Part shown: positions 1 through 64,000 of the stretch, piece by piece
Layout: each line of letters opens with the position of its first letter
How positions within the stretch are numbered: the stretch's first letter is position 1
Assembly (NCBI RefSeq): GCF_010548305.1
Contig: NZ_JAAGLV010000013.1
Span: forward strand, 1 to 64,000
From: Streptomyces sp. SID13031
GTDB lineage: Bacteria > Actinomycetota > Actinomycetes > Propionibacteriales > Kribbellaceae
Reading direction: 5' to 3'
Length of the DNA: 64,000 nucleotides
Position numbers and translations under genes: made by a program
The notes under the pieces: generated by a model
Seen by the model: the letters and a program-made list of their open reading frames with translations, nothing else
Database searches by the model: none
Told to the model about the DNA's origin: nothing

Positions 1-447
1 CTGCGACGGACCGGAGGCGGTGTCCTTTCACCACCGCACGGTTCAACAGCGCCTCGTGGCGCTCGATATCAGTCAGCCAGACCAGGTTCGGTGCCGGCGC
101 GGTGAACACCCGCTTCACGAGATCGTCGTGCACGGGTGGGCCGGCTTTGCGGTTCAGTCCGCGTTTCTTGGCGTGGACCGACCAGATCCGCTCCTGGCCG
201 CACAGCCTCGCGACCCGGTTCTCGCCCGCGTTGTGGCCCTGGTCGGCGAGTTCGTCGGCGATGAATCGGTACCCGAACGCCGGGTCGTCGGCATGGATGG
301 CCCGGGCCGCGTTGATCAGGTGCGCGTCATCCCAATCGCGTTGTGTGACAGGGTTTCTGCACCACTTGTAGAACGCTTGCTTGGAGAAGCCGAGCACCCG
401 GCAGGGACGCCGTCGACGGCGAGGTCAAGGACCAGCGGGTACATCAT
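1..447 (-). pseudogene. IS3-family transposase OrfB, frameshifted and 3'-incomplete
   Basis: The minus strand reads MMYPLVLDLAVDGVP and then, in a different frame, CRVLGFSKQAFYKWCRNPVT continuing through FGYRFIADELADQG and RKAGPPVHDDLVKRVF to NLVWLTDI. In relatives the DGxP and CRVL segments are in one frame and separated by about four residues, so about 13 bases appear to be lost near position 400, shifting the frame. After WLTDI the translation no longer resembles the DDE core I expect (normally TEH...), so a second rearrangement may lie at the window edge. The DDE residues themselves are not visible here. Confidence 0.7.
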
Positions 448-727
448 TTTGGTTGATGTCGCGGGCGAAGTAGGCAGCGGCCCGGCGCAGGATCTCGTTC
501 TCCTGCTCCAACTGCCGGACCCGCCGCATCGCCTCCCGCAGCTCGACCGACTCTTCTCGAGTCGTTCCGGGGCTGTTGCCGTCCTCGATATCGGCCAGTT
601 TCAGCCAGCGGTGCAGACACGCCTGCGAGATCCCGAAGTCCTTCGCGATCTGAGCGATCGGCGCCTCGCCTTTGCGGGCGACCGCGACCACATCACGACG
701 GAACTCCAACGGAAACGCTTTCGGCAT
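425..727 (-). CDS. IS3-family transposase OrfA
   Basis: A 100-residue DNA-binding subunit of an IS3 transposase. It starts MPKAFPLEFRRDVVAVARKG, has a helix-turn-helix around residues 18-45 (IAKDFGISQACLHRWLK), and ends in a leucine-zipper region (RVRQLEQENEILRRAAAYFA) that normally drives dimerisation and precedes programmed frameshifting into OrfB. I chose the start at 727 because GGAAGG lies 9 nt upstream; an in-frame ATG nine bases further up sits on that ribosome-binding sequence. The frame is intact, but its partner OrfB is broken, so the element is probably immobile unless helped in trans. Confidence 0.85.
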   Translation of the reverse strand: MPKAFPLEFRRDVVAVARKGEAPIAQIAKDFGISQACLHRWLKLADIEDGNSPGTTREESVELREAMRRVRQLEQENEILRRAAAYFARDINQNDVPAGP

Positions 728-906
728 GACAGACATCCTTCCAGCAAGGACCCAAGTCCTCACAGATCAGGAGTCAACCGAACCGCGGGCAGTCCCCACG
801 GTCCTCAACCACTGATCCACCGTAGATTGCCACTTCTGACATCCCACCCAACAAAGCCAAGCCGCGAACGTTGAGTGGGCGGGCCCGACCGGGGGGCGTG
901 AGTACG

Positions 907-2580
907 TCAGCGCACGTGGATGGTCACCGTGACGGTCTTCAGGACTGCGGGCAGTTTAGTGGTGTCGATCTTCAGGATTTCGGCGTTGTCGGTCTGGCCC
1001 GTGGGTGGCAGCACCTTCTGGTGGACCGTCCACTTTCCGTCGGGGTCGACGACGATGGTGTCGATGCCGAAGTCGTCGTCGTTGGACAGATACAGCGTCC
1101 GCCCGCCATCCGTCGTCGCAACACCCTCGACCTTGTCATGCGCGAAGAACCTGCCGGTCGGGTCGAGCTGACTCACCAGCATCCCGACATTGACCGACGG
1201 CTGTTTCTGCGCGACATTGACGCCCGCCTTGGTGAGCGCCGCGAGCGCGGCATTCGTGCCGGCCGCCCCGACGAACGCCTCGGGCGACTTTCCACCGATC
1301 GTCAAACCGCTGACATCCGTTGCGCCGTTGATGTCGACTGCGTTGAGGCTCTTCTGCGCGAACGGCTCGAAATTCCCATCCCGCTCGTCGATGAGGAACT
1401 TCGTGTTGGTCAGCGCGGTGATCTCGCTGGCGGCGCCACCGGTCGTCTGCGGATTGTCGAGCAGGTACAGGTACTGCTTGGTCTGGTACGTCCGCAGGTT
1501 GATCGTCACGATCCGACTCGGCGAGACGTTAGCCGGCTTGACGCCACCCAGATCCGGCTGCTGCAGCGCCGACTGCATGACACCCACGAGAGTCGAGCCG
1601 TCCGGGGTGACTGTCAAGCCTTCCATGCCCTTGTTCTTGGCGCGATACGCGAGTTCGGGCGGCAGGTACCCGATGATCTTGTGGTACGCATTGTCCGGGC
1701 TGTCCTTGTACGGCGTAAGTCGGCCCAACTCGTAGCCCTTGGCATCGAAATGCGTGACGTACGGACCGTACTCGTCCGAGACCCAGAACGTGCCGTCCGG
1801 CAGCGCCACCAGGCCCTCGGAGTCGTAGCCGTACGGATCCCTGGCCACCGGCACCGGCGTACCGCCGTTGGCGTTCGTGGCGACGACGTCGTCGATCACC
1901 TCACTTGTGTCGTGCGGCGGGCGGCCGCTGTACTCGACCCCGCCGAGGCTCTTCGGCCCCTTCAGCGTGATCTGTCCCTGCAGTTGGGCCTTGCCGTTGA
2001 CGAGCTTGAACTTGCCGATCTGTGGCGTGAAGTCGAGCAGCATCTCGGACTTGTTGCCGTCCGGGGCATCGGCGTTCGGCCCGCGATCGGTGAGCCCGTA
2101 GAACGAGCCTGCTTTACCCGGTACCGGCGCAAGGGCCGACCCGAAGCCTTCACCGGAGATCTCGGTGGTGGTCCCGCCCGGCCCGGCGACCTTCGCGAGC
2201 GGCGGCAACGGCTCCCCGTTCGACCCGGCGTCCTTGAACAGCTGTACCGCGTCGGAAGCCGTGTAGGTAAAGGTGTCCACACCCTTGAACCCACCCTTCG
2301 GCACGTACGCGAAAGACCCATTCGCGTCAATCGTCACAGTGCCGTTGGCCGGGTCTGTATTCCGTACTACCGCAGTCGCCCCGAAATCGTTCCGCAGCAC
2401 GTTCCCGGTCACCCGGCCGTGCCCGCTGAACCCGTCGGCGACCGCCCGGAAATCATGCGACGGATTGGCCAGCCACCCAGCAGCCTGGGTCGCAACAGTG
2501 CCCGTGCCCAGCACAGCAGCGGCGGCACCGACCGCAACGACGATCCGGGTCTGCCGGCGGGAGAAGAGTCGTGGAGTCAT
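907..2580 (-). CDS. Secreted phytase-like esterase with N-terminal Ig-like domain
   Basis: A 557-residue exported protein. Residues 1-33 form a signal peptide with an arginine-rich start (RRQTR) and an alanine-rich core. Residues about 45-115 resemble a bacterial cadherin/Ig-like repeat (VTGNVLRNDF, GSFAYVPKGGFKGVDTFTY). From about 125 to the end is the phytase-like beta-propeller family, with FYGLTDRGPNAD, SEGLVALPDGTFWVSDEYGP and KGMEGLTVTPDG. Members of that family are annotated as esterase-like; the true substrate is unknown. It is monocistronic and divergent from the aminopeptidase at 2727. Confidence 0.8.
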   Translation of the reverse strand: MTPRLFSRRQTRIVVAVGAAAAVLGTGTVATQAAGWLANPSHDFRAVADGFSGHGRVTGNVLRNDFGATAVVRNTDPANGTVTIDANGSFAYVPKGGFKGVDTFTYTASDAVQLFKDAGSNGEPLPPLAKVAGPGGTTTEISGEGFGSALAPVPGKAGSFYGLTDRGPNADAPDGNKSEMLLDFTPQIGKFKLVNGKAQLQGQITLKGPKSLGGVEYSGRPPHDTSEVIDDVVATNANGGTPVPVARDPYGYDSEGLVALPDGTFWVSDEYGPYVTHFDAKGYELGRLTPYKDSPDNAYHKIIGYLPPELAYRAKNKGMEGLTVTPDGSTLVGVMQSALQQPDLGGVKPANVSPSRIVTINLRTYQTKQYLYLLDNPQTTGGAASEITALTNTKFLIDERDGNFEPFAQKSLNAVDINGATDVSGLTIGGKSPEAFVGAAGTNAALAALTKAGVNVAQKQPSVNVGMLVSQLDPTGRFFAHDKVEGVATTDGGRTLYLSNDDDFGIDTIVVDPDGKWTVHQKVLPPTGQTDNAEILKIDTTKLPAVLKTVTVTIHVR

Positions 2581-2726
2581 ACCCCTGAACCTGTCCCTCA
2601 GCGGTGAATTTCGAGCCGCACTTCGGTGAACTCTCAGAGTGAGATGGCCAGCCGCATCCGCACCTGAATCGCCAGACCCCTTGCCTCTGCCGGTGGTACG
2701 GGTTCAGGATGCGTCGGGGAGGAACC

Positions 2727-4322
2727 ATGAGAATCCGTCGTTTGATTGTCGCTGCCACCGTCTCGTCCGCACTGGTTGCCGGGGTGATGTCAGTCCCCGT
2801 CGCGACCGCTGCGCCGTCGGGACCGACCTCGGTCGGCTATACGCCGCCGCCCGTGCAGTGGGGCGCATGCACCGTTCCACGCCTGGTGGCCGCCGGCGCT
2901 CAATGCGGTTACGTCGTCGTACCGCTCGACTACGACCGTCCCAACGGAACGAAGATCCAGCTCGCGGTCTCCCGGGTGAAGCACAAGACGCCCGACGCGC
3001 AGGCGCAGGGTCCGATGCTGGTGAATCCGGGTGGTCCGGGCGGCTCCGGCCTGATCTACGCGATCTTCGGCGATTTCGTCCCCGACGGTGCCGGTGACGC
3101 CTACGACTGGATCGGTTTCGACCCGCGTGGTGTCGGCTCGAGCAAGCCGGCGCTGAGCTGCATCCCCGACTACGCCGGCTATAACCGTCCGTTCTATGTG
3201 CCGGTCACGCCGAAGCTGGAACAGACCTGGATCAAGCTCTCCAAGTCGTACGCGAAGGCTTGTGACGCCGACCAGCACGCGCTGCTGGGCCACCTCAAGA
3301 CCATCGACTCGGCGCGCGACATGGAGAGCATCCGCAAAGCCCTCGGCGCCCCGCAGATCAACTTCTACGGATTCTCGTACGGCACCTACCTGGGCCAGGT
3401 GTACGGAACGCTCTATCCGGACAAGCTGCGCCGGGTCATCTTCGACGGCGTCGTGGACGCGCGGCGGGTCTGGTACGGGGCCAACCTCGACCAGGACATC
3501 GCATTCAACAAGAGCGTCAAGGTGTTCTTCCAGTACGTCGCCGCGCACGACTCGACCTGGCATCTCGGCAAGACCGAAGCCGTGGTCGAACGCCGGTACT
3601 ACGCCGAACTGCACAAGCTCATCGGCCACCCGGCCGACGGCAAGATCGGTCCGGACGAGTGGACCGACATCTTCACCCAGGCGGGGTACTACGTGTACGG
3701 CTGGGTGGACGTCGCCAACGCCTTCGCCGCCTGGGTGCATGATCGCGATGCTGCGCCCCTGGTCGAGCTCTACGGCGGCCCACCCTTCGACGACAACGGA
3801 TACGCCATCTACCTGGGCGTCCAGTGCACAGACACCCAGTGGCCCACAAACGCGAACGCAGTACGGCGCGACAACTGGCGCACCTACGCGAAGGCGCCGT
3901 TCCTGACCTGGTCCAACGCCTGGTTCAACGCCCCCTGCGCCTATTGGCCGGCAAAGGCCGGTCGCCCGGTCAAGATCGACGGCAGCAAGGTGAAGAGCGC
4001 CTTGCTGATCAACGAGACACTGGACGCGGCCACTCCTTACTCGGGAGCCCTGCAAACCCGGAAGGTCTTCCCTCACTCGGTCCTGATCGAGGGGGTAGGC
4101 GGTACCACCCACGCCGGCTCCCTGTCCGGCGTGACCTGCACCGACGATCGCATCGTCGCCTATCTGCAAACCGGCGCTCTACCAGCCCGCAAAGCCGGCA
4201 ACCGCTCCGACCTCCAATGCGACCCGGTCCCCGCCCCCGAACCAGCAGCGGCCCTGGCCCCCACCGCCAAATCCACCAACCCGGCAACAGTTCTCCGAAG
4301 GTCTCTGCCGGTATACCGCTGA
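2727..4322 (+). CDS. Secreted alpha/beta hydrolase, TAP/SlpE-type tripeptidyl aminopeptidase family
   Basis: A 531-residue exported serine hydrolase. A signal peptide ends near AATAAP-type residues about 30. The oxyanion region reads LVNPGGPGGSG, the strand-turn IGFDPRGVGSSKP follows, and the nucleophile elbow is GFSYGT (Ser near residue 216). The acid is probably in NETLDAATP and the histidine in GGTTHAG near 460. The C-terminal TAP-like segment is typical of actinobacterial secreted tripeptidyl aminopeptidases, which trim peptides outside the cell. The start at 2727 has GGGGAGGA just upstream; the ATG at 2709 overlaps no such site. A strong hairpin terminator follows at 4366. Confidence 0.85.
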   Translation: MRIRRLIVAATVSSALVAGVMSVPVATAAPSGPTSVGYTPPPVQWGACTVPRLVAAGAQCGYVVVPLDYDRPNGTKIQLAVSRVKHKTPDAQAQGPMLVNPGGPGGSGLIYAIFGDFVPDGAGDAYDWIGFDPRGVGSSKPALSCIPDYAGYNRPFYVPVTPKLEQTWIKLSKSYAKACDADQHALLGHLKTIDSARDMESIRKALGAPQINFYGFSYGTYLGQVYGTLYPDKLRRVIFDGVVDARRVWYGANLDQDIAFNKSVKVFFQYVAAHDSTWHLGKTEAVVERRYYAELHKLIGHPADGKIGPDEWTDIFTQAGYYVYGWVDVANAFAAWVHDRDAAPLVELYGGPPFDDNGYAIYLGVQCTDTQWPTNANAVRRDNWRTYAKAPFLTWSNAWFNAPCAYWPAKAGRPVKIDGSKVKSALLINETLDAATPYSGALQTRKVFPHSVLIEGVGGTTHAGSLSGVTCTDDRIVAYLQTGALPARKAGNRSDLQCDPVPAPEPAAALAPTAKSTNPATVLRRSLPVYR

Positions 4323-4365
4323 AGCCGCCGGCAAGTCAGCGCTGGACGGAGTCGAGACACCTACC

Positions 4366-4395
4366 GGCAAGGCCGTTCGCTCGGACGGCCTTGCC
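4366..4395 (+). terminator. Hairpin terminator after the aminopeptidase gene
   Basis: An 11-bp perfect inverted repeat, GGCAAGGCCGT / ACGGCCTTGCC, with an 8-nt loop, beginning 43 nt after the stop codon at 4322. There is no U-tract, as is common in high-GC actinobacteria. Confidence 0.65.
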
Positions 4396-4404
4396 AACGG
4401 CGTC

Positions 4405-4599
4405 GCGCCGGACCTGCGCGGCTACGGCGACTCCGATCTCGCGCCGGACGACTTCTACGACCACAACGCGTTCACTACGGACCTGACCGGCCTGCTCGAC
4501 CAGTTCGGGTGGGTGGACCGCGCGCTCCTTCTGCGGCGATCTACCGGTGACCTGAACCAGGCCTGGCACAGCGCGTATGACTACACGCTTACATCGTGA
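4405..4599 (+). pseudogene. Remnant of an alpha/beta hydrolase (N- and C-terminal parts missing)
   Basis: The open frame reads APDLRGYGDSDLAPDDFYDH, then NAFTTDLTGLLDQFGWVDRA, and stops at 4597-4599. DLRGYGDSD is the strand-4 signature of epoxide hydrolase/dehalogenase-type alpha/beta hydrolases, and the following LLDQFG helix precedes the nucleophile elbow in intact enzymes. The HG oxyanion motif that should lie about 40 residues upstream is absent, and the nucleophile elbow is missing. No start codon or ribosome-binding site is present, so this is a gene fossil. Confidence 0.65.
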
Positions 4600-4697
4600 T
4601 CCACCGCAGCGAGGGACCTGACGAGCCTTCGTCCGCGCGGCGCGTGGGGGGCCAGGTTGTGACGCCGGCCGGGCTGTGCGCGAGCGTCGGCTGGGCG

Positions 4698-5417
4698 TCA
4701 GTCGGTGGCGGCGGCCGGGGGCGTGCGAGCCGCCTCCGGAGCAGGTGCGCCCTGCGCCCGCACGGCCGGCGCCGGCGGTGTCTGCCGCGCCGCGCGCAGT
4801 ACCCCGATGACGGCGCCGATGAGCCACAGCGCGAAGGCCACGGACGCCATGCCCCCGCTCCAGAAGCCGGACAGGCACAGCACGGCGACGGCGTAGGACA
4901 CCCAGACGGCCCACGTCGGCAGGGCGCGCGCCTGCTGGGCGATCCGCGTCGTCACGGCGACCAGCGCCGCGCCGCCGGTCAGCCCGGTGAGCGCGATGAT
5001 GAGCCCTGCTGTGCCGAGCACGCGGGCGGTGTCCGGGTCGAGGGTGAATTCGTCCGACCATGCTGTGAATGCGCTCGACACACTGAGTGACACCCCTGTG
5101 ATCATCAGCCCGCCGAGCAGCGCCGCCGCCGGCACGGTCGCGTGCGCGAGCGGATCGCCGCCGGACAGCCGTTCCAGCACCCGCCGCAGACCGACGGCGA
5201 ACCAGAGCAGCAGCGCGATCCCCACGCCGAGTACCGGCAGCCCGATGCCGGCGGCGGTCTGCCACGCGCCGTCGTCGAGCCTCTTGAGGAGGGCGGCGTC
5301 CGACACGCCTGGGTCGTCGACGCCGACCGGCGCGCACAGCGCCACCCCGACGACGAGCAGCACGACCGAAGCGGCGCCCGCCCACCCAGCGCGCCGAAGA
5401 ACTCTTGACTCGTCCAT
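4698..5417 (-). CDS. Integral membrane protein of unknown function (about 6 TM segments)
   Basis: A 239-residue hydrophobic protein. Likely membrane helices lie near residues 12-32, 55-78, 92-112, 130-152, 165-183 and 190-212, followed by a proline/alanine-rich cytoplasmic-type tail (TPPAPAVRAQGAPAPEAART). I recognise no catalytic motif. The start at 5417 is set by GGGAGGC on the minus strand just upstream; the open frame extends to 5531, but the added residues are not membrane-protein-like and have no ribosome-binding site. It lies just left of the outermost tRNA-derived repeat. Confidence 0.65.
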   Translation of the reverse strand: MDESRVLRRAGWAGAASVVLLVVGVALCAPVGVDDPGVSDAALLKRLDDGAWQTAAGIGLPVLGVGIALLLWFAVGLRRVLERLSGGDPLAHATVPAAALLGGLMITGVSLSVSSAFTAWSDEFTLDPDTARVLGTAGLIIALTGLTGGAALVAVTTRIAQQARALPTWAVWVSYAVAVLCLSGFWSGGMASVAFALWLIGAVIGVLRAARQTPPAPAVRAQGAPAPEAARTPPAAATD

Positions 5418-5623
5418 GCCGCCTCCCACGGTCGCGGCCACGGGTGGGTCGGAGTGGTGCAGCACCAGGATCCGGCCCGCGGCGCGAAGTACCGCCAGTC
5501 CGAGTTTGCACGTGTATCGAGCCACCAGCAAGGGGCTGGCGGCCCGGTACGCCGGATAGGAACATTGCTGGACTGGCCGAAGGATCGGCGGTTCTCAGAA
5601 CGAGGAATCGCAGGTCCGAAGTG

Positions 5624-5660
5624 TGGTCAGATGCGGTCTCGAACCGCCGGCCTTCCGCTT
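5624..5660 (-). repeat. Degenerate copy of tRNA-Phe 3' end (old att remnant, outermost)
   Basis: 37 nt that match tRNA-Phe positions 14070-14106 at 34 sites: mismatches are AT for GG after GGTCAG, and one G for A. The preceding bases (CGCAGGTC...GTGGTCAG) also resemble the sequence just outside the tRNA at 14056-14076, so homology runs slightly beyond the gene. It lacks the 5' half of a tRNA and cannot fold into one. I read it as the far boundary of the oldest insertion at the tRNA-Phe gene. Confidence 0.7.
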
Positions 5661-5763
5661 GTGAGGAAGGCGCTCAGCCATGCCGACCGACCCTAGTGAT
5701 GAGTTGTCGCGCCCGCACCCGTCATACCTACGACCGGAAACGACGAGACTGAAGGATTACGTG

Positions 5764-6793
5764 ATGAGTGCGGGCATACAGCTGGAGGAGCTGGGCATGA
5801 GCGGGCTGGGCGAGAGCGGGCTGGGCGAGAACGGGCTGGGCGAGGTGGACGAGCCGGCGTTCTCGGGGCTGGCGGAGCGGCACCGGCGGGAGTTGCACGT
5901 GCACTGCTACCGGATGCTCGGGTCGTTCGAGGACGCCGAGGACACCGTGCAGGAGACGTTCCTCCGTGCCTGGCGGCGGCGGGAGACCTTCGAGGGGCGG
6001 TCGACGTTCCGGGCCTGGCTGTACCGGATCGCCACCCAACGCCTGCCTGGACCTGCTCGACAAGTGCCGCCCAGAGCCTGCGATCGGTGGCGAGGTGCTG
6101 TGGCTGCAGCCCTACCCGGACCGGCTGCTCGACGAGCTGCCCGCCGGCGACGCGGACGAGCCGGAGACTGTCGCCGTCGCCCGGGAGACGATCGAGCTGG
6201 CCTACCTGGTCGCAGTCCAGCACCTCGCGCCGCGCCCGCGGGCCGTGCTAATCCTGCGGGACGTGCTCGGCTGGCCGGCGAAGGACGTCGCGGAGCTCCT
6301 CGGGGACTCCGTCAACTCCGTGAACAGCGCGCTGCAGCGGGCCCGCGCCGGCATGCGGGAGCACCTGCCCGCCGAGCGGCAGGACTGGACCGGCGGTGAG
6401 GAGGACGCTGGGACGCGCGAGCTGGTGCGCCGCTATACCGACGCCAGCGTGGCCACGGACGTCGACGGGCTCGCGGCACTGCTGCGGGACGACGTCCGCA
6501 GCTCGATGCCGCCTACGCCGGGCCTGTACGTCGGCCGCGACGCGGTGGTGAACGACTGGGTCGAGGGCGGCTTCGAGGGCATGAAGGGCCTGCGCGCCGT
6601 CCTCACCTCCGTGAACCGGCAGCCTGCCGTCGCCTTCTACCTCTGGCGGAAGCAGGAGGGCGCGTACCTGCCGCTGACGATCGACGTCCTGCGCGTCACC
6701 GGCGGGGCGATCACCGAGATCGTCACGTTCCACGAGGACCAGTTCCCGCGGCTCGGGCTACCGGAGCGCCTGCCGGCGTACGGCACGGAGTAG
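5764..6793 (+). pseudogene. ECF sigma factor (SigG/TIGR02960 type, SnoaL-like tail), frameshifted
   Basis: Two frames together encode a complete ECF sigma factor of about 343 residues. The first frame gives region 2 ([46 protein letters not shown]). The second resumes with [12 protein letters not shown] and carries region 4 ([30 protein letters not shown]) and a C-terminal SnoaL-like domain (RRYTDASVATDVDGLAALLR to FHEDQFPRLGLPERLPAY). The break is one extra C in the CCC run at 6035-6037. As read, translation leaves region 2 and yields a long nonsense arginine-rich tail. Near the N-terminus, [15 protein letters not shown] is a 15-bp tandem repeat. A sequencing error is possible. The next two genes follow closely. 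Confidence 0.75.
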
Positions 6794-6798
6794 TACCG

Positions 6799-7080
6799 GT
6801 GTGGACGCTCGCGCTGCGCGGTGGCGCGCGTGTCGCGGTGGTCGCGGCGGAGTGGTGCGACGCGTTCGGCGTCGTCACCCGCGGGCGGGTGCAGCTGGAG
6901 CTGCGGGACGGCGAGCACGGGCCGGTCCTCGGACGCGACGCCGGGTTCTGGCTCCGCGGCACCGGCGTCCGCGCCCTGCGGAACCCCGGCCGTCGCACGG
7001 CGAGGGTGCGCATCGTCACCCCCCGGGGCCAGGACCGTCATCTGCCAGTCAACCCACCCCGTACGCCAGTTACCGAATGA
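6799..7080 (+). CDS. Small hypothetical protein downstream of the ECF sigma gene
   Basis: A 93-residue protein starting with GTG five bases after the sigma-factor stop. The body (ALRGGARVAVVAAEWCDAFG, VVTRGRVQLELRDGEHGPVL, GFWLRGTGVRAL) looks like a small beta-rich fold of cupin type, but I cannot assign it. It has no signal peptide or membrane segment. The tight spacing suggests co-transcription with the sigma factor and the next gene. Confidence 0.5.
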   Translation: MWTLALRGGARVAVVAAEWCDAFGVVTRGRVQLELRDGEHGPVLGRDAGFWLRGTGVRALRNPGRRTARVRIVTPRGQDRHLPVNPPRTPVTE

Positions 7081-7093
7081 TGGAAGGAACAAC

Positions 7094-7540
7094 ATGAATG
7101 ACACCGGGGCCGTCGCAGGCCCAGTATCGGGCCAGACCAGCCACACTCACCGGCTCCGCGGGCTCGCCGGCACCGGCTTCATTGCCACGCTCGCAGCGAT
7201 GGTCGCCACCACCCTCGCCGCTGCGCTTGCCCAGGCCATTGGCGTCGACTTCGAGGTCCCCGATGGTGGCAAGAAGATCCCGTTGTCCGGGTTCGCCGTG
7301 GTGACCTGCTTCTTCTCGGTCGTGGGCATCGTCATTGCCGGCGCTCTTCTTCGTTGGAGCGCTCGCCCCGCCCAGCGATTCGTGTGGACGGCAATGTCGC
7401 TGACCGCGATCTCGTTGGTCCCGCCCCTCCTCGCCGAGGCAAACCCCGCCACCACCACCGCCCTCCTCGGGCTACACCTCGTCGCCGCGACGGTGATGAT
7501 CCCCACCCTGGCGCGGAGCATCCGCACCCAGACCAATTGA
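7094..7540 (+). CDS. DUF6069-type four-helix membrane protein
   Basis: A 148-residue protein with four predicted membrane helices (around residues 23-48, 62-85, 95-112 and 118-138) and the motif GGKKIPLSGFAVVTCFF in the first extracellular loop, which matches my memory of the DUF6069 family. The function of the family is unknown. GGAAGGAA lies 6-13 nt before the ATG. It is 13 nt downstream of the preceding small gene, completing a three-gene run with the sigma factor. Confidence 0.7.
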   Translation: MNDTGAVAGPVSGQTSHTHRLRGLAGTGFIATLAAMVATTLAAALAQAIGVDFEVPDGGKKIPLSGFAVVTCFFSVVGIVIAGALLRWSARPAQRFVWTAMSLTAISLVPPLLAEANPATTTALLGLHLVAATVMIPTLARSIRTQTN

Positions 7541-7548
7541 CGAAGCAG

Positions 7549-7647
7549 AGGGCCATCGCACGGCGTGCGGTGGTTGAGTACAGCGGCTGGTACGACGGCG
7601 CCCGGCTGCACAGCACTCTCGGCTACCGCAGCCTCGCCGAAAAATAG
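7549..7647 (+). pseudogene. C-terminal fragment of an IS3-type transposase
   Basis: About 33 codons immediately after the DUF6069 stop read ARRAVVEYSGWYDGARLHST then LGYRSLAEK and a stop. This is the well-known C-terminal end of IS3-type OrfB proteins (EYxxWYNxxRxHSxLGYxSPAxxE). Nothing of the catalytic core remains. It marks a junction between the sigma-factor run and the phosphotransferase gene. Confidence 0.65.
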
Positions 7648-7687
7648 GGGGACCGAACAAGATCACGAATGTAGCCTGACCCAAATC

Positions 7688-8554
7688 ATGGAGATGTCCG
7701 ACATCACGCGTGCGATCGCGGCTGCGACTTCGGTTGCCGCATCGCTCGACCTGCCAGCCAACGACGCAATCGTTCTCCACAACTCGAACAAGCTGGCGCT
7801 ACGGCTGACGCCATGCGACGTGCTTGCCCGGGTCGCCTTTGTGGGGCAAGAGGTTGCACAGCTCGAAGTCGAGCTCGCTCAACGGCTCGCCGAGGTCGGA
7901 TGCCCGGTGGGCGCCTTGGAGCCTCGGGTGGACCCGCTTGTTTACAAGCGCGATGGCTTCGCAGTGACGCTGTGGATCTACTACGAGCCCGTGACACCTC
8001 ACGTCTCACCAGTCGGCTACGCCAAGGCGCTGGAGCGGCTGCACGCCGGCATGCGCAAGGTTGATGTGGCGAGCCCACGGTTCACGGATCGAATCGCGGA
8101 GGCGGAAGAAGTCGTTGCCAACCCGGATCTATCGCCGGAGCTTGCCGACGCAGACCGCGTGTTCCTCAGCGGCAGGCTGGCCAGCCTGCGACGAGCGATC
8201 GAGGAGCGCGGCGCCGTGGAGCAGTTGCTGCACGGTGAGCCGCATCAAGGCAATGTGCTCAGCACGAAGAATGGCCCGTTGTTCATCGACCTTGAGACGT
8301 GCTGCCGTGGACCGGTCGAGTTCGACCTCGCCCATGCTCCCGAAGAGGTCTGCGAGCACTACCCGAACGTCGACCAAGGCCTGCTGGATGAGTGCCGACA
8401 GCTCGTCCTCGCGATGCTCGCGGCATGGCGTTGGGAGCTTGGCGACCAGTTTCCGAATGGGAGGCGATTCGGAGAAGAATTCCTCCGCTTGCTGCGAGAG
8501 GATTCACCCTGGCCGACCTTCGACACGGTAACAAGGCGACTGGGCGGCCTGTAG
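7688..8554 (+). CDS. Aminoglycoside-phosphotransferase-like kinase (APH/ChoK fold)
   Basis: A 288-residue protein kinase-like enzyme. The catalytic loop is LLHGEPHQGNVL (residues about 180-191), where relatives have HGDxxxxN; Glu stands at the usual catalytic Asp position. The metal-binding loop is FIDLETC, equivalent to IDxx in APH proteins. The N-lobe has ALRLTPCDVLARVA, plausibly the nucleotide-binding strands. Substrate is unknown; aminoglycosides, choline-like alcohols or macrolides are all phosphorylated by this fold. Resistance function is not supported by the sequence alone. It lies in the first segment of the tRNA-Phe accessory region. Confidence 0.7.
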   Translation: MEMSDITRAIAAATSVAASLDLPANDAIVLHNSNKLALRLTPCDVLARVAFVGQEVAQLEVELAQRLAEVGCPVGALEPRVDPLVYKRDGFAVTLWIYYEPVTPHVSPVGYAKALERLHAGMRKVDVASPRFTDRIAEAEEVVANPDLSPELADADRVFLSGRLASLRRAIEERGAVEQLLHGEPHQGNVLSTKNGPLFIDLETCCRGPVEFDLAHAPEEVCEHYPNVDQGLLDECRQLVLAMLAAWRWELGDQFPNGRRFGEEFLRLLREDSPWPTFDTVTRRLGGL

Positions 8555-8710
8555 AAGTCGCCGAAGGTCACTCGAAAGCAGCAAGGAACCAAGCGGCGAG
8601 GCCGTCACCGTTGCAACCCACCTCACCGCGGAGTCGGTCGCTGGGTGACGTTGCCGGACTAGCGGGGCAGTCGGCGGATCTCAGATCGAGATCCACGCTC
8701 AAGAATGTGC

Positions 8711-8752
8711 GGTCAGGGGCGGTCTCGAACCGCCGACCTTGCTTTTCAGGCG
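8711..8752 (-). repeat. Copy of tRNA-Phe 3' end (att remnant)
   Basis: The first 30 nt are identical to the tRNA-Phe 3' end (14071-14100). A 2-nt deletion follows, then 12 identical nt through the anticodon arm. Only the 3' part is present, so this is an attachment-site duplicate, not a tRNA. A broken integrase gene ends about 60 bp to its right, the usual place for the integrase of an element inserted at a tRNA 3' end. Confidence 0.85.
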
Positions 8753-8787
8753 CGTACATAACCCCAGGTCGGAGGCCATGTACGCGC
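8750..8787. repeat. Inverted repeat between att remnant and integrase pseudogene
   Basis: GCGCGTACAT and ATGTACGCGC, perfect 10-bp arms separated by 18 nt, begin at the inner edge of the att copy. It could be a terminator for the integrase gene (which ends at 8812 on the minus strand) or a recombinase/excisionase binding site. The sequence alone does not decide. Confidence 0.5.
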
Positions 8788-8811
8788 CCTTCGTGCATTC
8801 CACATGCAACA

Positions 8812-9173
8812 TCAGTCGATCTTGATGGTGCGGGGTAGCCGAGCAGCCGAGCCGTTCGCCGCGATCTCGCTGAGCGCCTTGGCCACCTCGCGATCACGTC
8901 CGTCGACCGCAGGATGTAGCGCTAGGCAGCCACAGCCGTTGAATGGCCGACGCGCTTCATCAGGTCGACCGTGCTGGCTCCGGACGCCGCGGCGAGGCTC
9001 TGACCAGTGTGGCGGAGGTCGTGAAAGGTCAGGGTCAATCCGACCTTCTTCCGTGCTCGAACGAACGCCTGGTAGACCGCATTGCCGCGCATACGGTGCC
9101 CATCGCGGCCGACGAAGAAGAACTCCGGTTTCGTCCAGCACATGGCCCGCGACCCTTCGGATCCGGCCCTCAT
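8812..9173 (-). pseudogene. Tyrosine-recombinase integrase, C-terminal half, with stop and frameshift
   Basis: The minus strand encodes the catalytic half of a phage-type integrase: EFFFVGRDGHRMRGNAVYQA, LTLTFHDLRHTGQSLAAASG (the HxxR box) and VDLMKRVGHSTAVAA. The frame then meets TAG where relatives have the Leu of ALRYLHA. After a one-base shift it resumes with AVDGRDREVAKALSEIAANG and ends at 8812. The N-terminal arm-binding domain and the first catalytic arginine are absent upstream of 9173, where the sequence turns into a HAD-hydrolase fragment on the other strand. The gene is dead, but its position beside the att copy identifies the element class. Confidence 0.85.
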
Positions 9174-9348
9174 GAAGCCGAACCCCTATCTGATCGAGCG
9201 AGCTGCCCGAGTCCTCGGAGTATCGCCGACTGATGTTCGTGCCGTCCGAGCCAGTGGAGCCGCCAGCATCGGCTACGCGAACAAGCCCGGAAAGGCTGAC
9301 GACCTGACTGCGGCTGGAGCTGACGTCGTCGTCGGCAGCATCTCTGAC
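9139..9348 (+). pseudogene. HAD-family hydrolase C-terminal fragment with internal deletion
   Basis: In one frame the sequence reads MARDPSDPALMKPNPYLIER, AARVLGVSPTDVRAV, then RASGAASIGYANKPGKADDL ending in GADVVVGSISD. This is the end of a HAD phosphatase: KPNP/KPxP is motif III and IGYANKPGK the cap-side end of motif IV. The motif IV core (normally VGDSxxD between DVRAV and RASG) is missing, so about ten residues were deleted. No start codon or N-terminal DxDxT motif is present. It was probably trapped when mobile DNA inserted or recombined here. Confidence 0.6.
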
Positions 9349-9423
9349 TCACCGAGGCGATCCGTACCCGCTGAGCCAGATCTTTGTCTCGCCGTCCCGA
9401 TCCGCCGATGGCATGCTGGCGGC

Positions 9424-9516
9424 GTGACAGATCTGGTGTGTCTACGATGCCAACAGCCAGCAGTTGTCGGCAAGAAGGTCTTCGAGACTTTCGAGCAGAT
9501 GCAGGCAGATGCATGA
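9424..9516 (+). CDS. Possible 30-residue leader ORF coupled to the next gene
   Basis: A GTG-started frame encodes MTDLVCLRCQQPAVVGKKVF then ETFEQMQADA and stops in an ATGA overlap with the ATG at 9513. A single CxxC and the ATGA overlap hint at a genuine coupled small ORF or the truncated start of a longer CxxC protein. I see no convincing ribosome-binding site, so coding status is uncertain. Confidence 0.3.
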   Translation: MTDLVCLRCQQPAVVGKKVFETFEQMQADA

Positions 9517-10097
9517 TCGCGGACTCGATTCCGTGGAAGGAAGAGCTGTGGCGCGTCGCTCGCAACCTAGAGCGACGCAAGACCCAAGCGCGCTGGACAG
9601 CGCGATCAGGGTTCCTCGTGGAACGGGACACGATGACGGCGGCTTATGCGATTCGCAAGCTGATCGAGGCGCACAAGCTCTCGGATGAGGTGCGTGCTGA
9701 GCAAATCCCGGCACAGCGCCACGTCCTCATCGGCGACCCGGTCGACTTCTGGTCACGAGACAAGTTCATCGAGCACTACGACATGGAGAACCCCGAGAAC
9801 GTCACCCTGTCGTTGATCAACTTGTGTAATCAGATCATCCACAGCCTGATCTGGATGCGGTCGATGGATGGCGAGTCGATGCGCTTCGACGGGATCTTCG
9901 TCTGCTCCGATCGCGCGCGCAAGCAACACGTCTACTTCATTCATGTCGACTCGCTTATCGAGACCTTCCGGTCTGTCGCCAACGACGACATCGTGACGCT
10001 TCAGATGCAGCGGGATGCCCAGGGCGACATGCACGTCATCAAGGCGAGTCGGAGCCACGACGAGATGCCGCCTTCTTGGGGCCTTCTGCCGGATTGA
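9513..10097 (+). CDS. Hypothetical protein of accessory region
   Basis: A 194-residue soluble protein with no signal peptide or membrane helix and no domain I recognise. The N-terminal third is basic and helical (ELWRVARNLERRKTQARWTA, YAIRKLIEAHKLSDEVRAEQ); the remainder (DPVDFWSRDKFIEHYDMENP, LCNQIIHSLIWMRSMDGESM, MRFDGIFVCSDRARKQHVYF) alternates strands and helices. It begins in an ATGA overlap with a short upstream frame and is followed by a GC-rich hairpin. Codon use is less GC-extreme than in flanking core genes, in keeping with acquisition. Confidence 0.6.
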   Translation: MIADSIPWKEELWRVARNLERRKTQARWTARSGFLVERDTMTAAYAIRKLIEAHKLSDEVRAEQIPAQRHVLIGDPVDFWSRDKFIEHYDMENPENVTLSLINLCNQIIHSLIWMRSMDGESMRFDGIFVCSDRARKQHVYFIHVDSLIETFRSVANDDIVTLQMQRDAQGDMHVIKASRSHDEMPPSWGLLPD

Positions 10098-10114
10098 CCG
10101 CTTATGGATCAAAG

Positions 10115-10135
10115 GGCGCGCCCGCTGGGCGCGCC
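10115..10135. terminator. Hairpin terminator after the 9.5-10.1 kb gene
   Basis: GGCGCGCCC / GGGCGCGCC, a perfect 9-bp stem with a 3-nt loop, 17 nt downstream of the stop codon at 10097. Confidence 0.6.
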
Positions 10136-10297
10136 GCCGGGGCGGGAGGCGCCCATGCGACCTGCCGGCCGAACCACCCCCGCCCCGGCGGCGCAGCGGA
10201 CGCACCTATCCCAAATGCTGCCTCCGGCGGGGGCCTCACGACTCCGGGACGACGGGTCCGATTCGGTCGGTATCTCGGTTGGGGTCGGGGTTGTCGT

Positions 10298-10361
10298 CCC
10301 GTCTGCCGCTCAGCCCAGTCAGCCCCTGATCGCGCTACGCGTGGGCTGAACGGCAGACGGG
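10298..10361. repeat. Long inverted repeat between convergent genes
   Basis: CCCGTCTGCCG + TCAGCCCA pairs with TGGGCTGA + CGGCAGACGGG: 19 of 20 positions pair across a 24-nt loop. It lies between convergent genes ending at 10097 and 10413 and may act as a bidirectional terminator. The 10098-10412 interval is otherwise non-coding: I see only this repeat and the hairpin at 10115. Confidence 0.6.
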
Positions 10362-10412
10362 AAGACACAGGGCGGCGAATCATGGCGGGCGCGTGTGGGC
10401 CGAGCTGGCCGG

Positions 10413-10904
10413 TCAGACGAACCAGGCTTCGGTGGGAAGGGCTACCACGACTGAGACAGTCCAATGTCGTCCGTCCCGATCGCTGCAAGTGACCGGGAGT
10501 CGGGCCTCGTGTGCGTGCGATTCGTCGAACTGGACTCGCCATGTCAAGTCTCGTGCCGGTTCCAGCGGTCCGCCGGTAGACATGAGGATTGGAGATAAGG
10601 CTCCGGCCTCGATGCCTCGCTGGTCTGGTGTGAAGGACATCCCATGATGCTCAGGGATGCTCACGTGGACCTTGGCTAGGTGCCATGGAGTGTCCAGGCG
10701 TAGTGCGAGGTGGTACCAGCCACCCCCTTCGCCGTCGTGAGTGACGATCGACGCATCGAAGGTCGGCATCCGCTCGTCGGTCAGGCGGTCGCTCTCGACC
10801 TTCAGCGTTCCCTCTGCGGCTACCTTCTGCTGGTAGGTGAACACGGCGGCGACCAGCGATACGACTAGGGCCAGGAATGACACGGCCAAGGCGAATCCAC
10901 TCAC
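10413..10904 (-). CDS. Hypothetical membrane-anchored protein
   Basis: A 163-residue protein with one N-terminal membrane helix (residues 3-25, ALAVSFLALVVSLVAAVFTY), a short charged linker and a beta-rich outer domain (ASIVTHDGEGGGWYHLALRL, WHLAKVHVSIPE, LTWRVQFDESHAHEARLPVT). I recognise no family. It may be a signal-anchored protein of the integrated element, perhaps a membrane component beside the nuclease-like gene at 10994, which is transcribed in the same direction. Confidence 0.55.
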   Translation of the reverse strand: MSGFALAVSFLALVVSLVAAVFTYQQKVAAEGTLKVESDRLTDERMPTFDASIVTHDGEGGGWYHLALRLDTPWHLAKVHVSIPEHHGMSFTPDQRGIEAGALSPILMSTGGPLEPARDLTWRVQFDESHAHEARLPVTCSDRDGRHWTVSVVVALPTEAWFV

Positions 10905-10993
10905 ATCGAGGATGCTACGGCCCAGAGCCGATTTGCTTACAAACGGTGTGAATCCGGTCTGGACGGCCGGGGGCGTGCTGGACAGAACCCGTG

Positions 10994-11743
10994 TTATTCC
11001 GATGGATGGCGAAGGGTTCGCGCCAGCCTCTTTGCGGTTTCCGCGAAGTGGGTCGATGCGTATTTCTCCGACATGACATGCACGACCAGCGAACGCTTTT
11101 TACCCTCTGGCATTGCTCGAACCTGCGCATACTCGGTGGTGGCTACTTGTATCTCGCCCGATTCAGGCGCTAGACGACAGGTCACGATGGGGGCGGAGGT
11201 TACGACGGCGGGGATGAACACCTTGACGCCTGGTATTGCCTGGTAGAAGTCAACCATCCCGTAGGTGGCGCTGATGACCTGGCGTACGGCGCGCTGCGCA
11301 GTGTTCAGCCCCTCGGTGTCTTCGCCTTTGCGTGCCGAGACCACTGCGTGTCCAAACCATTCGTACTTGAAGATGGCGTCATCCGAGAGAAGCTCGTTGG
11401 CTCGTTCCCGGACGTAGGCGTCTTCGGCCAGGATGATCGCCTGTGTGCGGGCAGCCGCGTGAGCATGCCCGCTAGCGACGTCGAACACCACCCACGGATT
11501 CTTCTTGCTGCTCTTGCACTCGAACACCACGTTCACTCTCGCGGACTGCCTGGAATCCATCGGGACCTCTTGCACGTAGATCAAGTCGGCCTCGCGAAGC
11601 TTGCCCTCTAGCGGGTCGCTGTAAGGGATCGACTGGCCAACGAAGCCACCCGTCTCCCGCAGAGCGCTTGCCAATCGAAGCTCAAGGCCGTAGCCGGACT
11701 CCTCCAGCCAACTCTTCACGTACTCCACATGGTCCGCAGACAT
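10994..11743 (-). CDS. Predicted PD-(D/E)XK nuclease-like protein
   Basis: A 249-residue protein. The N-terminal half has the order of a restriction-type nuclease core: a helix with conserved Glu (ESGYGLELRLASALRETGGF), READLIYV (candidate acidic residue), and VVFECKSSKKNPW, giving the ExK signature. The rest contains helical segments (ARTQAIILAEDAYVRERANE) and strands and has no second domain I know. Such proteins occur as restriction enzymes, Holliday-junction resolvases or anti-phage effectors. No methyltransferase or specificity subunit is adjacent. Start at 11743 was chosen because residues from there match a compact fold; upstream cysteine-rich residues look non-coding and no ribosome-binding site is obvious. 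Confidence 0.6.
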   Translation of the reverse strand: MSADHVEYVKSWLEESGYGLELRLASALRETGGFVGQSIPYSDPLEGKLREADLIYVQEVPMDSRQSARVNVVFECKSSKKNPWVVFDVASGHAHAAARTQAIILAEDAYVRERANELLSDDAIFKYEWFGHAVVSARKGEDTEGLNTAQRAVRQVISATYGMVDFYQAIPGVKVFIPAVVTSAPIVTCRLAPESGEIQVATTEYAQVRAMPEGKKRSLVVHVMSEKYASTHFAETAKRLARTLRHPSE

Positions 11744-11867
11744 GCAGGGAGCGTAGCGCTTAGGGCAGTTGAGGTGCGTGCAACATCCGTGCAACTACGG
11801 ATGGTCGCTGAGGGGATTCACGGGCATTGGCGGTAGGCCCAAATGGGCCGGATTCACGCTTGGAGAT

Positions 11868-11911
11868 GGTGGTCAGGGGCGGTCTCGAACCGCCGACCTT
11901 CCGCTTTTCAG
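11868..11911 (-). repeat. Near-perfect copy of tRNA-Phe 3' end (att site, youngest)
   Basis: 44 nt identical to 14068-14111, covering the tRNA-Phe discriminator, acceptor 3' strand, T arm and most of the anticodon arm. Identity stops abruptly after TTTTCAG. Two direct GTGCAAC copies at 11778-11784 and 11789-11795 lie outside the core and resemble arm-type integrase sites. Together with the intact tRNA it bounds a 2.2-kb segment with the Fic gene. Apart from this site and the operator at 12141, the 11744-12214 interval holds nothing I can name. Confidence 0.9.
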
Positions 11912-12140
11912 CTCGACAGCGGCCCATGTCGAAGCCGCCTACATTTCTGCTGGGCGTTGGGGCTGCGCTCTGGCGGACGCATGCTGTCGCAGGCCGTTGC
12001 GGTACTTGTTGCGGTAACGGCTGCGGGTCAGTGCTAGGAGCGATTGATCCAAGGGACCCGCCCCGGTTGAGCGGTGCGCGATCCTCTCTGTGCGCGCTCT
12101 GACTGCCGGGCCGCTCGTCGCGAGAGGTCCTCAGGTGTGA

Positions 12141-12215
12141 TCTAACCTGGACTAGTATCGCTGTAAGTCCAGGTTAGATAGATAACCTGGACTTAACGAC
12201 GAGGAGATCCAGGTT
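12141..12215 (+). promoter_or_regulatory. Palindromic operator array upstream of fic
   Basis: A perfect palindrome with 13-bp arms, TAAGTCCAGGTTA (12164-12176) and TAACCTGGACTTA (12183-12195), separated by 6 nt. An additional TAACCTGGACT half-site lies at 12143-12153 and a partial ATCCAGGTT at 12207-12215, the last overlapping the start codon. The ribosome-binding site GAGGAG falls between the last two. Four copies of one half-site in alternating orientation indicate a repressor operator. The winged-helix C-terminus of the Fic protein itself is the likely ligand, but that is inference. Confidence 0.7.
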
Positions 12216-13486
12216 TGAGTCAGCAGATCACCGCAGTCTGGCAAGCCAATCCAGACGCCTACGGACCGCGCAAACACAGGCGTCCATGCGAGTACACAGC
12301 GTACGTGCCTGACCTGCTCAGCGCCCATGGGTTGGATTTCAGTGCTGAATTCGCGGCGGACATCGTCGACGCCGAACGTGCCCTGGCAGCCTTCGGCGGA
12401 CCCGGCGAGCATCATCTGGAGCAACTGGCACGGTTCTTGCTGCGAGCTGAGGCCGTCGCATCATCCAAGATCGAGGGCCTGCAGGTCAACAGCCGCCGGC
12501 TAGCCAGACATGAAGCGAGGTTGGCGGCCGGAGTACAGGACAAAGACGCGACAGCCGACGCCGTTCTGGGCAACGTCAAAGCCATGAACCACGCGGTGCA
12601 GTCGGTTGCAGTGGTCGACAGGGTCGACGTAGAGGATCTTCTCGACATACACCGGGCTCTCATGGAGCACTCGGACCAACCCGAGATCGCCGGTCTGATC
12701 AGAACCAAACAGAACTGGATCGGTGGCAACAACTTCAACCCTTGCCAGGCGGCCTTCGTACCGCCGCCACCGGAGTACGTCGAAGCATTACTCGAGGATC
12801 TGTGCGCGTTCGTAAATCGCGACGATTTACCCGGTACGGTGCAGGCCGGATTGGCCCATGCGCAGTTCGAGACGATCCACCCCTTCGCAGACGGGAACGG
12901 CCGAACCGGTCGTGCCCTCATCCATGTCATCCTCAAGAGGCGAGGGCTGACAAGGGACTTCATCCCGCCGATCAGCCTTGCACTCGCGACTCGCGCCTCG
13001 GCATATGTCGACGGACTGTCCAGCTTCAGATACACAGGCCCCCCGGACGGACAAGCGGCGCTCGATGGTCTCCGCGACTGGCTGGACCTGTTCCTGACTG
13101 CAACCCGGCGAGCCACCGCCGACGCAGCCGCCCTGCAAAAAAGTCTGGCGGATCTCGAGTTGGATTGGCGAGCCACACTCAACCCACGCAAAGGCAGCGC
13201 GGCCGAACGTCTGCTTCCCGAGTTGATCGGGCATCCAGTGATCAGCGCAGAAGATGTCATGCAACTGACCGGGGCGAGCAGATCCGCTGCGTTCGCGGCC
13301 ATGGAAAGCTATGTCGAGGCCGGAATCCTTCAGCCAATCGGCAATCAGCGGCGCTCACGTCTCTATGAGGCTCCGAAGGTGTTCGGGATCCTCACCGACT
13401 ATGAGCGAGCGTCCGCCACCGAGTCAGGCAACACCCGGGGTGAGCAGCCTAAGCGCGCGGTTCCTTATCGACAGAACCATTCGTGA
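12215..13486 (+). CDS. Fic family AMP-transferase with N-terminal inhibitory motif and wHTH tail
   Basis: A 423-residue Fic protein. Residues 83-88 (SSKIEG) match the inhibitory (S/T)xxxE(G/N) motif, so the enzyme is autoinhibited in cis (class II). The active site is HPFADGNGRTGR beginning near residue 222, with the catalytic His, the phosphate-binding loop and the Arg all present. The C-terminal 100 residues (HPVISAEDVMQLTGASRSAA, FAAMESYVEAGILQPIGNQR) form a winged helix that in this family binds DNA or targets. Start is TTG at 12215, with GAGGAG 8-14 nt upstream. It sits alone between an att copy and tRNA-Phe, behind the palindromic operator. The target protein is unknown. Confidence 0.9.
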   Translation: MSQQITAVWQANPDAYGPRKHRRPCEYTAYVPDLLSAHGLDFSAEFAADIVDAERALAAFGGPGEHHLEQLARFLLRAEAVASSKIEGLQVNSRRLARHEARLAAGVQDKDATADAVLGNVKAMNHAVQSVAVVDRVDVEDLLDIHRALMEHSDQPEIAGLIRTKQNWIGGNNFNPCQAAFVPPPPEYVEALLEDLCAFVNRDDLPGTVQAGLAHAQFETIHPFADGNGRTGRALIHVILKRRGLTRDFIPPISLALATRASAYVDGLSSFRYTGPPDGQAALDGLRDWLDLFLTATRRATADAAALQKSLADLELDWRATLNPRKGSAAERLLPELIGHPVISAEDVMQLTGASRSAAFAAMESYVEAGILQPIGNQRRSRLYEAPKVFGILTDYERASATESGNTRGEQPKRAVPYRQNHS

Positions 13487-13904
13487 GTGGGGTAGCTGTT
13501 GCAGTCTCAGGAGCGGCGAGGGCTCGCTTCGCCAGCGGCCCATTTTTTGTCACCCGGGCGGACCATCCCGGCCGGGTACCAGGTTCAAGCCAGGCAATGG
13601 GCCGTTCGCGCAGGCGGATCTCTGCTCTGATTCCAGGTCCATCCGCTGCCAGCCACCGGATGCCTACCGCGCTCGACGCCACAGGCTCGCCTATGTCATC
13701 TCCTGATGTGAACTCCGCAGGGTTGCGGAACGGCATCTCAGCACCGCTCTGCCATGGTCGTTCGAGCGGGTCAGGGCCGTGGTTGTACAACCACACGTCG
13801 CTGACTATTTCGTCTCCGTCCAAGAGGTACGCGTAAGCCACGGCATCGTCATCCTCCACGATGACCCGCCAGTTCTCATGATCGAACCCCTGCAGGAAGC
13901 CCAC
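13449..13904 (-). CDS. Hypothetical small protein convergent with fic
   Basis: A 151-residue protein. The N-terminal part (GFLQGFDHENWRVIVEDDDA, VAYAYLLDGDEIVSDVWLYN) resembles small conserved actinobacterial proteins of unknown role that share the DEIVxDVWLYN block. I chose GTG at 13904 because GGAGG lies 9 nt upstream; the open frame extends to 13964. Its last 38 bases overlap the end of fic on the other strand. It carries no Fic-inhibitory motif, so it is not an obvious FicA antitoxin. Confidence 0.6.
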   Translation of the reverse strand: MGFLQGFDHENWRVIVEDDDAVAYAYLLDGDEIVSDVWLYNHGPDPLERPWQSGAEMPFRNPAEFTSGDDIGEPVASSAVGIRWLAADGPGIRAEIRLRERPIAWLEPGTRPGWSARVTKNGPLAKRALAAPETATATPLTNGSVDKEPRA

Positions 13905-14069
13905 CGCTGTCACCCTCCGCAAGCCACGACGTGAGTGCTGACCGCCCATCGTTTGGGCGGTCATGCGCGATGACCATATACAGTCAACCGCCCGTGGAAA
14001 GTCGGCGGACGTTTCGGTACTGGGGATGTGTCGGCGGTTCTCCGATGGAGAAACCGCAGGTCAAAAGGG

Positions 14070-14142
14070 TGGTCAGGGGCGGTCTCGAACCGCCGACCTT
14101 CCGCTTTTCAGGCGGACGCTCTACCAGCTGAGCTACCTGACC
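14070..14142 (-). tRNA. tRNA-Phe (GAA)
   Basis: The minus strand folds into a full cloverleaf: acceptor GGTCAGG / CCTGACC, D arm GCTC...GAGC, anticodon stem TCCGC / GCGGA with loop CTGAAAA (anticodon GAA), T arm GGCGG-TTCGAGA-CCGCC and discriminator A. CCA is not encoded. Its 3' part is the insertion target duplicated at 5624, 8711 and 11868, and the gene has stayed intact through all insertions. Confidence 0.97.
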
Positions 14143-14192
14143 GGGAGAGATTAATGGCGGCGGTGTGTGGACACCCGCCGCCACTCTCCTGG

Positions 14193-14266
14193 CGACCCAG
14201 ACGGGACTCGAACCCGCGACCTCCGCCGTGACAGGGCGGCACGCTAACCAACTGCGCTACTGGGCC
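14193..14266 (-). tRNA. tRNA-Asp (GTC)
   Basis: The cloverleaf has acceptor GGCCCAG / CTGGGTC, anticodon stem CCGCC / GGCGG with loop CTGTCAC (anticodon GTC), T loop TTCGAGT and discriminator G. It is the middle gene of a Glu-Asp-Phe cluster; the 50-nt spacer to tRNA-Phe suggests one precursor transcript. Confidence 0.96.
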
Positions 14267-14324
14267 TAGCAACTCGATGATGCTACACCATCATCGAGCC
14301 TCGTTCACTTTGGTCTTTCGACCG

Positions 14325-14397
14325 TATCCCCAACGGGATTCGAACCCGCGTTACCGCCTTGAAAGGGCAGCGTCCTAGGCCACTAGACGATGGGGAC
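14325..14397 (-). tRNA. tRNA-Glu (TTC)
   Basis: Starts GTCCCCATCGTCTAGTGGCC; anticodon loop CTTTCAA (anticodon TTC), T loop TTCGAAT, acceptor closed by GTCCCCA / TGGGGAT with a G-U first pair. It is the first gene of the Glu-Asp-Phe cluster read leftwards; its promoter should lie between 14398 and about 14460, where I see no other gene. Confidence 0.95.
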
Positions 14398-14561
14398 TCG
14401 GACCGCGGGAGCCGAAGCTCCGGGGACATCGGTAAGCATAGAGGAGACTTTGCCGAGGTCCAAAACGAGTTCCTGGGCAGGCGAATCAGCGGCCGAAGGA
14501 GTGGGGGGACACGTGGCGCGGGAGGTGAGGAAACCGGACCGTGCCACGTGTCCGTCAGGGG

Positions 14562-15758
14562 TCAGTCGGCGTCAGGTGCGACCAGCGCGGGGAGCACCGT
14601 TTCGAAGCGGGCGGCGAAGACGCGGGACGGCAGGACGACGCCCTGGCGCCGGGCCGACTCGGCGACGCCGAAGCCCCACAGGGCGGCGCGTGTGCGCTGG
14701 TTCGGGGTGCCGTGGTGGCTTGGTGCTGAGAAGCCACAGTCGCCGATCTGAGCGAACATCTGGACGAACTGCTGTACCCGGCGCCAATGCATGTTGTCGC
14801 CGCGCCTGTGGGTCAGGAAGTACGCGCTGAACGCGTCCGCCATCAGCTCCGTACGCCGGGTCGCCTCGGGCGCCGGCAGGGTCGACTGGAACAGCCCGTC
14901 CTCGTACTGGATGTGGTGACCGAACTCGTGCCCGATGATCGCCTGCGTGGTGACGTCTCCCAGCCCGACCAGGGCGAAGCCGTCGAGGACGCCGTCGCCC
15001 ATCACGATCCGGTCCGGTACCAGCCCGATCCCCGGCGTGGGCACGCCCTCGGAGCTGTTCGCGTAGGCGTTGAAGGTGAAGATCGGGTGGTCGCCGAACT
15101 TCAGCGCCGGGGTGTCGACCTGGGCGGCGATGAACGCCGCGGTGTTCGCCGACAGGTCGGCCGGCTGGCCGTAGATGGTCGTGAAGACCTTCGTCACGCG
15201 AGCCTGGTTCAGCAGCATCCGGCCGTGCGCGGGCACCAGTTGGATGTCGTACGACTTGATGTCCCAGAATCTCTTCAGGTCCTTGAAGGTCTGGGTCGCC
15301 TTCTTGCTGTAGGCACCTTTCGCGCCGAACGTGTACGGCCCGGGCGTCGACAGGTACGCCGCCTCGGTCATCGGGATGTCGAAGAGGATGGCGTAGACGG
15401 CGGCGAGCCGCTGGTCGGCGGTCCAGTCCTGGATGCCGGCCGAGATCGCGTCGAGGACGGGCGGGTTGGCCGTCGGACAGTCGTACTGCGTCGGATCGAT
15501 CACATCCAGGACTGCCGAACGCAGCGGGCTGTCGTCCAGCCCGAGCCGGGCGCGAGTCGCCTCGGCCGCCGCCCGCGCCGCGGGAAGCCCGGCGATGAGC
15601 TGATCCGCGATCGGCGACGAGGCAGAGACGGCAGAGACGGCAGAGATGGCAGAGACGCCAAAGGCGGTCGAGGGGGAAGCGACAGCGGGGGCAGCGAGCG
15701 CGGCGGGCAGGACCAGCGTGGCGGCGAGTACCGCCGACCAGATTGTGCGTTTTCTCAT
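14562..15758 (-). CDS. Secreted zinc metallopeptidase-like protein (HEFGHH)
   Basis: A 398-residue exported protein with a signal peptide (MRKRTIWSAVLAATLVLPAA). The zinc site is IIGHEFGHHIQYEDG, the HExxH pattern, near residue 275, followed by an acidic helix (TRRTELMADAFSAYFLTHRR) where the third ligand is expected (ELMADAF). This arrangement fits neutral zinc metallopeptidases. A 9-bp GGCAGAGAC repeat, four copies at 15621-15656 with one change, encodes the SAVSAVSA stretch after the signal peptide. CAGGAG precedes the ATG. Confidence 0.75.
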   Translation of the reverse strand: MRKRTIWSAVLAATLVLPAALAAPAVASPSTAFGVSAISAVSAVSASSPIADQLIAGLPAARAAAEATRARLGLDDSPLRSAVLDVIDPTQYDCPTANPPVLDAISAGIQDWTADQRLAAVYAILFDIPMTEAAYLSTPGPYTFGAKGAYSKKATQTFKDLKRFWDIKSYDIQLVPAHGRMLLNQARVTKVFTTIYGQPADLSANTAAFIAAQVDTPALKFGDHPIFTFNAYANSSEGVPTPGIGLVPDRIVMGDGVLDGFALVGLGDVTTQAIIGHEFGHHIQYEDGLFQSTLPAPEATRRTELMADAFSAYFLTHRRGDNMHWRRVQQFVQMFAQIGDCGFSAPSHHGTPNQRTRAALWGFGVAESARRQGVVLPSRVFAARFETVLPALVAPDAD

Positions 15759-15901
15759 ACGGAACTCCTGGCGAGGGGGACGGAACCGGATGGCCGTCAG
15801 TATTCGCAGGAGTCGGTACGCACTACGAGGAGTTCCGCTGTCGGAAACCGGCATGGCAAGAACCTGAAGCCGGATGTGGAACACCTCACTAGGCTGGCCA
15901 A

Positions 15902-16252
15902 GTGATCGAGATGAGCCGGGCTGATTTCGAGGTGCTGGTGTCCGAGGCGCTGGATCAGGTGCCGCCTGAGCTGGCGGGGCTGATCGACAACGTCGCGGTG
16001 TTCGTCGAGGACGACGCGCCGCCGGGCGACCCGCAGCTGCTCGGGATCTACGAGGGCATCCCGCTGACCGAGCGCGGGCACTACTACGGCGGTGTGCTGC
16101 CGGACCGGATCACCATCTACCGCAACCCGACGCTGGAGATGTGCGAGACGCTCGAGGACGTCGTCGACGAGGTGAACATCACCGTGGTGCACGAGATCGC
16201 GCACCACTTCGGCATCGACGACGCCCGCTTGCACGAGCTGGGTTACGGCTGA
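15902..16252 (+). CDS. Metallopeptidase family protein (minimal zincin, DUF1025 type)
   Basis: A 116-residue cytoplasmic protein of the minimal gluzincin family common in actinobacteria. The signature TVVHEIAHHFGIDDARLHEL holds HExxH, the following H and the C-terminal acidic residue. Its length matches the family. Substrates are unknown. GTG at 15902 begins MIEMSRADFEVLVSEALDQV; a nearby ATG (MSRADF) is the alternative start. It lies convergent with the polyprenol-phosphate mannosyltransferase. Confidence 0.85.
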   Translation: MIEMSRADFEVLVSEALDQVPPELAGLIDNVAVFVEDDAPPGDPQLLGIYEGIPLTERGHYYGGVLPDRITIYRNPTLEMCETLEDVVDEVNITVVHEIAHHFGIDDARLHELGYG

Positions 16253-16286
16253 CCGGTACTTCGTACCAGCCCGCCGTCGCCGGGTC

Positions 16287-17015
16287 TCAGGAGCGCTTGA
16301 AGAGCAGCTTCCACGGCATCAGGGCCGATTCGAGCTGGACCTTGAAGCTCATCTTCGAGGCGCCGATGGTGCGCTCCTCGAACCGGATCGGGGTCTCGGC
16401 GATCCGCCGGCCCTGGCGGACCGTGCGGTAGTTCATCTCGACCTGGAACGAGTACCCGTTGCTCTGGATCGTCGCCACGTCGATCGCCCGCAGAGTGTCC
16501 GCCTTCCAGGCCTTGAAGCCGGCCGTGGCGTCCTTCACGTGCAGCCGCAGGAGCGTGTTCACGTAGACGTTCGCGAACGCCGACAGCAGCCGCCGGTGCC
16601 AGGCCCACTCGGCCGCGGCCTCGCCGCCCTCGACGTACCGCGAGCCGATCACCACGGCTGCGTCGGTGGTCTGCAGGATCTCGACCATCGTCGGGATGAC
16701 GGCCGCGGGGTGCGACAGATCGGCGTCCATCTGGATGATGATGTCGGCGTTCTCGTCCAGCGCGCGGCTGATCCCGGCGATGTAGGCGCGGCCGAGGCCG
16801 TCCTTCGCGGTCCGGTGCAGCACCGAGACCTCCTCGGGCGCGGCCTTCGCCAGCTCGTCGGCGACGTCGCCGGTGCCGTCGGGGGAGTTGTCGTCGACCA
16901 CCAGCATCTGCAACCCGGGCAGCTTCAGGTCGGACAGCAGGGCCGCCAGAACGGGCAGGTTCTCCCGCTCGTTGTAGGTCGGCACCACCACGATGATCTT
17001 GGCGCTCTCAGCCAT
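16287..17015 (-). CDS. ppm1: Polyprenol monophosphomannose synthase (GT2)
   Basis: A 242-residue GT2 enzyme that moves mannose from GDP-mannose to polyprenyl phosphate on the inner membrane face, supplying donor for lipoglycans and protein O-mannosylation. Visible motifs: VVVPTYNERENLPVL, VVDDNSPDGTGDVA, the DxD-bearing QMDADLSHP, GSRYVEGG and GFKAWKADTLRAID. It lacks C-terminal membrane helices, as do actinobacterial catalytic domains, and no acyltransferase (Lnt) domain is fused. The start at 17015 has GAAGGA upstream; residues before it are not conserved. Confidence 0.9.
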   Translation of the reverse strand: MAESAKIIVVVPTYNERENLPVLAALLSDLKLPGLQMLVVDDNSPDGTGDVADELAKAAPEEVSVLHRTAKDGLGRAYIAGISRALDENADIIIQMDADLSHPAAVIPTMVEILQTTDAAVVIGSRYVEGGEAAAEWAWHRRLLSAFANVYVNTLLRLHVKDATAGFKAWKADTLRAIDVATIQSNGYSFQVEMNYRTVRQGRRIAETPIRFEERTIGASKMSFKVQLESALMPWKLLFKRS

Positions 17016-17217
17016 TCTCAATCCTTCACAAAGGCCATCTCCGGACACAGGACGCTATCGCATCAACTGTTCGAACCACGCTTCGGTGACGTGATCAAAG
17101 ATTGCAGTACGGCGTACGCGGGCTGTTCGGGGCGGGCCGGCCACTTCGCGGCGGTCTGTGCGAGCAGGCCGCCGCGAAGGTGCTGGCTAGTGGGTTGGCG
17201 GATGGACTAGCGGTCGG

Positions 17218-17802
17218 TCAGAAGGCGGCTGCCCACTGGTCGACGAGTTCGCTGACCATGTGCAGGGCCAGCAGGTGCATCTCCTGGATCCGGGCGGTCT
17301 CGTCGGCCGGTACGACGATCGCGAGGTCGGCCGCCGCGGCCAGGCCGACTCCGCGCCGGGAGGTGAAGGCCACCGAGCAGGCCCCGGCCGAACGGGCCGC
17401 TTCCAGCCCCTTCACCACCGTCGGCGAGGTCCCGGAGGTACTGAAGCCGACCACCATGTCGCCCGGCCGGACCAGCGCCTGGACCTGCCGGGAGAACACT
17501 TCGTCGTAGCCATAGTCGTTGGCGATGCAACTGGTGACGGCTGCGTCGCCGACCAGGGCAACGGCGGGTAGCGGCCGCCGTTCCCTCAGGTAGCGGCCGA
17601 TGAGTTCACCGACCAGGTGCTGTGCGTCGGCAGCGGATCCACCGTTGCCGTAGGTGTAGAGCACCCCGCCCAGGTCGAGTCGGCGGATGAGCTCGTCAGC
17701 GACCGCTTGGATCGCGTCTAGCTGGCTGTGCATCGCCTGGGCGACCTCGGTGTGACGCTCGAGCTGCCTGGCGATGACCCGGTCTACATAAAGTTGTGTC
17801 AT
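17218..17802 (-). CDS. SIS-domain sugar-phosphate isomerase, GmhA-like
   Basis: A 194-residue sugar isomerase of the sedoheptulose-7-phosphate isomerase family. Signatures: YTYGNGGSAADAQHLVGELI, the polar loop SCIANDYGYDEVFSRQVQAL and VVGFSTSGTSPTVVKGLEAA, which bind the sugar phosphate. The C-terminal helix holds EMHLLALHMVSELVDQ, with the catalytic-type His. It starts at MTQLYVDR, 22 nt after the LacI gene, so both are probably one transcript. No heptose GDP-activation genes are in view, so the substrate may be another ketose phosphate. Confidence 0.85.
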   Translation of the reverse strand: MTQLYVDRVIARQLERHTEVAQAMHSQLDAIQAVADELIRRLDLGGVLYTYGNGGSAADAQHLVGELIGRYLRERRPLPAVALVGDAAVTSCIANDYGYDEVFSRQVQALVRPGDMVVGFSTSGTSPTVVKGLEAARSAGACSVAFTSRRGVGLAAAADLAIVVPADETARIQEMHLLALHMVSELVDQWAAAF

Positions 17803-17824
17803 GTGCCGGTGGTACGCCAGAAAT

Positions 17825-18862
17825 TCAGTTTCTGGGAGCGGGTCCGGTGGATCCGCGGACAACAAGACGTGGCGCGACCCGGACGATTCGCCGTCTGGCA
17901 GGCAGTTCGTCCCTGATTCTGGCCAACAATAGTTGCGCAGAGCTACGACCCAGATCCACTGTGTGCTGATCCACCGTGGTGATGCCCGGTTGGACCAGTG
18001 ACATCCACGGAACATCGTCGTACGCGGCGAGGCTGATTTTGTTCGGTATCCGGAGTCTCCGGCGCTTCAATTCGGCCAATGCGCCCTGTGCCAGCACGTT
18101 GTTCGCCGACAGGATCGCGGTCACGTCGTGCTCGTCGAGCAGCTTGCGGGTGGTCTGCTTGGCGGCCTCGGCGTCGAAGCTGGTGAAGACGATCAGGTCC
18201 TCGTCGAGCTCCAGACCGGCCTCCTCGTACGCCGCCCGGAACCCGGCCAGCCGGCCAGCGCCGGTGGACCATTTCGTCTCATCGATCAGCAGGCCGATCC
18301 GCCGGTGGCCGTGCCCGAGCAGGTGCTCGGTCAGCTCCCGCGCCCCGGCCTTGTTGTCGCTCAGGACAGCGTCGCCGCCCCGGCCGAGCTGCCGGTCGGC
18401 GGAGACCACGTGGATCCCGTTGTCCTGCAGCATCTTCGGGCAGGCGGCCGCGACCGGGGTCACGATCACCCCGGCGACCTGCATCGCGAGCAGCGTCTCC
18501 GCCGCGTGCATCTCCTCTTCGGGGTCGCCGTTGTCGTTCACCAGGATCATCTGGTGCCCCTCGAACCGGAGCACCTCCTCGATCCCGGCGGCCAGATCGG
18601 CGTAGAACGGGTTGCGCAGGTCGGAGATCAGGACGCCGATCGCGGTCGACGTCCGGCTGCGCAGGTTGCGGGCCATGTGGTTCGGCACGTAGCCGAGCCG
18701 CAGGGCGGCCGCCTGGACGCGCTCGCGCACCTCGGGTGAGGCGTAGCCCCGGGTGTGCAGGGCGCGCGACACAGTCGATGGCGAGACGCCGGCCTCCCGG
18801 GCGACGTCCTGCACGGTCGGCCGGCTCTGCTGCTTCCTGGATTCCCCGGTCACAGGCGTCAT
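17825..18862 (-). CDS. LacI family transcriptional regulator
   Basis: A 345-residue repressor. The helix-turn-helix is TVQDVAREAGVSPSTVSRAL at residues about 14-33, followed by the hinge helix (PNHMARNLRSRTSTAIGVLI) and a periplasmic-binding-type effector domain with NPFYADLAAGIEE and AAYDDVPWMSLVQPGITTVD. It is 22 nt upstream of the SIS isomerase gene, so it probably controls that gene or sugar uptake genes elsewhere. Start MTPVTGES at 18862 was preferred because earlier in-frame codons add unconserved residues. Confidence 0.9.
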   Translation of the reverse strand: MTPVTGESRKQQSRPTVQDVAREAGVSPSTVSRALHTRGYASPEVRERVQAAALRLGYVPNHMARNLRSRTSTAIGVLISDLRNPFYADLAAGIEEVLRFEGHQMILVNDNGDPEEEMHAAETLLAMQVAGVIVTPVAAACPKMLQDNGIHVVSADRQLGRGGDAVLSDNKAGARELTEHLLGHGHRRIGLLIDETKWSTGAGRLAGFRAAYEEAGLELDEDLIVFTSFDAEAAKQTTRKLLDEHDVTAILSANNVLAQGALAELKRRRLRIPNKISLAAYDDVPWMSLVQPGITTVDQHTVDLGRSSAQLLLARIRDELPARRRIVRVAPRLVVRGSTGPAPRN

Positions 18863-18986
18863 GGTAGGGCCACGATCGCCGATTCGTGTCCCTTTGGCCT
18901 CCATCGTGAGCAAAGCGCCGCACCGATGAGCGTGGGACTACGCATGCCGCGGGGACCACGATTGCCCGCAGAGCGTCTCCGGCGGG

Positions 18987-19775
18987 TTACAGACCGTTGC
19001 GCCAGCTGTTGTTGATGGCGACCCGGGCGTTCGGCGATCGCAGCCGGACAGTGGCCCAGACGAGCTTGCCGCCGGTCGACGTCGGGCTGGCGCCCCACGC
19101 GGTCGCCAGAGTGGCAACGATGCCGAGTCCCAGCCCGCTCTCGCGAACGCCCGGCGGACGGCGTACGGGCAGCTCAGGGCTGCCGTCGGAGACCGCGACC
19201 ATGAGGACCTGCCGGCGCAGCTCCAGCCGGAGCTCGGCCTCGGTATGGGCGTGCCGGACCACGTTGGCCACCAGTTCGGACACGATCGCCACCGCGTCCT
19301 CGGAGACCTCCTCGCAGTGCCACAGCTCGCAGACCGAGGCGACGAACCGGCGCGCCGTGGCCGCGCTGTGCGGCTCCGGGGCCAGCCGGAGCTTGCTGAA
19401 CTGCCGGGCCGGCGGGGTGCGGATCGATGCCAGTGCCGAGGCGAGGTCGGGAAAGACGGGGATGAAGCGGGCGATCAGCTCCGAGTGCTGCTGCAGCTCG
19501 TGGCTGCGGTTCCGGCCGGTCACCAGCAGCAGGGGAGTGCCCGACCAGTCCGCGACCTGGCGGGCGAGGTTGGTGAAGACGCTGAGCGAGTACGCCCGGG
19601 CGAGCACGAGGTCTTGCAGCATCACGATCACGGCGCCGGGCTGGTCGGCCAGCCGTCTGGCCAGGAAGGATCGCAGTTGCGGCGCGGTTCTCAGCTCCAG
19701 CGTTCCCGACGGGCTGACCACCACCGCCTCCCCGACGGTCCGGACGCCGATCGCGAGTGGACTTCCGCGAGCCAT
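18987..19775 (-). CDS. STAS-HATPase fusion, anti-sigma regulatory (RsbW-like) protein
   Basis: A 262-residue two-domain protein. Residues about 5-110 have a STAS-like pattern (VVVSPSGTLELRTAPQLRSF, PGAVIVMLQDLVLARAYSLS). Residues about 140-255 are a GHKL ATPase with DAVAIVSELVANVVRHAHTE (N box) and RESGLGLGIVATLATAWG (G boxes), as in RsbW serine kinases. The usual DSSG phospho-acceptor motif is not evident in the STAS half. Start at 19775 has GGAGG 9 nt upstream. The separate STAS protein at 19982 is encoded on the same strand upstream and is a candidate partner. Confidence 0.8.
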   Translation of the reverse strand: MARGSPLAIGVRTVGEAVVVSPSGTLELRTAPQLRSFLARRLADQPGAVIVMLQDLVLARAYSLSVFTNLARQVADWSGTPLLLVTGRNRSHELQQHSELIARFIPVFPDLASALASIRTPPARQFSKLRLAPEPHSAATARRFVASVCELWHCEEVSEDAVAIVSELVANVVRHAHTEAELRLELRRQVLMVAVSDGSPELPVRRPPGVRESGLGLGIVATLATAWGASPTSTGGKLVWATVRLRSPNARVAINNSWRNGL

Positions 19776-19981
19776 ACGCATCCCCCTCCCCAGGCCGCCG
19801 CGACCCATCCCCGTGGGTCGTGCGGCAACGTTGCCATCACCCGTCAGAGCCCGGCAGTGACTCAGCGTTCCCATCCTCGGCGCGGGTCAATCCTCTTCGG
19901 GCAGGCCGGTATCACACGGTGACCACCGGTACGCCGATCCGCAGGGCGCCCGGCCGGCCGTAGTGCCGGCGTGGGAGCCGG

Positions 19982-20371
19982 TCAGGAGCCCAGATGCTGG
20001 AGGGCGTCGTCGACGGAGGCGAAGATCCGGAAGTCACGCCCGAGGCCGGTGATGGTCAGCGGACGGTCCACCGGACGCCCGACGCCGACCAATGCGAGAT
20101 CGATGCCATGTTGCCCGGCCAATTGCCTGGCCTCGACCAGATTGCCCAGCCCGGCCGAGCTGCAGAACGTCACCGCGGACACCTCGATGAGCACCAGTCG
20201 CGCCGGTGGAGCGATCGCCGCCCGGATCGCTTCGGCCGCGAACTCGGTGGTGGCGATGTCGATCTCACCGGACAGCCGGACCACCAGCATGCCAGGCTGA
20301 ACTTCTTCGGTGACGGCTCCGAACGTGGTCCGGATCATCTCGCCGTCGCCGCCGTTGGGCTGGCTCGTCAC
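19982..20371 (-). CDS. STAS-domain anti-sigma factor antagonist
   Basis: A 129-residue SpoIIAA/RsbV-type protein. The core reads LVVRLSGEIDIATTEFAAEA, LVLIEVSAVTFCSSAGLGNL and ALVGVGRPVDRPLTITGL. CSSAGL contains the serine phosphorylated by RsbW kinases; unphosphorylated protein captures the anti-sigma factor. GTG start at 20371 has GGGGGAGAG upstream. Located 206 bp upstream of the STAS-HATPase gene on the same strand, and 13.5 kb from the SigF-type gene at 33857. Confidence 0.85.
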   Translation of the reverse strand: MTSQPNGGDGEMIRTTFGAVTEEVQPGMLVVRLSGEIDIATTEFAAEAIRAAIAPPARLVLIEVSAVTFCSSAGLGNLVEARQLAGQHGIDLALVGVGRPVDRPLTITGLGRDFRIFASVDDALQHLGS

Positions 20372-20455
20372 GCTGTCTCTCCCCCGGGTGCTCCCGCGAC
20401 GCCGGTCGGTCCTGGCGCGGTGGACAACAGCCCTGGTATCACCGTATGCCCGAAC

Positions 20456-20497
20456 ACTCCGGGGTCACAACGGTTGTTTGCCCGTGGACCCCGGAGT
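20456..20497 (-). terminator. Hairpin terminator of the LVIVD gene
   Basis: ACTCCGGGGTC / GACCCCGGAGT, a perfect 11-bp stem with a 20-nt loop, 14 nt past the minus-strand stop at 20511. Confidence 0.75.
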
Positions 20498-20510
20498 GCG
20501 ACGGAAACGT

Positions 20511-21887
20511 TTACGAGAAAGCTGGCTGCGTCTGGACGTTGAGCTCCTTCAGCTTGACGCGTCTGGCCGGGTCGGTGCGCTTGTCGTCGATCCGGAAGAC
20601 ATCGAAGGACTTGACCGATTCAGTGCCGTAGATGGCACCGTTGTAGTAGTAGACGGACCAGTAGCCGCCGAAGTCCGCCGGCTCGATCGCGGGGCGGTCG
20701 AAGTACCCGATCTCCTTCGGGTGCAGCGAGTCGGTGAAGTCCCAGACCGAGAAGCCGCCCTGGTACCAGGCCTGCACCATGATGTCGCGACCCTTCACCG
20801 GGATCAGCGAGCCGTTGTGCGAGACGCAGTTCTCCTCGACGGCCTGGTGCCGCGGGATCTTGTAGTAGCTGCGGAAGACCAGCTTCTTGTGCTTGATGTC
20901 GAAGATCGCGGTGGCGCCCCGGTTCGGACCGACCTCTGCGTTGCACTCGGCACCGCCGCCGCCACCGAGCTCGTCCATGAAGACGACCTTGGTGCCGTCG
21001 CCGTTGAAGGTGGCGCCGTGCCAGAAGGAGAAGTTGGCCGCGTCCTGGACCCGGTCGATCACCTTCGGGCGCTCCGGCTTGGAGATGTCCAGCAGGATGC
21101 CGTCACCCATGCAGGCGGCCGCGGCGAGGTTCCGCGCCGGGAAGGCGGTGATGTCGTGGCAGCCGCTGGTCGTGCTGCCCGTCGGGCTGCCGGGAAAGCC
21201 ACCGTCCGGGAACAGCACCGGCGACGCCACCACGGCAGCTTGCTCGGGGTGCCGCAGCGGGACCTTCACGATGTCGATCAGGTCGTTCGGCGGCTGGCAG
21301 TCCGGGAACGTCACGTTGGGCCGGTACGACGAGTTGTAGATGTAGATGTTCTTCCGCGACTTGTCCGGGATCAGCGTGTGCGTGTGGGAGCCGCAATGGG
21401 TCTCGACGGCGGCGATGTAGCGGGGGTTGGCCGGGTCCTTGACGTCGAAGACCTTGATCCCCTCCCACGACTCCTTGATCGTCGCCGGCTGCGGGACGCT
21501 CTGGCAGGAGTTGTCACTGCGGGACGAGTCGGTACTGAGGAACAGCAGGCCGTTCGAGACGCTGATGTCGTTCTGGCTGCCGGGACAGGACACCTGGCTG
21601 ACCAGCCGCGGGTTGGCCGGATCGCCGATGTCGTAGATCGCGAACCCGGAGTAGTTGCCGACGTAGGCCAGCTTGCCGGCGAACGCGATGTCGGTGTTGA
21701 TCCCGTCGGCCAGCGGTCCGCTCATCGGCGCACTGGCCAGATGGGTGATGTTGTCGCTTTTGGTCGCGCCGGTCTCCGGCGGCGCCGGCACCTCGGCGCT
21801 CGCCGGGCCGACGGCACCGATCAGAGCGACGACGAGACCGACACTGAAGCAGAGACTGGCGAGCGTGCGGGGGCGGCCGATGCGCAT
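20511..21887 (-). CDS. Secreted LVIVD-repeat beta-propeller protein
   Basis: A 458-residue exported protein. After a signal peptide (LCFSVGLVVALIGAVGPASA), repeats of the LVIVD type occur: IAFAGKLAYVGNYSGFAIYD, EGIKVFDVKDPANPRYIAAV, GDGILLDISKPERPKVIDRV, RGATAIFDIKHKKLVF and GGFSVWDFTDSLHPKEIGYF. They should form a beta-propeller outside the cell. No enzymatic residues are assignable. It is divergent from the DUF305 gene (91-bp gap), a pairing I recall from other actinobacteria. AAAGGACC precedes the ATG. Confidence 0.85.
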   Translation of the reverse strand: MRIGRPRTLASLCFSVGLVVALIGAVGPASAEVPAPPETGATKSDNITHLASAPMSGPLADGINTDIAFAGKLAYVGNYSGFAIYDIGDPANPRLVSQVSCPGSQNDISVSNGLLFLSTDSSRSDNSCQSVPQPATIKESWEGIKVFDVKDPANPRYIAAVETHCGSHTHTLIPDKSRKNIYIYNSSYRPNVTFPDCQPPNDLIDIVKVPLRHPEQAAVVASPVLFPDGGFPGSPTGSTTSGCHDITAFPARNLAAAACMGDGILLDISKPERPKVIDRVQDAANFSFWHGATFNGDGTKVVFMDELGGGGGAECNAEVGPNRGATAIFDIKHKKLVFRSYYKIPRHQAVEENCVSHNGSLIPVKGRDIMVQAWYQGGFSVWDFTDSLHPKEIGYFDRPAIEPADFGGYWSVYYYNGAIYGTESVKSFDVFRIDDKRTDPARRVKLKELNVQTQPAFS

Positions 21888-21978
21888 GCCTTGGTCCTTT
21901 TCTGAAGTTGTTAGAACGCTCAGCTTAAGCGTGATAGACACTGTCCGGTAGCGATTTGCCACAGGGAGTGAGGCCCAG

Positions 21979-22626
21979 GTGACTTTTTCCGCACGCCGCC
22001 GGACGATTGCCGTCGTGGTGATCGCCCTGATGGTCACCGGCTGCAGTTCCGACCCCAAGCCGCAGGCGGCGCAGACCCCGCCCGGCCTGCCGGTGATCGT
22101 TCCGGGGACGCCGGGCGGGCCGAACAAGACCGTGACGGCGTTGCCCTCCACCCAGGCGACGGTCGACCCGGATGACGTCCGCTTCCTGAGCGACATGATG
22201 GTCCACCACACCCAGGCGCTGCTGATGGCGGGATGGGCCGGTACGTCGGCCGCCAACGCGCGGGTGAAGGCGCTGGCCGAGCGGATCCGGGTCGGCCAGC
22301 AGCCGGAGATCGCGTCGATGCGGCAGCTCCTCACCGCCGCCGGCCAGACCCCGCCGGACCTGGAACACGTCGAGCACCTCGATCACAGCAAGATGCCGGG
22401 GATGGCGACCCAGGCCGAGCTGACCACCCTGCAGAAGACTCGTGGCAAAGCCTTCGACGAGCTGTTCCTGAACCTGATGATCAAGCATCATGAGGGCGCG
22501 GTGACGATGAGCGACGAGCAGCTCGAGAACGGCTCGGCGATCCGGGTCGGGGAGCTGGCCCAGGAGGTCAGCGTCACCCAGACGAAGGAGATCGCCACGA
22601 TGAAGGAACTGCTGAAGGAGCTCTGA
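21979..22626 (+). CDS. DUF305 lipoprotein (ferritin-like/DinB-type helical domain)
   Basis: A 215-residue lipoprotein with lipobox ALMVTGCSSD (Cys near residue 21). The DUF305 domain is visible as paired helical repeats: FLSDMMVHHTQALLMAGWA and LFLNLMIKHHEGAVTMSDEQ, the MxxHH-type motifs that form a putative metal site. Function is not established; metal or copper handling is often proposed. GTG start follows GGGAGTGAGG. Its 3' end overlaps the translation start region of the AlkD-type gene. Confidence 0.85.
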   Translation: MTFSARRRTIAVVVIALMVTGCSSDPKPQAAQTPPGLPVIVPGTPGGPNKTVTALPSTQATVDPDDVRFLSDMMVHHTQALLMAGWAGTSAANARVKALAERIRVGQQPEIASMRQLLTAAGQTPPDLEHVEHLDHSKMPGMATQAELTTLQKTRGKAFDELFLNLMIKHHEGAVTMSDEQLENGSAIRVGELAQEVSVTQTKEIATMKELLKEL

Positions 22627-22627
22627 G

Positions 22628-23362
22628 CTGAGCACGATCGACGACCTGCTCAGGGAGATCGACGAGGCGGCCGACCCCGCGATCGCCGAGGTGCTCGCGC
22701 GCTACTTCCAGGTCAAGCCCGGCGGCTATGGCGAAGGCGACCTGATGATCGGCGTCAAGCTCTCCACCCTGCGCATCCTGCTCAAGCCGTACCTCCGCGC
22801 CGGCCTCCCGTTGCCTGCGATCGAGAAGGCGCTCGCCAGCCCTGTGCACGAACACCGATTGGCGATCCTCTGCCTGCTCGCGGATCGCGCCGGTCGCGCC
22901 CTCAAGCCCCGTACTGCGAACCCGGCGGAGCTCACCGCGATCTACGAGCTCTACCTACGGAGTACGAAGTACATCGACAACTGGGACCTGGTCGACTGCA
23001 GCGCGCCCGAGATCGTCGGGGCCGAGCTGCTCGACCAACCCCGGGACGTGCTCTACCAGTTGATTGCCTCCAGCAACCTCTGGGAACGGCGGATCGCGCT
23101 GGTTGCCACCTACAAACTGATCCGGAACGGCCAGACCGACGACACCTTCGCACTCGCCGAGCGGGTGCTGAACGACCCGGAGGACCTCATCCACAAGGCC
23201 TCCGGCTGGATGCTCCGCGAGGCCGGCAAGCACACCGCTCCGGACGCTCTGCGCGCCTTCCTGGATGCTCACGCGACCCAGATGCCCAGGACCATGCTGC
23301 GCTACTCGATCGAGCGTCTCCCGGCCGAGACCCGGAGGCATTACCTGCAGCTCGGCAAATAG
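22628..23362 (+). CDS. DNA alkylation repair protein, AlkD/HEAT-repeat glycosylase family
   Basis: A 244-residue all-helical protein of the AlkD family, which excises bulky or cationic N3/N7-alkylpurines without base flipping. Conserved blocks: ARYFQVKPGGYGEGDLMIGV, ALASPVHEHRLAILCLLADR, IDNWDLVDCSAPEIVGAELL, WERRIALVATYKLI and DLIHKASGWMLREAGK. The last includes the catalytic-site Asp/Trp/Arg type residues. No ATG or GTG exists before the conserved start; CTG at 22628, 7 nt after AAGGAG and 1 nt after the DUF305 stop, restores STIDDLLREIDEAADP. A GTG at 22691 would cut this off, so I favour CTG with translational coupling. Confidence 0.85.
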   Translation: MSTIDDLLREIDEAADPAIAEVLARYFQVKPGGYGEGDLMIGVKLSTLRILLKPYLRAGLPLPAIEKALASPVHEHRLAILCLLADRAGRALKPRTANPAELTAIYELYLRSTKYIDNWDLVDCSAPEIVGAELLDQPRDVLYQLIASSNLWERRIALVATYKLIRNGQTDDTFALAERVLNDPEDLIHKASGWMLREAGKHTAPDALRAFLDAHATQMPRTMLRYSIERLPAETRRHYLQLGK

Positions 23363-23452
23363 CCGCCAGACCTTCACAGTGCGCGAGCGAGCCAGTACTC
23401 TCCGGTAAAGATGAAATTGACTCAGCTTTCATCCGTGCAGAAGGAGACGCCC

Positions 23453-25459
23453 ATGCGCCGCCCGCTCGTCGCCGTACTCGCCCTTGCGCTGGTCACCGCC
23501 GTCGGGGTCAGCGCCAACCAGACCACCACCGCGCAGGCCGTCGATTCGGCGTACCTGGTCGGCCGGGGGATCTCCGACATCACCGGGCCCGCCGCCGAGA
23601 ACGGGATGATGGGCTACTCGAAGTTCGGCCAGAACACGACCGGCATCCACCAGCGGTTGCGGGCCCGGGCGTTCGTCACGGTCGAGCAGGCGACCGGCCA
23701 GCGCGTCGCCTACGTCAACTCCGATCTCGGGATGATCTTCCAGGCCCAGAAGGATGCCGTAGTAGCCAAGCTGCAGGCGAAGTACGGAACCCTGTACTCC
23801 GAACGCAACGTGTTGCTCTCGGCGACCCACACGCACAGCGGGCCGGGTGGCCAGTCGCACAACCTGGCCTACAACCTGTCGATCTACGGGTTCCAGAAGC
23901 AGGCCTTCGACGCGACCGTCGACGGCATCGTCGAGGCGATCACCGAGGCTCACCAGAACCTTGCCCCCGGCACCATCAGTCTCGGCCGGTCCACTCTCAC
24001 CAACGCCAGCGTCAACCGGTCCCGCGTCGCCTTCGAGCAGAACCCGGCCGCCGACCGGGCCGCGTTCCCGCAGGCGATCGACCCGGCCGTGACGGTGCTG
24101 CGCTTCCAGCAGGGCGGCAACGACGTCGGCGCGATCAGCTGGTTCGCCACCCACGCGACCTCGATCACCAACGAGAACACGCTGATCAGCCCGGACAACA
24201 AGGGCTACGCGGCCTACCGCTGGGAGCATGACGAGAAGGGCGTCCGGTACCTCGACGAGGGGCAGGGTTTCGTCGCCGCGTTCCCCAACACGAACGCCGG
24301 CGACATGTCGCCCAACCTCAACCTCAGGCCGGGGTCCGGCCCGACCGAGGACCCGCTGCTGAACGAGCAGATCCTCGGCGACCGTCAGCAGCAGGCCGCC
24401 GGGCAGGCCTACAACGGGCCGCGGGCAACGATCACCGGCAGCATCGACGCCCGGATGCGCTATGTCGACATGTCGGCTGTTCAGGTGGCTCCGCAGTACA
24501 CCCCCGACGGCGAGGCGCATCGCACCTGTCCCGGTGTCGTCGGCGTCTCGACGCTGGCCGGCAGTATCGAGGACGGCCCCGCGATCCCGTTCATCCCCGA
24601 AGGGGTGACGAACCCGTTCTTCGAGCTGCTGAAGCCGTTCAAGGTCGACGTCGCGCCGTGGCTGATCAGCTGCCAGTCGCCCAAGCTGGCCGCCGTACCG
24701 ACCGGGTTGCTGCAGGCGACGCCCGACATCGTGCCGATCCAGCTCGTCAAGCTCGGCCAGTTCTACCTGGTCGCGATGCCCGGTGAGGTGACGATCGTGG
24801 CCGGCCTGCGGCTGCGGCGGACGGTCGCGGCCGAGCTCGGCGTACCGCTCGAGAACGTGCTGATCCAGGGTTACGCCAACGCCTACAGCTCGTACGTGAC
24901 GACGCCGGAGGAGTACCAGCTCCAGCAGTACGAAGGCGGCTCGACGTTGTTCGGCAAATACACGCTGCCCGCCTACCAGCAGGAGTTCGCCGGCCTCGCC
25001 AAGGCGTTGAAGGCCGGTACGCCGGTCGCGGCGGGAACACATCCGCCGAAGCCGATCACCGCCGAGCTCAACCTGCAGACGGGCGTGGTGTTCGACAGCC
25101 CGCCGCCGTTCAAGTCGTTCGGCCAGGTGCTGACCGACGCGGCGCCGTCGTACCAGCGGGGCGCGACGGTCTCGGTGGCGTTCGTGACCGGCCATCCCAA
25201 GAACAACCTGCACCGCAACGGCACGTACCTCGAGGTGCAGCGCCAAGTTGGTGGCCAATGGCAACGAGTTGCCGACGACGGCGACTGGGACACCACCTAC
25301 CGCTGGGAGCGGACGGGTCTGGCGGACTCGAAGGCGACGATCACCTGGAAGGCGACCCAGCCGGGCACCTACCGGATCGTCCACCGCGGCGACTCGAAGG
25401 CGCTGACCGGCACGATCACCCCGTTCACCGGGACCTCGCGCACCTTCACGGTGTCGTAG
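23453..25459 (+). CDS. Neutral/alkaline ceramidase, secreted
   Basis: A 668-residue exported amidase that cleaves ceramide to sphingosine and fatty acid. A signal peptide covers about residues 1-32. The catalytic domain shows GRGISDITGPAAENGMMGYS, IHQRLRARAFV, SATHTHSGPGGQSHN (zinc His pair), ISWFATHATSITNENTLISP, FPNTNAGDMSPN (motif with the nucleophile Ser), and a second zinc part near VAMPGEVTIVAGLRLRR. The C-terminal Ig-like domain begins near residue 555. Start at 23453 has AAGGAG; an in-frame ATG at 23411 has none. Actinobacteria lack sphingolipids, so the substrate is likely from eukaryotic neighbours. Confidence 0.9.
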   Translation: MRRPLVAVLALALVTAVGVSANQTTTAQAVDSAYLVGRGISDITGPAAENGMMGYSKFGQNTTGIHQRLRARAFVTVEQATGQRVAYVNSDLGMIFQAQKDAVVAKLQAKYGTLYSERNVLLSATHTHSGPGGQSHNLAYNLSIYGFQKQAFDATVDGIVEAITEAHQNLAPGTISLGRSTLTNASVNRSRVAFEQNPAADRAAFPQAIDPAVTVLRFQQGGNDVGAISWFATHATSITNENTLISPDNKGYAAYRWEHDEKGVRYLDEGQGFVAAFPNTNAGDMSPNLNLRPGSGPTEDPLLNEQILGDRQQQAAGQAYNGPRATITGSIDARMRYVDMSAVQVAPQYTPDGEAHRTCPGVVGVSTLAGSIEDGPAIPFIPEGVTNPFFELLKPFKVDVAPWLISCQSPKLAAVPTGLLQATPDIVPIQLVKLGQFYLVAMPGEVTIVAGLRLRRTVAAELGVPLENVLIQGYANAYSSYVTTPEEYQLQQYEGGSTLFGKYTLPAYQQEFAGLAKALKAGTPVAAGTHPPKPITAELNLQTGVVFDSPPPFKSFGQVLTDAAPSYQRGATVSVAFVTGHPKNNLHRNGTYLEVQRQVGGQWQRVADDGDWDTTYRWERTGLADSKATITWKATQPGTYRIVHRGDSKALTGTITPFTGTSRTFTVS

Positions 25460-26945
25460 GCGCGGTCTCCGGGGTGGCCGGCGGCGGGGAGATCAACGCG
25501 CAGTGCGTGTAGTGAGGCTGGTCCGTGGGAGGCTGCGAAGCCTTCCGCGGGGCCAGTGTCACCCAGGCCAGTATTGCGCCCGCAACGGCCAGGCCGGCCG
25601 AGATCCACATCGCCGTCTGGAAGCCGTCGCTGAAGGCGGCCGGGTCGCGGTAGGAGTCGCCCGTGATCCCCGCGGCCAGCGGGATCGCGGCGACCGCCAT
25701 CAACTGCGCGGTCCGGGCGACGGCGTTGTTGACCCCGGAAGCGACGCCGGCGTGATGGTCTTCGACCGCGGACAGCACGGTGGAGGTCAGGGGAGCCACC
25801 GTGCACACCAGGCCGATGCCCAGGACGACGACGGAGGGAAGTACCGCGGTGAAGTAGCCCGCGCCCGGCTTGACCCGCATCATCAGCAGGAAGCCGGCCG
25901 CCATGAAGAGCGGGCCGATCGTCATGTGGATCCGGGCGCCGATCTTCTCCGACAGCGCACCTGCGTAGCCCGACAGCGTCAGCATCAGCAAGGTCATCGG
26001 CAACAACGCGGCGCCGGCCCAGAGCGCTTCGTACCCGAGGGCCGTCTGCAGGTAGACGACCAGCAGGAACGTGGCGGTGCCGAGCGCGCCGTAGACGGCG
26101 ACGGTGACCAGGTTGGCGCCGGTGAAGCGCAGGTTGCTGAAGATCCCCGGTGGCAGGATCGGGTGTGAGCTCCGCCGCTCGACCTCGACGAATGCCGCGA
26201 GGCCGACGACCCCGATCGCCAGGGTAGTCAGCACGAGAGCGTCGCCGAAGCCGCGATCGCCGGCGCTGATCAGGCCGAAGGTCAGCCCGGCCAGCCCGAC
26301 CGTCGCGAGCACGGCGCCGGCGACGTCGAGCTTGCCGGCCATCGTCTCGTCGCGGGTTTCCGGCACGTGCCGCAGGGTGACCAGGACAGTGGCCGCCGCG
26401 AGCGGCAGGTTGATCACGAAGATCCAGCGCCACGAACCGCTGTCGACCAGGCTGCCGCCGACGAACGGGCCGATCGCCGCGGCCACCGAGGTGAGCCCGG
26501 ACCAGGTGCCGACCGCCTTCGCGCGGTCCGACGGCCGGAAGCTCGTCTGCAGGATCGCGAGGCTGCCCGGGGTCAGCAGCGCGCCGCCGATGCCTTGCAG
26601 GATGCGGCCGGCGATCATCACCTCGAGGTTCGGGGCGACCGCACACAGCAGCGAGGCCAGCGCGAACCAGCTGACGCCGGTGAGGAACATCCGGCGGCGA
26701 CCGAGCCGGTCACCGAGCGAACCGCTCAGCAGGATCAGCGACGCCAGCATCAGCAGGTACCCGTTGACGATCCACTGCAGGCCCGAGATCTCGGCGCCCA
26801 GGTCCTCGCCCATCGACGGCAGCGCGACGTTGACGACCGTGCCGTCCAGGAAGGCCATTCCCGAGCCGAGGGCGGTGGCGGCCAGCACCCAGCGGCCCCG
26901 CGCGGTACCGAGAGCGATGGGATCCACGGGGTGAGTGTTGACCAT
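25446..26945 (-). CDS. MFS transporter, DHA2/EmrB-QacA family
   Basis: A 499-residue drug:H+ antiporter with about 14 membrane helices. Motif A is GSLGDRLGRRRMFLTG; motif C-like residues GLTSVAAAIGPFVGGSLVD and the N-terminal LDGTVVNVALPSM are typical of DHA2 exporters. The C-terminus overlaps the end of the convergent ceramidase gene by 14 bp. No regulator of the TetR or MarR type is adjacent. The substrate cannot be assigned from sequence. Confidence 0.9.
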   Translation of the reverse strand: MVNTHPVDPIALGTARGRWVLAATALGSGMAFLDGTVVNVALPSMGEDLGAEISGLQWIVNGYLLMLASLILLSGSLGDRLGRRRMFLTGVSWFALASLLCAVAPNLEVMIAGRILQGIGGALLTPGSLAILQTSFRPSDRAKAVGTWSGLTSVAAAIGPFVGGSLVDSGSWRWIFVINLPLAAATVLVTLRHVPETRDETMAGKLDVAGAVLATVGLAGLTFGLISAGDRGFGDALVLTTLAIGVVGLAAFVEVERRSSHPILPPGIFSNLRFTGANLVTVAVYGALGTATFLLVVYLQTALGYEALWAGAALLPMTLLMLTLSGYAGALSEKIGARIHMTIGPLFMAAGFLLMMRVKPGAGYFTAVLPSVVVLGIGLVCTVAPLTSTVLSAVEDHHAGVASGVNNAVARTAQLMAVAAIPLAAGITGDSYRDPAAFSDGFQTAMWISAGLAVAGAILAWVTLAPRKASQPPTDQPHYTHCALISPPPATPETAPTTP

Positions 26946-26976
26946 GCTCTCAGCTTAAGCGCTTCAAACGGCTACC

Positions 26977-27708
26977 TCATGGCTGCATGGGCAGGTTCAA
27001 CTGGAGTACTGCGAGGGACTGGCCGGCCGGGATGCCCTGCTGGATGCCGAGGCCGGGTGGTTCGCCCACGGCACAACGGGTTTCGGTCATCTCGGGGCAG
27101 GTCGCGTTGAGCAGGCCGCCGCCCGCGATCTGGTAGTTGGTGGGCAGCGTGCCGTCGACGCCGGCCATGAGTGGGCTGATCGCGGCGGAGGCCCGGCCGG
27201 TCTCGGACGGCAGGCTGCGCACGGTCGACCCGGACAGCCGGTAGACCAGCCGCAACCTCGTCGCGGCGACCGGCAGCGGCAGGTCCTGGGTCTTGCTCAG
27301 CTTCACGGTCCCCGTCGGAACGGGCTGATCGTCGGCGGTGATCTTCAAGCTCGTCGCGACCGGCTTGGTCTGCGTCATCATCCCGACCAATTGCTGACCC
27401 GAGCGCGGCAATTGCAGGCGGATGAGCGCGACCTCGGTGCGCAGTACGACGTCTTCGGTGATGTCGAAACTGCCGTCGCCTCGCGGTACTGCGGCCAGGT
27501 GGATTCCAGGCGCGGTCAAGCCCGGTCCCTCCGCCGTCGGTGGCGGCTGGACCGGCGCGGCCCCACCCCCGTTGGCCAACGGCCCCGGGCTGGGCGCGAC
27601 CGGAATCCCGGCCTGTTCCTGTGCCGAACAACCTGCGATCGTGCCGATCCCCAGCGTCAGCGTGACCGCCGCCAGCACCGAGTTCCTCAACCTGCTCCGT
27701 GCGGACAC
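26977..27708 (-). CDS. Hypothetical lipoprotein
   Basis: A 243-residue protein with a signal peptide and lipobox (VTLTLGIGTIAGCSAQEQAG), a proline/glycine-rich linker, then a beta-rich domain (DITEDVVLRTEVALIRLQLP, PVPTGTVKLSKTQDLPLPVA, ATRLRLVYRLSGSTVRSLPS). I do not recognise a family. GTG at 27708 with GGGGGCGA upstream was chosen; the frame stays open to 27855 but that part would put about 50 polar residues before the signal peptide. Divergent from the DUF4397 gene. Confidence 0.65.
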   Translation of the reverse strand: MSARSRLRNSVLAAVTLTLGIGTIAGCSAQEQAGIPVAPSPGPLANGGGAAPVQPPPTAEGPGLTAPGIHLAAVPRGDGSFDITEDVVLRTEVALIRLQLPRSGQQLVGMMTQTKPVATSLKITADDQPVPTGTVKLSKTQDLPLPVAATRLRLVYRLSGSTVRSLPSETGRASAAISPLMAGVDGTLPTNYQIAGGGLLNATCPEMTETRCAVGEPPGLGIQQGIPAGQSLAVLQLNLPMQP

Positions 27709-27828
27709 GCGTGATCGCCCCCAAAGGACCCGGCCACTTCCTCTGGCGGCCGGATCGACTTCCGCATACGATACGCCCGAATTCGCCTCACCAGGCAAAT
27801 ACTTATGCATTTCCAAAGGGGTGGGAAA

Positions 27829-28746
27829 ATGCGGGAACACAGTGTGTCCGGGCAATCTCCATCAGTAATCCCGGGGGGCCGGAATATCAGGACAATCATA
27901 TCGAGAGTGTCAGGTCCGAAATTTCGCAGAGCGGTTTCCGCGACGCTGGCGGTGACTGTGGTCGCGCTGGGGGCGCTCATCGCGGTACCGGCCCAGGCGG
28001 CCGGCAACGGCGTGCTGCACGTGATCCAGGGCCTGCCGGGCCGGACCCTCGACATAGCTGTCGACGGCAAGACGGTCGCCACCGGGGTGAAGGCGACCGA
28101 GGTGGTCGGACCGCTCACGGTGGCTGCGGGGGCGCGCAAGATCACCGCGAAGGACGGCGGCAAGGTCGTGATCGAGCGGCAGGTGACGGTGGCCGCCGAC
28201 AGCAACCTCGACGTCGTCATCCACCGCCCGGCCTCGCCGACGGCGGCTCCGGTGATCACCACGTACGTCAACAAGCTGGCCGCCGTACCGCGGGACAAGG
28301 GCGCCCTCCGGGTCGCGCACACCGCGGCCGTCGGGCCGGCTGACATCCGGGTGAACGGAAAGGTGCTATTTGCCAACGTGGCGAACGGGGAATCACTCGA
28401 CGTAGTCGTTCCGGCCGGCACCTACAAGGTCGAGATCGTGCCCGCCGGATCGACCACACCGGTTGTTCTCGGGCCGTTGGATTTGCCGATCCGGGCGGGC
28501 TACCTGACCCGCGTCTTCGCGGTCGGCGAGCCGACCTCGAAGACGATGAACGTCGCGGTGGCGACGCTGAAGCTGCCCGGGGCCGGGAGTGAGAAGCCCG
28601 GTCTGGTGAACACCGGTACCGGTGGCCAGGCGGCCGGACTCGGCCTCACCGAAGACCAGCAGGGCTCGAGTTCGCCGCTGTTGCTCCTGGTGGGTGCGCT
28701 GGCACTGATGCTGACCGTGGTGGTCAGAAGGGCGGTACGTCGCTGA
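27829..28746 (+). CDS. DUF4397 surface protein with C-terminal sorting-like anchor
   Basis: A 305-residue exported protein. A hydrophobic signal stretch (VSATLAVTVVALGALIAVPA) is followed by two DUF4397 units beginning at GVLHVIQGLPGRTLDIAVDG and GALRVAHTAAVGPADIRVNG. The end has LVNTG, a Gly/Gln-rich spacer, a membrane segment (SPLLLLVGALALMLTVVV) and an RRAVRR tail. Start 27829 has AAAGGGGTGGGA; a GTG at 27907 would give a more standard signal peptide. It overlaps the sortase gene by 4 nt, so the sortase may act on it. Confidence 0.75.
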   Translation: MREHSVSGQSPSVIPGGRNIRTIISRVSGPKFRRAVSATLAVTVVALGALIAVPAQAAGNGVLHVIQGLPGRTLDIAVDGKTVATGVKATEVVGPLTVAAGARKITAKDGGKVVIERQVTVAADSNLDVVIHRPASPTAAPVITTYVNKLAAVPRDKGALRVAHTAAVGPADIRVNGKVLFANVANGESLDVVVPAGTYKVEIVPAGSTTPVVLGPLDLPIRAGYLTRVFAVGEPTSKTMNVAVATLKLPGAGSEKPGLVNTGTGGQAAGLGLTEDQQGSSSPLLLLVGALALMLTVVVRRAVRR

Positions 28747-29381
28747 GGCGGTTCTTGCTCGGATTGCTGTTCATCTGCGTGGCCCTGGAGGGGTGTGCCG
28801 CGCAGGTGGACGAGGCAGTCCCGAGTCCAGGTACGGGTGGCGGCGGTACTCCGGCTGTGGTGGAGCCGGAGCCGTCGTCGTCCGCGCTGCCCGGCAGAGT
28901 CGGTACGCCGGCCGCCAGCCAGCGGGTCAGATTCGTCCCCACCGAGATCGTGATGCCCGGCGGGGCCAAGGCGGCCGTGCTGCCTGCCTCGACGGTTGGC
29001 GGGCAACTCGTAGTACCGGAGCATGTCCGGCGGGTCGGTTGGTGGGATGGCGGCGCTGAGGCGGGTGACCCGTTCGGCTCGGTGGTGATCGCGGGGCACG
29101 TCGACTCCGCCAAGGAGGGGATCGGGTTCTTCGTGCGGCTCTTGAAGGTCAAGCCGGGCGAGGTCGTCGTACTCCGCGATGCGGGCCACAGTGCGTCGTA
29201 CCGGGTGAACACGGTGACGTCGGTGCCGAAGGACGCGCTGGCGACCGAGAGTGGCGCGTTCGACCAGACGGGTGATCACCGGCTGGTGCTCATCACCTGC
29301 ACGGGTGCCTATGACCGGTCGCGCGGTGGGTACGAGAAGAATCTGGTGGTCAGCGCGACGCCGCTGGGGCTGGCGAAGTAG
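28743..29381 (+). CDS. Class F sortase
   Basis: A 212-residue sortase transpeptidase. N-terminal RRFLLGLLFICVALEGCAAQ is a signal/lipobox-like anchor. Catalytic residues: His in VVIAGHVDSAKEGIGFFVRL, Cys in RLVLITCTGAYDRSRGGYEK and the Arg three residues later (SRGGY), with FVRLLKVKPGEVVVL typical of class F. Translation likely begins with CTG at 28743, in a CTGA overlap with the DUF4397 stop; TTG at 28755 is the alternative. The CTG start restores the RR of the signal peptide. Function: cell-wall attachment of surface proteins, here probably its neighbour. Confidence 0.85.
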   Translation: MRRFLLGLLFICVALEGCAAQVDEAVPSPGTGGGGTPAVVEPEPSSSALPGRVGTPAASQRVRFVPTEIVMPGGAKAAVLPASTVGGQLVVPEHVRRVGWWDGGAEAGDPFGSVVIAGHVDSAKEGIGFFVRLLKVKPGEVVVLRDAGHSASYRVNTVTSVPKDALATESGAFDQTGDHRLVLITCTGAYDRSRGGYEKNLVVSATPLGLAK

Positions 29382-29454
29382 TAGAGCTAGGCCTACCCCA
29401 CGTGGGGTGATCGCTCCCTGTCCGAGGTGCTGCGGACCGACCAGAGTTGTCGGT

Positions 29455-30828
29455 ATGAAGCTCACTTCGTTGCATCGGTTGCTGCCAATCGCCGGGATCG
29501 CCGCCGGCCTGGTGGCAGCCCCACTGTCCGGCCCGCTGGCTGCGGGTGCCGCGGCCTCCATCGACGGCGTCTGGCAGCTGGACGGCTACGGCACGATCGT
29601 TGCCATTGACAACGGTAAGGCCGGGTTGTTCTCCACGACCTCGATCAGTTGTACGCCGGCGGGCGAGTTCCAGCAGACCGGCGAACGGTTCACCGCTGAT
29701 AGGGAACAGGCCTTCACGGTACGAGTTCGTCGTGACCGCGCGGTGATGCATGTCGAGGGAAACGTCGGCGACAAACACCTGCGCCGGCTGGCGAAACTCC
29801 CCAAGCTGTGCAAGGTGCCGGGGGCAACGGGTCCGCTCGCCGTCTTCGACCAGTTCTGGACGACGTACAACGAGAACTACCCGTTCTTCCAGGCCAAGGG
29901 CATCGACTGGGCCAAGGTCCGCGACACGTACCGGCCGCGGGTCACGCCGGGGATCTCGGACGCCGCGCTGTCCGGTCTGCTGTCCGAGATGGTCGAGCCG
30001 CTGGGCGACGCGCACACCGCGATCCGTACCGCGGACGGCGAGACGTTGTTCGCCGGGGTCCGGCCTGGCACGACGCTGCCGACACCGGAGCTCGAAGGGG
30101 TCCTCCGGCCGTACATCGAGGGGACCGCGCTCAAGGGTGTGAAGTTCGCGTCCTATGCCAACGAGCGGATCGGGTACGCCGACCTGCCCGGCCGGGTCGG
30201 CTATCTCCGGGTGATCGCTTTCATGGGCTACGGCGACATCCTCGACTACAACGCCGAGCGCGACACCCTGAACGCAACGCTCGACAAGATCCTCACCAAG
30301 GAGCGGGTGAAGAACCTCCGCGGCCTGATCATCGATCTGCGGATCAACGGTGGTGGTTCCGACCAGCTCGGCCTCGACCTGGCCTCGCGGCTGACCGGCA
30401 AGCCGTTCTTCGCCTACGCCAAGCGGGCCCGCAACGACCCGGCCGACCCGACCGCGTTCACGGCGCCCCAGCCGCTGTTCGTCCAGCCGTCGGAGCGGAC
30501 GAAGTACACCGGCCCGATCGCGATCCTGACCGGCGGCTCGCAGATGAGCGCCGGCGAGACGTTCACCCAGGCGATGATGAACCGCACTCCGCGCCCGATC
30601 CGGATCGGGCAGAACACCCAGGGCGTGTTCTCCGACGTACTGGTCCGCACGCTCCCCAATGGCTGGCAGTTCATCGTCCCGAACGAGGAGTTCCGTACCC
30701 GGGACTGGAAGACCTTCGACGGCCCCGGCATCGCGCCGGACGTCCGCACCCCGGTCTTCACCCCGGCCGAGTTCGCGGCGGAGCGCGACACCGCCTTCAC
30801 GACAGCCCTGAAACTGCTGGTCAGGTAG
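29455..30828 (+). CDS. Secreted S41 family (tail-specific) peptidase
   Basis: A 457-residue exported serine peptidase. Signal peptide to about residue 32. Residues about 135-210 (FDQFWTTYNENYPFFQAKGI, MVEPLGDAHTAIRTADGETL) are the bundle domain; the catalytic core has GLIIDLRINGGGSDQLGLDL and ILTGGSQMSAGETFTQAMMN, where the Ser of MSAGE is the nucleophile. No clear PDZ domain is seen, unlike CtpA proteases; it resembles the tricorn-like/N-terminal-TSPc group. A weak GGxG-type site precedes the ATG. Substrates unknown. Confidence 0.85.
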   Translation: MKLTSLHRLLPIAGIAAGLVAAPLSGPLAAGAAASIDGVWQLDGYGTIVAIDNGKAGLFSTTSISCTPAGEFQQTGERFTADREQAFTVRVRRDRAVMHVEGNVGDKHLRRLAKLPKLCKVPGATGPLAVFDQFWTTYNENYPFFQAKGIDWAKVRDTYRPRVTPGISDAALSGLLSEMVEPLGDAHTAIRTADGETLFAGVRPGTTLPTPELEGVLRPYIEGTALKGVKFASYANERIGYADLPGRVGYLRVIAFMGYGDILDYNAERDTLNATLDKILTKERVKNLRGLIIDLRINGGGSDQLGLDLASRLTGKPFFAYAKRARNDPADPTAFTAPQPLFVQPSERTKYTGPIAILTGGSQMSAGETFTQAMMNRTPRPIRIGQNTQGVFSDVLVRTLPNGWQFIVPNEEFRTRDWKTFDGPGIAPDVRTPVFTPAEFAAERDTAFTTALKLLVR

Positions 30829-30838
30829 TCCACCGAGG

Positions 30839-30874
30839 CATCCCCCGGCCGTTCAGCGCTAGGGTCGGGGGATG
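30839..30874 (+). promoter_or_regulatory. Hairpin covering the start codon of the Sua5/YrdC gene
   Basis: CATCCCCCG (30839-30847) and CGGGGGATG (30866-30874), perfect 9-bp arms with an 18-nt loop; the right arm contains the GGGGG ribosome-binding bases and the ATG at 30872. It may also end the S41 transcript, whose stop is 11 nt upstream. Confidence 0.55.
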
Positions 30875-31492
30875 GCGAGGTATTTCGACGTGCACCCGGA
30901 GAATCCGCAGAAGCGAGCGATCGGTCAGGTGGTCGACCTGATCCGCGACGACGGGCTGGTCGCCTACCCGACGGACTCCTGCTTCGCGCTCGGCTGCCAG
31001 CTGGGCAACAAGGACGGCCTCGACCGGATCCGGAGCATCCGGCACCTCGACGACCGGCACCACTTCACTCTGGTCTGCCAGGACTTCGCCCAGCTCGGTC
31101 AGTTCGTGCACATCAGCAACGCGGTCTTCCGTTCGATCAAGGCGGCGACGCCGGGCAGCTACACCTTCATCCTGCCCGCTACCAAAGAGGTGCCGCGGCG
31201 GCTGATGCACCCGAAGAAGAAGACGGTCGGTGTGCGCATCCCCGACCATGTCGTCACCCAGGCGCTGCTGGCCGAGCTCGGCGAACCGCTGCTGTCGAGC
31301 ACGCTGCTGCTGCCGGACCAGCAAGAGCCGATGACCCAGGGCTGGGAGATCAAGGAACTCCTCGATCACCAGATCGACGCCGTCATTGACTCCGGCGACT
31401 GCGGCACCGAGCCGACCACAGTGGTCGATTTCTCCGAGGACGTCCCAGAGGTCGTCCGGATCGGCGCGGGGGACCCGGCCCCGTTCGAATAA
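30872..31492 (+). CDS. Sua5/YciO/YrdC-family protein (threonylcarbamoyl-AMP synthase fold)
   Basis: A 206-residue protein with the YrdC fold that makes threonylcarbamoyl-AMP for tRNA t6A37. Conserved blocks: DDGLVAYPTDSCFALGCQLG (substrate entry), HHFTLVCQDFAQLGQFV, AATPGSYTFILPATKEVPRR, KKKTVGVRIPDHVVTQALLA and LGEPLLSSTLLLPDQQEPMT. HLDDRHHFTL and FILPATKEVPRR resemble YciO rather than the housekeeping TsaC/Sua5, so it may be a second copy. The start codon lies inside a hairpin. Confidence 0.85.
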   Translation: MARYFDVHPENPQKRAIGQVVDLIRDDGLVAYPTDSCFALGCQLGNKDGLDRIRSIRHLDDRHHFTLVCQDFAQLGQFVHISNAVFRSIKAATPGSYTFILPATKEVPRRLMHPKKKTVGVRIPDHVVTQALLAELGEPLLSSTLLLPDQQEPMTQGWEIKELLDHQIDAVIDSGDCGTEPTTVVDFSEDVPEVVRIGAGDPAPFE

Positions 31493-31584
31493 CGGCCACC
31501 TCTTGCGGTGCGGAAAATTGTGTCCGAAGGTGACCATCAGTGGTTACTTACTCACGGACTCGACCGCCCCGAATGGAGACAACC

Positions 31585-32556
31585 GTGCCGTCCCTCAAAC
31601 GAACAGGTCTGGCCCTGTTGACCGTGATCCTGCTGATCGGCGGGATCCCCGGCAGTGCCCAGGCCTATGCGAACGCCTTCTTCCCGACCCAGAGCCTCAA
31701 CAACCGCGGCGCCGACGTACTGGCGATCCAGTACCTGCTGCAGTACAACGGGCAGTCCGCGCCCGCCGACGGCGTTTTCGGCGCCTCGACCGTGACCGCC
31801 GCCAAGGCCTTCCAGACCGCCAAGGGCCTCGGCTCCGACGGCATCGTCGGCCCGCAGACCTGGGGAGCGCTCGTCCCCACGATCCGCTTGGGCGACAACA
31901 ACGCGGCCGTGAAGGCACTCCAGGTTGAGCTGAACGCCAAGCGCCGCCTCAGCCTCCCGGTCGACGGAGTCTTCAGTACTGCGGTCCGCGACGCCGTCGT
32001 CGCGTTCCAGTCCCACGCGGGTATCGGCGCTGACGGCATCGTCGGCCCGATCAGCTGGCGCAACTTCGCCTGGCACTACGACTACCCCGACTTCACCGCC
32101 AACCTGTGCGACCAGGACCCCGACGGCAACGGGACCGCGGCCAACTGGGCTGCCGCAGCCGCCGTGGCCCAGCTGGAGCAGGCCGCCCGCACCTTCGCGG
32201 GCACGAACCAGGGCAAGGTCGGGTACGGCGACGCCGGGTTCGAGCACGGTGGCGACATCCCCGGCCACGGCAGCCACGAGAACGGCATGGACATCGACAT
32301 CTGGCCGATCCGCACCGACAACGCCCAGTGCACCGCGGGCCGGATCACGTGGCAGTCGTCGACCTACGACCGCGCCGCTACCCGGCAGCTCGTCCAGATG
32401 GTCCGCGCGGCGGCTCCCGGCCACGTCAAGTTCATCTGGTTCAACGACCCGACCCTGATCAACGAGGGTCTGACCGCCGAGTGGCCGGCCCACGACAACC
32501 ACCTCCACGTCCGGTACTGCGAGAAGGTCCACCCCAACTCGATGTACGTGTGCTGA
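31585..32556 (+). CDS. Secreted murein endopeptidase: two peptidoglycan-binding domains + MepA-like LAS peptidase
   Basis: A 323-residue exported hydrolase. Signal peptide (LALLTVILLIGGIPGSAQA), then two PG_binding_1 repeats (GADVLAIQYLLQYNGQ...GPQTWGAL and NAAVKALQVELNAKRR...GPISWRNF). The catalytic domain has HGGDIPGHGSHENGMDIDIW (His and Asp zinc ligands) and WPAHDNHLHVRYC (HxH), the LAS pattern of penicillin-insensitive murein endopeptidase. It cuts peptide cross-links during wall remodelling. GTG at 31585 with GGAGA upstream is preferred to the ATG at 31573. Confidence 0.85.
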   Translation: MPSLKRTGLALLTVILLIGGIPGSAQAYANAFFPTQSLNNRGADVLAIQYLLQYNGQSAPADGVFGASTVTAAKAFQTAKGLGSDGIVGPQTWGALVPTIRLGDNNAAVKALQVELNAKRRLSLPVDGVFSTAVRDAVVAFQSHAGIGADGIVGPISWRNFAWHYDYPDFTANLCDQDPDGNGTAANWAAAAAVAQLEQAARTFAGTNQGKVGYGDAGFEHGGDIPGHGSHENGMDIDIWPIRTDNAQCTAGRITWQSSTYDRAATRQLVQMVRAAAPGHVKFIWFNDPTLINEGLTAEWPAHDNHLHVRYCEKVHPNSMYVC

Positions 32557-32568
32557 CAAACTGAAGCG

Positions 32569-33213
32569 GTGACCACACTCGACCTGACCCCAGACGAACT
32601 GCTCACCACCACCCGTACGGTCCGCAAGCGGCTCGATCTCGAGCGGCCGGTGCCGCTGGAGCTGATCCGCGAGTGCATCGAGGTCGCGCTCCAGGCGCCG
32701 TCCGGGAGCAACCGGCAGACCTGGCACTGGCTGGTGATCACCGACGCGGAGAAGCGGGCCGCGATCGGCGAGTACTACCGGCGTTCCGTGGAGTCCTACC
32801 TGGACTCCCCGGGCGCGGCCGGTCGCCTGCACGCCGACGATCCCGAGCGGTCGCAGGTCCAGCAGCGGGTCGGGTCGAGTGTCGCCTACCTGGGCGAGCG
32901 GATGGGACAGGTTCCCGTGCTCGTCATCCCGTGCCTGACGGTGAAGTCGTTGGGCGCGGGCAACCAGGCCGGCCTCTGGGGCTCGATCCTCCCGGCAGCC
33001 TGGAGCTACTGCCTCGCAGCCCGCGCCCGCGGCCTCGGTACTGCGTGGACCACGCTGCACATGACCTACGAGCAGGAGATCTCCGAGTTGCTCGGACTGC
33101 CGGAGGAAGTCCGGCAGTCCGTGCTGCTCCCGACCGCGTACTACACCGGCGACACCTTCAAGCCGGCCCCGCGCCAAGCCACCGACGACCTCGTCCACAT
33201 CGACGGCTGGTGA
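32569..33213 (+). CDS. Nitroreductase family FMN oxidoreductase
   Basis: A 214-residue enzyme that probably reduces nitro or quinone groups with NAD(P)H, as an FMN dimer. Motifs: TTTRTVRKRLDLERPVPLEL (RxxR), EVALQAPSGSNRQTWHWLVI (FMN phosphate loop), LWGSILPAAWSYCLAARARG, GTAWTTLHMTYEQEISELLG and PTAYYTGDTFKPAPR. Begins GTG 13 nt after the peptidase stop. Substrate is not assignable. Confidence 0.85.
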   Translation: MTTLDLTPDELLTTTRTVRKRLDLERPVPLELIRECIEVALQAPSGSNRQTWHWLVITDAEKRAAIGEYYRRSVESYLDSPGAAGRLHADDPERSQVQQRVGSSVAYLGERMGQVPVLVIPCLTVKSLGAGNQAGLWGSILPAAWSYCLAARARGLGTAWTTLHMTYEQEISELLGLPEEVRQSVLLPTAYYTGDTFKPAPRQATDDLVHIDGW

Positions 33214-33248
33214 GTCACCGGACCTCCAGCTCGGACAGCTGCATCCGG

Positions 33249-33767
33249 TCAAGGTTGTGACTGATCACCCGAATGACCGGATTCGGCCATCTCCTCGATG
33301 GTCAGGCCGCTCAGAATGGAGCGCGGCTCGGCGGTGGTCAGGTCGAGACCGGGCTCGGCCGCCTCGTCGCGGACTTTGACGAGCAGCCAGTCGCCGTCCC
33401 GGCCGGTTCGGGTGAAGGCCCAGGAGCCGGTCAGCTTCACCCCTTGCAAGGCGAACCGGAAGTGCCCGCGCTCGATCGCGTCCGCGGGCTCGACGAGCTT
33501 GCGTGCCTTGTCCCGCGTCTGATTGGTGTAGTCGCCCGCGTCCCACACGATCACCGCGCCGCTGCCGTAGCGGGCTCCGGCGTGAACGCCCTCGTAGTTC
33601 GCATAGTCCATCGCGTGATCGTCGGTCGGCACCGCCAACCTCTTCACGGCCGGATCCAGCGAAGGCCCGCGCGGCACCGCCCACGACTTCAGTACGCCGT
33701 CGACTTCCAGCCGTACGTCGTAGTGCAACCGCCTGGCGTCATGCAACTGGACCACGAACACAGGCAT
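33249..33767 (-). CDS. Stand-alone LigD 3'-phosphoesterase (PE) domain protein
   Basis: A 172-residue protein corresponding to the PE domain of bacterial LigD. Visible: VVQLHDARRLHYDVRLEVDG (active-site His, Arg, and Asp), LKSWAVPRGPSLDPAVKRLA, DHAMDYANYEGVHAGARYGS and GSGAVIVWDAGDYT. In LigD, this domain removes 3'-terminal ribonucleotides and phosphates before non-homologous end joining. No polymerase or ligase domain is attached and no ku gene is nearby. It lies 22-90 nt downstream of the sigF-like gene on the same strand, separated by a terminator hairpin. Confidence 0.85.
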   Translation of the reverse strand: MPVFVVQLHDARRLHYDVRLEVDGVLKSWAVPRGPSLDPAVKRLAVPTDDHAMDYANYEGVHAGARYGSGAVIVWDAGDYTNQTRDKARKLVEPADAIERGHFRFALQGVKLTGSWAFTRTGRDGDWLLVKVRDEAAEPGLDLTTAEPRSILSGLTIEEMAESGHSGDQSQP

Positions 33768-33777
33768 CTAGAGCAAC

Positions 33778-33833
33778 CCTCCGCAGGTGGTCCGCCGCGC
33801 AGACAAGTCTACGGCGGACCACCGCGTGGAGGG
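33778..33833 (-). terminator. Terminator hairpin between sigF-like and LigD-PE genes
   Basis: GGTGGTCCGCCG (33786-33797) and CGGCGGACCACC (33812-33823), perfect 12-bp stem, extended by CCCTCC / GGAGGG outside. It follows the sigma-factor stop at 33857 on the minus strand and precedes the LigD-PE start. Confidence 0.75.
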
Positions 33834-33856
33834 ACGCTACCGGTCTGACGGGAGGG

Positions 33857-34687
33857 TCAGGCCGCGGCAGCGGCGGGGGGCTCGATCTGGTCGCGCAGGC
33901 GGTCGAGAATGCCGCGCAACAGCCGGGAGACCTGCATCTGGCTGACGCCGATCTCGGCGCCGATGTCGGCCTGGGTGTGACCCTCGACGAAGCGCAGCTC
34001 GAGGATCTTGCGCTCGCGCGGGGCGAGGTCGTTCAGCACCGGCTCGAGCATGGCGACCGCCTCGGTCTGCTCGAACGCGCTGTCCTCGTCGGCCGCGACT
34101 GTGTCGGCCAGGCTGGCCGTCGAGTCGCTGTCGAGCGGGCGATCCAGTGACAGTACGGAGAAGCAGCCGTCCGCGGCGAGCGCCGCCTCGACCTCGGCGA
34201 CCGTGGTGCCGAGCCGCTCGGCGAGCTCCTCCAGGGTGGGATCGCGCTGCAGGTCCTGCACGAGCTGCGGCCGCGCGGCGGCGATCGAGCCCTGCAGCTC
34301 CTGCAGTCTGCGCGGGATCCGGACCGTCCAGGAACAGTCCCGGAAGTAGCGCTTCACCTCGCCGCGGATGGTCGGTACGGCGTAGGCGAGGAACGGGGTC
34401 TCGGTGTCGGGACGGTAGCTGCGGGCGGCCTTGACCAGCCCCAGGTAGGCGACCTGGTCGAGATCGTCGGATTCGACACCGCGGCCGCGGAACCGGCCGG
34501 CGATGCTGTGCGCGATCCCGAGATTCAACTCGATCGCTTCCTCCAGCAAAGACTGCCGGAGAGTTTCGTCAGTGGAGGCGGCGCGCTGGTCGAGAAGGGA
34601 CCGGGTCAGAAGATCGCGCTGCTGCTTCGGGTCGCTGTGCTGCGACGGACTGCGGTGCTGCTTCGGTTCGGCAAGTACGGAAACCAT
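33857..34687 (-). CDS. RNA polymerase sigma factor, SigB/SigF/SigG subfamily
   Basis: A 276-residue group 3 sigma-70 factor. Region 2: RGVESDDLDQVAYLGLVKAA, TPFLAYAVPTIRGEVKRYFR, WTVRIPRRLQEL. Region 3 follows (DPTLEELAERLGTTVAEVEA). Region 4: LNDLAPRERKILELRFVEGH and EIGVSQMQVSRLLRGILDRL. This class controls general stress, sporulation or late growth genes and is usually held by anti-sigma/STAS partners, as at 18987-20371, although those are not adjacent. No anti-sigma gene adjoins it. Confidence 0.9.
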   Translation of the reverse strand: MVSVLAEPKQHRSPSQHSDPKQQRDLLTRSLLDQRAASTDETLRQSLLEEAIELNLGIAHSIAGRFRGRGVESDDLDQVAYLGLVKAARSYRPDTETPFLAYAVPTIRGEVKRYFRDCSWTVRIPRRLQELQGSIAAARPQLVQDLQRDPTLEELAERLGTTVAEVEAALAADGCFSVLSLDRPLDSDSTASLADTVAADEDSAFEQTEAVAMLEPVLNDLAPRERKILELRFVEGHTQADIGAEIGVSQMQVSRLLRGILDRLRDQIEPPAAAAA

Positions 34688-34899
34688 GATTCTTGACCTC
34701 GCGACTATGAGTCACGGCGCGGCACATGTCTGGACCGCGGTCAATATCTGTTGAGTCATTCCTACCCTATGAATCTCGAAGTTATGCATCCGAGGACCGA
34801 ACTACGCGGACCCGCAGCGTCGAGACGCGACGGAAACATCAACCCCGCTTGAAGAAACAGCGCCGTCCGAGGTTGTTCGGTAATCGGTCAAAGGTCGGA

Positions 34900-35763
34900 C
34901 TAGTCCAGCGTGCGCAACACGGCGAGTGCCGCCGCCGGCGTGCGCGGTGAGTCACGCCAGCGCAGTGACCATCCGTAAGGAGGGACGCCTGCGGCGAGCG
35001 GCCGGACGACAATTCCCGCCGGATACTGGGTCGAGAGCAGCCCCAGAGCGACGCACTCGCCGGCCCGGACCAGGTCGGCGACAGAACCGTTGCTCGCGGG
35101 ATGGCGGCGCGGTGCGAATCCCGCCGTACGGCAGCAAGCGAGCACGAACTCGTTCCACTCCGGCGCGAGATCGTCCCGCGGGAGGTAGTGCAGCTCGTCC
35201 GTCAGCTCCCGTACTGCGACGGACTCCGACGCCGCGAGTGGGTGCCGCTCGGGCAGCGCCACGCCGAGTGCTTCGCGACGGATGATGCGCTGCATGACTC
35301 CGTCGGGGCAGCGTGCGGTGGAGCCGCAGAGCGCCAGGTCGAGCTCACCGTCGAGCAGGCGTTGCTGTTGCTCGCGGGTGCCACGGCTGGTGATCTCCAA
35401 CCGGAAGGTGGGCAGCCGGTCGCGAAGCCGGGCGAGTACTGCGCGAGGGGTGGCGAGATTTGTCTGCAGCAGGTCGATCCGGAGTACCTGATCGCGTTCG
35501 GCCGCGGCGGTGGCATCGGCGACGCCGGACTTGATCGCGTCGAGGGCGCCGCGAGCGTGCGGGAGGAAGGCGTCGCCTGCGGCGGTCAGCGTCACACCCC
35601 GCGGCGACCGGTTGAACAGTTGCGCCCCGAGCTGCGACTCGAGCCGGCGGATCTGGTTACTCAGGGCGGGTTGTGACACGTAGAGCCGGCGTGCCGCGGC
35701 GGTGAAATGCAGTTCCTCCGACATCACCAGGAAGTACCGCACCAGCCGTAAATCGACGTCCAT
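34900..35763 (-). CDS. LysR family transcriptional regulator
   Basis: A 287-residue LTTR. Winged HTH: LRLVRYFLVMSEELHFTAAA, RRLYVSQPALSNQIRRLESQ. The effector domain includes LDGELDLALCGSTARCPDGV and HPLAASESVAVRELTDELHY. It starts at MDVDLRLVRYF (35763). The 35764-36128 region to its right should hold its promoter. No divergent target gene is close; the VOC protein at 36129 is the nearest candidate. Confidence 0.88.
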   Translation of the reverse strand: MDVDLRLVRYFLVMSEELHFTAAARRLYVSQPALSNQIRRLESQLGAQLFNRSPRGVTLTAAGDAFLPHARGALDAIKSGVADATAAAERDQVLRIDLLQTNLATPRAVLARLRDRLPTFRLEITSRGTREQQQRLLDGELDLALCGSTARCPDGVMQRIIRREALGVALPERHPLAASESVAVRELTDELHYLPRDDLAPEWNEFVLACCRTAGFAPRRHPASNGSVADLVRAGECVALGLLSTQYPAGIVVRPLAAGVPPYGWSLRWRDSPRTPAAALAVLRTLD

Positions 35764-35938
35764 ACTTCTCGGGACCTTCCCCAGCCTCGACCGCCTGAAG
35801 GCTGCGACGTTAGTGCGCGGCACGGTCGCGCGTCGAGGGGTCGGTACGGAGAACACGAATCCCTTACACAGAACAAAAGAAACGGTCCGGTCGGGCTGTC
35901 GGTCGTTTGCCCGACAGTCAAGCTCCCGGACAGGTGCC

Positions 35939-35970
35939 GGCCCCGGCGCTGTCTGCTCAACGCCGGGGCC
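35939..35970. terminator. GC hairpin in the LysR-VOC intergenic region
   Basis: GGCCCCGGCG / CGCCGGGGCC, perfect 10-bp stem with 12-nt loop. The 35764-36128 gap holds no credible gene; a second short CTGTCGG / CCGACAG stem lies near 35895-35917. The stem may be a terminator of a short transcript or an attenuator in front of the VOC gene. Confidence 0.5.
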
Positions 35971-36128
35971 GATGGCAACCGTTACTTGCTATCTTCCAGT
36001 GCCCTTCAAGTCCGATCTGAATCAGAGGCGCCGGTGACGGCAAGCGCCTGATCGAGTAGCGGACAGAAGGTGACCGCTACTCGCGGTACGTTCGGGGAAC
36101 GCGCAAGCCGATCGGGAGGAAAGACAAG

Positions 36129-36500
36129 ATGGACTGGAAGCTGGAGCTGGTCTCGGTGCCGGTGTCGGACGTGGACCGGGCCAAGGAGTTCTACACCGCG
36201 AAGATCGGTTTCAACGCCGACCACGACCACCAGGTCAGCGACGAAATCCGGTTCGTTCAGCTGACGCCGCCGGGGTCGGCGTGCTCGATCGCCATCGGCA
36301 CGGGGATGCCGCAGGCCGAGCCGGGGTCGGTCCGCGGTCTGCAGGTGGTCGTCGCGGATGTCACCGCCGCCCGGGCCGAGCTGGCCGGCCGTGGGGTCGA
36401 GGTCAGCGAGGTGCAGGACTTCCCGTGGGGACGCTTCGTCTTCTTCGACGACCCCGACGGCAACGGCTGGGCCCTGCAGCAGCTCCCCGACTACAGCTGA
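36129..36500 (+). CDS. VOC superfamily (glyoxalase/bleomycin resistance-type) protein
   Basis: A 123-residue one- or two-fold VOC protein. DWKLELVSVPVSDVDRAKEF opens the first beta-alpha-beta-beta-beta unit; GSVRGLQVVVADVTAARAEL and GRFVFFDDPDGNGWALQQLP the second. The DPDGNxW block is diagnostic. Metal ligands are not all obvious (Glu is present where some members have His). Catalytic role is unknown. It is a single-gene unit, with an AG-rich site (GGGAGGA) upstream. Confidence 0.85.
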   Translation: MDWKLELVSVPVSDVDRAKEFYTAKIGFNADHDHQVSDEIRFVQLTPPGSACSIAIGTGMPQAEPGSVRGLQVVVADVTAARAELAGRGVEVSEVQDFPWGRFVFFDDPDGNGWALQQLPDYS

Positions 36501-36681
36501 CTTAAGGACGAACAGTTCGAAAAGTCCTTACCTGGTTGGGAATGAACGCGGGGTTTCCGGTGTTCGGACAGTTCGAGATACCGCTGGGTTCCGGGTGGTA
36601 ACCGGTTGTAAGGTGGCCTTTGGTTGAGCAGCCAGCCGGCGTTGGATGCGTCGACGACTGCGGTCCCTGCCGAGGACGACT

Positions 36682-36936
36682 ATGGCCGATCTGCATCACC
36701 ACCCCATCCCTGCTGCACGACGCCGCAAATCCGTCACCGCCCCTGTTCAGAAGTCTGGTGCCATGTCTGTTGCCACCCCGGTGCGTCCGGCGAGTTCGCG
36801 GCCGGAAGCCGTCCAGGTCCAACTAGGCGGTCGCTGGATCGCCGGTCAGGCGCTGGCTCAGCGCAGTGGCGAGGTTCTGGTCAGCCATCACGGCCACTTG
36901 GTCTGGGTCGACCAGCACTCGGTCCGCAAACCGTAA
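36682..36936 (+). CDS. Small hypothetical protein with SH3-like end
   Basis: An 84-residue basic protein. The last 35 residues (QVQLGGRWIAGQALAQRSGE, VLVSHHGHLVWVDQHSVRKP) match small actinobacterial proteins with a Tudor/SH3-like strand pattern, where a wide range of N-termini occurs. The start ATG at 36682 has GAGGACG upstream; a start at 36763 is also possible. It ends exactly one base before the SARP stop on the other strand. Function unknown. Confidence 0.5.
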   Translation: MADLHHHPIPAARRRKSVTAPVQKSGAMSVATPVRPASSRPEAVQVQLGGRWIAGQALAQRSGEVLVSHHGHLVWVDQHSVRKP

Positions 36937-38742
36937 TCACAGGGCAGTAGTTCCGAGCCTGGCGAGACGTCGACGGAGTTCGTCGACGTAGTACCTGACG
37001 GGCCCGAGGTCGACGAGGCCGCTGCCCGCGGCGAGCTCGTCCGCGGCCGGGGTCAGAGCTTTGAGCGCTCGCTGCATCGTGGCGTAGTCGTCCTGCTCGA
37101 AGGCCGCTTGGGCGATCAGGCACCAGCGGGCCTCGAGAAGAAGATCGGCCCGTGGGGTGCCGTCCGGCGTCGTCTTGTCCAGGGCGAGTTGGCGCAAGTC
37201 CTCCTCGAGCATGCCGGGCATTCCGGCACCTTCCAGTAGTACTGCGGCCCCCCGGTATGCCGCTGGGTCGCCCGAGCGCATTGCGCGGTACCAGGTGGTG
37301 AAGACGGCGACCAGAGGCAGCTCGAAGCGTTGGGCGAGAGTGTCGGCAGCGGTGGCGTGGCTGTCGGCGCCGGGGAAGTCGCCCAGCGCACTGCGCGCTT
37401 GCAGCCGGATGAGATGGCCCAGTACTTCGTAGGTGGCCAGATCGTGGCGGCTGGACAGAGTGATCAGCTCGGCGCCGATCAGGTCGCGTTCCGGGGCCAG
37501 GCCGGCTCGGTAGAAGGTCTGCATGAACAGGCCATTCAGGGCGAAGGCCAGTAGGGCCGGGTCTTCCAGCTGTCTTGCGAGCTCTACTGCTTCTTGCGCG
37601 GCTGCTAGGCCCCGGGTGCTGTCGAGCCCGCGTGATTCGATCGCCACTGTGGCCAGCAGGCGAGCCCGGGCTGCTCGCAGGGTTATCGCAGGCAGGGTGC
37701 GCTCTGCGGCTGCCACGATCTCGTCGGCTTGCTGCTGGTCGTCGGAGCGCGTCCAGATCGCCGGTACGTCGTACAGGCCGATCACTCGCGCTGTCAGCTC
37801 GGGATCGCCCAGCTCCTCAGCGGCGGTGATGGCGGCCAGTCTGTGTTCGCGGGCCGCCTCGAGGCCGCTGCCTCCGGTCACTGCGAGGTTGCGGAGGAGT
37901 CCGACGGTCGACTCCAGCCTTGCTCGCGCGCTGGAGGCCACTGTGCGGTCGTAGGCGGCAGTGGCTTGAGCCCAGACTCGCCCGGCCGCCAGCGGGTCCA
38001 GGTGGTCGGCCTGGTTGAGGATGTCCGTCTCCAGTCGCTGCAACGCGGGGCTGGGGTCGACACCGAGTTGCTCGACGAGCAGGGTGCGCGCGTTGCGGAG
38101 TACTGCGAGGGCGTCGCCCTGGCGGTCTGAGCGGTAGAGGGCCAGCGCGAGTAGACGCCAGGCGTCCTCTCGCCAGGGGTGCTCGGTCACATGGGCGTCC
38201 AGAGCCGGTACTGCGTCTGCTGCCAGGCCTAGCGCGAGCCGTGCTTCGGCCTGGCGTTCGATGGCGGTCAACCTGAGCTCCGCGAGTTTGGCGCGCTCGG
38301 CGTGGGCCCAAGGCGCGTCGGCGAACTCCGCATAGGCAGGGCCTCGCCACCAGGTCAGTGCTTCTTCCAAGCCTTCGAGTACTGCCTCGGGTGGGTGGTT
38401 CGCAGTACTGGCGAGCACTTGCTCGAAGCGCCAGGCGTCGACGTCGGTCGCCTTCAGGGCGTAGCCCGGGCCTTCGGTGATGAGCAGCTCGGCCGGTGTG
38501 CGGGCGGGACGGTCGGGCTCGAGCGCTCTGCGGAGGGCAGCGACGAAGGTGCGGATCGAGCTGGTCGCGCCGTCGGGTGGGACCGTCCAGAGGTCGGCAA
38601 CGAGCGAGTCGACCGGGACGACGCGGCCGCGGGCGACGATCAGGCGGGCGAGCACCGCACGATGACGCGGGCCTTTGAGGGCGAGCTCAGTGCCGTCCCG
38701 CCAGGCCGTGACCGGTCCAAGTACGCCGAAGACCACCTGCAC
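36937..38742 (-). CDS. AfsR/SARP family transcriptional regulator (BTAD)
   Basis: A 601-residue regulator. Residues about 1-95 are a winged-helix OmpR-type DNA-binding domain (VFGVLGPVTAWRDGTELALK, TSSIRTFVAALRRALEPDRP). Residues about 100-245 are the bacterial transcriptional activation domain (VDAWRFEQVLA...LRLTAIERQAEARLALGLAA). The rest is helical TPR-like repeats. The NB-ARC nucleotide-binding module of large AfsR proteins is absent. It is divergent, with a 95-bp gap, from the hydrolase at 38838. GTG start at 38742. Confidence 0.9.
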   Translation of the reverse strand: MQVVFGVLGPVTAWRDGTELALKGPRHRAVLARLIVARGRVVPVDSLVADLWTVPPDGATSSIRTFVAALRRALEPDRPARTPAELLITEGPGYALKATDVDAWRFEQVLASTANHPPEAVLEGLEEALTWWRGPAYAEFADAPWAHAERAKLAELRLTAIERQAEARLALGLAADAVPALDAHVTEHPWREDAWRLLALALYRSDRQGDALAVLRNARTLLVEQLGVDPSPALQRLETDILNQADHLDPLAAGRVWAQATAAYDRTVASSARARLESTVGLLRNLAVTGGSGLEAAREHRLAAITAAEELGDPELTARVIGLYDVPAIWTRSDDQQQADEIVAAAERTLPAITLRAARARLLATVAIESRGLDSTRGLAAAQEAVELARQLEDPALLAFALNGLFMQTFYRAGLAPERDLIGAELITLSSRHDLATYEVLGHLIRLQARSALGDFPGADSHATAADTLAQRFELPLVAVFTTWYRAMRSGDPAAYRGAAVLLEGAGMPGMLEEDLRQLALDKTTPDGTPRADLLLEARWCLIAQAAFEQDDYATMQRALKALTPAADELAAGSGLVDLGPVRYYVDELRRRLARLGTTAL

Positions 38743-38837
38743 CCGTTCACCGTATAGCGCTGCTCATCGGATGCTCATCGGCGCGCGGCAGCCTTGGTCA
38801 GGTGGCACCGCGTCAGGTGTCAGACGAAAGGACAACG

Positions 38838-39707
38838 ATGACCATCCCCGGTTTCGACTATCAGCGCATCGAGGTCGCCGACGGTGTCTCGCTCAACGCG
38901 GCCGTCAGTGGCAGCGGCAGTGCGATCGTGCTTTTGCACGGCTTCCCGCAGACCCACTTGATCTGGCGGCACGTCGCTGCCGAGCTGGCGGTCGACCACA
39001 CGGTGATCTGCCCCGATCTGCGCGGCTACGGCGCCAGCGACAAGCCGGCGGAGACGGACGGTACGACGTACTCGAAGCGCACGATGGCGGCAGACATCGT
39101 GGCGCTGGCCGCCGCCCTGGGCCACGAACGGTTCGCTCTGGTGGGGCATGACCGGGGTGCGCTCGTGGCGTTCCGGGCGGGGCTCGATCACCCGGACAAG
39201 GTCACCCACCTGGCCTGCCTCGACGTGCTGCCGACGGTGGACATGTGGGACGCGATGCACGGCGTCAACGCGGCCGTCGCCTTCCACCTGTACCTGATGG
39301 CGCAGCCGCCCGGCCTGCCCGAGCAACTGATCGCCGCCGCGCCGGACGCCTTCTTCGGTTACTTCCTGGACCTGTGGATCAAGGATCCCTCGGCGATCCC
39401 GGCCGACATCCGTGCCGCGTACCTGAAGGCATCCCGCGAGGCAGTCCCGTCGATCGTCGCCGACTACCACGCCAGCGCCGGCATCGACCTCGAGCACGAC
39501 CGCGAAGACCTTGCTGCTGGCAACAAGTTGCGGATGCCCGTCGCGGTGGTCCAGCAAGACTGGGGCACGGCGCTGGGCTTCGACGCCGCCGCACTTTGGT
39601 CTGCCTGGGCGCCCGACCTCCAGCACTCCACCACCACGGCCGGCCACTTCATGGCCGAAGAGTCCCCCGAAGAAATCGCCAAGACGATCAGGGCACTCAC
39701 CAACTAG
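38838..39707 (+). CDS. Alpha/beta hydrolase, haloacetate dehalogenase/epoxide hydrolase-like
   Basis: A 289-residue enzyme. Oxyanion motif IVLLHGFPQTHLIWRHVAAE, DLRGYGASDKPAETDG, and nucleophile elbow ALVGHDRGALVAFR, in which Asp replaces Ser: this marks the dehalogenase/epoxide hydrolase branch, with His near the end (TTAGHFMAEESPEE). The cap domain has Trp/Tyr residues expected for halide contact (FHLYLMAQPPG). It may hydrolyse fluoroacetate-like or epoxide substrates, not settled. GAAAGGA precedes the ATG. It is divergent from SARP and 11 nt before the methyltransferase. Confidence 0.85.
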   Translation: MTIPGFDYQRIEVADGVSLNAAVSGSGSAIVLLHGFPQTHLIWRHVAAELAVDHTVICPDLRGYGASDKPAETDGTTYSKRTMAADIVALAAALGHERFALVGHDRGALVAFRAGLDHPDKVTHLACLDVLPTVDMWDAMHGVNAAVAFHLYLMAQPPGLPEQLIAAAPDAFFGYFLDLWIKDPSAIPADIRAAYLKASREAVPSIVADYHASAGIDLEHDREDLAAGNKLRMPVAVVQQDWGTALGFDAAALWSAWAPDLQHSTTTAGHFMAEESPEEIAKTIRALTN

Positions 39708-39718
39708 CCTCCAGAGCT

Positions 39719-40339
39719 ATGGACAACGAGGCGGCGAAAGAGCTGGTCCGACGCGGCTACGACGCACTGTCGACCCAGTACGACGAGGCGTTCGACGGCG
39801 AGACGAAGTACGGGCCGTGGCTGGCGGAGTTGCTTGATCGGCTTCTGGTGCCGAGCAGGGTCCTCGACCTGGGCTGCGGCTCAGGGGTGCCGGTGGCGCT
39901 CACACTCGCTGAGGCCGGCCACCAGGTGACTGGTGTCGACCTCAGCGAAGTACAGGTGAAGCGGGCGCGGAAGCGCGTTCCAGCGGCGACCTTCCTCCAG
40001 GAGGATGCCGCCAAGGTGGACTTTCCGCCGGGTGGGTTCGACGCGGTGGTCTGCCTGTACGCGCTGATCCACATCCCGCTTGACGAGCAGCAAACGTTGC
40101 TGCGGCGGATAGGCGAGTGGGTGCGGCCGGGCGGGCTCTTCGTGGCGACTGTGGGCTCTGGTGCGTGGACCGGCTCCGAGGAGAACTGGCTCGGAGGCGA
40201 GGTGCCGATGTGGTGGAGCCAGGCTGACGCCTCCACGACCCGGGGCTGGATCGAGGAGGCGGGCTTCGTGGTGGAGCGCGAGGAGTTCGTGCCCGAGGAA
40301 AACAGTGGGCACATGCTCCTTTGGACTGCCCGCGGCTGA
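39719..40339 (+). CDS. Class I SAM-dependent methyltransferase
   Basis: A 206-residue methyltransferase. Motif I SRVLDLGCGSGVPVALTLAE binds SAM, followed by VTGVDLSEVQVKRARKR, FDAVVCLYALIHIPLDEQQT and RPGGLFVATVG. The C-terminal part has a Trp-rich substrate segment (GEVPMWWSQADASTTRGWIE). It begins 11 nt after the dehalogenase-like gene and is probably in that transcript. Substrate unknown. Confidence 0.85.
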   Translation: MDNEAAKELVRRGYDALSTQYDEAFDGETKYGPWLAELLDRLLVPSRVLDLGCGSGVPVALTLAEAGHQVTGVDLSEVQVKRARKRVPAATFLQEDAAKVDFPPGGFDAVVCLYALIHIPLDEQQTLLRRIGEWVRPGGLFVATVGSGAWTGSEENWLGGEVPMWWSQADASTTRGWIEEAGFVVEREEFVPEENSGHMLLWTARG

Positions 40340-40361
40340 AAGGTCGGGCAGACTCTGGGGC

Positions 40362-41297
40362 GTGGAGTTGCGGCAGCTGGAGTACTTCGTGGCGGTGGCG
40401 CACGAGCGGAGTTTCACGCTCGCTGCGCGGCGGCTGCATGTGGTGCAGAGCGCGGTCAGCGCGGCGATCGCCTCGCTCGAGCGGGATCTCAAGGTCACGC
40501 TGTTCGAGCGCAACGCGCAGCGCGTAGTACTGACGGAAGCCGGTACTGCGCTGCTGCCCGAGGCGCTGGCCGTGATGGATGCCGTCCAGGGCGCGCGGGA
40601 TGTGGTCGACGAGCTGGGCGCCGGGATGCGCGGATCGGTTCGGGTCGGGCTGCTGCCTGGGCTCGGGCTGATCGATCTGCCCGCCGCGGCCGGTGAGTTC
40701 CGCCGGCGCTACCAGAACGTCGAGCTGCAGTTGCGGGTCGAGCCCGAGGGGTCGGCCGGCGTCATCGTGGGGCTGCGCAACGGGGACATCGACGTCGGCT
40801 TCCTCGGCGTCGGCGCGGGCAGCGCGCCGAGGGACCTCACCGCTTGGGAGCTGCTCAAGGTGCCGCAGGTGCTCGCGGTGCCGACCGGTCATCGGCTGGC
40901 GCGCAAGCGGTCCGTCACGCTGGCCGACCTCGCCGACGAAGCGTTCGTGGACTTCCCGCCCGGCTTCGGCACCAGGGTGCTGATCGACCAGAAGTTCGAG
41001 GCGGCCGGGATCGAGCGGCACGTGGTGGTGGAGGCGCTCGGGATCGACAACGGCGTGCAGTTCGTCCGGCACGGCGTCGGGCTGGCGATCCTGCCCGGGT
41101 ACGCGGTGGCGGGTGACGAGAAGATCCGCTCGCTCCCGATCCTCGACGAGGACTTCCGCTGGTCGCTCTATATGGCAACCCTGCGCAAACGGAAGCCGTC
41201 GGCAGCTCTGCGGGCGCTGCTCGGCCTGGTGACGGCCCACCTGCAGCACCCCGACGGAACCGAGCTCGGCGCCGCTTTGGTGGATCAACAAAACTGA
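40362..41297 (+). CDS. LysR family transcriptional regulator
   Basis: A 311-residue LTTR beginning with GTG: ELRQLEYFVAVAHERSFTLA and RRLHVVQSAVSAAIASLERD form the winged HTH. The effector domain (SVRVGLLPGLGLIDLPAAAG, GLRNGDIDVGFLGVGAGSAP) follows. It starts 22 nt after the methyltransferase stop on the same strand. The SDR genes downstream, behind a 100-nt gap with an inverted repeat, are plausible targets. Confidence 0.88.
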   Translation: MELRQLEYFVAVAHERSFTLAARRLHVVQSAVSAAIASLERDLKVTLFERNAQRVVLTEAGTALLPEALAVMDAVQGARDVVDELGAGMRGSVRVGLLPGLGLIDLPAAAGEFRRRYQNVELQLRVEPEGSAGVIVGLRNGDIDVGFLGVGAGSAPRDLTAWELLKVPQVLAVPTGHRLARKRSVTLADLADEAFVDFPPGFGTRVLIDQKFEAAGIERHVVVEALGIDNGVQFVRHGVGLAILPGYAVAGDEKIRSLPILDEDFRWSLYMATLRKRKPSAALRALLGLVTAHLQHPDGTELGAALVDQQN

Positions 41298-41351
41298 TTC
41301 ATCCATCGAGTTGAGTCGTTGGACTTGATGCTTCCTCCGCCGCAAGATCTA

Positions 41352-41375
41352 GGTGTCAGCAAGAAACGAGACACC
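41352..41375 (+). promoter_or_regulatory. Inverted repeat in the leader of the SDR gene
   Basis: GGTGTC / GACACC with a 12-nt spacer, ending 22 nt before the SDR start and just before its GAGGAG site. It could be a regulator site or an RNA hairpin. Confidence 0.35.
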
Positions 41376-41396
41376 AGGATCTGAGGAGTGAAGACG

Positions 41397-42146
41397 ATGA
41401 CAGAGAAGGCAACCACCGCCGAGCGGGTCGCGATCGTGACCGGGGGCTCGCGGGGGATCGGCCGGGAGACGGCCGCCCGGCTCGGGCGTGAAGGTTTCGC
41501 GGTAGTGGTGACGTACGGCGGTGGCGCCGCGGAGGCCGAAGAGGCCGTCAAGGAGGTCGAGCAGGCGGGCGGACGGGCCATCGCGGTCCAGGCCGACGTC
41601 GCCGACGAGACTGCGGTGAGCGCGCTGTTCGACCGGGCCGAGAAAGCCTTCGGCGGTGTCGACGTGGTCATCCACGCGGCCGGCATCATGCCGCTGGCGC
41701 CGCTGGCCGATCTCGACCTCGCCGTCTTCGACCAGGTCATCCGGACCAACCTGCGCGGGACCTTCGTGGTCGACCAGCAGGCCGCTCGCCGGGTCCGCAA
41801 CGGTGGCGCGATCATCAACATCTCCAGCTCGCTCACCAAGATCGCCCGTCCCGGCTACTCGGCGTACGCCGCCTCCAAGGGTGGCGTCGAGGCGATCACC
41901 CTGATCCTCGCCCGCGAGCTGCGCGGCCGCGACATCACCGTGAACGCGGTCGCCCCCGGCCCGACCGCGACCGCCCTGTTCTTCGACGGCAAGCCGCAGG
42001 AACTGATCGACCGGATCGCCGCCGAGCCGCCGCTCGAGCGCCTCGGCCAGCCCGAGGACATCGCCGAGATCATCAACTTCCTGGCCGGCCCGGCCCGCTG
42101 GATCAACGGCCAGGTCATCTACGCCAACGGTGGTTCGGCCGCCTGA
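41397..42146 (+). CDS. SDR family oxidoreductase
   Basis: A 249-residue Rossmann dehydrogenase. TGGSRGIGRETAARLGREGF is the TGxxxGIG cofactor loop; NLRGTFVV, GGAIINISSSLTKIARPGYS, then SAYAASKGGVEAI supply Asn, Ser and the YxxxK catalytic set; VNAVAPGPTATALFFDGKPQ follows. It resembles 3-oxoacyl-ACP reductases (FabG-like), likely NADPH-dependent since Arg is not followed by Asp in the cofactor loop. ATG at 41397 has GAGGAG 8 nt upstream; the GTG at 41388 is too close to that site. Followed at 33 nt by another SDR gene. Confidence 0.9.
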   Translation: MTEKATTAERVAIVTGGSRGIGRETAARLGREGFAVVVTYGGGAAEAEEAVKEVEQAGGRAIAVQADVADETAVSALFDRAEKAFGGVDVVIHAAGIMPLAPLADLDLAVFDQVIRTNLRGTFVVDQQAARRVRNGGAIINISSSLTKIARPGYSAYAASKGGVEAITLILARELRGRDITVNAVAPGPTATALFFDGKPQELIDRIAAEPPLERLGQPEDIAEIINFLAGPARWINGQVIYANGGSAA

Positions 42147-42178
42147 CCGGCCGGCCGAACGGAAAAGGAAAACCTGAG

Positions 42179-43069
42179 ATGAGCAAGACGATCCTGATCA
42201 GTGGTGCTTCCAGCGGTTTCGGCGCCCTCACCGCCCACGCGCTCGCCGACGCCGGCCACATCGTGTACGCCGGAATGCGCGGCGTCGCCGGGCACAACGC
42301 GGAGGCAGCGGCCGAGGTCAAGCGGTACTCCGAAGAGCACAATGTCGACCTCCGCGCCGTCGAACTCGACGTGAGCACCGACGAGTCCACCCAGCTGGCC
42401 GTGCAGACGGTGATCGGCGAGCAGGGCAAGCTCGATGTACTGATCCACAACGCCGGTCACATGGTCCTGGGCCCGGCCGAGGCATTCACCCCCGAGCAGC
42501 TGGCCGATATCTACGACACCAACGTCGTCGGCACCCAGCGCCTCAACCGGGCGGCCCTGCCGCATTTGCGCGAGCAGCGCGACGGACTGGTCGTCTGGGT
42601 CGGCAGCTCGAGCACCCGCGGCGGCACCCCGCCGTACCTGGCTCCGTACTTCGCGGCGAAAGCCGGTATGGACGCCCTTGCCGCGAGCTATGCCCTGGAG
42701 CTGGCCAGGTTCGGCATCGAGACCAGCATCATCGTGCCGGGCGCCTTCAGCAGCGGCACCAACCACTTCGCCCACAGCGGCAAGCCGAATGACGTCGAGG
42801 TGGCCGCCGCCTACGAGGAGAAGTACGCCGGCCTGATGGATCAGGTCGCGCAGAAGCTGGCGGAGATGGAGCCCGAGTGGGCTGATGTGGCCGAGGTGGC
42901 CAAGGCGATCGTGACCGTGGTCGGCACCGAGAAGGGCCGCCGCCCGTTCCGCGTGCACATCGACCCGTCCGACGACGGCGCCGCGGTGGTCAACCCGGTG
43001 GCCGACCGGGTCCGCGTCGAGCTCCTGCGCCGGATCGGGCTGGAAGACCTGCTGCACCCGACGGCCTGA
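42179..43069 (+). CDS. SDR family NAD(P)-dependent oxidoreductase
   Basis: A 296-residue SDR. Cofactor loop ILISGASSGFGALTAHALAD; catalytic Ser in VVWVGSSSTRGGTPPYLAPY with Tyr and Lys in YLAPYFAAKAGMDALAASYA. Length and C-terminal extension (DVAEVAKAIVTVVGTEKGRR) match classical SDRs of the retinol dehydrogenase-like group. AAAGGAAA precedes the ATG. The next gene starts 3 nt later. Confidence 0.88.
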   Translation: MSKTILISGASSGFGALTAHALADAGHIVYAGMRGVAGHNAEAAAEVKRYSEEHNVDLRAVELDVSTDESTQLAVQTVIGEQGKLDVLIHNAGHMVLGPAEAFTPEQLADIYDTNVVGTQRLNRAALPHLREQRDGLVVWVGSSSTRGGTPPYLAPYFAAKAGMDALAASYALELARFGIETSIIVPGAFSSGTNHFAHSGKPNDVEVAAAYEEKYAGLMDQVAQKLAEMEPEWADVAEVAKAIVTVVGTEKGRRPFRVHIDPSDDGAAVVNPVADRVRVELLRRIGLEDLLHPTA

Positions 43070-43072
43070 TTC

Positions 43073-43996
43073 ATGGAGCCGACGCTGATCGACGTCCACG
43101 CGCACTTCCTGCTCCCCGACTACGTCGCTGCCGCCGAGCGGGCCGGGCATCTGCGGCCCGACGGTTTGCCGGCCTGGCCGGAGTGGAGCGTGCAGCGGCA
43201 CCTCGACCTGATGGACGGCACCGGGATCGCCAAGTCGGTGCTCTCGGTGTCGTCCCCGGGGGTGCACTTCGGCGACGACTTCCGGGCCCAGGTGCTGGCC
43301 CGGCGGGTCAACGAAGCGGCGGCCGAGCTGACGAGGCGGTACCCCCGCCGGTTCGGGTTCTTCGCGAGTCTGCCGCTTCCGGATGTCGACGGCGCGCTGG
43401 TGGAAGCGCAGTACGCGCTGGACGTACTGCATGCGGATGGCGTCGTACTGACGAGCAATGCGGGTGGGCAGTACCCGGGGGACCCGTCCTGGGATCAGCT
43501 GTGGCGGGAGCTGAACGACAGGTCCGCAGTGGTGTTCCTGCACCCCACCTCTCCGCCACAGTGGCGACAGGTCGCACTGGACCGCCCGCGGCCGATGATC
43601 GAGTTCCTGTTCGACAGTGCGCGAGCAGTGGCCGACCTGGCGTTGACAGGGATCTTCAGCCGCTACCCGAAGGTCAAGTTCATCGTCACCCACGCCGGTG
43701 GGGTACTGCCGCTACTAGGCGACCGACTCGACCGCTACCGCGCCACAGCAACCTCGGACGACCTGCCTAGCGTGACGTCCCAGCTGCAGGAACTCTGGTA
43801 CGACGTAGCCGGGACGTCTGTCCCGCAGCAACTGCCCGTGGATCACCTGCTCTACGGCAGCGACTACTGCTTCACCCCAGCCGAAGCAGTCACGGCACAG
43901 CTCACCGCGCTCGACCACTCCCCAACCGCCGCCAACTGGCGAGCCCGAACGACGGCCAACGCAGTACAGCTGCTCGGTGACCTCGTCAGCTTGTGA
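43073..43996 (+). CDS. Amidohydrolase-2 family metal-dependent hydrolase/decarboxylase
   Basis: A 307-residue TIM-barrel amidohydrolase of the ACMSD branch. LIDVHAHFLLPDYVAAAERA carries HxH; FIVTHAGGVLPLLGDRLDRY the later His; LLYGSDYCFTPAEAVTAQLT the Asp. ACMSD-type enzymes decarboxylate aromatic acids or cleave related rings; the exact substrate is open. It is the third gene of a tight SDR-SDR-amidohydrolase run and overlaps the convergent LLM gene by 11 bp. Confidence 0.88.
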   Translation: MEPTLIDVHAHFLLPDYVAAAERAGHLRPDGLPAWPEWSVQRHLDLMDGTGIAKSVLSVSSPGVHFGDDFRAQVLARRVNEAAAELTRRYPRRFGFFASLPLPDVDGALVEAQYALDVLHADGVVLTSNAGGQYPGDPSWDQLWRELNDRSAVVFLHPTSPPQWRQVALDRPRPMIEFLFDSARAVADLALTGIFSRYPKVKFIVTHAGGVLPLLGDRLDRYRATATSDDLPSVTSQLQELWYDVAGTSVPQQLPVDHLLYGSDYCFTPAEAVTAQLTALDHSPTAANWRARTTANAVQLLGDLVSL

Positions 43997-44885
43997 ACGT
44001 TGCGGTGAGTGAGTGGGCGAAGGCGATCGTCCGGGCCTGGTCTTCCGCAGTACCGACCGGAGCGATCATGAACTCCGTGGCGCCCGCGTCGGCGAAGCGC
44101 TGGAGCTGACGCAAGACCTCGGCCTCGTCACCCAGTACTGCGGTGTCCTCCGGCCCGGCAGCGGAACCCCGATCGAGGATCGCGCGGTAAGCGGGCAGGG
44201 AACCCGCCATCCCGTAGTGGTCCCTGATCCACTGATGGGCGGCAGCCGGCTCGCTGGTGACGGCGACACAGACGCAGGCGATGATCTCCTTGCCAGGTGC
44301 GGCCTTGTCGAGGGTCGGCCGGATGTAGTCGGCGATCACCTCAGGCCCTGCCCAGCTGGTGATCGTGCCGGCGGTCAGCTCACCCGCGATCTGCAGCATG
44401 CGGGGACCCAGGGCGGCGACGAGCAACTCGGGAGCCAGGGCGCCGTCGATCGCCACCCGCCCTTTCGCGGTGAGCTTGGCGCCTTCGACATCGACGGGTT
44501 CGCCGGCCAGGAGGGGCGCCAGTATTTCGACGTACGAGCGCAGGTACTTCGCCGGCTGGTCCATCGACAGTCCGTACTGTCCCTCCACGATGACCGGATG
44601 GCTCGAGCCGATGCCGAGCGTCAGCCGATTGCCCGTCGCGGCCTGCACGCTGAGTGCCTGCGCGGCCAGTGCCAGCGGGTGCCGGGGATAGATCGGTACG
44701 ACGCCGACGCCGAACCGGATGCGGGGTACCAGCGGTGCGAGGGCGGTGATCAGTGAGAGCGAGTCCCAGCCGTCGCGCTGGCTGAACCAGATCCGGCTGA
44801 TGCCGTGGTCCTGCGCGGCCCGGGCGTCCGCGGCGATCTCGTCGAGCCGGCGGGCGGCGTCTTCGATCCAGAGTCCGATTCTCAT
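43986..44885 (-). CDS. LLM class F420-dependent oxidoreductase
   Basis: A 299-residue TIM-barrel flavin/F420 enzyme. LWIEDAARRLDEIAADARAA and ISRIWFSQRDGWDSLSLITA open the barrel; ALAAQALSVQAATGNRLTLG, GIGSSHPVIVEGQYGLSMDQ and PELLVAALGPRMLQIAGELT are typical of F420-dependent members. Start ATG at 44885 (MRIGLW), with a GTG two codons upstream as alternative. Divergent from the LysR at 44974. Substrate unknown. Confidence 0.87.
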   Translation of the reverse strand: MRIGLWIEDAARRLDEIAADARAAQDHGISRIWFSQRDGWDSLSLITALAPLVPRIRFGVGVVPIYPRHPLALAAQALSVQAATGNRLTLGIGSSHPVIVEGQYGLSMDQPAKYLRSYVEILAPLLAGEPVDVEGAKLTAKGRVAIDGALAPELLVAALGPRMLQIAGELTAGTITSWAGPEVIADYIRPTLDKAAPGKEIIACVCVAVTSEPAAAHQWIRDHYGMAGSLPAYRAILDRGSAAGPEDTAVLGDEAEVLRQLQRFADAGATEFMIAPVGTAEDQARTIAFAHSLTATFTS

Positions 44886-44973
44886 GTCCACCAGTCAACG
44901 GGGGCCAGGTCTTAGCACCAAGACCCGATTACGCTGTTCAGTGATAAGGAATCGTGATCGATGGAGGCCTGCC

Positions 44974-45849
44974 ATGGAGCTGCGGCAACTCCGGTACTTC
45001 GTGACCGTCGCCGAGGAACTGCACTTCGGCAAGGCCGCCGAGCGGCTCGCCATCGTTCAGCCGGCCGTGAGCCAGCAGGTCGCCCGGCTCGAACGCGAAC
45101 TCGGCCTGCGGTTGCTCGACCGGTCGTCGCGACGCGTCACGCTGACCGGTGATGGCGAGCGGATGCTCCGGGAAGCCCGGGCGGTGCTGGCCGCGGCGGA
45201 TCGCGCCGCCGAGGTGGCGGCGGAGCTGGCGACAGGGCGGGCCGGCGTACTCCGGATCGGGTCGAGCCCCGGGTTGCGAGAGCGGTTGGATCGCGGGCTG
45301 TCCGCGCTGCGAGAGGCCGTGCCGGGGATCGAGATCAAACTCGGCTCGCGACCGCCGGCCGAGCAGGTGGAGGCGGTACGGACCGGCGAGCTCGACGTCG
45401 CTTTCGTCCGTGGCCCGGTGGCGGCGGCCGGAGTACGGGGTATCCCGCTGTGGGAGGAGCCGTTGTCGGTGCTGCTCCCGTCGGAGTACGGGGCCGAGGG
45501 TGGCGTGAAGCTGATCGACCTCGCCGGGTTGCCGTTGCGACTGCCGTCCAGGACCGACGATCCGACCCTGACCGATCGCCTGCTGGCCGCCTGCCGGGAG
45601 GCCGGGTTCGAACCGCTGTCCGGGCGTCCGGTGAACAACTTCGAGGACACGGTCGTCGAGATGACCAATGGCTCCCCGGCCTGGACCGTTGTCTACGGCA
45701 ACGCTTGCGAATCCTCCGGTGGGCCGTTGTGGATGGGCCCACTCGATCCACCACTGTCGGTCACCGGGCAACTCGTCGTACGGGAGGGTCCTGGATCAGT
45801 TTGCGTGGATGTGCTGCTGAAGGCCTTCAGCAGCCAGCCCGTTTCCTGA
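44974..45849 (+). CDS. LysR family transcriptional regulator
   Basis: A 291-residue LTTR: MELRQLRYFVTVAEELHFGK and AERLAIVQPAVSQQVARLER give the HTH; PPAEQVEAVRTGELDVAFVR and LDPPLSVTGQLVVREGPGSV belong to the effector domain. GGAGG lies 8 nt before the ATG. It is divergent from the LLM oxidoreductase gene, with 88 bp between them, the classical LTTR/target layout, so it likely controls that gene. Confidence 0.88.
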   Translation: MELRQLRYFVTVAEELHFGKAAERLAIVQPAVSQQVARLERELGLRLLDRSSRRVTLTGDGERMLREARAVLAAADRAAEVAAELATGRAGVLRIGSSPGLRERLDRGLSALREAVPGIEIKLGSRPPAEQVEAVRTGELDVAFVRGPVAAAGVRGIPLWEEPLSVLLPSEYGAEGGVKLIDLAGLPLRLPSRTDDPTLTDRLLAACREAGFEPLSGRPVNNFEDTVVEMTNGSPAWTVVYGNACESSGGPLWMGPLDPPLSVTGQLVVREGPGSVCVDVLLKAFSSQPVS

Positions 45850-45913
45850 GATGGCCGGCCCTCGGAAGCGTTTCCAGGCGTACAGTTCACACCTGTTGAG
45901 TAATCAACAAGAT

Positions 45914-45945
45914 GCCCCGGTGGTGCTGTCAGGGCCCGCCGGGGC
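45914..45945 (-). terminator. Hairpin terminator of the lectin gene
   Basis: GCCCCGG / CCGGGGC with an 18-nt loop, 33 nt past the minus-strand stop at 45978. The flanking GAT/ATC bases nearly extend the pairing. Confidence 0.45.
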
Positions 45946-45977
45946 CATCAGCTGAACAGCACCGACCGGGGAACCGA

Positions 45978-46769
45978 TCAGCGGCCGGCGGTGTTCGTGG
46001 ACCAGACCGGGGTACGGCCGTAAACGATCACGGCGTTGCCGTCGTTCTGCAGCACCAGCACCGAACCCTTGCGGGCGGTCGAGGAGTGCCACAGCGCCAC
46101 CTTCTTCGCGCTGTAGACGACCAGGTTGCCGTCGGCCTGCATCACCGCGAACGCGCCCGGGTGGCCACCGGTCTTCGAGCTCCACAGGATGGTCTTGTTC
46201 TTCGTCAGCACCAGGTTGCCGTCGGACTGCATGTCGAGGCGGTAGATCCGGTTCAGCGAGATCATCAGCTGGTAAGGCTGCAGGACGCGGTTGGACCCGA
46301 GGGTCCCGATGACCATGTTCTTGTACCAGACCGCTTTGCCGCGGGTGTTGTAGATCACCAGGTTGTTGTCGTTCTGCACCGCGAGCGCGGCACCCGTGCT
46401 GCCGCTGGTGTTGCTGGCCCAGACCTTGGTCCGGCCGTAGACGACGACCAGGTTGCCGTCGGCCTGCATGACCAGGACGGAACCCTTCCTGTTCGTCGCC
46501 GTGCTCCACAGCGCGGTCCGGCCCTTGATCAGTACCGCGTTGCCGTCGGCCTGCATGACGAAGGTGTAGACGCCGTTCTTCGACCGGATGTACTGACCCG
46601 CCTTCAGCGACTTGCCCGGCCGGAGCACGTCGGTGACCGCCACAGCCTGAGTGGAGTCGGTGGTCGCAGCGGTGGCAACGGTGGGAGCCAGCAGGGTCGC
46701 TCCGGCGGCTGCAGCGCCCGCCATGACGAGCGCGAGCGCCCGGGTGCCGGCCTTGAGGGTCGGGATCAT
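45978..46769 (-). CDS. Secreted bulb-type (B_lectin) mannose-binding lectin
   Basis: A 263-residue exported protein. After a signal peptide (ALVMAGAAAAGATLLAPTVA), QxDxNxVxY-like sugar sites recur: VMQADGNAVLI, VMQADGNLVVV, VQNDNNLVIY, MQSDGNLVLT, VMQADGNLVVY and LQNDGNAVIV. They indicate two bulb-lectin domains of three sub-repeats each. It binds mannose-type glycans; as a secreted protein it may act against competitors or bind surfaces. ATG at 46769 is preceded by GGAGAAC. Confidence 0.88.
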   Translation of the reverse strand: MIPTLKAGTRALALVMAGAAAAGATLLAPTVATAATTDSTQAVAVTDVLRPGKSLKAGQYIRSKNGVYTFVMQADGNAVLIKGRTALWSTATNRKGSVLVMQADGNLVVVYGRTKVWASNTSGSTGAALAVQNDNNLVIYNTRGKAVWYKNMVIGTLGSNRVLQPYQLMISLNRIYRLDMQSDGNLVLTKNKTILWSSKTGGHPGAFAVMQADGNLVVYSAKKVALWHSSTARKGSVLVLQNDGNAVIVYGRTPVWSTNTAGR

Positions 46770-46998
46770 CAGTTCTCCGTCTGTTCTAGTCATTGGTTCG
46801 CGCGTCAGGGTGCCACAGGGTGGAGGCCGACTGGGATCCTTTCGATCAGCAGGCCTATTGTTGTGTCTTGCAACCAACTTTTTGGTCCGGGTGAGGCCTC
46901 GCCGTAGGGCGAGGTGCCGGCCGTACTCCTCCGCCCCGAGGCTGCTCGATCAGCTGCTTCGGCCCTGTTCGACCAGCGCGCAGGAGAACGGACACCCG

Positions 46999-49260
46999 AT
47001 GTCTGCCACCCAGACCTTGTCACCGCCGACCGCCCCGCCCACAACACCGCCCACAACACCAGCCGCCGGGCCGCCGCCTGCCGCGCCCGTGCTGACGCAT
47101 CGGGAGATCCTCGAGATCCTGGCCGGGCTGCTCGCCGCGCTGTTCACCGCGATCCTCAGCTCGACCATCGTCAGCAACGCGCTGCCGACGATCATCGCCG
47201 ACCTGGAGGGGTCGCAGACGCAGTACACCTGGGTGATCACCGCCAGCCTGCTCGCGATGACCGTGTCGACGCCGGTCTGGGGCAAGCTCTCCGACCTGAT
47301 GAGCAAGAAGCTGCTCGTGCAGGTCGCGATCATCTTGTTCGTCATCGGCTCGGTGCTGGCCGGTATGGCGCACAACGTGCCCTTCCTGATCGGCGCCCGC
47401 GTCCTGCAGGGTCTCGCGATGGGCGGGCTGATGGCGTTGGCCCAGGCGATCATCGGTGCCGCGATCCCACCCCGCGACCGCGGCCGGTACTCCGGCTACA
47501 TGGGTGCCGTGATGGCGCTGGCGACCGTCAGCGGTCCGCTCATCGGCGGGATCATCGTCGACACGTCCTGGCTCGGTTGGCGTTGGTGCTTCTACGTCTG
47601 CGTACCGCTCGCCGTGATCAGCCTGATCGTGCTGCAGCGGTACCTGCAACTGCCGGTGATCAAGCGCAAGGTGAAGCTCGACTACCTCGGCGCGATCCTG
47701 ATCAGCGGCGCGGCCAGCCTCCCGCTGATCTGGGTGTCATTCGCCGGTACACACTTCGCCTGGTGGTCGTGGGAGACCGGCGCGTACCTCGGTGGTGCTG
47801 CGCTGCTCGCCCTGCTCGCGGTCGTCGTCGAGACCAGGGCGAGCGAGCCGCTGGTGCCGATGGGAGTGGTGCGCGAGCGGACCACCGCGCTGGCGATCCT
47901 GGCCAGCCTCGCGGTCGGTATCGCGATGTTCGGCAGCGCGGTCTTCCTCGGTCAGTACTTCCAGGTCGCGCGGGGTTACAGCGCGACCGAGGCCGGGTTG
48001 CTGACGATCCCGATGATGTTCGGGTCGTTCCTCGGATCGGTCGGGGCCGGCCAGCTGATCTCCCGGTTCGGCAAGTGGAAGCGGTACCTCGTCCTGGGTG
48101 GGCTGTTCCTGGCGGCCGGGCTCGGGGTGCTCGGCACGATCGACCACCTCAGCCCGTACTGGTACGTCGGCCTGGGCATGCTCTCGATGGGCATCGGGAT
48201 GGGCATGATGATGCAGAACCTCGTGCTCGCCGTGCAGAACACGGTCGACGTCAGCGAGGTCGGCGCGGCCAGCGCGTCGGTGACCTTCTTCCGCAGCCTC
48301 GGCGGTGCAGTCGGCGTCTCGGTACTGGGCGCGGTGCTCGCGACGCGGGTCAAGGACCTGATCGCCGAGAACCTCCGCGCGCTCGGGCCCGACGGTGCGT
48401 CAGCGGCTCGGGCGTTGCAGGACGGATCGGGTACGAGCGTGCTCGACGTCGGATCGCTCCCGCCGCAACTGGCCGACATCGTCAGGCACGCGTACGGCGA
48501 TGCGACCGGCCGGATCTTCCTGATCGCGGCCGGCGCTGCGGTGGTGAGCTTGCTGGCGGTGCTGTTCATCCGCGAGGTGCCCTTGCGGACAACGGTGTCG
48601 ATGACGGGCGAGGACGTAGTACCGGGTGATCTCGCGGCGGCAGCTGATGAGACGGAGAGTCCTGGCGTGGTGCCCGCGTCGGATGATCCGGCTGATCGGG
48701 CCGCGGTGGTGGCGCTGGATGTGATCACCTCGGCCGAGCGGACCGCGCGCGAGCGGGAGCGGGAGGCCAGCGAGCGAGTGCAGGCGGCCGCGACGGTCAT
48801 CCGGCAGATGCGCACGGATGTCGCTGACCTCTTCACCCGGGTCGACCAGCAGATCGCGGAGTTGGAATCGACGCTCCCGGGCGAGGTGGAGCCCGGCAGC
48901 CCGGCCGCAGTACTGATGGACGCGCAGCACTCGGACGGCGAACTGGTCGACGAGCTACGCCGCTACGAGTTGAGTGTCCTGAGCGCCAGCCAGCGAACAG
49001 CCGACCACCTCCGCGAAGCCGCCCGCACCGAAGCTGACGAGTTGCTGGCGACGGCTCGCGAGGAAGAGGAGGCGATCCGCCACCGCATCGCCGACCTGGA
49101 GGCAGTCGAACACCGCCTCCTCGGCACCATCCGAGACGGCCTCTCCAACACCCCCGCCCCACCCGCCTCCCCACCGCCCGCCATCACCACCCCGAACCGC
49201 GACCACGACCACGCAACCAACGGCTACCCCGCAGACCACGACCGCCAAGCCTTCGGCTAA
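46999..49260 (+). CDS. MFS transporter (DHA2) fused to a long C-terminal coiled-coil domain
   Basis: A 753-residue protein. A proline/threonine-rich head (TAPPTTPPTTPAAGPPPAAP) precedes about 14 membrane helices: ILSSTIVSNALPTIIADLEG, WGKLSDLMSKKLLVQVAIIL (motif A), GARVLQGLAMGGLMALAQAI, up to FLIAAGAAVVSLLAVLFIRE near residue 525. Residues about 565-725 form a charged coiled coil: AERTAREREREASERVQAAA, SASQRTADHLREAARTEADE, LLATAREEEEAIRHRIADLE. The last block resembles the C-terminal coil of DivIVA/Wag31. DHA2 pumps are usually about 500 residues. AGGAG precedes the ATG. Confidence 0.85.
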   Translation: MSATQTLSPPTAPPTTPPTTPAAGPPPAAPVLTHREILEILAGLLAALFTAILSSTIVSNALPTIIADLEGSQTQYTWVITASLLAMTVSTPVWGKLSDLMSKKLLVQVAIILFVIGSVLAGMAHNVPFLIGARVLQGLAMGGLMALAQAIIGAAIPPRDRGRYSGYMGAVMALATVSGPLIGGIIVDTSWLGWRWCFYVCVPLAVISLIVLQRYLQLPVIKRKVKLDYLGAILISGAASLPLIWVSFAGTHFAWWSWETGAYLGGAALLALLAVVVETRASEPLVPMGVVRERTTALAILASLAVGIAMFGSAVFLGQYFQVARGYSATEAGLLTIPMMFGSFLGSVGAGQLISRFGKWKRYLVLGGLFLAAGLGVLGTIDHLSPYWYVGLGMLSMGIGMGMMMQNLVLAVQNTVDVSEVGAASASVTFFRSLGGAVGVSVLGAVLATRVKDLIAENLRALGPDGASAARALQDGSGTSVLDVGSLPPQLADIVRHAYGDATGRIFLIAAGAAVVSLLAVLFIREVPLRTTVSMTGEDVVPGDLAAAADETESPGVVPASDDPADRAAVVALDVITSAERTAREREREASERVQAAATVIRQMRTDVADLFTRVDQQIAELESTLPGEVEPGSPAAVLMDAQHSDGELVDELRRYELSVLSASQRTADHLREAARTEADELLATAREEEEAIRHRIADLEAVEHRLLGTIRDGLSNTPAPPASPPPAITTPNRDHDHATNGYPADHDRQAFG

Positions 49261-49284
49261 CCCCACCCGCACCACGATGTGGCG

Positions 49285-49343
49285 ACTTTGTGCACGGGGT
49301 GAGCATGGGATCGGCGGATTGATGGCTAGGCGGTGCACAAAGT
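49285..49343. repeat. Inverted repeat upstream of the SWIM-VWA operon
   Basis: ACTTTGTGCAC (49285-49295) and GTGCACAAAGT (49333-49343), perfect 11-bp arms 37 nt apart, lie between the MFS gene and the operon's first gene. The AT-richer arms differ from the GC hairpins used as terminators elsewhere here, so an operator is as likely as a terminator. Confidence 0.5.
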
Positions 49344-49439
49344 GGCGTCTTGGGTAGGGCAGTGCGGACGGGAGGCTGGGGGTGTCGGGGGTGGGTGGCA
49401 TGCTCTGCGGGGTAGAGGGTTGAGCGGTTGGGGGGTGTG

Positions 49440-50753
49440 GTGGCGGGACTGGATGTGGAGCAGGTGCTGGCGATGGCGCCGGATGCTGCCTCGGCCAAGG
49501 CTGCCCAGGGGCTGGCTCGGGTGGAGAAGTGGTCCGGGACCGGCAGTTCCGAGCGGGCGCTCTGGGGGTTGTGCCAGGGCAGCGGCAAGAAGCCGTATCA
49601 GGCTGTGGTCGACCTGAGTGGGCCCGCGTTCAAGTGCTCCTGCCCCAGCCGGAAGTTTCCGTGCAAGCACGCGCTCGGGCTGATGTTGTTGGCGGCCAAG
49701 GACCAGCTTGCGGCGGGTACTGAGCCGGCGTGGGCGTCCGAGTGGTTGGAGGAGCGGGCCACGCGGGCTGAGAAGTCGACCGAGCGGGCTGAGAAGAAGC
49801 CGGGTGAGGTTGCTGATCCGTTGGCGGCTCAGCAGCGGGTGCTGCGCCGGGCTGAACGGGTCTCGAGTGGGATGGCCGAGCTGGAGAGCTGGCTCGACGA
49901 CCAGGTACGCCGTGGGCTCGGCGGCTTCGAGCAGCGTGGGTACTCCGAGCTGAGCCGTCTCGCCGCGCGCATGGTCGATGCCCAGGCCCCTGGAGTCGCA
50001 GGCGCCGTACGCCGAGCCGCCGCTGTCGTCGGCCGTGGCCACGGCTGGCCGGGCGAGCTCCTGGAGGAGCTGTCCCTCATCCACCTGATCGTCTCGGCCC
50101 ACGCGAGACTGGGCGAGCTTCCACCGAGCTTGGCCGACACCGTGCAGTCGCGGATCGGCTGGACCGTCGAAACCGCCCGCGTACTGGCCGAAGGCGAGAA
50201 GGTCGAAGACGACTGGCTGGTGCTCGGCCGCGTGATCGAGCCGGACGACCACCTGACCGTACGACGCCTCTGGCTGCGCGGCTCCAGCACCGGACGCCTG
50301 GCCCTCATCCTCAACTTCGCCGCCGGCGGCCGTCAGCTAGACCCACTCCCCGCCCGCCCCGGCGAGCTAGTCCCAGCAGTGCTCTCGTACTACCCAGGCG
50401 TACTTCCCATGCGAGCCCTGCTGACCCAAACAGCGCCACGCCTCCCCGCCCCATGCCCAGGAGGCCTCACCACCAAGCAGGCCTTAGCCTCGTACGTCGA
50501 ATCGCTCGCGGCCGACCCCTGGAACGAGCGCTGGCCCCTTGTCCTCGCAGACGTCCGCCCAACCCCCAACGGCGAGAACTGGGCCTTGGTAGACGACAGT
50601 GGCGACGCCCTGGAAGTCCTCCCCGGCGTAGACCTCTGGAAGCTCCTCGCCGTCTCCGCAGGCGACCCGGTGACAGTGGCAGGCGAGTGGAACCGAGCAG
50701 GCTTCAAGCCGATGACGTGCTGGGACGGCGATCGGCCGGTGATCCTGTCATGA
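49440..50753 (+). CDS. SWIM zinc-finger family protein
   Basis: A 437-residue protein. The SWIM motif is FKCSCPSRKFPCKHALGLML, with C-x-C-x7-C-x-H near residues 66-77; it binds DNA or proteins. The middle is a helical domain (SELSRLAARMVDAQAPGVAG, LEELSLIHLIVSAHARLGEL) and the end a beta-rich region (LALILNFAAGGRQLDPLPAR, WALVDDSGDALEVLPGVDLW). I recall this architecture from gene clusters with MoxR and VWA proteins. GTG at 49440 fits conserved MAGLDVEQV; TTG at 49428 is possible. It overlaps the next gene by ATGA. Confidence 0.8.
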   Translation: MAGLDVEQVLAMAPDAASAKAAQGLARVEKWSGTGSSERALWGLCQGSGKKPYQAVVDLSGPAFKCSCPSRKFPCKHALGLMLLAAKDQLAAGTEPAWASEWLEERATRAEKSTERAEKKPGEVADPLAAQQRVLRRAERVSSGMAELESWLDDQVRRGLGGFEQRGYSELSRLAARMVDAQAPGVAGAVRRAAAVVGRGHGWPGELLEELSLIHLIVSAHARLGELPPSLADTVQSRIGWTVETARVLAEGEKVEDDWLVLGRVIEPDDHLTVRRLWLRGSSTGRLALILNFAAGGRQLDPLPARPGELVPAVLSYYPGVLPMRALLTQTAPRLPAPCPGGLTTKQALASYVESLAADPWNERWPLVLADVRPTPNGENWALVDDSGDALEVLPGVDLWKLLAVSAGDPVTVAGEWNRAGFKPMTCWDGDRPVILS

Positions 50754-52168
50754 GGGGCTGGGACGGCCTGGTCAGCTCCGCGCTGCTCGGCACCGAGCGG
50801 CGACCACCGCGCTTCGAGGAACTGCCACCGAAGATCCAGGAGCAACTCGGCGAAGGCGGCCTCCTCGACGCGGCCGCCTTGGCAACCCTCTACAAACGAG
50901 CCGGCCGCACACCACTCGAGGGCCTCGCGCCCTTACCAGCAGCGCAAGGCGAGGACCAGCCACTCCCGAGACCTGCCGCGATCCGCAGGCTCACAGCGAT
51001 GCTCAGTGGTTTCCAGACCACGGCACTGGGCGAGTGGCTCCGCGCAGCCGACGCCAAGGGCTGGGGCGTTCCGCCGGAGCAGCTCCCCGCCTTGGCCGAC
51101 TACGCGCGCGGCCGAGCTGAGTACAGGCCGTTGGTCGTGAAGGCCGCGGGGCGGCGGGCGAGCTGGCTGGCGGATCTCAATCCGGACTGGCGATTCCTCC
51201 ACGAAGCCGTTGTCGAGGGCAACGAGCATTGGACGCACGGCAACCCGACCCAGCGCCGGAGCTGGCTACGTGCTCGCCGCCAGAGCGACCCGACAAAAGC
51301 GCTGGAGGCGCTGGAAGAAGTCTGGCCGAGCGAACCGGCCGCAGTCCGGCTCGACTTCCTGGGCCTACTGGCCGACGGCCTGCCCGCCGGGCTCGGCGAC
51401 GCAGCGCCCTCGGCCGACGAAGTCTTCCTCGAGCGAGCGCTCGACGACCGCTCCAAGGAAGTCCGGCGAGCAGCCGCGGCTCTCCTCCAACGCATTCCTG
51501 GGTCCCAGTACGGCGAACGCATGGCGCAGCGGGTCTGGTCGCAGCTCACCGTCAGCCAAGGCGTTCTCGTCGTCGAGCTGCCGACCGGCGTCACCACAGC
51601 GATGGAGCGTGATGGCGTCGACTCGCAGCCGAAAGAGGGAATCGGCAAGCGGGCTTGGTGGTTCCAGCAACTGCTGGCCGCTGCTCCGCTGGCCACCTCC
51701 GAGCTCGACTACCTCCAGCTCAAGGTCGAAGGCTGCTCGCCCGAGGTGCTTCAAGTGGCCTGGGCGCAGGCGGCGATCCGCGAACAAGAGGCCGACTGGG
51801 CGCGTGCCCTGCTGCTGTCGAATGCCCGGACCGGTGGAAGAGTCGCCGAGCTGCTGCGGATCCTGCCGCCCGACGAATGGGTGCCGGCCATCGAGCTGCT
51901 CCGCGTCCGCGTCGACATCGCCGACCTGGTCGGCGGCTTGCCGGTGCCGTGGCCGGCGACGCTGGGCACCGCGGTCCTCGACCAGCTGGCCAAGTCCGGC
52001 AGCGACCGCAGGCACGCGCGTCTCGCGAGTATCGCCGCGCGCGCAGTACCGGCCGAAGTGCTGGACCATCCGATCACCCGCGAGCCGACCGGTGAGGAAG
52101 ACACCTGGCGGCGGCGTCTTGTCGAGACCTTGATCTTCCGTCGTGAGATGTACGAGGAGCTGTCATGA
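50750..52168 (+). CDS. DUF5691 family protein
   Basis: A 472-residue protein beginning WDGLVSSALLGTERRPPRFE, a characteristic opening of DUF5691. The rest is mostly alpha-helical with repeats reminiscent of ARM/HEAT units (ALDDRSKEVRRAAAALLQRI, GGRVAELLRILPPDEWVPAI). No catalytic motif is evident. It probably works as an adaptor or scaffold for the AAA+ ATPase. The start overlaps the SWIM stop (ATGA at 50750) and its stop overlaps the next start by ATGA. Confidence 0.8.
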   Translation: MRGWDGLVSSALLGTERRPPRFEELPPKIQEQLGEGGLLDAAALATLYKRAGRTPLEGLAPLPAAQGEDQPLPRPAAIRRLTAMLSGFQTTALGEWLRAADAKGWGVPPEQLPALADYARGRAEYRPLVVKAAGRRASWLADLNPDWRFLHEAVVEGNEHWTHGNPTQRRSWLRARRQSDPTKALEALEEVWPSEPAAVRLDFLGLLADGLPAGLGDAAPSADEVFLERALDDRSKEVRRAAAALLQRIPGSQYGERMAQRVWSQLTVSQGVLVVELPTGVTTAMERDGVDSQPKEGIGKRAWWFQQLLAAAPLATSELDYLQLKVEGCSPEVLQVAWAQAAIREQEADWARALLLSNARTGGRVAELLRILPPDEWVPAIELLRVRVDIADLVGGLPVPWPATLGTAVLDQLAKSGSDRRHARLASIAARAVPAEVLDHPITREPTGEEDTWRRRLVETLIFRREMYEELS

Positions 52169-53253
52169 CCGTGACCCCTGAGATAATGCGCCCGCACGCC
52201 GAGGACGAGTACGCCGAGGAGCTGGCCGCGCTGGCAGCCACCGACGACCGGCCGCGCCCGCCTGCGTGGAAGCTGTCGCCCGCGGCCGTGGTCACCTACC
52301 TGCTGGGCGGCAAGGCCGGCGACCTGGAGATCACTCCCAAGTACGTCGGTCCGCGCCGGCTGGTCGAGGTCGCGGTCGCCACCCTCGCGACGGATCGCGC
52401 GCTGCTGCTGCTCGGCGTACCGGGTACTGCGAAGACGTGGGTCAGTGAGCATCTGGCCGCGGCGATCAGTGGTGACTCGACGCTGCTCGTGCAGGGCACG
52501 GCGGGTACGGCCGAGGAGTCGATCCGGTACGGCTGGAACTACGCGCAGTTGATTGCCCAGGGCCCCAGTGAGGCAGCGCTGGTGCCGAGTCCGGTGTTCC
52601 GCGCGATGGCCGGCGCGAAGATCGCCCGGATCGAGGAGCTGACCCGGATGCCGTCCGACGTGCAGGACGCGCTGATCACGATCCTGTCCGAGAAGTCGCT
52701 GCCGATCTCCGAGCTGGGCACGGAAGTCCAGGCCCGCAAGGGGTTCAACGTCATTGCCACCGCCAACGATCGTGACAAGGGCGTCAACGAGCTGTCGAGC
52801 GCGCTGCGGCGCCGGTTCAACACCGTCGTACTTCCGCTGCCGGACAACGCCGAGGACGAGGTCGCGATCGTCTCCCGCCGGGTCGCGCAGCTCGGGTCGT
52901 CGCTCGAGCTGCCGCAGCAGGACGATGCGCTGGAGGAGATCCGCCGCGTCGTGACCGTCTTCCGCGAGCTGAGGTCCGGGCGAACCGAAGACGGCCGTAC
53001 TGCGGTCAAGTCGCCCTCGGCCACCCTCTCGACGGCCGAAGCGATCAGCGTGGTCACCGGTGGACTTGCACTGGCGGCGCACTTCGGCGACGGCGTACTG
53101 CGGTCCAATGATGTTGCCGGCGGCATCCTCGGAGCCGTGGTGAAGGACCCGTCGGCGGATCGCGTGGTCTGGTCGGAGTACCTGGAGACCGTGGTGCGCG
53201 AGCGCGAGGGCTGGGCCGATTTCTACCGGGCCTGCCGGGATATCTCCGGATGA
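52165..53253 (+). CDS. MoxR-type AAA+ ATPase
   Basis: A 362-residue MoxR-family ATPase. Walker A is LLGVPGTAKTWVSEHLAAAI (residues about 84-92). The Walker B position reads AGAKIARIEELTRMPSDVQD, with IEE rather than the usual DE pair. Sensor 1 is GFNVIATANDRDKGVNELSS and the arginine finger SSALRRRFNTVVLPLPDNAE. MoxR proteins remodel or insert cofactors into partners together with VWA proteins; here the VWA partner is two genes downstream. ATGA overlap on both sides. Confidence 0.88.
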   Translation: MTVTPEIMRPHAEDEYAEELAALAATDDRPRPPAWKLSPAAVVTYLLGGKAGDLEITPKYVGPRRLVEVAVATLATDRALLLLGVPGTAKTWVSEHLAAAISGDSTLLVQGTAGTAEESIRYGWNYAQLIAQGPSEAALVPSPVFRAMAGAKIARIEELTRMPSDVQDALITILSEKSLPISELGTEVQARKGFNVIATANDRDKGVNELSSALRRRFNTVVLPLPDNAEDEVAIVSRRVAQLGSSLELPQQDDALEEIRRVVTVFRELRSGRTEDGRTAVKSPSATLSTAEAISVVTGGLALAAHFGDGVLRSNDVAGGILGAVVKDPSADRVVWSEYLETVVREREGWADFYRACRDISG

Positions 53254-55487
53254 CCATGCAATACCTTCCCCGCCCCACCGCCCCGGTCCAATACCTTCCC
53301 CGCCCCACCGCCCCGGTCCACCTCTTCGGCATCAGGCACCACGGCCCCGGGTCCGCCCGGGCGCTCGCGGCCGCCCTGGCGGACCTAAGGCCCGACATCG
53401 TGCTGATCGAGGGACCGCCCGAGGCTGACAAGGTGATCGAGCTGGCCGCCTCGGCGGAGATGGTCCCGCCGGTCGCGTTGCTGGCCTACGCGGCCGACGA
53501 CTCCACCAGGGCAGCGTTCTGGCCGTTCGCGGTGTTCAGCCCGGAGTGGCAGGCGATCCGGCACGCGCTGGCGGCCGGCGTACCGGTGCGGTTCTGCGAT
53601 CTGCCGGCGGCCTATCAGTTCGGCAGCTCGGAGAAGGCGGATCGCCGGGGAGCGTCGATGGATCCCTTGGCGACGCTGGCCGCGGCGGGTGGGTATGACG
53701 ATCCCGAGCGCTGGTGGGATGACGTGATCGAGCACCGGCGGGACGGCGCCGAGCCGTTCACCGTGATCGCCGAGGCGATGGGCGAGCTGCGGCGCGGCGA
53801 GGAGGCGACCGGGCGGGAGGCCCAGCGCGAGGCGTACATGCGGACGACCTTGCGCAAGGCAATCAAAGAGGGCTTCGAGCGGATCGCCGTCGTCTGCGGC
53901 GCCTGGCATGTCCCTGCGCTGCAAGCTCCGTTGCCACCGGCAACTCATGATCAGCGGATCCTGAAAGGCCTGCCGAAGCGCAAGGTCGCTTGTACCTGGG
54001 TGCCCTGGACGCACGGCCGGTTGGCGACCGCGAGCGGGTACGGCGCGGGCGTCACTTCGCCTGGCTGGTACCACCACTTGTTCACCGCGCCCGACCAGAT
54101 CACCACGCGCTGGCTCACGAAGGTCGCTCAGGTACTGCGGGCCGAGGATCTCCCGGTGTCGAGTGCTCACGTCATCGAGGCCGTACGCTTGGCTGAAGCC
54201 CTTGCTGTGTTGAGAGAACGGCCGCTCGCCGGATTGAGCGAGGTCACCGAGGCGACGCGAGCGGTGATGTGTGGCGGCAACGACGTCTTGCTCAACCTGG
54301 TCACGCGCGAGGCCGTGGTCGGCGAGTTGCTGGGCGCAGTACCGGCTGAGACCCCGCAAGCACCCGTTGCCGCTGACCTGGCTGCACAGGCGAGGCGGTT
54401 GCGGCTGAAGCGGGACGCTGCCGAGCGAGTGGTCGAGCTCGACCTGCGGAAGCCGAACGATCTGGAGAAGTCGCGGCTGCTGCATCGGCTCAGGATCCTC
54501 GGCATCGACTGGGGCGTGCCGACCGCCGATGAGCGCCGGAACCAGGGCACCTTCCGGGAGAGCTGGAAGCTGGCCTGGGATCCTGGCCTGGAGGTCGACC
54601 TGGTTGCCGCGGGCGCCCATGGGACCACGGTGCTCGGTGCTGCGACGACCACAATGCTCAAGGCTGCCGAGGACTCGGCCACCCTGGCTGAGGTGACCTC
54701 GGCCCTGGAGCGATCGCTGCTGGCCGACCTCGCTGAGGCATTGCCGACGCTGCTGCAAGGCGTCGATACCCGGGCCGCGAAGGACGCCGACGTCGGTCAC
54801 CTGATGGCCGCGCTACCCGCCCTCGCGCGATCCGCCCGGTACGGCGATGTCCGCGGCTCGTCCGCCGAAGGGCTCGGCCGGGTCGCCGGGCGGATGGTTT
54901 CGCGGGCGTGCGCAGGGCTGGGCAGAACCGTGCACGGCCTCGACCCGGAGGCCGCCGCTTCGGTGCTGGAACTCATTGATGGCGTGCAGGACGCGACGGC
55001 GCTGCTCGACGAGTCTGTCCGGATCGAGTGGCTGACAACCCTTCAGGGGTTGAGCGATCGCTCGTCGGTGCCGCCTTTGATCGCCGGCCGCCTGACCCGA
55101 TTGATGCTCGACACCTCGCGGCTGGAGGCTGTCGAGGTCGCGTTGCGGCTGGGGCGAGCCCTGTCTCCCGGTACGCCGACCGCCAATGCCGCCGGGTATG
55201 TCGAAGGCTTTCTCGCCGGCGGCGGCCTGCTGCTGGTGCATGACGAGCGGCTCCTCGCGTTGGTCGACACGTGGCTGGCCGCGATCCCCGACGAAGCGTT
55301 CCTGGAGGCGCTGCCCTTGCTCCGCCGTACTTTCGGGACCTTCGCCTCGCCCGAGCGCCGCTCGATCGGCGACCGCGCCCGGGCGCTGGGCGATCCCGCT
55401 GCCGCTGTCATTGCCGACGACAACGAGCTCGATTCGTTGCTCGCGGCATCAGTCCTGCCCGTCGTCAAACAATTGCTGGGGGTGTGA
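53250..55487 (+). CDS. DUF5682 family protein (TraB/TIKI-like N-terminal motifs)
   Basis: A 745-residue protein. Residues about 24-230 carry HLFGIRHHGPGSARALAAAL, DIVLIEGPPEADKVIELAAS and RIAVVCGAWHVPALQAPLPP; the HxxH-Glu-GxxH order recalls the TraB/PrgY/TIKI putative metalloprotease fold, which is my inference. The remainder is helical (SSAHVIEAVRLAEALAVLRE, VRGSSAEGLGRVAGRMVSRA). The N-terminus holds a perfect tandem repeat, so QYLPRPTAPV occurs twice. ATGA overlap with the MoxR gene. Role in the operon is unknown. Confidence 0.82.
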   Translation: MTMQYLPRPTAPVQYLPRPTAPVHLFGIRHHGPGSARALAAALADLRPDIVLIEGPPEADKVIELAASAEMVPPVALLAYAADDSTRAAFWPFAVFSPEWQAIRHALAAGVPVRFCDLPAAYQFGSSEKADRRGASMDPLATLAAAGGYDDPERWWDDVIEHRRDGAEPFTVIAEAMGELRRGEEATGREAQREAYMRTTLRKAIKEGFERIAVVCGAWHVPALQAPLPPATHDQRILKGLPKRKVACTWVPWTHGRLATASGYGAGVTSPGWYHHLFTAPDQITTRWLTKVAQVLRAEDLPVSSAHVIEAVRLAEALAVLRERPLAGLSEVTEATRAVMCGGNDVLLNLVTREAVVGELLGAVPAETPQAPVAADLAAQARRLRLKRDAAERVVELDLRKPNDLEKSRLLHRLRILGIDWGVPTADERRNQGTFRESWKLAWDPGLEVDLVAAGAHGTTVLGAATTTMLKAAEDSATLAEVTSALERSLLADLAEALPTLLQGVDTRAAKDADVGHLMAALPALARSARYGDVRGSSAEGLGRVAGRMVSRACAGLGRTVHGLDPEAAASVLELIDGVQDATALLDESVRIEWLTTLQGLSDRSSVPPLIAGRLTRLMLDTSRLEAVEVALRLGRALSPGTPTANAAGYVEGFLAGGGLLLVHDERLLALVDTWLAAIPDEAFLEALPLLRRTFGTFASPERRSIGDRARALGDPAAAVIADDNELDSLLAASVLPVVKQLLGV
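53261..53320 (+). repeat. Two perfect 30-bp tandem repeats in the DUF5682 gene
   Basis: The 30-bp unit beginning ATACCTTCCCCGCCCCACCG is present at 53261-53290 and exactly again at 53291-53320. It encodes YLPRPTAPV(Q/H) twice and leaves the frame intact. It may be a recent slippage product. Confidence 0.9.
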
Positions 55488-55489
55488 CG

Positions 55490-56644
55490 ATGCCGGACGA
55501 CGAACGGATGCGGCGCTGGCGGATGGTGCTCGGCAGCGAGGCCGACCCCGAGACCGGCTCGACACTGTCCGCCGCCGACCGCTCGGTCGATGCGGCCCTG
55601 GCAGCCCTGTACGACGCCGAGCGCGGCGAGCCCGGTACGAAACGGTCAGCCGGGCTGGGCTCATCAGCGCCAAGAGTCGCGCGCTGGCTGGGGGACATCC
55701 GGCAGTACTTCCCGAGCACCGTCGTCCAGGTGATGCAGCGCGACGCGGTCGAGCGGCTGGGCATCACCCGGATGCTGATGGAGCCCGAGCTGCTCAACGC
55801 GGTCGAGCCCGACGTGCATCTGGTCAGCACGCTGCTTGCGCTCAACGAGGTCATGCCCGAGGAGACCAAGCAGACCGCTCGCGAGGTGGTCGGCCGAGTC
55901 GTCGCCGAGCTGGAAGCGCGCCTGGCCGAGCGCACCCGGGCGGCGGTGACGGGGGCGCTCGACCGCGCGGGCCGCACCGGTCGGCCGCGGCACTCGGACA
56001 TCGACTGGGATCGCACGATCCGCGCCAACCTGAAGCACTTCTCGCCCACCCTCGGCACGATCGTCCCGGATCGCCTGGTCGGCTATGCCCGGCGCAACCA
56101 CAGCGTCCAGCGGGACGTGGTACTGGCGATCGATCAGTCCGGGTCGATGGCCGAGTCCGTCGTCTACGCGAGCCTGTTCGGCGCGGTATTGGGCTCGATG
56201 CGCGCGTTGCGGACGAGCCTCGTCGTCTTCGACACGGCCGTCGTCGACCTGACCGACGAGCTGGACGACCCGGTGGACGTCCTGTTCGGCACGCAACTCG
56301 GCGGCGGCACCGACATCAACCGCGCCGTCGCGTACTGCGAACAGCTCATCGAGCGGCCGGCCGAGACGGTGATGGTGCTCATCAGCGATCTCTACGAAGG
56401 CGGCATCCGCGAGGAACTCCTGCGCCGGGCGCGCAACCTGGTCGAATCCGGCGTCCAGCTCATCGCGTTGCTCGCGCTGTCCGACTCGGGCACCCCGTCG
56501 TACGACGCCGAGAACGCCGCCGCCCTTGCCGACCTCGGCGTGCCCACCTTCGCCTGCACACCGGAACTGTTCCCCGACCTGATGGCGGCCGCGATCCGCC
56601 GCGACGACATCTCCGCCTGGGCGGCAGCGAACGTACTGGACTAG
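55490..56644 (+). CDS. VWA domain-containing protein (MoxR partner)
   Basis: A 384-residue protein. The N-terminal helical part (GDIRQYFPSTVVQVMQRDAV) precedes the VWA domain from about residue 205. The MIDAS is complete: DQSGSMAES (DxSxS), LGGGTDINRAV (Thr) and LISDLYEGGI (Asp). The MoxR/VWA combination is known from chaperone-like metal- or cofactor-insertion systems, and this pair completes such a module. Starts 2 nt after the DUF5682 stop and ends the five-gene transcript. Confidence 0.88.
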   Translation: MPDDERMRRWRMVLGSEADPETGSTLSAADRSVDAALAALYDAERGEPGTKRSAGLGSSAPRVARWLGDIRQYFPSTVVQVMQRDAVERLGITRMLMEPELLNAVEPDVHLVSTLLALNEVMPEETKQTAREVVGRVVAELEARLAERTRAAVTGALDRAGRTGRPRHSDIDWDRTIRANLKHFSPTLGTIVPDRLVGYARRNHSVQRDVVLAIDQSGSMAESVVYASLFGAVLGSMRALRTSLVVFDTAVVDLTDELDDPVDVLFGTQLGGGTDINRAVAYCEQLIERPAETVMVLISDLYEGGIREELLRRARNLVESGVQLIALLALSDSGTPSYDAENAAALADLGVPTFACTPELFPDLMAAAIRRDDISAWAAANVLD

Positions 56645-56665
56645 TAATAGCGTTGACTGGGCTTC

Positions 56666-57511
56666 ATGCGGATCGTCACGATGAACGCCTTCTTGCCCGG
56701 CTACGCCAATATCGCCGGCTGGGCCGAGCAGAACGGCCATGAGATCGTGCTGGTGGTGACGCCGCCGGCCGGTGCGAGCGACCGGTACGACGCGGCCGCG
56801 AAACCGTTCGTGCTGGAGTTGCCGAGGACCGCGGATGTGCTGGTCACCGGCAAGCTCCGGACTGTGGCCGCGGCGGCGATCGCGGCGCTGGAGCCGGATC
56901 TGGTGATCTCGGCCGCGTTCCCCCGGCTGATCCCGGCGGAGATCCTGAAGATCCCGACGTACGGCGCGGTGAACCTGCATCCGTCGGCGCTGCCGGCCGG
57001 GCGCGGGCCCAATCCGGTCCGGCTGGTCTACGAAGGCGCGAGCACAGTCGGGGCGACGCTGCACCGGACCGAGGCCGAGTTCGACACCGGCGCGATCCTC
57101 AGCCAGCGCGAGCGGCCGCTACCGGCGGAGCTCAGCGGGCCGGCGATCTTCCAGGCCTGGCGCGAGATGCTGCGCGAAGTACTCGAAGAAGGCGCTGCGC
57201 GGGCGTTCGCGGGTGAGCCGGGGGCGCCGCAGGACCCGGCGGCGGCTTCGGAGGCGCCGATGTTCACGCCGGAGGAGGAGGTGCTCCGGCTGAGTGACCC
57301 TGGCGCGGTACTGGTCCGGAAGTCGGCGGCTCTGAACGTGCTCGAGGCCAGGGCCAGGGTGATCGTGGCCGGCATCAAGCAGCCGATCAGCCGGGTCGAG
57401 CTGGTGTCGGCGGGTGAGGGGTCGGCGCAGCCTGGCGAGATCGTCAAGTACCACACAGATGGCTGGACGGTCCGGTCCGGCGACGGCATCGTCCGGCTCT
57501 TCAGGGCATGA
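56666..57511 (+). CDS. Formyltransferase-fold enzyme (methionyl-tRNA formyltransferase-like)
   Basis: A 281-residue protein of the Fmt/GART fold. GYANIAGWAEQNGHEIVLVV, PDLVISAAFPRLIPAEILKI and GAVNLHPSALPAGRGPNPVR supply the N-H part of the catalytic triad; TEAEFDTGAILSQRERPLPA supplies the Asp. It is shorter and more diverged than housekeeping Fmt and lacks a clear tRNA-binding C-terminal domain, so it may formylate a sugar amine or amino acid derivative. Starts 21 nt after the VWA stop. Its last 11 bases overlap a small ORF on the other strand. Confidence 0.8.
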   Translation: MRIVTMNAFLPGYANIAGWAEQNGHEIVLVVTPPAGASDRYDAAAKPFVLELPRTADVLVTGKLRTVAAAAIAALEPDLVISAAFPRLIPAEILKIPTYGAVNLHPSALPAGRGPNPVRLVYEGASTVGATLHRTEAEFDTGAILSQRERPLPAELSGPAIFQAWREMLREVLEEGAARAFAGEPGAPQDPAAASEAPMFTPEEEVLRLSDPGAVLVRKSAALNVLEARARVIVAGIKQPISRVELVSAGEGSAQPGEIVKYHTDGWTVRSGDGIVRLFRA

Positions 57512-57623
57512 AGGTTTCGGAGATCGAGCCGGAATCAGCCTGCCTGAACCACTCCCAAGTCTGAGACTGGCCCCCGAGGATTTCCGCGTGCTCCACCATG
57601 GTGATCCTGGTCGTCTTGTGCAT
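57501..57623 (-). CDS. Possible 40-residue peptide gene
   Basis: The minus strand encodes MHKTTRITMVEHAEILGGQS followed by QTWEWFRQADSGSISETFMP and a stop at 57501. GAGGGTGGGA lies 5-14 nt before the ATG. The ILGG pair followed by a Trp-rich tail could be a double-glycine leader/core boundary, but no peptidase, transporter or modification enzyme is adjacent, so a peptide product is only a possibility. The 57624-57801 gap otherwise holds nothing I can assign. Confidence 0.45.
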   Translation of the reverse strand: MHKTTRITMVEHAEILGGQSQTWEWFRQADSGSISETFMP

Positions 57624-57801
57624 CTGTCCCACCCTCTCGTGAGTAGCAGGCCACCCCTGGTCCTGCAGTGGTGAGACGGAGCGACCGCCCGAAAGGTTTG
57701 CCGAAGTCTTCTTCTTCTGCGCGTGGGGTGCAGTGCCGCCGGGCCGGATGCATACTCGGTCCCACGAACCGGCTGCCGGCCGGTCTGGTGGGAGGTACGT
57801 G

Positions 57802-58371
57802 ATGGGTGAGATCGCGGAGCGGTACCGGCGGCGGGCGGAGGCGTTCGAGCTGAAGGTCGCGGCGGTGCGGCCGGAGCAGTGGGGGAACCAGTCGCCGTGC
57901 GAGAAGTGGTCGGCGCGGGACGTCCTCGACCACATCGTCGCGATGAACGGCTACATGCTGATGCCGGTCGGGCGGACGCTGGCGGCGGAAGCGGATGCGC
58001 TGAAGTCGTTCCAGGCGGCCCGGGCCGCGGTGGAAGCAGTGCTGGACGATCCGGAACTGGCCGGCCAGGAGTGCGATACGCCGGCCGGGTGGATGACGGT
58101 CGAGGGGCAGATCGACCAGGTCGTGAGCGACGATCTGGTCCTGCACGGGTGGGATCTGGCCCGCGCCACCGGTCAGGACGAGGCGATGGATCCGGTCGAC
58201 GTCGAGCGGATGTGGGCGAGCAATTCGGCAATCCCCGCCGACGTGATCGCGATGTACCGGACTCCGAACGCCTTCGGCCCGGGGGTCGAGGTCTTCGGTC
58301 CGGAAGTCGTAGTACCTGAGGATGCGCCGCTTCAGGACAGGCTGCTCGGCTTCATCGGCCGCAAGCCCTGA
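57802..58371 (+). CDS. TIGR03086 family metal-binding protein (DinB/mycothiol-dependent fold)
   Basis: A 189-residue four-helix protein. CEKWSARDVLDHIVAMNGYM has the first metal His; DDLVLHGWDLARATGQDEAM the second (LHGWDLA is highly typical of TIGR03086). Such proteins resemble maleylpyruvate isomerase-like mycothiol-using enzymes; activity here is unknown. GGGAGG precedes the ATG at 57802. Monocistronic. Confidence 0.88.
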   Translation: MGEIAERYRRRAEAFELKVAAVRPEQWGNQSPCEKWSARDVLDHIVAMNGYMLMPVGRTLAAEADALKSFQAARAAVEAVLDDPELAGQECDTPAGWMTVEGQIDQVVSDDLVLHGWDLARATGQDEAMDPVDVERMWASNSAIPADVIAMYRTPNAFGPGVEVFGPEVVVPEDAPLQDRLLGFIGRKP

Positions 58372-58382
58372 CCCAGCACCAG

Positions 58383-59693
58383 CTAAAGGGCCAACTGGAG
58401 CGGGGCGTAGTACGTGGTGGGGGCGGATGCTCTGGGCAGGCTTTCGAGCACGGGGGCCAGGGCAGCCGGGGTGGGGATGAGAGCGGAGTCGCCTCGGGCG
58501 ATTGTGGGGGCCAGGTACTCGTGGCCGGGCAGGTTGGCGACTGCCGTCCGGCAGCCGAGCAGCATGCCTTCGAAGAGGGCGGTCGTGGAGACGCCTACCT
58601 GGTAGGTCGCTGCCGCCAGGACGGCCAGTGTGTTGCCAGTAGAGAGTCGGACGCCCTGGGGGAGGGCATAGTCCGTACTGCGCTCGCTCGGGTGCAGGTG
58701 GAAGGCCACGTCCAGGTCCGGCCGGGCGGACACGAGTGCGGCGGCGTACTCGAGGAGAGCCGGGCCGGTCGTGCCCTGGGACAGGAAGACGACGAGTCGC
58801 GGGTCCTTGGCCGCCAGCTCAGCCGGCGACAGCGGGGAGACGAAGGACGCGCCGACCACTGAAGCCTTCGTCCCCGCGGGCAGCTCGGCGACGTCGGTCC
58901 AGTACGACCCGAAGCACCAGAGCTCGTCGGGCTGGTCGGCGACGTCAGGCCGGCCGGGATAGCTGTAGCCGAGGTGGTACGGGCTGATGGCGCCGTGCTG
59001 GAGCTCTACGACGCGGATGCCGAGATCGCGAGCGGCCCCGACGATGTGCTGGTGGAAGTACGCGACCACGACGTACACGGTCTTGATCCGTCGGCGTTTC
59101 AGCAGCGACCGGTAGAGCGCGCGGAGCCGGGTGTGCTTCGGCACCTCGCGAGCGATCAGCGCGGCGACCGGCACCTGAACGCCGGTCTCGGCCTCCAGCG
59201 CCGCGGCGATCTCGGTGCAACGGGCGTGCGTGCGCCGGCTGCGGACCGTGCCGAAAGCCGAGGTGAAGAAGTCGAAGTTGACGCTGCCCGGCAGTGGGGT
59301 GCCGTTGATACCCGAGTCGAGTACCAGGGCCGAGCTGCCGAGCGCAGTACGGAGTGAGTCGGTGTAGATCTCGACGCCGCCGGGTTTGCGCGGGTGCGGG
59401 ATCACCAGGGAGTCGAACGAGCCGCGGGCCAGGAACGGGTTGCGGGTGACCGTGCCGGTCACGTGCCTGGCGACAAGACGTGCCTGGCCGGCGCGAGTAC
59501 GGCGTACCGGGTGAGGGTCGCCGTGCAGGCCGCTGCGGCGGGTCAGCTCATGGAAGATGCGCATCCGGATGATCGGCCACGGCCGAACGCCGTCGATCTG
59601 CCAGGTCAGCAGGTCCAGCTCCCGCTCCACCTTCCAGATCGCCTGGCACAGTGTCGTCACCGTCAGGATGGTGCCGCTCCCGGTACTCGTCAT
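58383..59693 (-). CDS. Surface-polysaccharide transferase of the CDP-glycerophosphotransferase/CPS type
   Basis: A 436-residue GT-B-like protein. The N-terminus (CQAIWKVERELDLLTWQIDG, VRPWPIIRMRIFHELTRRSG) matches a conserved opening of surface-glycan proteins. Later: RVVELQHGAISPYHLGYSYP (LQHG, a base-recognition loop), DLDVAFHLHPSERSTDYALP and VGVSTTALFEGMLLGCRTAV, the donor-side His-Pro and Ser/Glu positions. Start ATG at 59693 is needed to keep the conserved N-terminus, giving a 146-bp overlap with the upstream GT2 gene. Confidence 0.7.
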   Translation of the reverse strand: MTSTGSGTILTVTTLCQAIWKVERELDLLTWQIDGVRPWPIIRMRIFHELTRRSGLHGDPHPVRRTRAGQARLVARHVTGTVTRNPFLARGSFDSLVIPHPRKPGGVEIYTDSLRTALGSSALVLDSGINGTPLPGSVNFDFFTSAFGTVRSRRTHARCTEIAAALEAETGVQVPVAALIAREVPKHTRLRALYRSLLKRRRIKTVYVVVAYFHQHIVGAARDLGIRVVELQHGAISPYHLGYSYPGRPDVADQPDELWCFGSYWTDVAELPAGTKASVVGASFVSPLSPAELAAKDPRLVVFLSQGTTGPALLEYAAALVSARPDLDVAFHLHPSERSTDYALPQGVRLSTGNTLAVLAAATYQVGVSTTALFEGMLLGCRTAVANLPGHEYLAPTIARGDSALIPTPAALAPVLESLPRASAPTTYYAPLQLAL

Positions 59694-60597
59694 GGTTGAT
59701 CCCTACTATCCCCGCGAGGCTGCCGATGCCCGAGAAGAACCGGCGGACAGCCTTCAGCAGGTAGGACTTCCGGAAAAGCACCAGACCACCGAGGCCGAAG
59801 CCCAGCGCCGACACGATCCGGGCCAAAGAATAGGCCAGTACCAGGACGTAGCCGCGCACGCCCGGCCGGATCAGCAGCCGGCTGATGGTGTCGCCGCTGC
59901 CGGAGCGGAAGGCGCGACGGACCAGCCAGGACAGCGTCGTCCGGGAGGCCGGGACGTGCTCGTGGATCTGGGCCTCCTCGCACCAGACAATCCGGTAGCC
60001 GGCCCGGTGCACGCGCAGGAAGAAGTGCAGGTCGCTGGAGCCGGTGTAGCGGAAAGCAGGGTGGAAGCTGGGCGTCACCGAGTGGTAGACGTGCTGCGCG
60101 ACCAGGGTGTTGTTCGTGTAGGCCTTGTTCCGGAGGTCGCCGGTCTGGTGCCTGCCGGTGGAGTCGTGCACGTCGCTGTGCCGGTTCCAGGCCGGGGCGC
60201 CGGGCGGCAGGATGCCGCGGACCGGCCCGGTGACCACGTCTGCACCGGTCGAGCGCCAGGCGCGCAGCAAAGTGCACAGCCAGCCGGGCGGGGCCACCTC
60301 GTCGTCGTCCACGAAGATCAGCGCGTCGTCGCCCCAGGCGAGCAGGACCGACTTCTCCCGGGCGAAGGGGATCCCGGGCTCCGGTTCCGACGCGGCCTCG
60401 ACCGGGTAGCGGGACTCCTTGGCGGCGCGTTCGATCACCTCGGTCGCGCTGCCTTCGTCGTCGTTGTCGACCACGATGATCCGGACGGCGAAGTCCTCCT
60501 CGGCCGGAAGTTCCTGGGCCAGCAGGCTGTCGAGCAGGGCCTCCAGCAGCGCGGGTCGCCGAAAGGTGATGACGGCGATCGCGACCCTGGTGCTCAT
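59548..60597 (-). CDS. GT2 family glycosyltransferase with C-terminal membrane segment
   Basis: A 349-residue transferase. GT2 motifs: VAIAVITFRRPALLEALLDS, AVRIIVVDNDDEGS, ALIFVDDDEVAPPGWLCTLL (DxD) and GYRIVWCEEAQIHEHVPASR. A hydrophobic stretch (VLVLAYSLARIVSALGFGLG) indicates membrane attachment. The C-terminus after NHDEYRERHH is unlike GT2 and overlaps the next gene by 146 bp, suggesting that the natural stop was lost by a frameshift near 59700. Probably part of a two-gene glycan unit. Confidence 0.78.
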   Translation of the reverse strand: MSTRVAIAVITFRRPALLEALLDSLLAQELPAEEDFAVRIIVVDNDDEGSATEVIERAAKESRYPVEAASEPEPGIPFAREKSVLLAWGDDALIFVDDDEVAPPGWLCTLLRAWRSTGADVVTGPVRGILPPGAPAWNRHSDVHDSTGRHQTGDLRNKAYTNNTLVAQHVYHSVTPSFHPAFRYTGSSDLHFFLRVHRAGYRIVWCEEAQIHEHVPASRTTLSWLVRRAFRSGSGDTISRLLIRPGVRGYVLVLAYSLARIVSALGFGLGGLVLFRKSYLLKAVRRFFSGIGSLAGIVGINHDEYRERHHPDGDDTVPGDLEGGAGAGPADLADRRRSAVADHPDAHLP

Positions 60598-60722
60598 GGA
60601 GGCCGACAATATCTGTTGAACACCATCCGGTGTGAGGTCGCCCGTGCGTCGGGCACCGGTGGAAATCTGCTGGTAACAGCGCGGCCCGGATTCCTGTACC
60701 TACGCGTGGGTACAGTGGCGAC

Positions 60723-61286
60723 GTGGAGACAGCGGAACGGTTGATCCGGAGTACGCAGGAATTGCTCTGGGAACGGGGCTATGTCGGCACCAGCCCGAAG
60801 GCGATCCAGCTCGCCGCGGAGGCCGGTCAGGGCAGCATGTACCACCACTTCAGCGGCAAGGCCGAGCTGGCCAGAGCAGCCATCGAGCGGTCCGGCGCCG
60901 AGCTACGAGCAGCCGCCGAGGAGCAGTTCGCCGGCAGTGGCTCGGCGACCGAGCGGATCACGAGCTACCTGCAGCGCGACCGCGAGGTGCTCAAGGGCTG
61001 CCGGATGGGCCGGCTGACCGCCGACCCGGACGTGATGGCCGACCCGGTACTGCGCGCGCCGGTGGACGAGACCTTCACCTGGATCCGCGCCCGGCTCGCC
61101 GAGATCATTGCTGAGGGCAAGGAATCTGGCGAGTACCCGGCCGGCCTCGATCCGGACCGGACCGCCGCCACCATCGCGGCCGTGTTGCAGGGTGGGTACG
61201 TACTGGCCCGCGCGGCCGGCTCGGACGAACCGTTCGGGCTCGCCGTCGAAGGCCTCGTCGATTTGCTCAAGGGAGTCGCTTCGTGA
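60723..61286 (+). CDS. TetR family transcriptional regulator
   Basis: A 187-residue repressor beginning with GTG. HTH: IRSTQELLWERGYVGTSPKA and IQLAAEAGQGSMYHHFSGKA, with the GSMYHHF recognition-helix block. The C-terminal ligand domain is TADPDVMADPVLRAPVDETF onward. It ends in a GTGA overlap with the LLM gene, so it controls its own transcript of LLM and perhaps malate synthase genes. Confidence 0.9.
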   Translation: METAERLIRSTQELLWERGYVGTSPKAIQLAAEAGQGSMYHHFSGKAELARAAIERSGAELRAAAEEQFAGSGSATERITSYLQRDREVLKGCRMGRLTADPDVMADPVLRAPVDETFTWIRARLAEIIAEGKESGEYPAGLDPDRTAATIAAVLQGGYVLARAAGSDEPFGLAVEGLVDLLKGVAS

Positions 61287-62149
61287 GGATCGGTGCCGTC
61301 TTTCCGCAACTCGAGATCAGCGCGGATCCAGGAGTCGTCCGGGATTGGACCGAGACCGTCGAGGCGGCGGGCTATACGCACGCGCTCGTCTACGACCACG
61401 TGCTCGGCGCCGGCCCGTCCAACCGGCCGGACTGGAAGGGGTACACGGACAAGTCGCTGTTCCACGAGGTCTTCGTGCTCTTCGGGTACATGGCCGCCAT
61501 CACCACCACGCTGGAGCTCGTCACCGGCGTACTCGTCCTGCCGCAGCGCCAGACGGCTCTGGTCGCGAAGCAGGCGGCCGAGGTCGACGTACTGAGCGGC
61601 GGCCGGCTGCGGCTGGGCGTGGGGATCGGCTGGAACGAGGTCGAGTACCAGGCGCTCGGGGTGCCCTTCTCGGAGCTCGGTGCGCGCTTGACCGAGCAGG
61701 TCGAGCTGCTGCGCCGGTTCTGGGCCGAGCCGTTCCTCTCGACCGAGGGCCGCTTCCACAAGGTCGTCGAGGCCGGGCTCAACCCGTTGCCGCCTGGCCG
61801 GAGCATCCCGATCTGGTTCGGCGGCAGCGCGGACGCCGTACTACGCCGTACCGGGCGGATCGGTGACGGGTGGATGCCGCAGAGCGGGCCGAACGCCGAG
61901 GCTCGTCGGCAGGTCGAGCTGGTCAAGGCGGCCGCCGTGGAGGCCGGTCGCGACCCGGCCGACATCGGGTTCGAGGCGAGGCTCTCGCTGGGCAAAGTAC
62001 CGGAGAAGGAGTGGCCGGACTTTATCGAAGGCTGGCGGGAGCTGGGTGCCACCCATCTGTGCGTGAATACGATGAACATGGGTCTGGCCAAACCCGAGGA
62101 CCATGCCGTCGTACTGCGTGACGTCCTGCCGCTGCTGCAGGACAGCTAA
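61283..62149 (+). CDS. LLM class F420-dependent oxidoreductase (TIGR03619 type)
   Basis: A 288-residue F420-linked oxidoreductase. RDWTETVEAAGYTHALVYDH, TGVLVLPQRQTALVAKQAAE, VDVLSGGRLRLGVGIGWNEV and YQALGVPFSELGARLTEQVE, all standard TIGR03619 blocks. It acts on an unknown hydride acceptor. GTG at 61283 overlaps the TetR stop by 4 nt; malate synthase follows 10 nt after. Confidence 0.88.
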   Translation: MRIGAVFPQLEISADPGVVRDWTETVEAAGYTHALVYDHVLGAGPSNRPDWKGYTDKSLFHEVFVLFGYMAAITTTLELVTGVLVLPQRQTALVAKQAAEVDVLSGGRLRLGVGIGWNEVEYQALGVPFSELGARLTEQVELLRRFWAEPFLSTEGRFHKVVEAGLNPLPPGRSIPIWFGGSADAVLRRTGRIGDGWMPQSGPNAEARRQVELVKAAAVEAGRDPADIGFEARLSLGKVPEKEWPDFIEGWRELGATHLCVNTMNMGLAKPEDHAVVLRDVLPLLQDS

Positions 62150-62159
62150 GGAGCTACTT

Positions 62160-63728
62160 GTGTCTGTCGAGGTCACCGGACCGAAGAACGAGCGGTCCGA
62201 CGAGATCCTGAGCGAACGCGCTCTGGAGCTCATCGGGCTGCTGCACCGGGAGCTGAACCCGCGCCGGCTGGAGTTGCTGGAGCGGCGGCGGGTGCGGGTG
62301 GCGGAGATCGCGGCCGGTGGCTCGCTCGGGTTCCTCGAGGAGACGAAGGCCGTCCGTGAGGACCCCTCGTGGCGGGTGGCTGATCCCGCGCCCGGACTGG
62401 TCGACCGGCGGGTGGAGATCACCGGGCCGACCGACCGGAAGATGACGATCAACGCGCTCAACTCCGGTGCGAAGGTCTGGCTGGCCGATCAGGAGGACGC
62501 GAACACGCCGACCTGGGAGAACGTCGTCGGCGGGCAGCTCAACCTGCTCGACGCGGTCACCCGGAAGATCGACTTCAGCTCCTCTAGCAAGTCGTACGCG
62601 CTGAAGCCGGACGAGGAGCTGGCCACGATCGTGGTCCGGCCGCGCGGCTGGCATCTGCCGGAGAAGCACCTGCTGGTCGACGGTGAGCGTACGTCGGGGT
62701 CTTTGGTCGACTTCGCGTTGTACCTGGTGGCCTGTGGACAACTGCAGCTCGATCGCGGCCAGGGACCGTACTTCTACCTGCCGAAGATGGAGTCGCACCT
62801 CGAGGCGCGACTGTGGAACGACGCGTTCGTACTCGCGCAGGACTTCCTCGGGCTGCCGCGCGGCACGATCCGGGCGACGGTGCTGATCGAGACTTACCCC
62901 GCGGCCTTCGAGATGGAGGAGATCCTCTACGAGCTGCGCGAGCACTCGGCCGGGCTGAACGCGGGTCGCTGGGACTTCATGTTCAGCGTGATCAAGACGT
63001 ACCGGACCCGCGGCGCCGACTTCCAGCTGCCCGACCGGAACTCGGTGACGATGACGGTGCCGTTCATGCGCGCCTACACCGAGCTGCTCGTCAGCACGTG
63101 CCACCAGCGCGGGGCGCACGCGATCGGCGGGATGGCGGCCTTCATCCCGAGCAAGGACCCGGCGGTCAACGAGCAGGCGTTCGCGAAGGTCGAGGCGGAC
63201 AAGACCCGCGAGGCCGGCGACGGGTTCGACGGTTCCTGGGTCGCGCACCCCGGCATGGTCGAGACCTGCAAGGCCGTCTTCAGCTCGGTCCTCGGTGACC
63301 GCTCCAACCAGCTCGACGTACTGCGCTCAGACGTGCACGTCACGGCCGAGCAACTCCTGGACGTCGCCTCCACCCCGGGCGCGGTGACCGAGGCCGGTCT
63401 GCGCAACAACATCAGCGTCGCGGTCCAGTACCTCGCCGCCTGGCTCGAAGGCACCGGCGCCGTCGGCATCTTCAACCTGATGGAGGACGCCGCCACCGCC
63501 GAGATCTCCCGCTCCCAGATCTGGCAGTGGCGCCACAACGGCGTCGTCCTCGACACCGGCGCGACGATCACCACCGACCTGGTCACCACCCTGGCCGACG
63601 AGGAGATCGCCAAGCTGGACGGCGACCCGGCCGCCTATGCGACCGCCCGCGAGACCTTCCTCGCGGTGGCCCTCGCCGACGAGTACATCGACTTCCTGAC
63701 CCTCCCGGCGTACGAGCGCTTCGCTTGA
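62160..63728 (+). CDS. aceB: Malate synthase A
   Basis: A 522-residue enzyme that condenses glyoxylate with acetyl-CoA to malate in the glyoxylate bypass. Landmarks: ALNSGAKVWLADQEDANTPT, RPRGWHLPEKHLLVDGERTS, TVLIETYPAAFEMEEILYEL (Mg-binding Glu), LNAGRWDFMFSVIKTYRTRG (GRWDF, Asp ligand) and HPGMVETCKAVFSSVL. Length fits AceB rather than the longer GlcB. GTG start with GGAG upstream. The isocitrate lyase gene is not in the window. Confidence 0.93.
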   Translation: MSVEVTGPKNERSDEILSERALELIGLLHRELNPRRLELLERRRVRVAEIAAGGSLGFLEETKAVREDPSWRVADPAPGLVDRRVEITGPTDRKMTINALNSGAKVWLADQEDANTPTWENVVGGQLNLLDAVTRKIDFSSSSKSYALKPDEELATIVVRPRGWHLPEKHLLVDGERTSGSLVDFALYLVACGQLQLDRGQGPYFYLPKMESHLEARLWNDAFVLAQDFLGLPRGTIRATVLIETYPAAFEMEEILYELREHSAGLNAGRWDFMFSVIKTYRTRGADFQLPDRNSVTMTVPFMRAYTELLVSTCHQRGAHAIGGMAAFIPSKDPAVNEQAFAKVEADKTREAGDGFDGSWVAHPGMVETCKAVFSSVLGDRSNQLDVLRSDVHVTAEQLLDVASTPGAVTEAGLRNNISVAVQYLAAWLEGTGAVGIFNLMEDAATAEISRSQIWQWRHNGVVLDTGATITTDLVTTLADEEIAKLDGDPAAYATARETFLAVALADEYIDFLTLPAYERFA

Positions 63729-63729
63729 T

Positions 63730-63784
63730 CGCTTACGTCCGAAGAACTGTTGTTGACGTCCCTCCGCTTCTTCGGACGTAAGCG
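63730..63784. terminator. Bidirectional terminator between aceB and the DsbA-like gene
   Basis: CGCTTACGTCCGAAGA (63730-63745) pairs perfectly with TCTTCGGACGTAAGCG (63769-63784): 16 bp, 23-nt loop. It begins 2 nt after the aceB stop and ends 5 nt before the minus-strand stop of the convergent gene. Confidence 0.85.
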
Positions 63785-63788
63785 TTAG

Positions 63789-64000
63789 TCAGCAGCCGCC
63801 GTTCACGTCGCAGGTGCCGCCGAAGGGGACTAGTTGCTGAGCTTGGGTGTCGAGGATTGCTTTGCGTAGCTGGACGGGGCTCGGTACGCCCTCGATGCGG
63901 GTGTCGCCGATCAGGATGGTCGGGACGGTCTGAATCTGGTGGGCCTGCGCCTCTCGGAGGGCGTCCTGGTGCTTGTCACGGTAGGTGCGGTCGTCCAGGG
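63789..64000 (-). CDS. DsbA-family oxidoreductase, C-terminal part (cut by window edge)
   Basis: The last 70 codons read DDRTYRDKHQDALREAQAHQ, IQTVPTILIGDTRIEGVPSP, VQLRKAILDTQAQQLVPFGG, TCDVNGGC and stop. VPTILIGDTRIEGVPSPVQL is the cis-Pro region of DsbA-like thioredoxin folds, with the cis-Pro following Val. The CxxC active site lies beyond the window. The C-terminal CDVNGGC pair is notable. Function is presumably disulfide exchange or mycothiol-type isomerisation (FrnE-like). Confidence 0.75.
   Translation of the reverse strand, partial: LDDRTYRDKHQDALREAQAHQIQTVPTILIGDTRIEGVPSPVQLRKAILDTQAQQLVPFGGTCDVNGGC

Follow-up and report, generated by a model that had tools for sequence, protein, structure and literature searches.

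Within a 64,000-nucleotide stretch of DNA from a Kribbella-like genome (the window), a row of five plus-strand open reading frames at 49440-56644 encodes a SWIM zinc-finger protein, a DUF5691 protein, a MoxR ATPase, a DUF5682 protein and a VWA protein. Three of these products are homologous to YehL, YehM and YehP of E. coli, and YehQ carries a SWIM finger; the set is therefore a variant of yehLMPQ, an uncharacterised operon, and is of the DUF5691 type. The novel finding is a set of TIKI/TraB-like motifs, together with profile and fold matches, in the N-terminal domain of DUF5682. A protein whose role had been recorded as unknown in the initial annotation thus gains a likely fold and a predicted active site.

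A five-gene locus related to E. coli yehLMPQ

The features of the locus are as follows.

49440..50753, + strand: SWIM zinc-finger protein, 437 aa (GTG start; Pfam SWIM, 1.3e-05)
50750..52168, + strand: DUF5691 protein, 472 aa (Pfam DUF5691, 1.1e-113)
52165..53253, + strand: MoxR AAA+ ATPase, YehL subfamily, 362 aa (Pfam AAA_5, 2.7e-37)
53250..55487, + strand: DUF5682 protein, YehM homologue, 745 aa (Pfam DUF5682, 8.8e-270)
53316..54029, + strand: DUF5682 N-terminal alpha/beta domain, about residues 23-260 (motif columns, profile and fold matches)
54537..55487, + strand: DUF5682 C-terminal helical part, from about residue 430 (secondary structure of the model)
55490..56644, + strand: VWA protein, CoxE type, YehP homologue, 384 aa (Pfam VWA_CoxE, 1.5e-54)

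ATGA overlaps join the first gene to the second, the second to the third and the third to the fourth, and the VWA gene starts 2 nt past the DUF5682 stop codon, exactly as the initial annotation had described. For the SWIM gene, an alternative in-frame TTG start is possible at 49428.

The MoxR protein aligns with E. coli YehL at 41% identity over 358 aa (E 2e-81), whereas against RavA (residues 1-364), which is the second MoxR protein of E. coli, the E-value is 0.22. The DUF5682 protein matches YehM (29% identity over 580 columns, E 8e-41) and the VWA protein matches YehP (39% identity over 358 columns, E 2e-82). The YehL subfamily was reportedly first defined by Snider and Houry. Its linked genes, encoding VWA/YehP, DUF5682/YehM and SWIM proteins, are also those of the window, and PMC3893208 already names and lists the subfamily. 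With three parts homologous to YehL, YehM and YehP and a MoxR subfamily that already had a name, the set is not without known relatives. Of 5426 E. coli genomes, 5155 carry yehLMPQ, and K-12 is among the carriers; a genome-reduced strain lacks the region (PMC10652928).

The five genes are inherited together

We examined 116 loci carrying DUF5682 relatives. This collection includes 80 contig loci, 30 stretches from a search of the phylum and 5 of 36 plasmid records (L002, L003, L036-L038); plasmid records L001, L034 and L035 were examined separately. The contig loci are the best 80 of 587 relatives, chosen via the pattern GxRHH, and are therefore biased to close relatives. The full five-gene set is present in 92 of the 116 loci, which places the grouping beyond chance, and the other 24 include early contig ends, other operon types and loci with one part undetected. 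Full flanks were available for 62 loci, a sample of close relatives, and in 61 of these a span of 9 kb holds the whole set. For this count and for the locus layouts, the SWIM profile was trimmed to exclude DUF5691; an apparent second SWIM gene in many loci was an artefact of a profile that had extended into DUF5691 via fused proteins. DUF5691 adjoins DUF5682 in all 18 genomes in which DUF5691 scores above its cut-off. It had been proposed that genomes with the five genes regularly apart would speak against a common machine; neither survey showed that pattern.

Natural fusions join SWIM to DUF5691 in 14 of the 116 loci and DUF5682 to VWA in 6. The five-part MoxR/VWA machine of the initial annotation is thus supported as a co-inherited and probably co-acting one, and gene order and fusions suggest that its products may be in contact. 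Pairwise distance correlations of the five proteins range from 0.63 to 0.91 over the 92 loci, but were not counted as evidence because this statistic ignores species relatedness. Clusters of flanking genes, built from raw open frames of which many are spurious, established no further constant partner; the largest spans 22 loci and is confined to Streptomyces-like loci, and an MFS-transporter cluster is common to 9.

DUF5682 was present in all 38 genomes of the host genus, and widening the search to the family added none. Across the phylum it was found in 21 of 296.

The N-terminal domain of DUF5682 resembles TIKI/TraB proteins

Residues H30, E54, R193, E194, G217 and H220 are invariant in 116 of 116 DUF5682 relatives, including 36 found without the GxRHH pattern, and the Gly of the first motif is kept in 110. 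The arrangement corresponds to the TIKI/TraB motif form, which we took from GumN proteins and from PMC6254334: a GxxH-type motif followed by a conserved Glu, then a conserved Arg that precedes a second GxxH-type motif. The predicted active-site residues are H30, E54, R193 (with E194/M197) and H220. A spaced motif expression matches 114 of the 116 relatives, compared with a background of 1 in 2784 ORFs and 4 in 2320 shuffled sequences. The median spacing is first H motif-22-E-155-RE..M-19-GxxH (113 of 116 fitting one expression), and the corresponding spacings in six of eight GumN/TraB proteins are 24, 161-181 and 15-19. One sequence found with the TraB family (L149) was left out because its translation holds no GxxH motif.

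With hhalign, the DUF5682 N-terminal domain matches a TraB/GumN profile at P 4.7e-4 (30 columns, probability 32%), and ten controls all fall at P 0.094 or weaker; the match spans no more than 30-38 columns, from RE..M to GxxH, with a probability of about 30%. Sub-threshold Pfam matches to TraB or ChaN, each spanning RE..M to the second GxxH, were obtained for five of ten DUF5682 N-terminal pieces, although unrelated families equal the TraB E-values in single members (CBM46, 0.0055; DUF7464, 0.011). An EreA profile matches weakly (P 0.026), and since the GumN-EreA positive control failed (P 0.2), this comparison says little. Sequence searches of the PDB with DUF5682 and with TraB/GumN proteins yielded nothing useful.

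In the BFVD fold library, a single DUF5682 match reaches E<=0.001, namely a TraB family protein (E 9.8e-4, prob 1.00) whose superposition is poor (TM by target 0.37, rmsd 12.5); Foldseek against the PDB gave no DUF5682 match at E<=0.001. The top VIA-align row for the domain is 7w5z_E (Z 9.4, rmsd 5.1, 176 residues), which we do not use as main evidence because its Z is little above the background described for the tool. Ciliate complex IV has a TraB-family subunit, according to a related paper (PMC10060162). ChaN and EreA structures are absent among the VIA-align rows listed, an absence that excludes nothing. The motif set and the profile and fold matches make a TIKI/TraB fold for this domain likely, our confidence being slightly reduced by the low TM-score of the BFVD match and by the unrelated Pfam families that score like TraB. 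Structural matches to the C-terminal part of the DUF5682 model are mostly solenoid-type, and this helical part is likely a scaffold.

Features of the other four proteins

All 112 aligned MoxR relatives have the Walker A Lys and both Walker B Glu residues, and the corresponding Walker B motif of E. coli YehL is FEE. The reading of IEE in place of DE in the window protein was thus correct, but the EE pair is a family signature and not an oddity. The VWA protein scores 185 bits against VWA_CoxE (cut-off 26.4), and its complete MIDAS, as first annotated, is well conserved: of 113 aligned relatives, 111 keep D, S and S of DxSxS, 107 keep T and all keep the last D.

The SWIM protein has a CxC...CxH finger, CSCPSRKFPCKH, within residues 65-83, after which the chain is helical and then, towards the C terminus, beta-rich. 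Among 99 aligned rows, the finger ligands C, C, C and H are kept in 93, 93, 93 and 94, respectively, the exceptions being gaps in all cases save one. The predicted model of a natural SWIM=DUF5691 fusion (L080) has a pLDDT of 92.4. The DUF5691 model is mostly helical and has solenoid-type structural neighbours at middling Z (7.7-9.2); as modelled, DUF5691 is an alpha-solenoid (HEAT-like) protein. Kinship of DUF5691 to DUF4132 (YehI) or to YehQ was considered and gave no signal (hhalign P 0.7 and 0.71).

A proposed ATP-gated hydrolase and its alternatives

Drawing on gene order, co-occurrence, fusions, the YehL, YehM and YehP homologies and the TIKI-like matches of DUF5682, we propose that the locus is a chromosomally inherited, DUF5691-type form of yehLMPQ in which a MoxR/VWA machine is built around an ATP-gated TIKI/TraB-fold hydrolase (DUF5682/YehM), a proposal to which we give slightly less than an even chance. 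By analogy with NorQ and NorD, the MoxR ring would bind the VWA protein in its pore, and the VWA MIDAS would take hold of either a client or DUF5682. Hydrolysis of ATP might then twist or pull this linkage, much as NorQD is described as pulling on a linker (PMC13036017), so that the TIKI site would be opened or fed. The SWIM finger and the DUF5691 solenoid could serve as a recognition arm that chooses the client, and the putative TIKI site (H30, E54, R193, H220) may cut a peptide or ester bond. The client would probably be a cellular, housekeeping or stress-related one, rather than an anti-phage target. A bolder form of the proposal, in which such ATP-gated hydrolases are a widespread class whose MoxR ring opens or feeds a TIKI-fold peptidase via VWA while SWIM and solenoid proteins choose substrates, seems unlikely.

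The machine could also be a chaperone for metal or cofactor insertion, remodelling a metalloprotein as NorQD and CoxDE do with assistance from SWIM and DUF5691. The CoxE type of the VWA protein and the role of NorQD in driving metal insertion (PMC13036017, PMC9976466) favour this explanation, and the His/Glu site of DUF5682 is plausible as a metal site. However, no metalloenzyme was recognised among the eight flanking window proteins scanned, one of which has no Pfam match, whereas in CoxE/NorD systems the metalloenzyme client is encoded alongside. NorQD client genes share its operon (PMC9976466), while the constant partners here are DUF5682, SWIM and DUF5691. We view metal insertion, with the DUF5682 His/Glu site or an unlinked enzyme as the recipient, as possible but doubtful.

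Alternatively, the TIKI-like domain may be a non-catalytic scaffold or a binder of a ligand such as haem, and the machine may only assemble or disassemble a complex. ChaN-type members are described as haem-binding in their Pfam name, and the TraB/GumN profile match is short and weak. TIKI catalysis is described as using His and Glu residues and a conserved Arg (PMC6254334). In one active TIKI endopeptidase the catalytic set is 2His/2Glu, and GxRHH is missing one of these Glu residues, so catalysis by DUF5682 is not assured. Conversely, all 116 relatives, drawn from several phyla, share the H, E, R and H columns, a degree of conservation beyond the needs of a scaffold, and we judge a non-catalytic domain improbable.

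A defence role, which the initial annotation had considered possible, finds little in its favour. MoxR-vWA pairs form the core of ternary conflict systems (Kaur et al. 2020; PMC7159879), in which light the ring would set a threshold and TIKI would act as effector; a toxin effector domain is known among other members of the TIKI group (PMC6254334), and a Yeh-type copy on an Iodobacter plasmid adjoins restriction-modification genes. Against this, PADLOC yields only two weak ATPase matches (about 0.006), neither convincing, and no VMAP, iSTAND or beta-propeller match was obtained for the five proteins against Pfam at E<=0.1, except for bpMoxR on the MoxR protein at 23.0 bits, below its cut-off of 27. 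Phage records were searched by DNA, and by protein for VWA and DUF5682. The sole phage match, MT835988, looks like a misfiled bacterial contig, since its MoxR-DUF5682-VWA genes lie beside genes for an MgsA-type ATPase and a deacetylase. In IMG/VR viral contigs, 48 pattern matches included no confirmed DUF5682 relative. Unlike typical defence islands, DUF5682 is genus-wide and yehLMPQ is common in E. coli, and a DUF5682 match occurs in only 36 of 72,556 plasmid records; this wide conservation and plasmid rarity leave an anti-phage or conflict function unsupported and very unlikely.

Assigning DUF5682 a likely fold and active site opens an operon carried by most E. coli genomes to testing as an enzyme system, with mutable points in the four DUF5682 residues, the Walker B motif of the ring and the VWA MIDAS. 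MoxR/VWA pairs are known to act as remodellers when cofactors are inserted and complexes assembled. Were the TIKI site active, such remodelling would be joined to client hydrolysis, a mode of action new to these ATPases. If an ATP-gated peptidase is involved, the result would be a machine for energy-dependent proteolysis or processing apart from Clp, Lon, FtsH and the proteasome, in E. coli as well.

Comparison with known systems

In RavA/ViaA and CoxD/CoxE, a MoxR ATPase that forms a ring is paired with a VWA protein that has a MIDAS. NorQ/NorD is built likewise (PMC9976466, PMC13036017), and the window set shares this core. Unlike these three, it has a different MoxR subfamily and further constant partners, and is without a recognised linked metalloenzyme.

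Patchy, mobile inheritance is typical of the vWA-MoxR ternary conflict systems; DUF5682 is in every genome of the host genus but in few of the phylum, and no relative was confirmed in viral contigs. Like the window set, those systems add one or more components to MoxR and VWA (PMC7159879), but here the addition is the TIKI-like DUF5682 and not VMAP, iSTAND or a beta-propeller; the terms TraB, EreA, Tiki, SWIM, YehL and DUF5682 do not occur in the main text of that paper.

With the TIKI/TraB/GumN/ChaN/EreA superfamily, DUF5682 shares GxxH, an acidic residue, Arg and a second GxxH in the same order and at similar spacing, with a sequence similarity that lies at the detection limit. It differs in its long helical C-terminal part and in sitting with a MoxR/VWA pair in most loci examined.

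The E. coli counterpart is the group yehI-yehK-yehL-yehM-yehP-yehQ, in which the order of YehL, YehM and YehP is that of MoxR, DUF5682 and VWA in the window. The E. coli group has DUF4132 (YehI) and no detectable DUF5691, whereas the window set has DUF5691 and no DUF4132. The SWIM gene is last in the former and first in the latter, and YehQ matches the window SWIM protein around the finger only (E 0.008), homology past the finger not being detected. Nevertheless, a SWIM protein is common to both, YehL shares the EE Walker B motif, and YehM shares the DUF5682 motif set.

Five genes form a conserved unit

The five genes occupy the positions on the plus strand that the initial annotation had claimed for them, and their junctions are also as described there, with three ATGA overlaps and one 2 nt gap. 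Pfam clearly assigns each protein to a family, and NCBIfam gives a match above cut-off for none of the five.

Features of the five-gene set, assigned by Pfam
49440-50753, + strand, SWIM gene
50750-52168, + strand, DUF5691 gene
52165-53253, + strand, MoxR gene
53250-55487, + strand, DUF5682 gene
55490-56644, + strand, VWA gene

A Pfam scan places a lectin-domain protein and an MFS transporter upstream. Downstream of VWA follow, in order, a formyltransferase-like gene, an MDMPI_N-domain protein, a protein lacking a Pfam match, a glycosyltransferase, a TetR regulator and a luciferase-like enzyme. The formyltransferase-like gene (56666-57511), also on the plus strand, starts 21 nt past VWA and may be cotranscribed with it. 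Sigma-70-type and terminator scans yielded nothing informative.

We compared 116 DUF5682 loci, comprising the window, 30 stretches from a search of 296 evenly sampled genomes of the phylum, loci from 5 of 36 plasmid records, and 80 genome-contig loci. The nearest DUF5682 relatives among the matches listed are six Kribbella loci (85-87% identity). DUF5682 is present in 38/38 genomes of the genus and single copy in 37, a count that covers this gene and not the other four. Members of Actinomycetota, Cyanobacteriota, Planctomycetota, Bacteroidota, Pseudomonadota and Deinococcota carry all five genes, and four of the five were detected at a Fusobacterium locus.

The complete complement occurs at 92 of the 116 loci. 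The order SWIM>DUF5691>MoxR>DUF5682>VWA is found at 57, and at one further locus with VWA in pieces; at 20 others SWIM-DUF5691 diverges from MoxR-DUF5682-VWA (10 of the 12 with species names are Streptomyces). SWIM and DUF5691 are fused at 14 loci, and DUF5682 and VWA at 6, the latter in a second operon type. The remaining loci are incomplete, truncated where a contig stops, or belong to other types. Possible start/stop overlaps were counted, in gene order, at 45/93, 51/94, 54/112 and 27/113 junctions, a rough tally that is biased towards overlaps and whose totals include fused and divergent pairs. On the Methylosinus trichosporium plasmid pOB3b3 (positions 10160-11385 of the stretch compared), the cassette VWA lies unannotated in three open-frame pieces with insertion sequences close by, and is perhaps decaying.

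In a neighborhood survey of the kind proposed in the initial annotation, the genes were regularly found together. All five genes fall within 7.0 to 9.0 kb in 61/62 genome-contig loci with full flanks, a flattering figure because these loci come from the 80 most similar of at least 587 relatives. The exception is L111, whose DUF5691 may lie beyond the end of the stretch, since its SWIM gene is at the extreme end. The 296 evenly drawn genomes offer a less biased check: DUF5691 is above cut-off in 18, with a DUF5682 match within about 3.4 kb in 18/18, and three further genomes have weak, sub-cut-off DUF5691 matches and no DUF5682 match. DUF5682 occurs in 21 of the 296; of the three without DUF5691, two have other operon types and one match is on a 4.4-kb contig. 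The five genes are a real, co-inherited set whose products probably act as one machine.

The component proteins

The Walker B EE of MoxR, which had been singled out, is indeed present but is not unusual: it is kept, as is the Walker A Lys, in 112/112 aligned relatives. The MIDAS reported for VWA is well conserved (D, S, S in 111/113 aligned relatives, T in 107, last D in 113), and each SWIM finger ligand is retained in 93 or 94 of the 99 aligned sequences. In a model of a natural SWIM=DUF5691 fusion from Phytohabitans (pLDDT 92.4), the SWIM part comprises a finger region, a helical one and a beta-rich one, and DUF5691 is a mostly helical solenoid. The structural neighbors of DUF5691 are HEAT/armadillo-like with middling Z, a likeness in the model from which we claim no relationship.

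The DUF5682 N-terminal domain resembles TIKI/TraB proteins

Alignment of 21 diverse DUF5682 members revealed invariant R12 H13, E37, R176 E177 M180, G200 and H203 (H30, E54, R193, E194, M197, G217 and H220 in full-length numbering), which we take to be a TIKI/TraB-like signature. The H, E, R, E, G and H columns are kept in 116/116 relatives, and in 36/36 of those found without a pattern containing the first His. A spaced motif expression matches 114/116 proteins (exceptions L056 and L058), against a background of 1/2784 other ORFs and 4/2320 shuffles. Median spacings of 22, 155 and 19 (113/116 fit) are similar to those of GumN/TraB proteins (24, 161-181 and 15-19 in six of eight; one GumN protein does not fit, and the first GxxH of YbaP differs between expression and alignment). 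GumN proteins carry R[DN]..[MW] in place of RE..M.

Profile comparison with TraB/GumN gave P 4.7e-4 (5.7e-4 for a second member set), with five controls on the same target at 0.1 or weaker and all 10 at 0.094 or weaker; the match is limited to the RE..M-GxxH stretch, at about 30% probability. Sub-threshold Pfam matches among the 21 members were to TraB in 3 and ChaN in 2, and 5/10 N-terminal pieces gave such matches, each spanning RE..M to the second GxxH. Because unrelated Pfam families reach equal scores in single members, the weight of these matches lies in their common location. An AlphaFold2 model (pLDDT 86, pTM 0.79; C-terminal part helical, as also in fold comparison) drew 457 BFVD matches at E<=10, of which just one passed E<=0.001. 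This was a TraB family protein (E 9.8e-4, probability 1.00), although its superposition is poor (target TM 0.37, rmsd 12.5). Against the assignment, Foldseek gave no PDB match at E<=0.001, and the best VIA-align row, 7w5z_E, scored Z 9.4, little above background. We consider a TIKI/TraB fold for this domain quite probable.

A possible ATP-gated hydrolase

MoxR/VWA pairs function in the remodeling or maturation of clients. In NorQD, a VWA finger is reported to enter the ring pore, ring activity to remodel a NorD linker required for metal insertion (PMC13036017), and MIDAS residues to be required for client activity (PMC9976466). One TIKI endopeptidase depends on a conserved Arg together with two His and two Glu residues (PMC6254334). 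Combining NorQD remodeling with these endopeptidase residues, we propose that DUF5682 might be a TIKI hydrolase gated by ATP-driven MoxR/VWA, with SWIM-DUF5691 as its putative recognition arm; beyond the domain assignments, we infer every step. The main rival is that MoxR/VWA would insert metal into the DUF5682 site, as the NorQD precedent would allow. Catalysis at the predicted site we rate about evenly balanced, and a non-catalytic scaffold, which would hardly need so many invariant residues, is less likely. A defense system is also less likely, given that DUF5682 is present throughout the genus and yehLMPQ in most E. coli genomes. None of the eight flanking genes in the window was recognized as a defense gene.

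Relation to the E. coli yeh genes

E. coli K-12 carries yehI (DUF4132)-yehK-yehL (MoxR)-yehM-yehP (VWA)-yehQ (SWIM), in which YehM is a DUF5682 protein. The window proteins match YehL (41% identity, E 2e-81), YehP (39%, E 2e-82) and YehM (29%, E 8e-41), whereas RavA (first 364 residues) is not close to the window MoxR (E 0.22). The SWIM protein resembles YehQ only around the finger (E 0.008), and for DUF5691 the best hit among the yeh proteins is insignificant (E 2.2). In Streptomyces atratus and six more loci, a third type of operon combines MoxR with a DUF5682=VWA fusion and, in 7/7 loci, an ORF bearing a CxCLLAPxCxH motif (Pfam SWIM below cut-off in 2/3 tested). The recurring core therefore consists of MoxR, DUF5682, VWA and a protein of SWIM type, to which either DUF5691 or DUF4132 is apparently added. 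A SWIM motif scan showed none in a fourth, diverged form (4 loci).

Directly upstream of MoxR in the fusion-type operon of the S. atratus stretch (1732-6654), near the position of DUF4132 in the E. coli type, lies a 1640-aa protein with no Pfam match at E<=1. Some genomes of one genus (g4, which includes G023 and G161) carry DUF5682 three times, each copy in a different type of operon: the five-gene form, the form with DUF5682 fused to VWA, and a diverged form ordered VWA-MoxR-DUF5682. An Iodobacter mobilizable plasmid (387-17791 of its stretch) bears an operon of Yeh type that includes two DUF4132 genes and a YehQ-like SWIM gene annotated in two pieces; insertion sequences and, just downstream, a restriction-modification set are also present. 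An UNVERIFIED 'Bacteriophage sp.' record (MT835988.1, 1-14207) holds MoxR-DUF5682-VWA beside MgsA-type ATPase, polysaccharide deacetylase, DUF5717 and DUF5716 genes, and appears to be a contig from a gut bacterium that was misfiled as phage.

The yehLMPQ group is widespread in E. coli, with at least 80% query coverage in 5155/5426 genomes, yet dispensable, because a genome-reduced strain lacks the region (PMC10652928, in a deletion list). In the paper collection searched, DUF5682 and DUF5691 are mentioned nowhere, and two papers name two or more of YehL, YehM, YehP and YehQ. The five-gene machine is already half-known as the uncharacterized yeh operon; what is new is that DUF5682/YehM is assigned to TIKI/TraB and that DUF5691 alternates with DUF4132.
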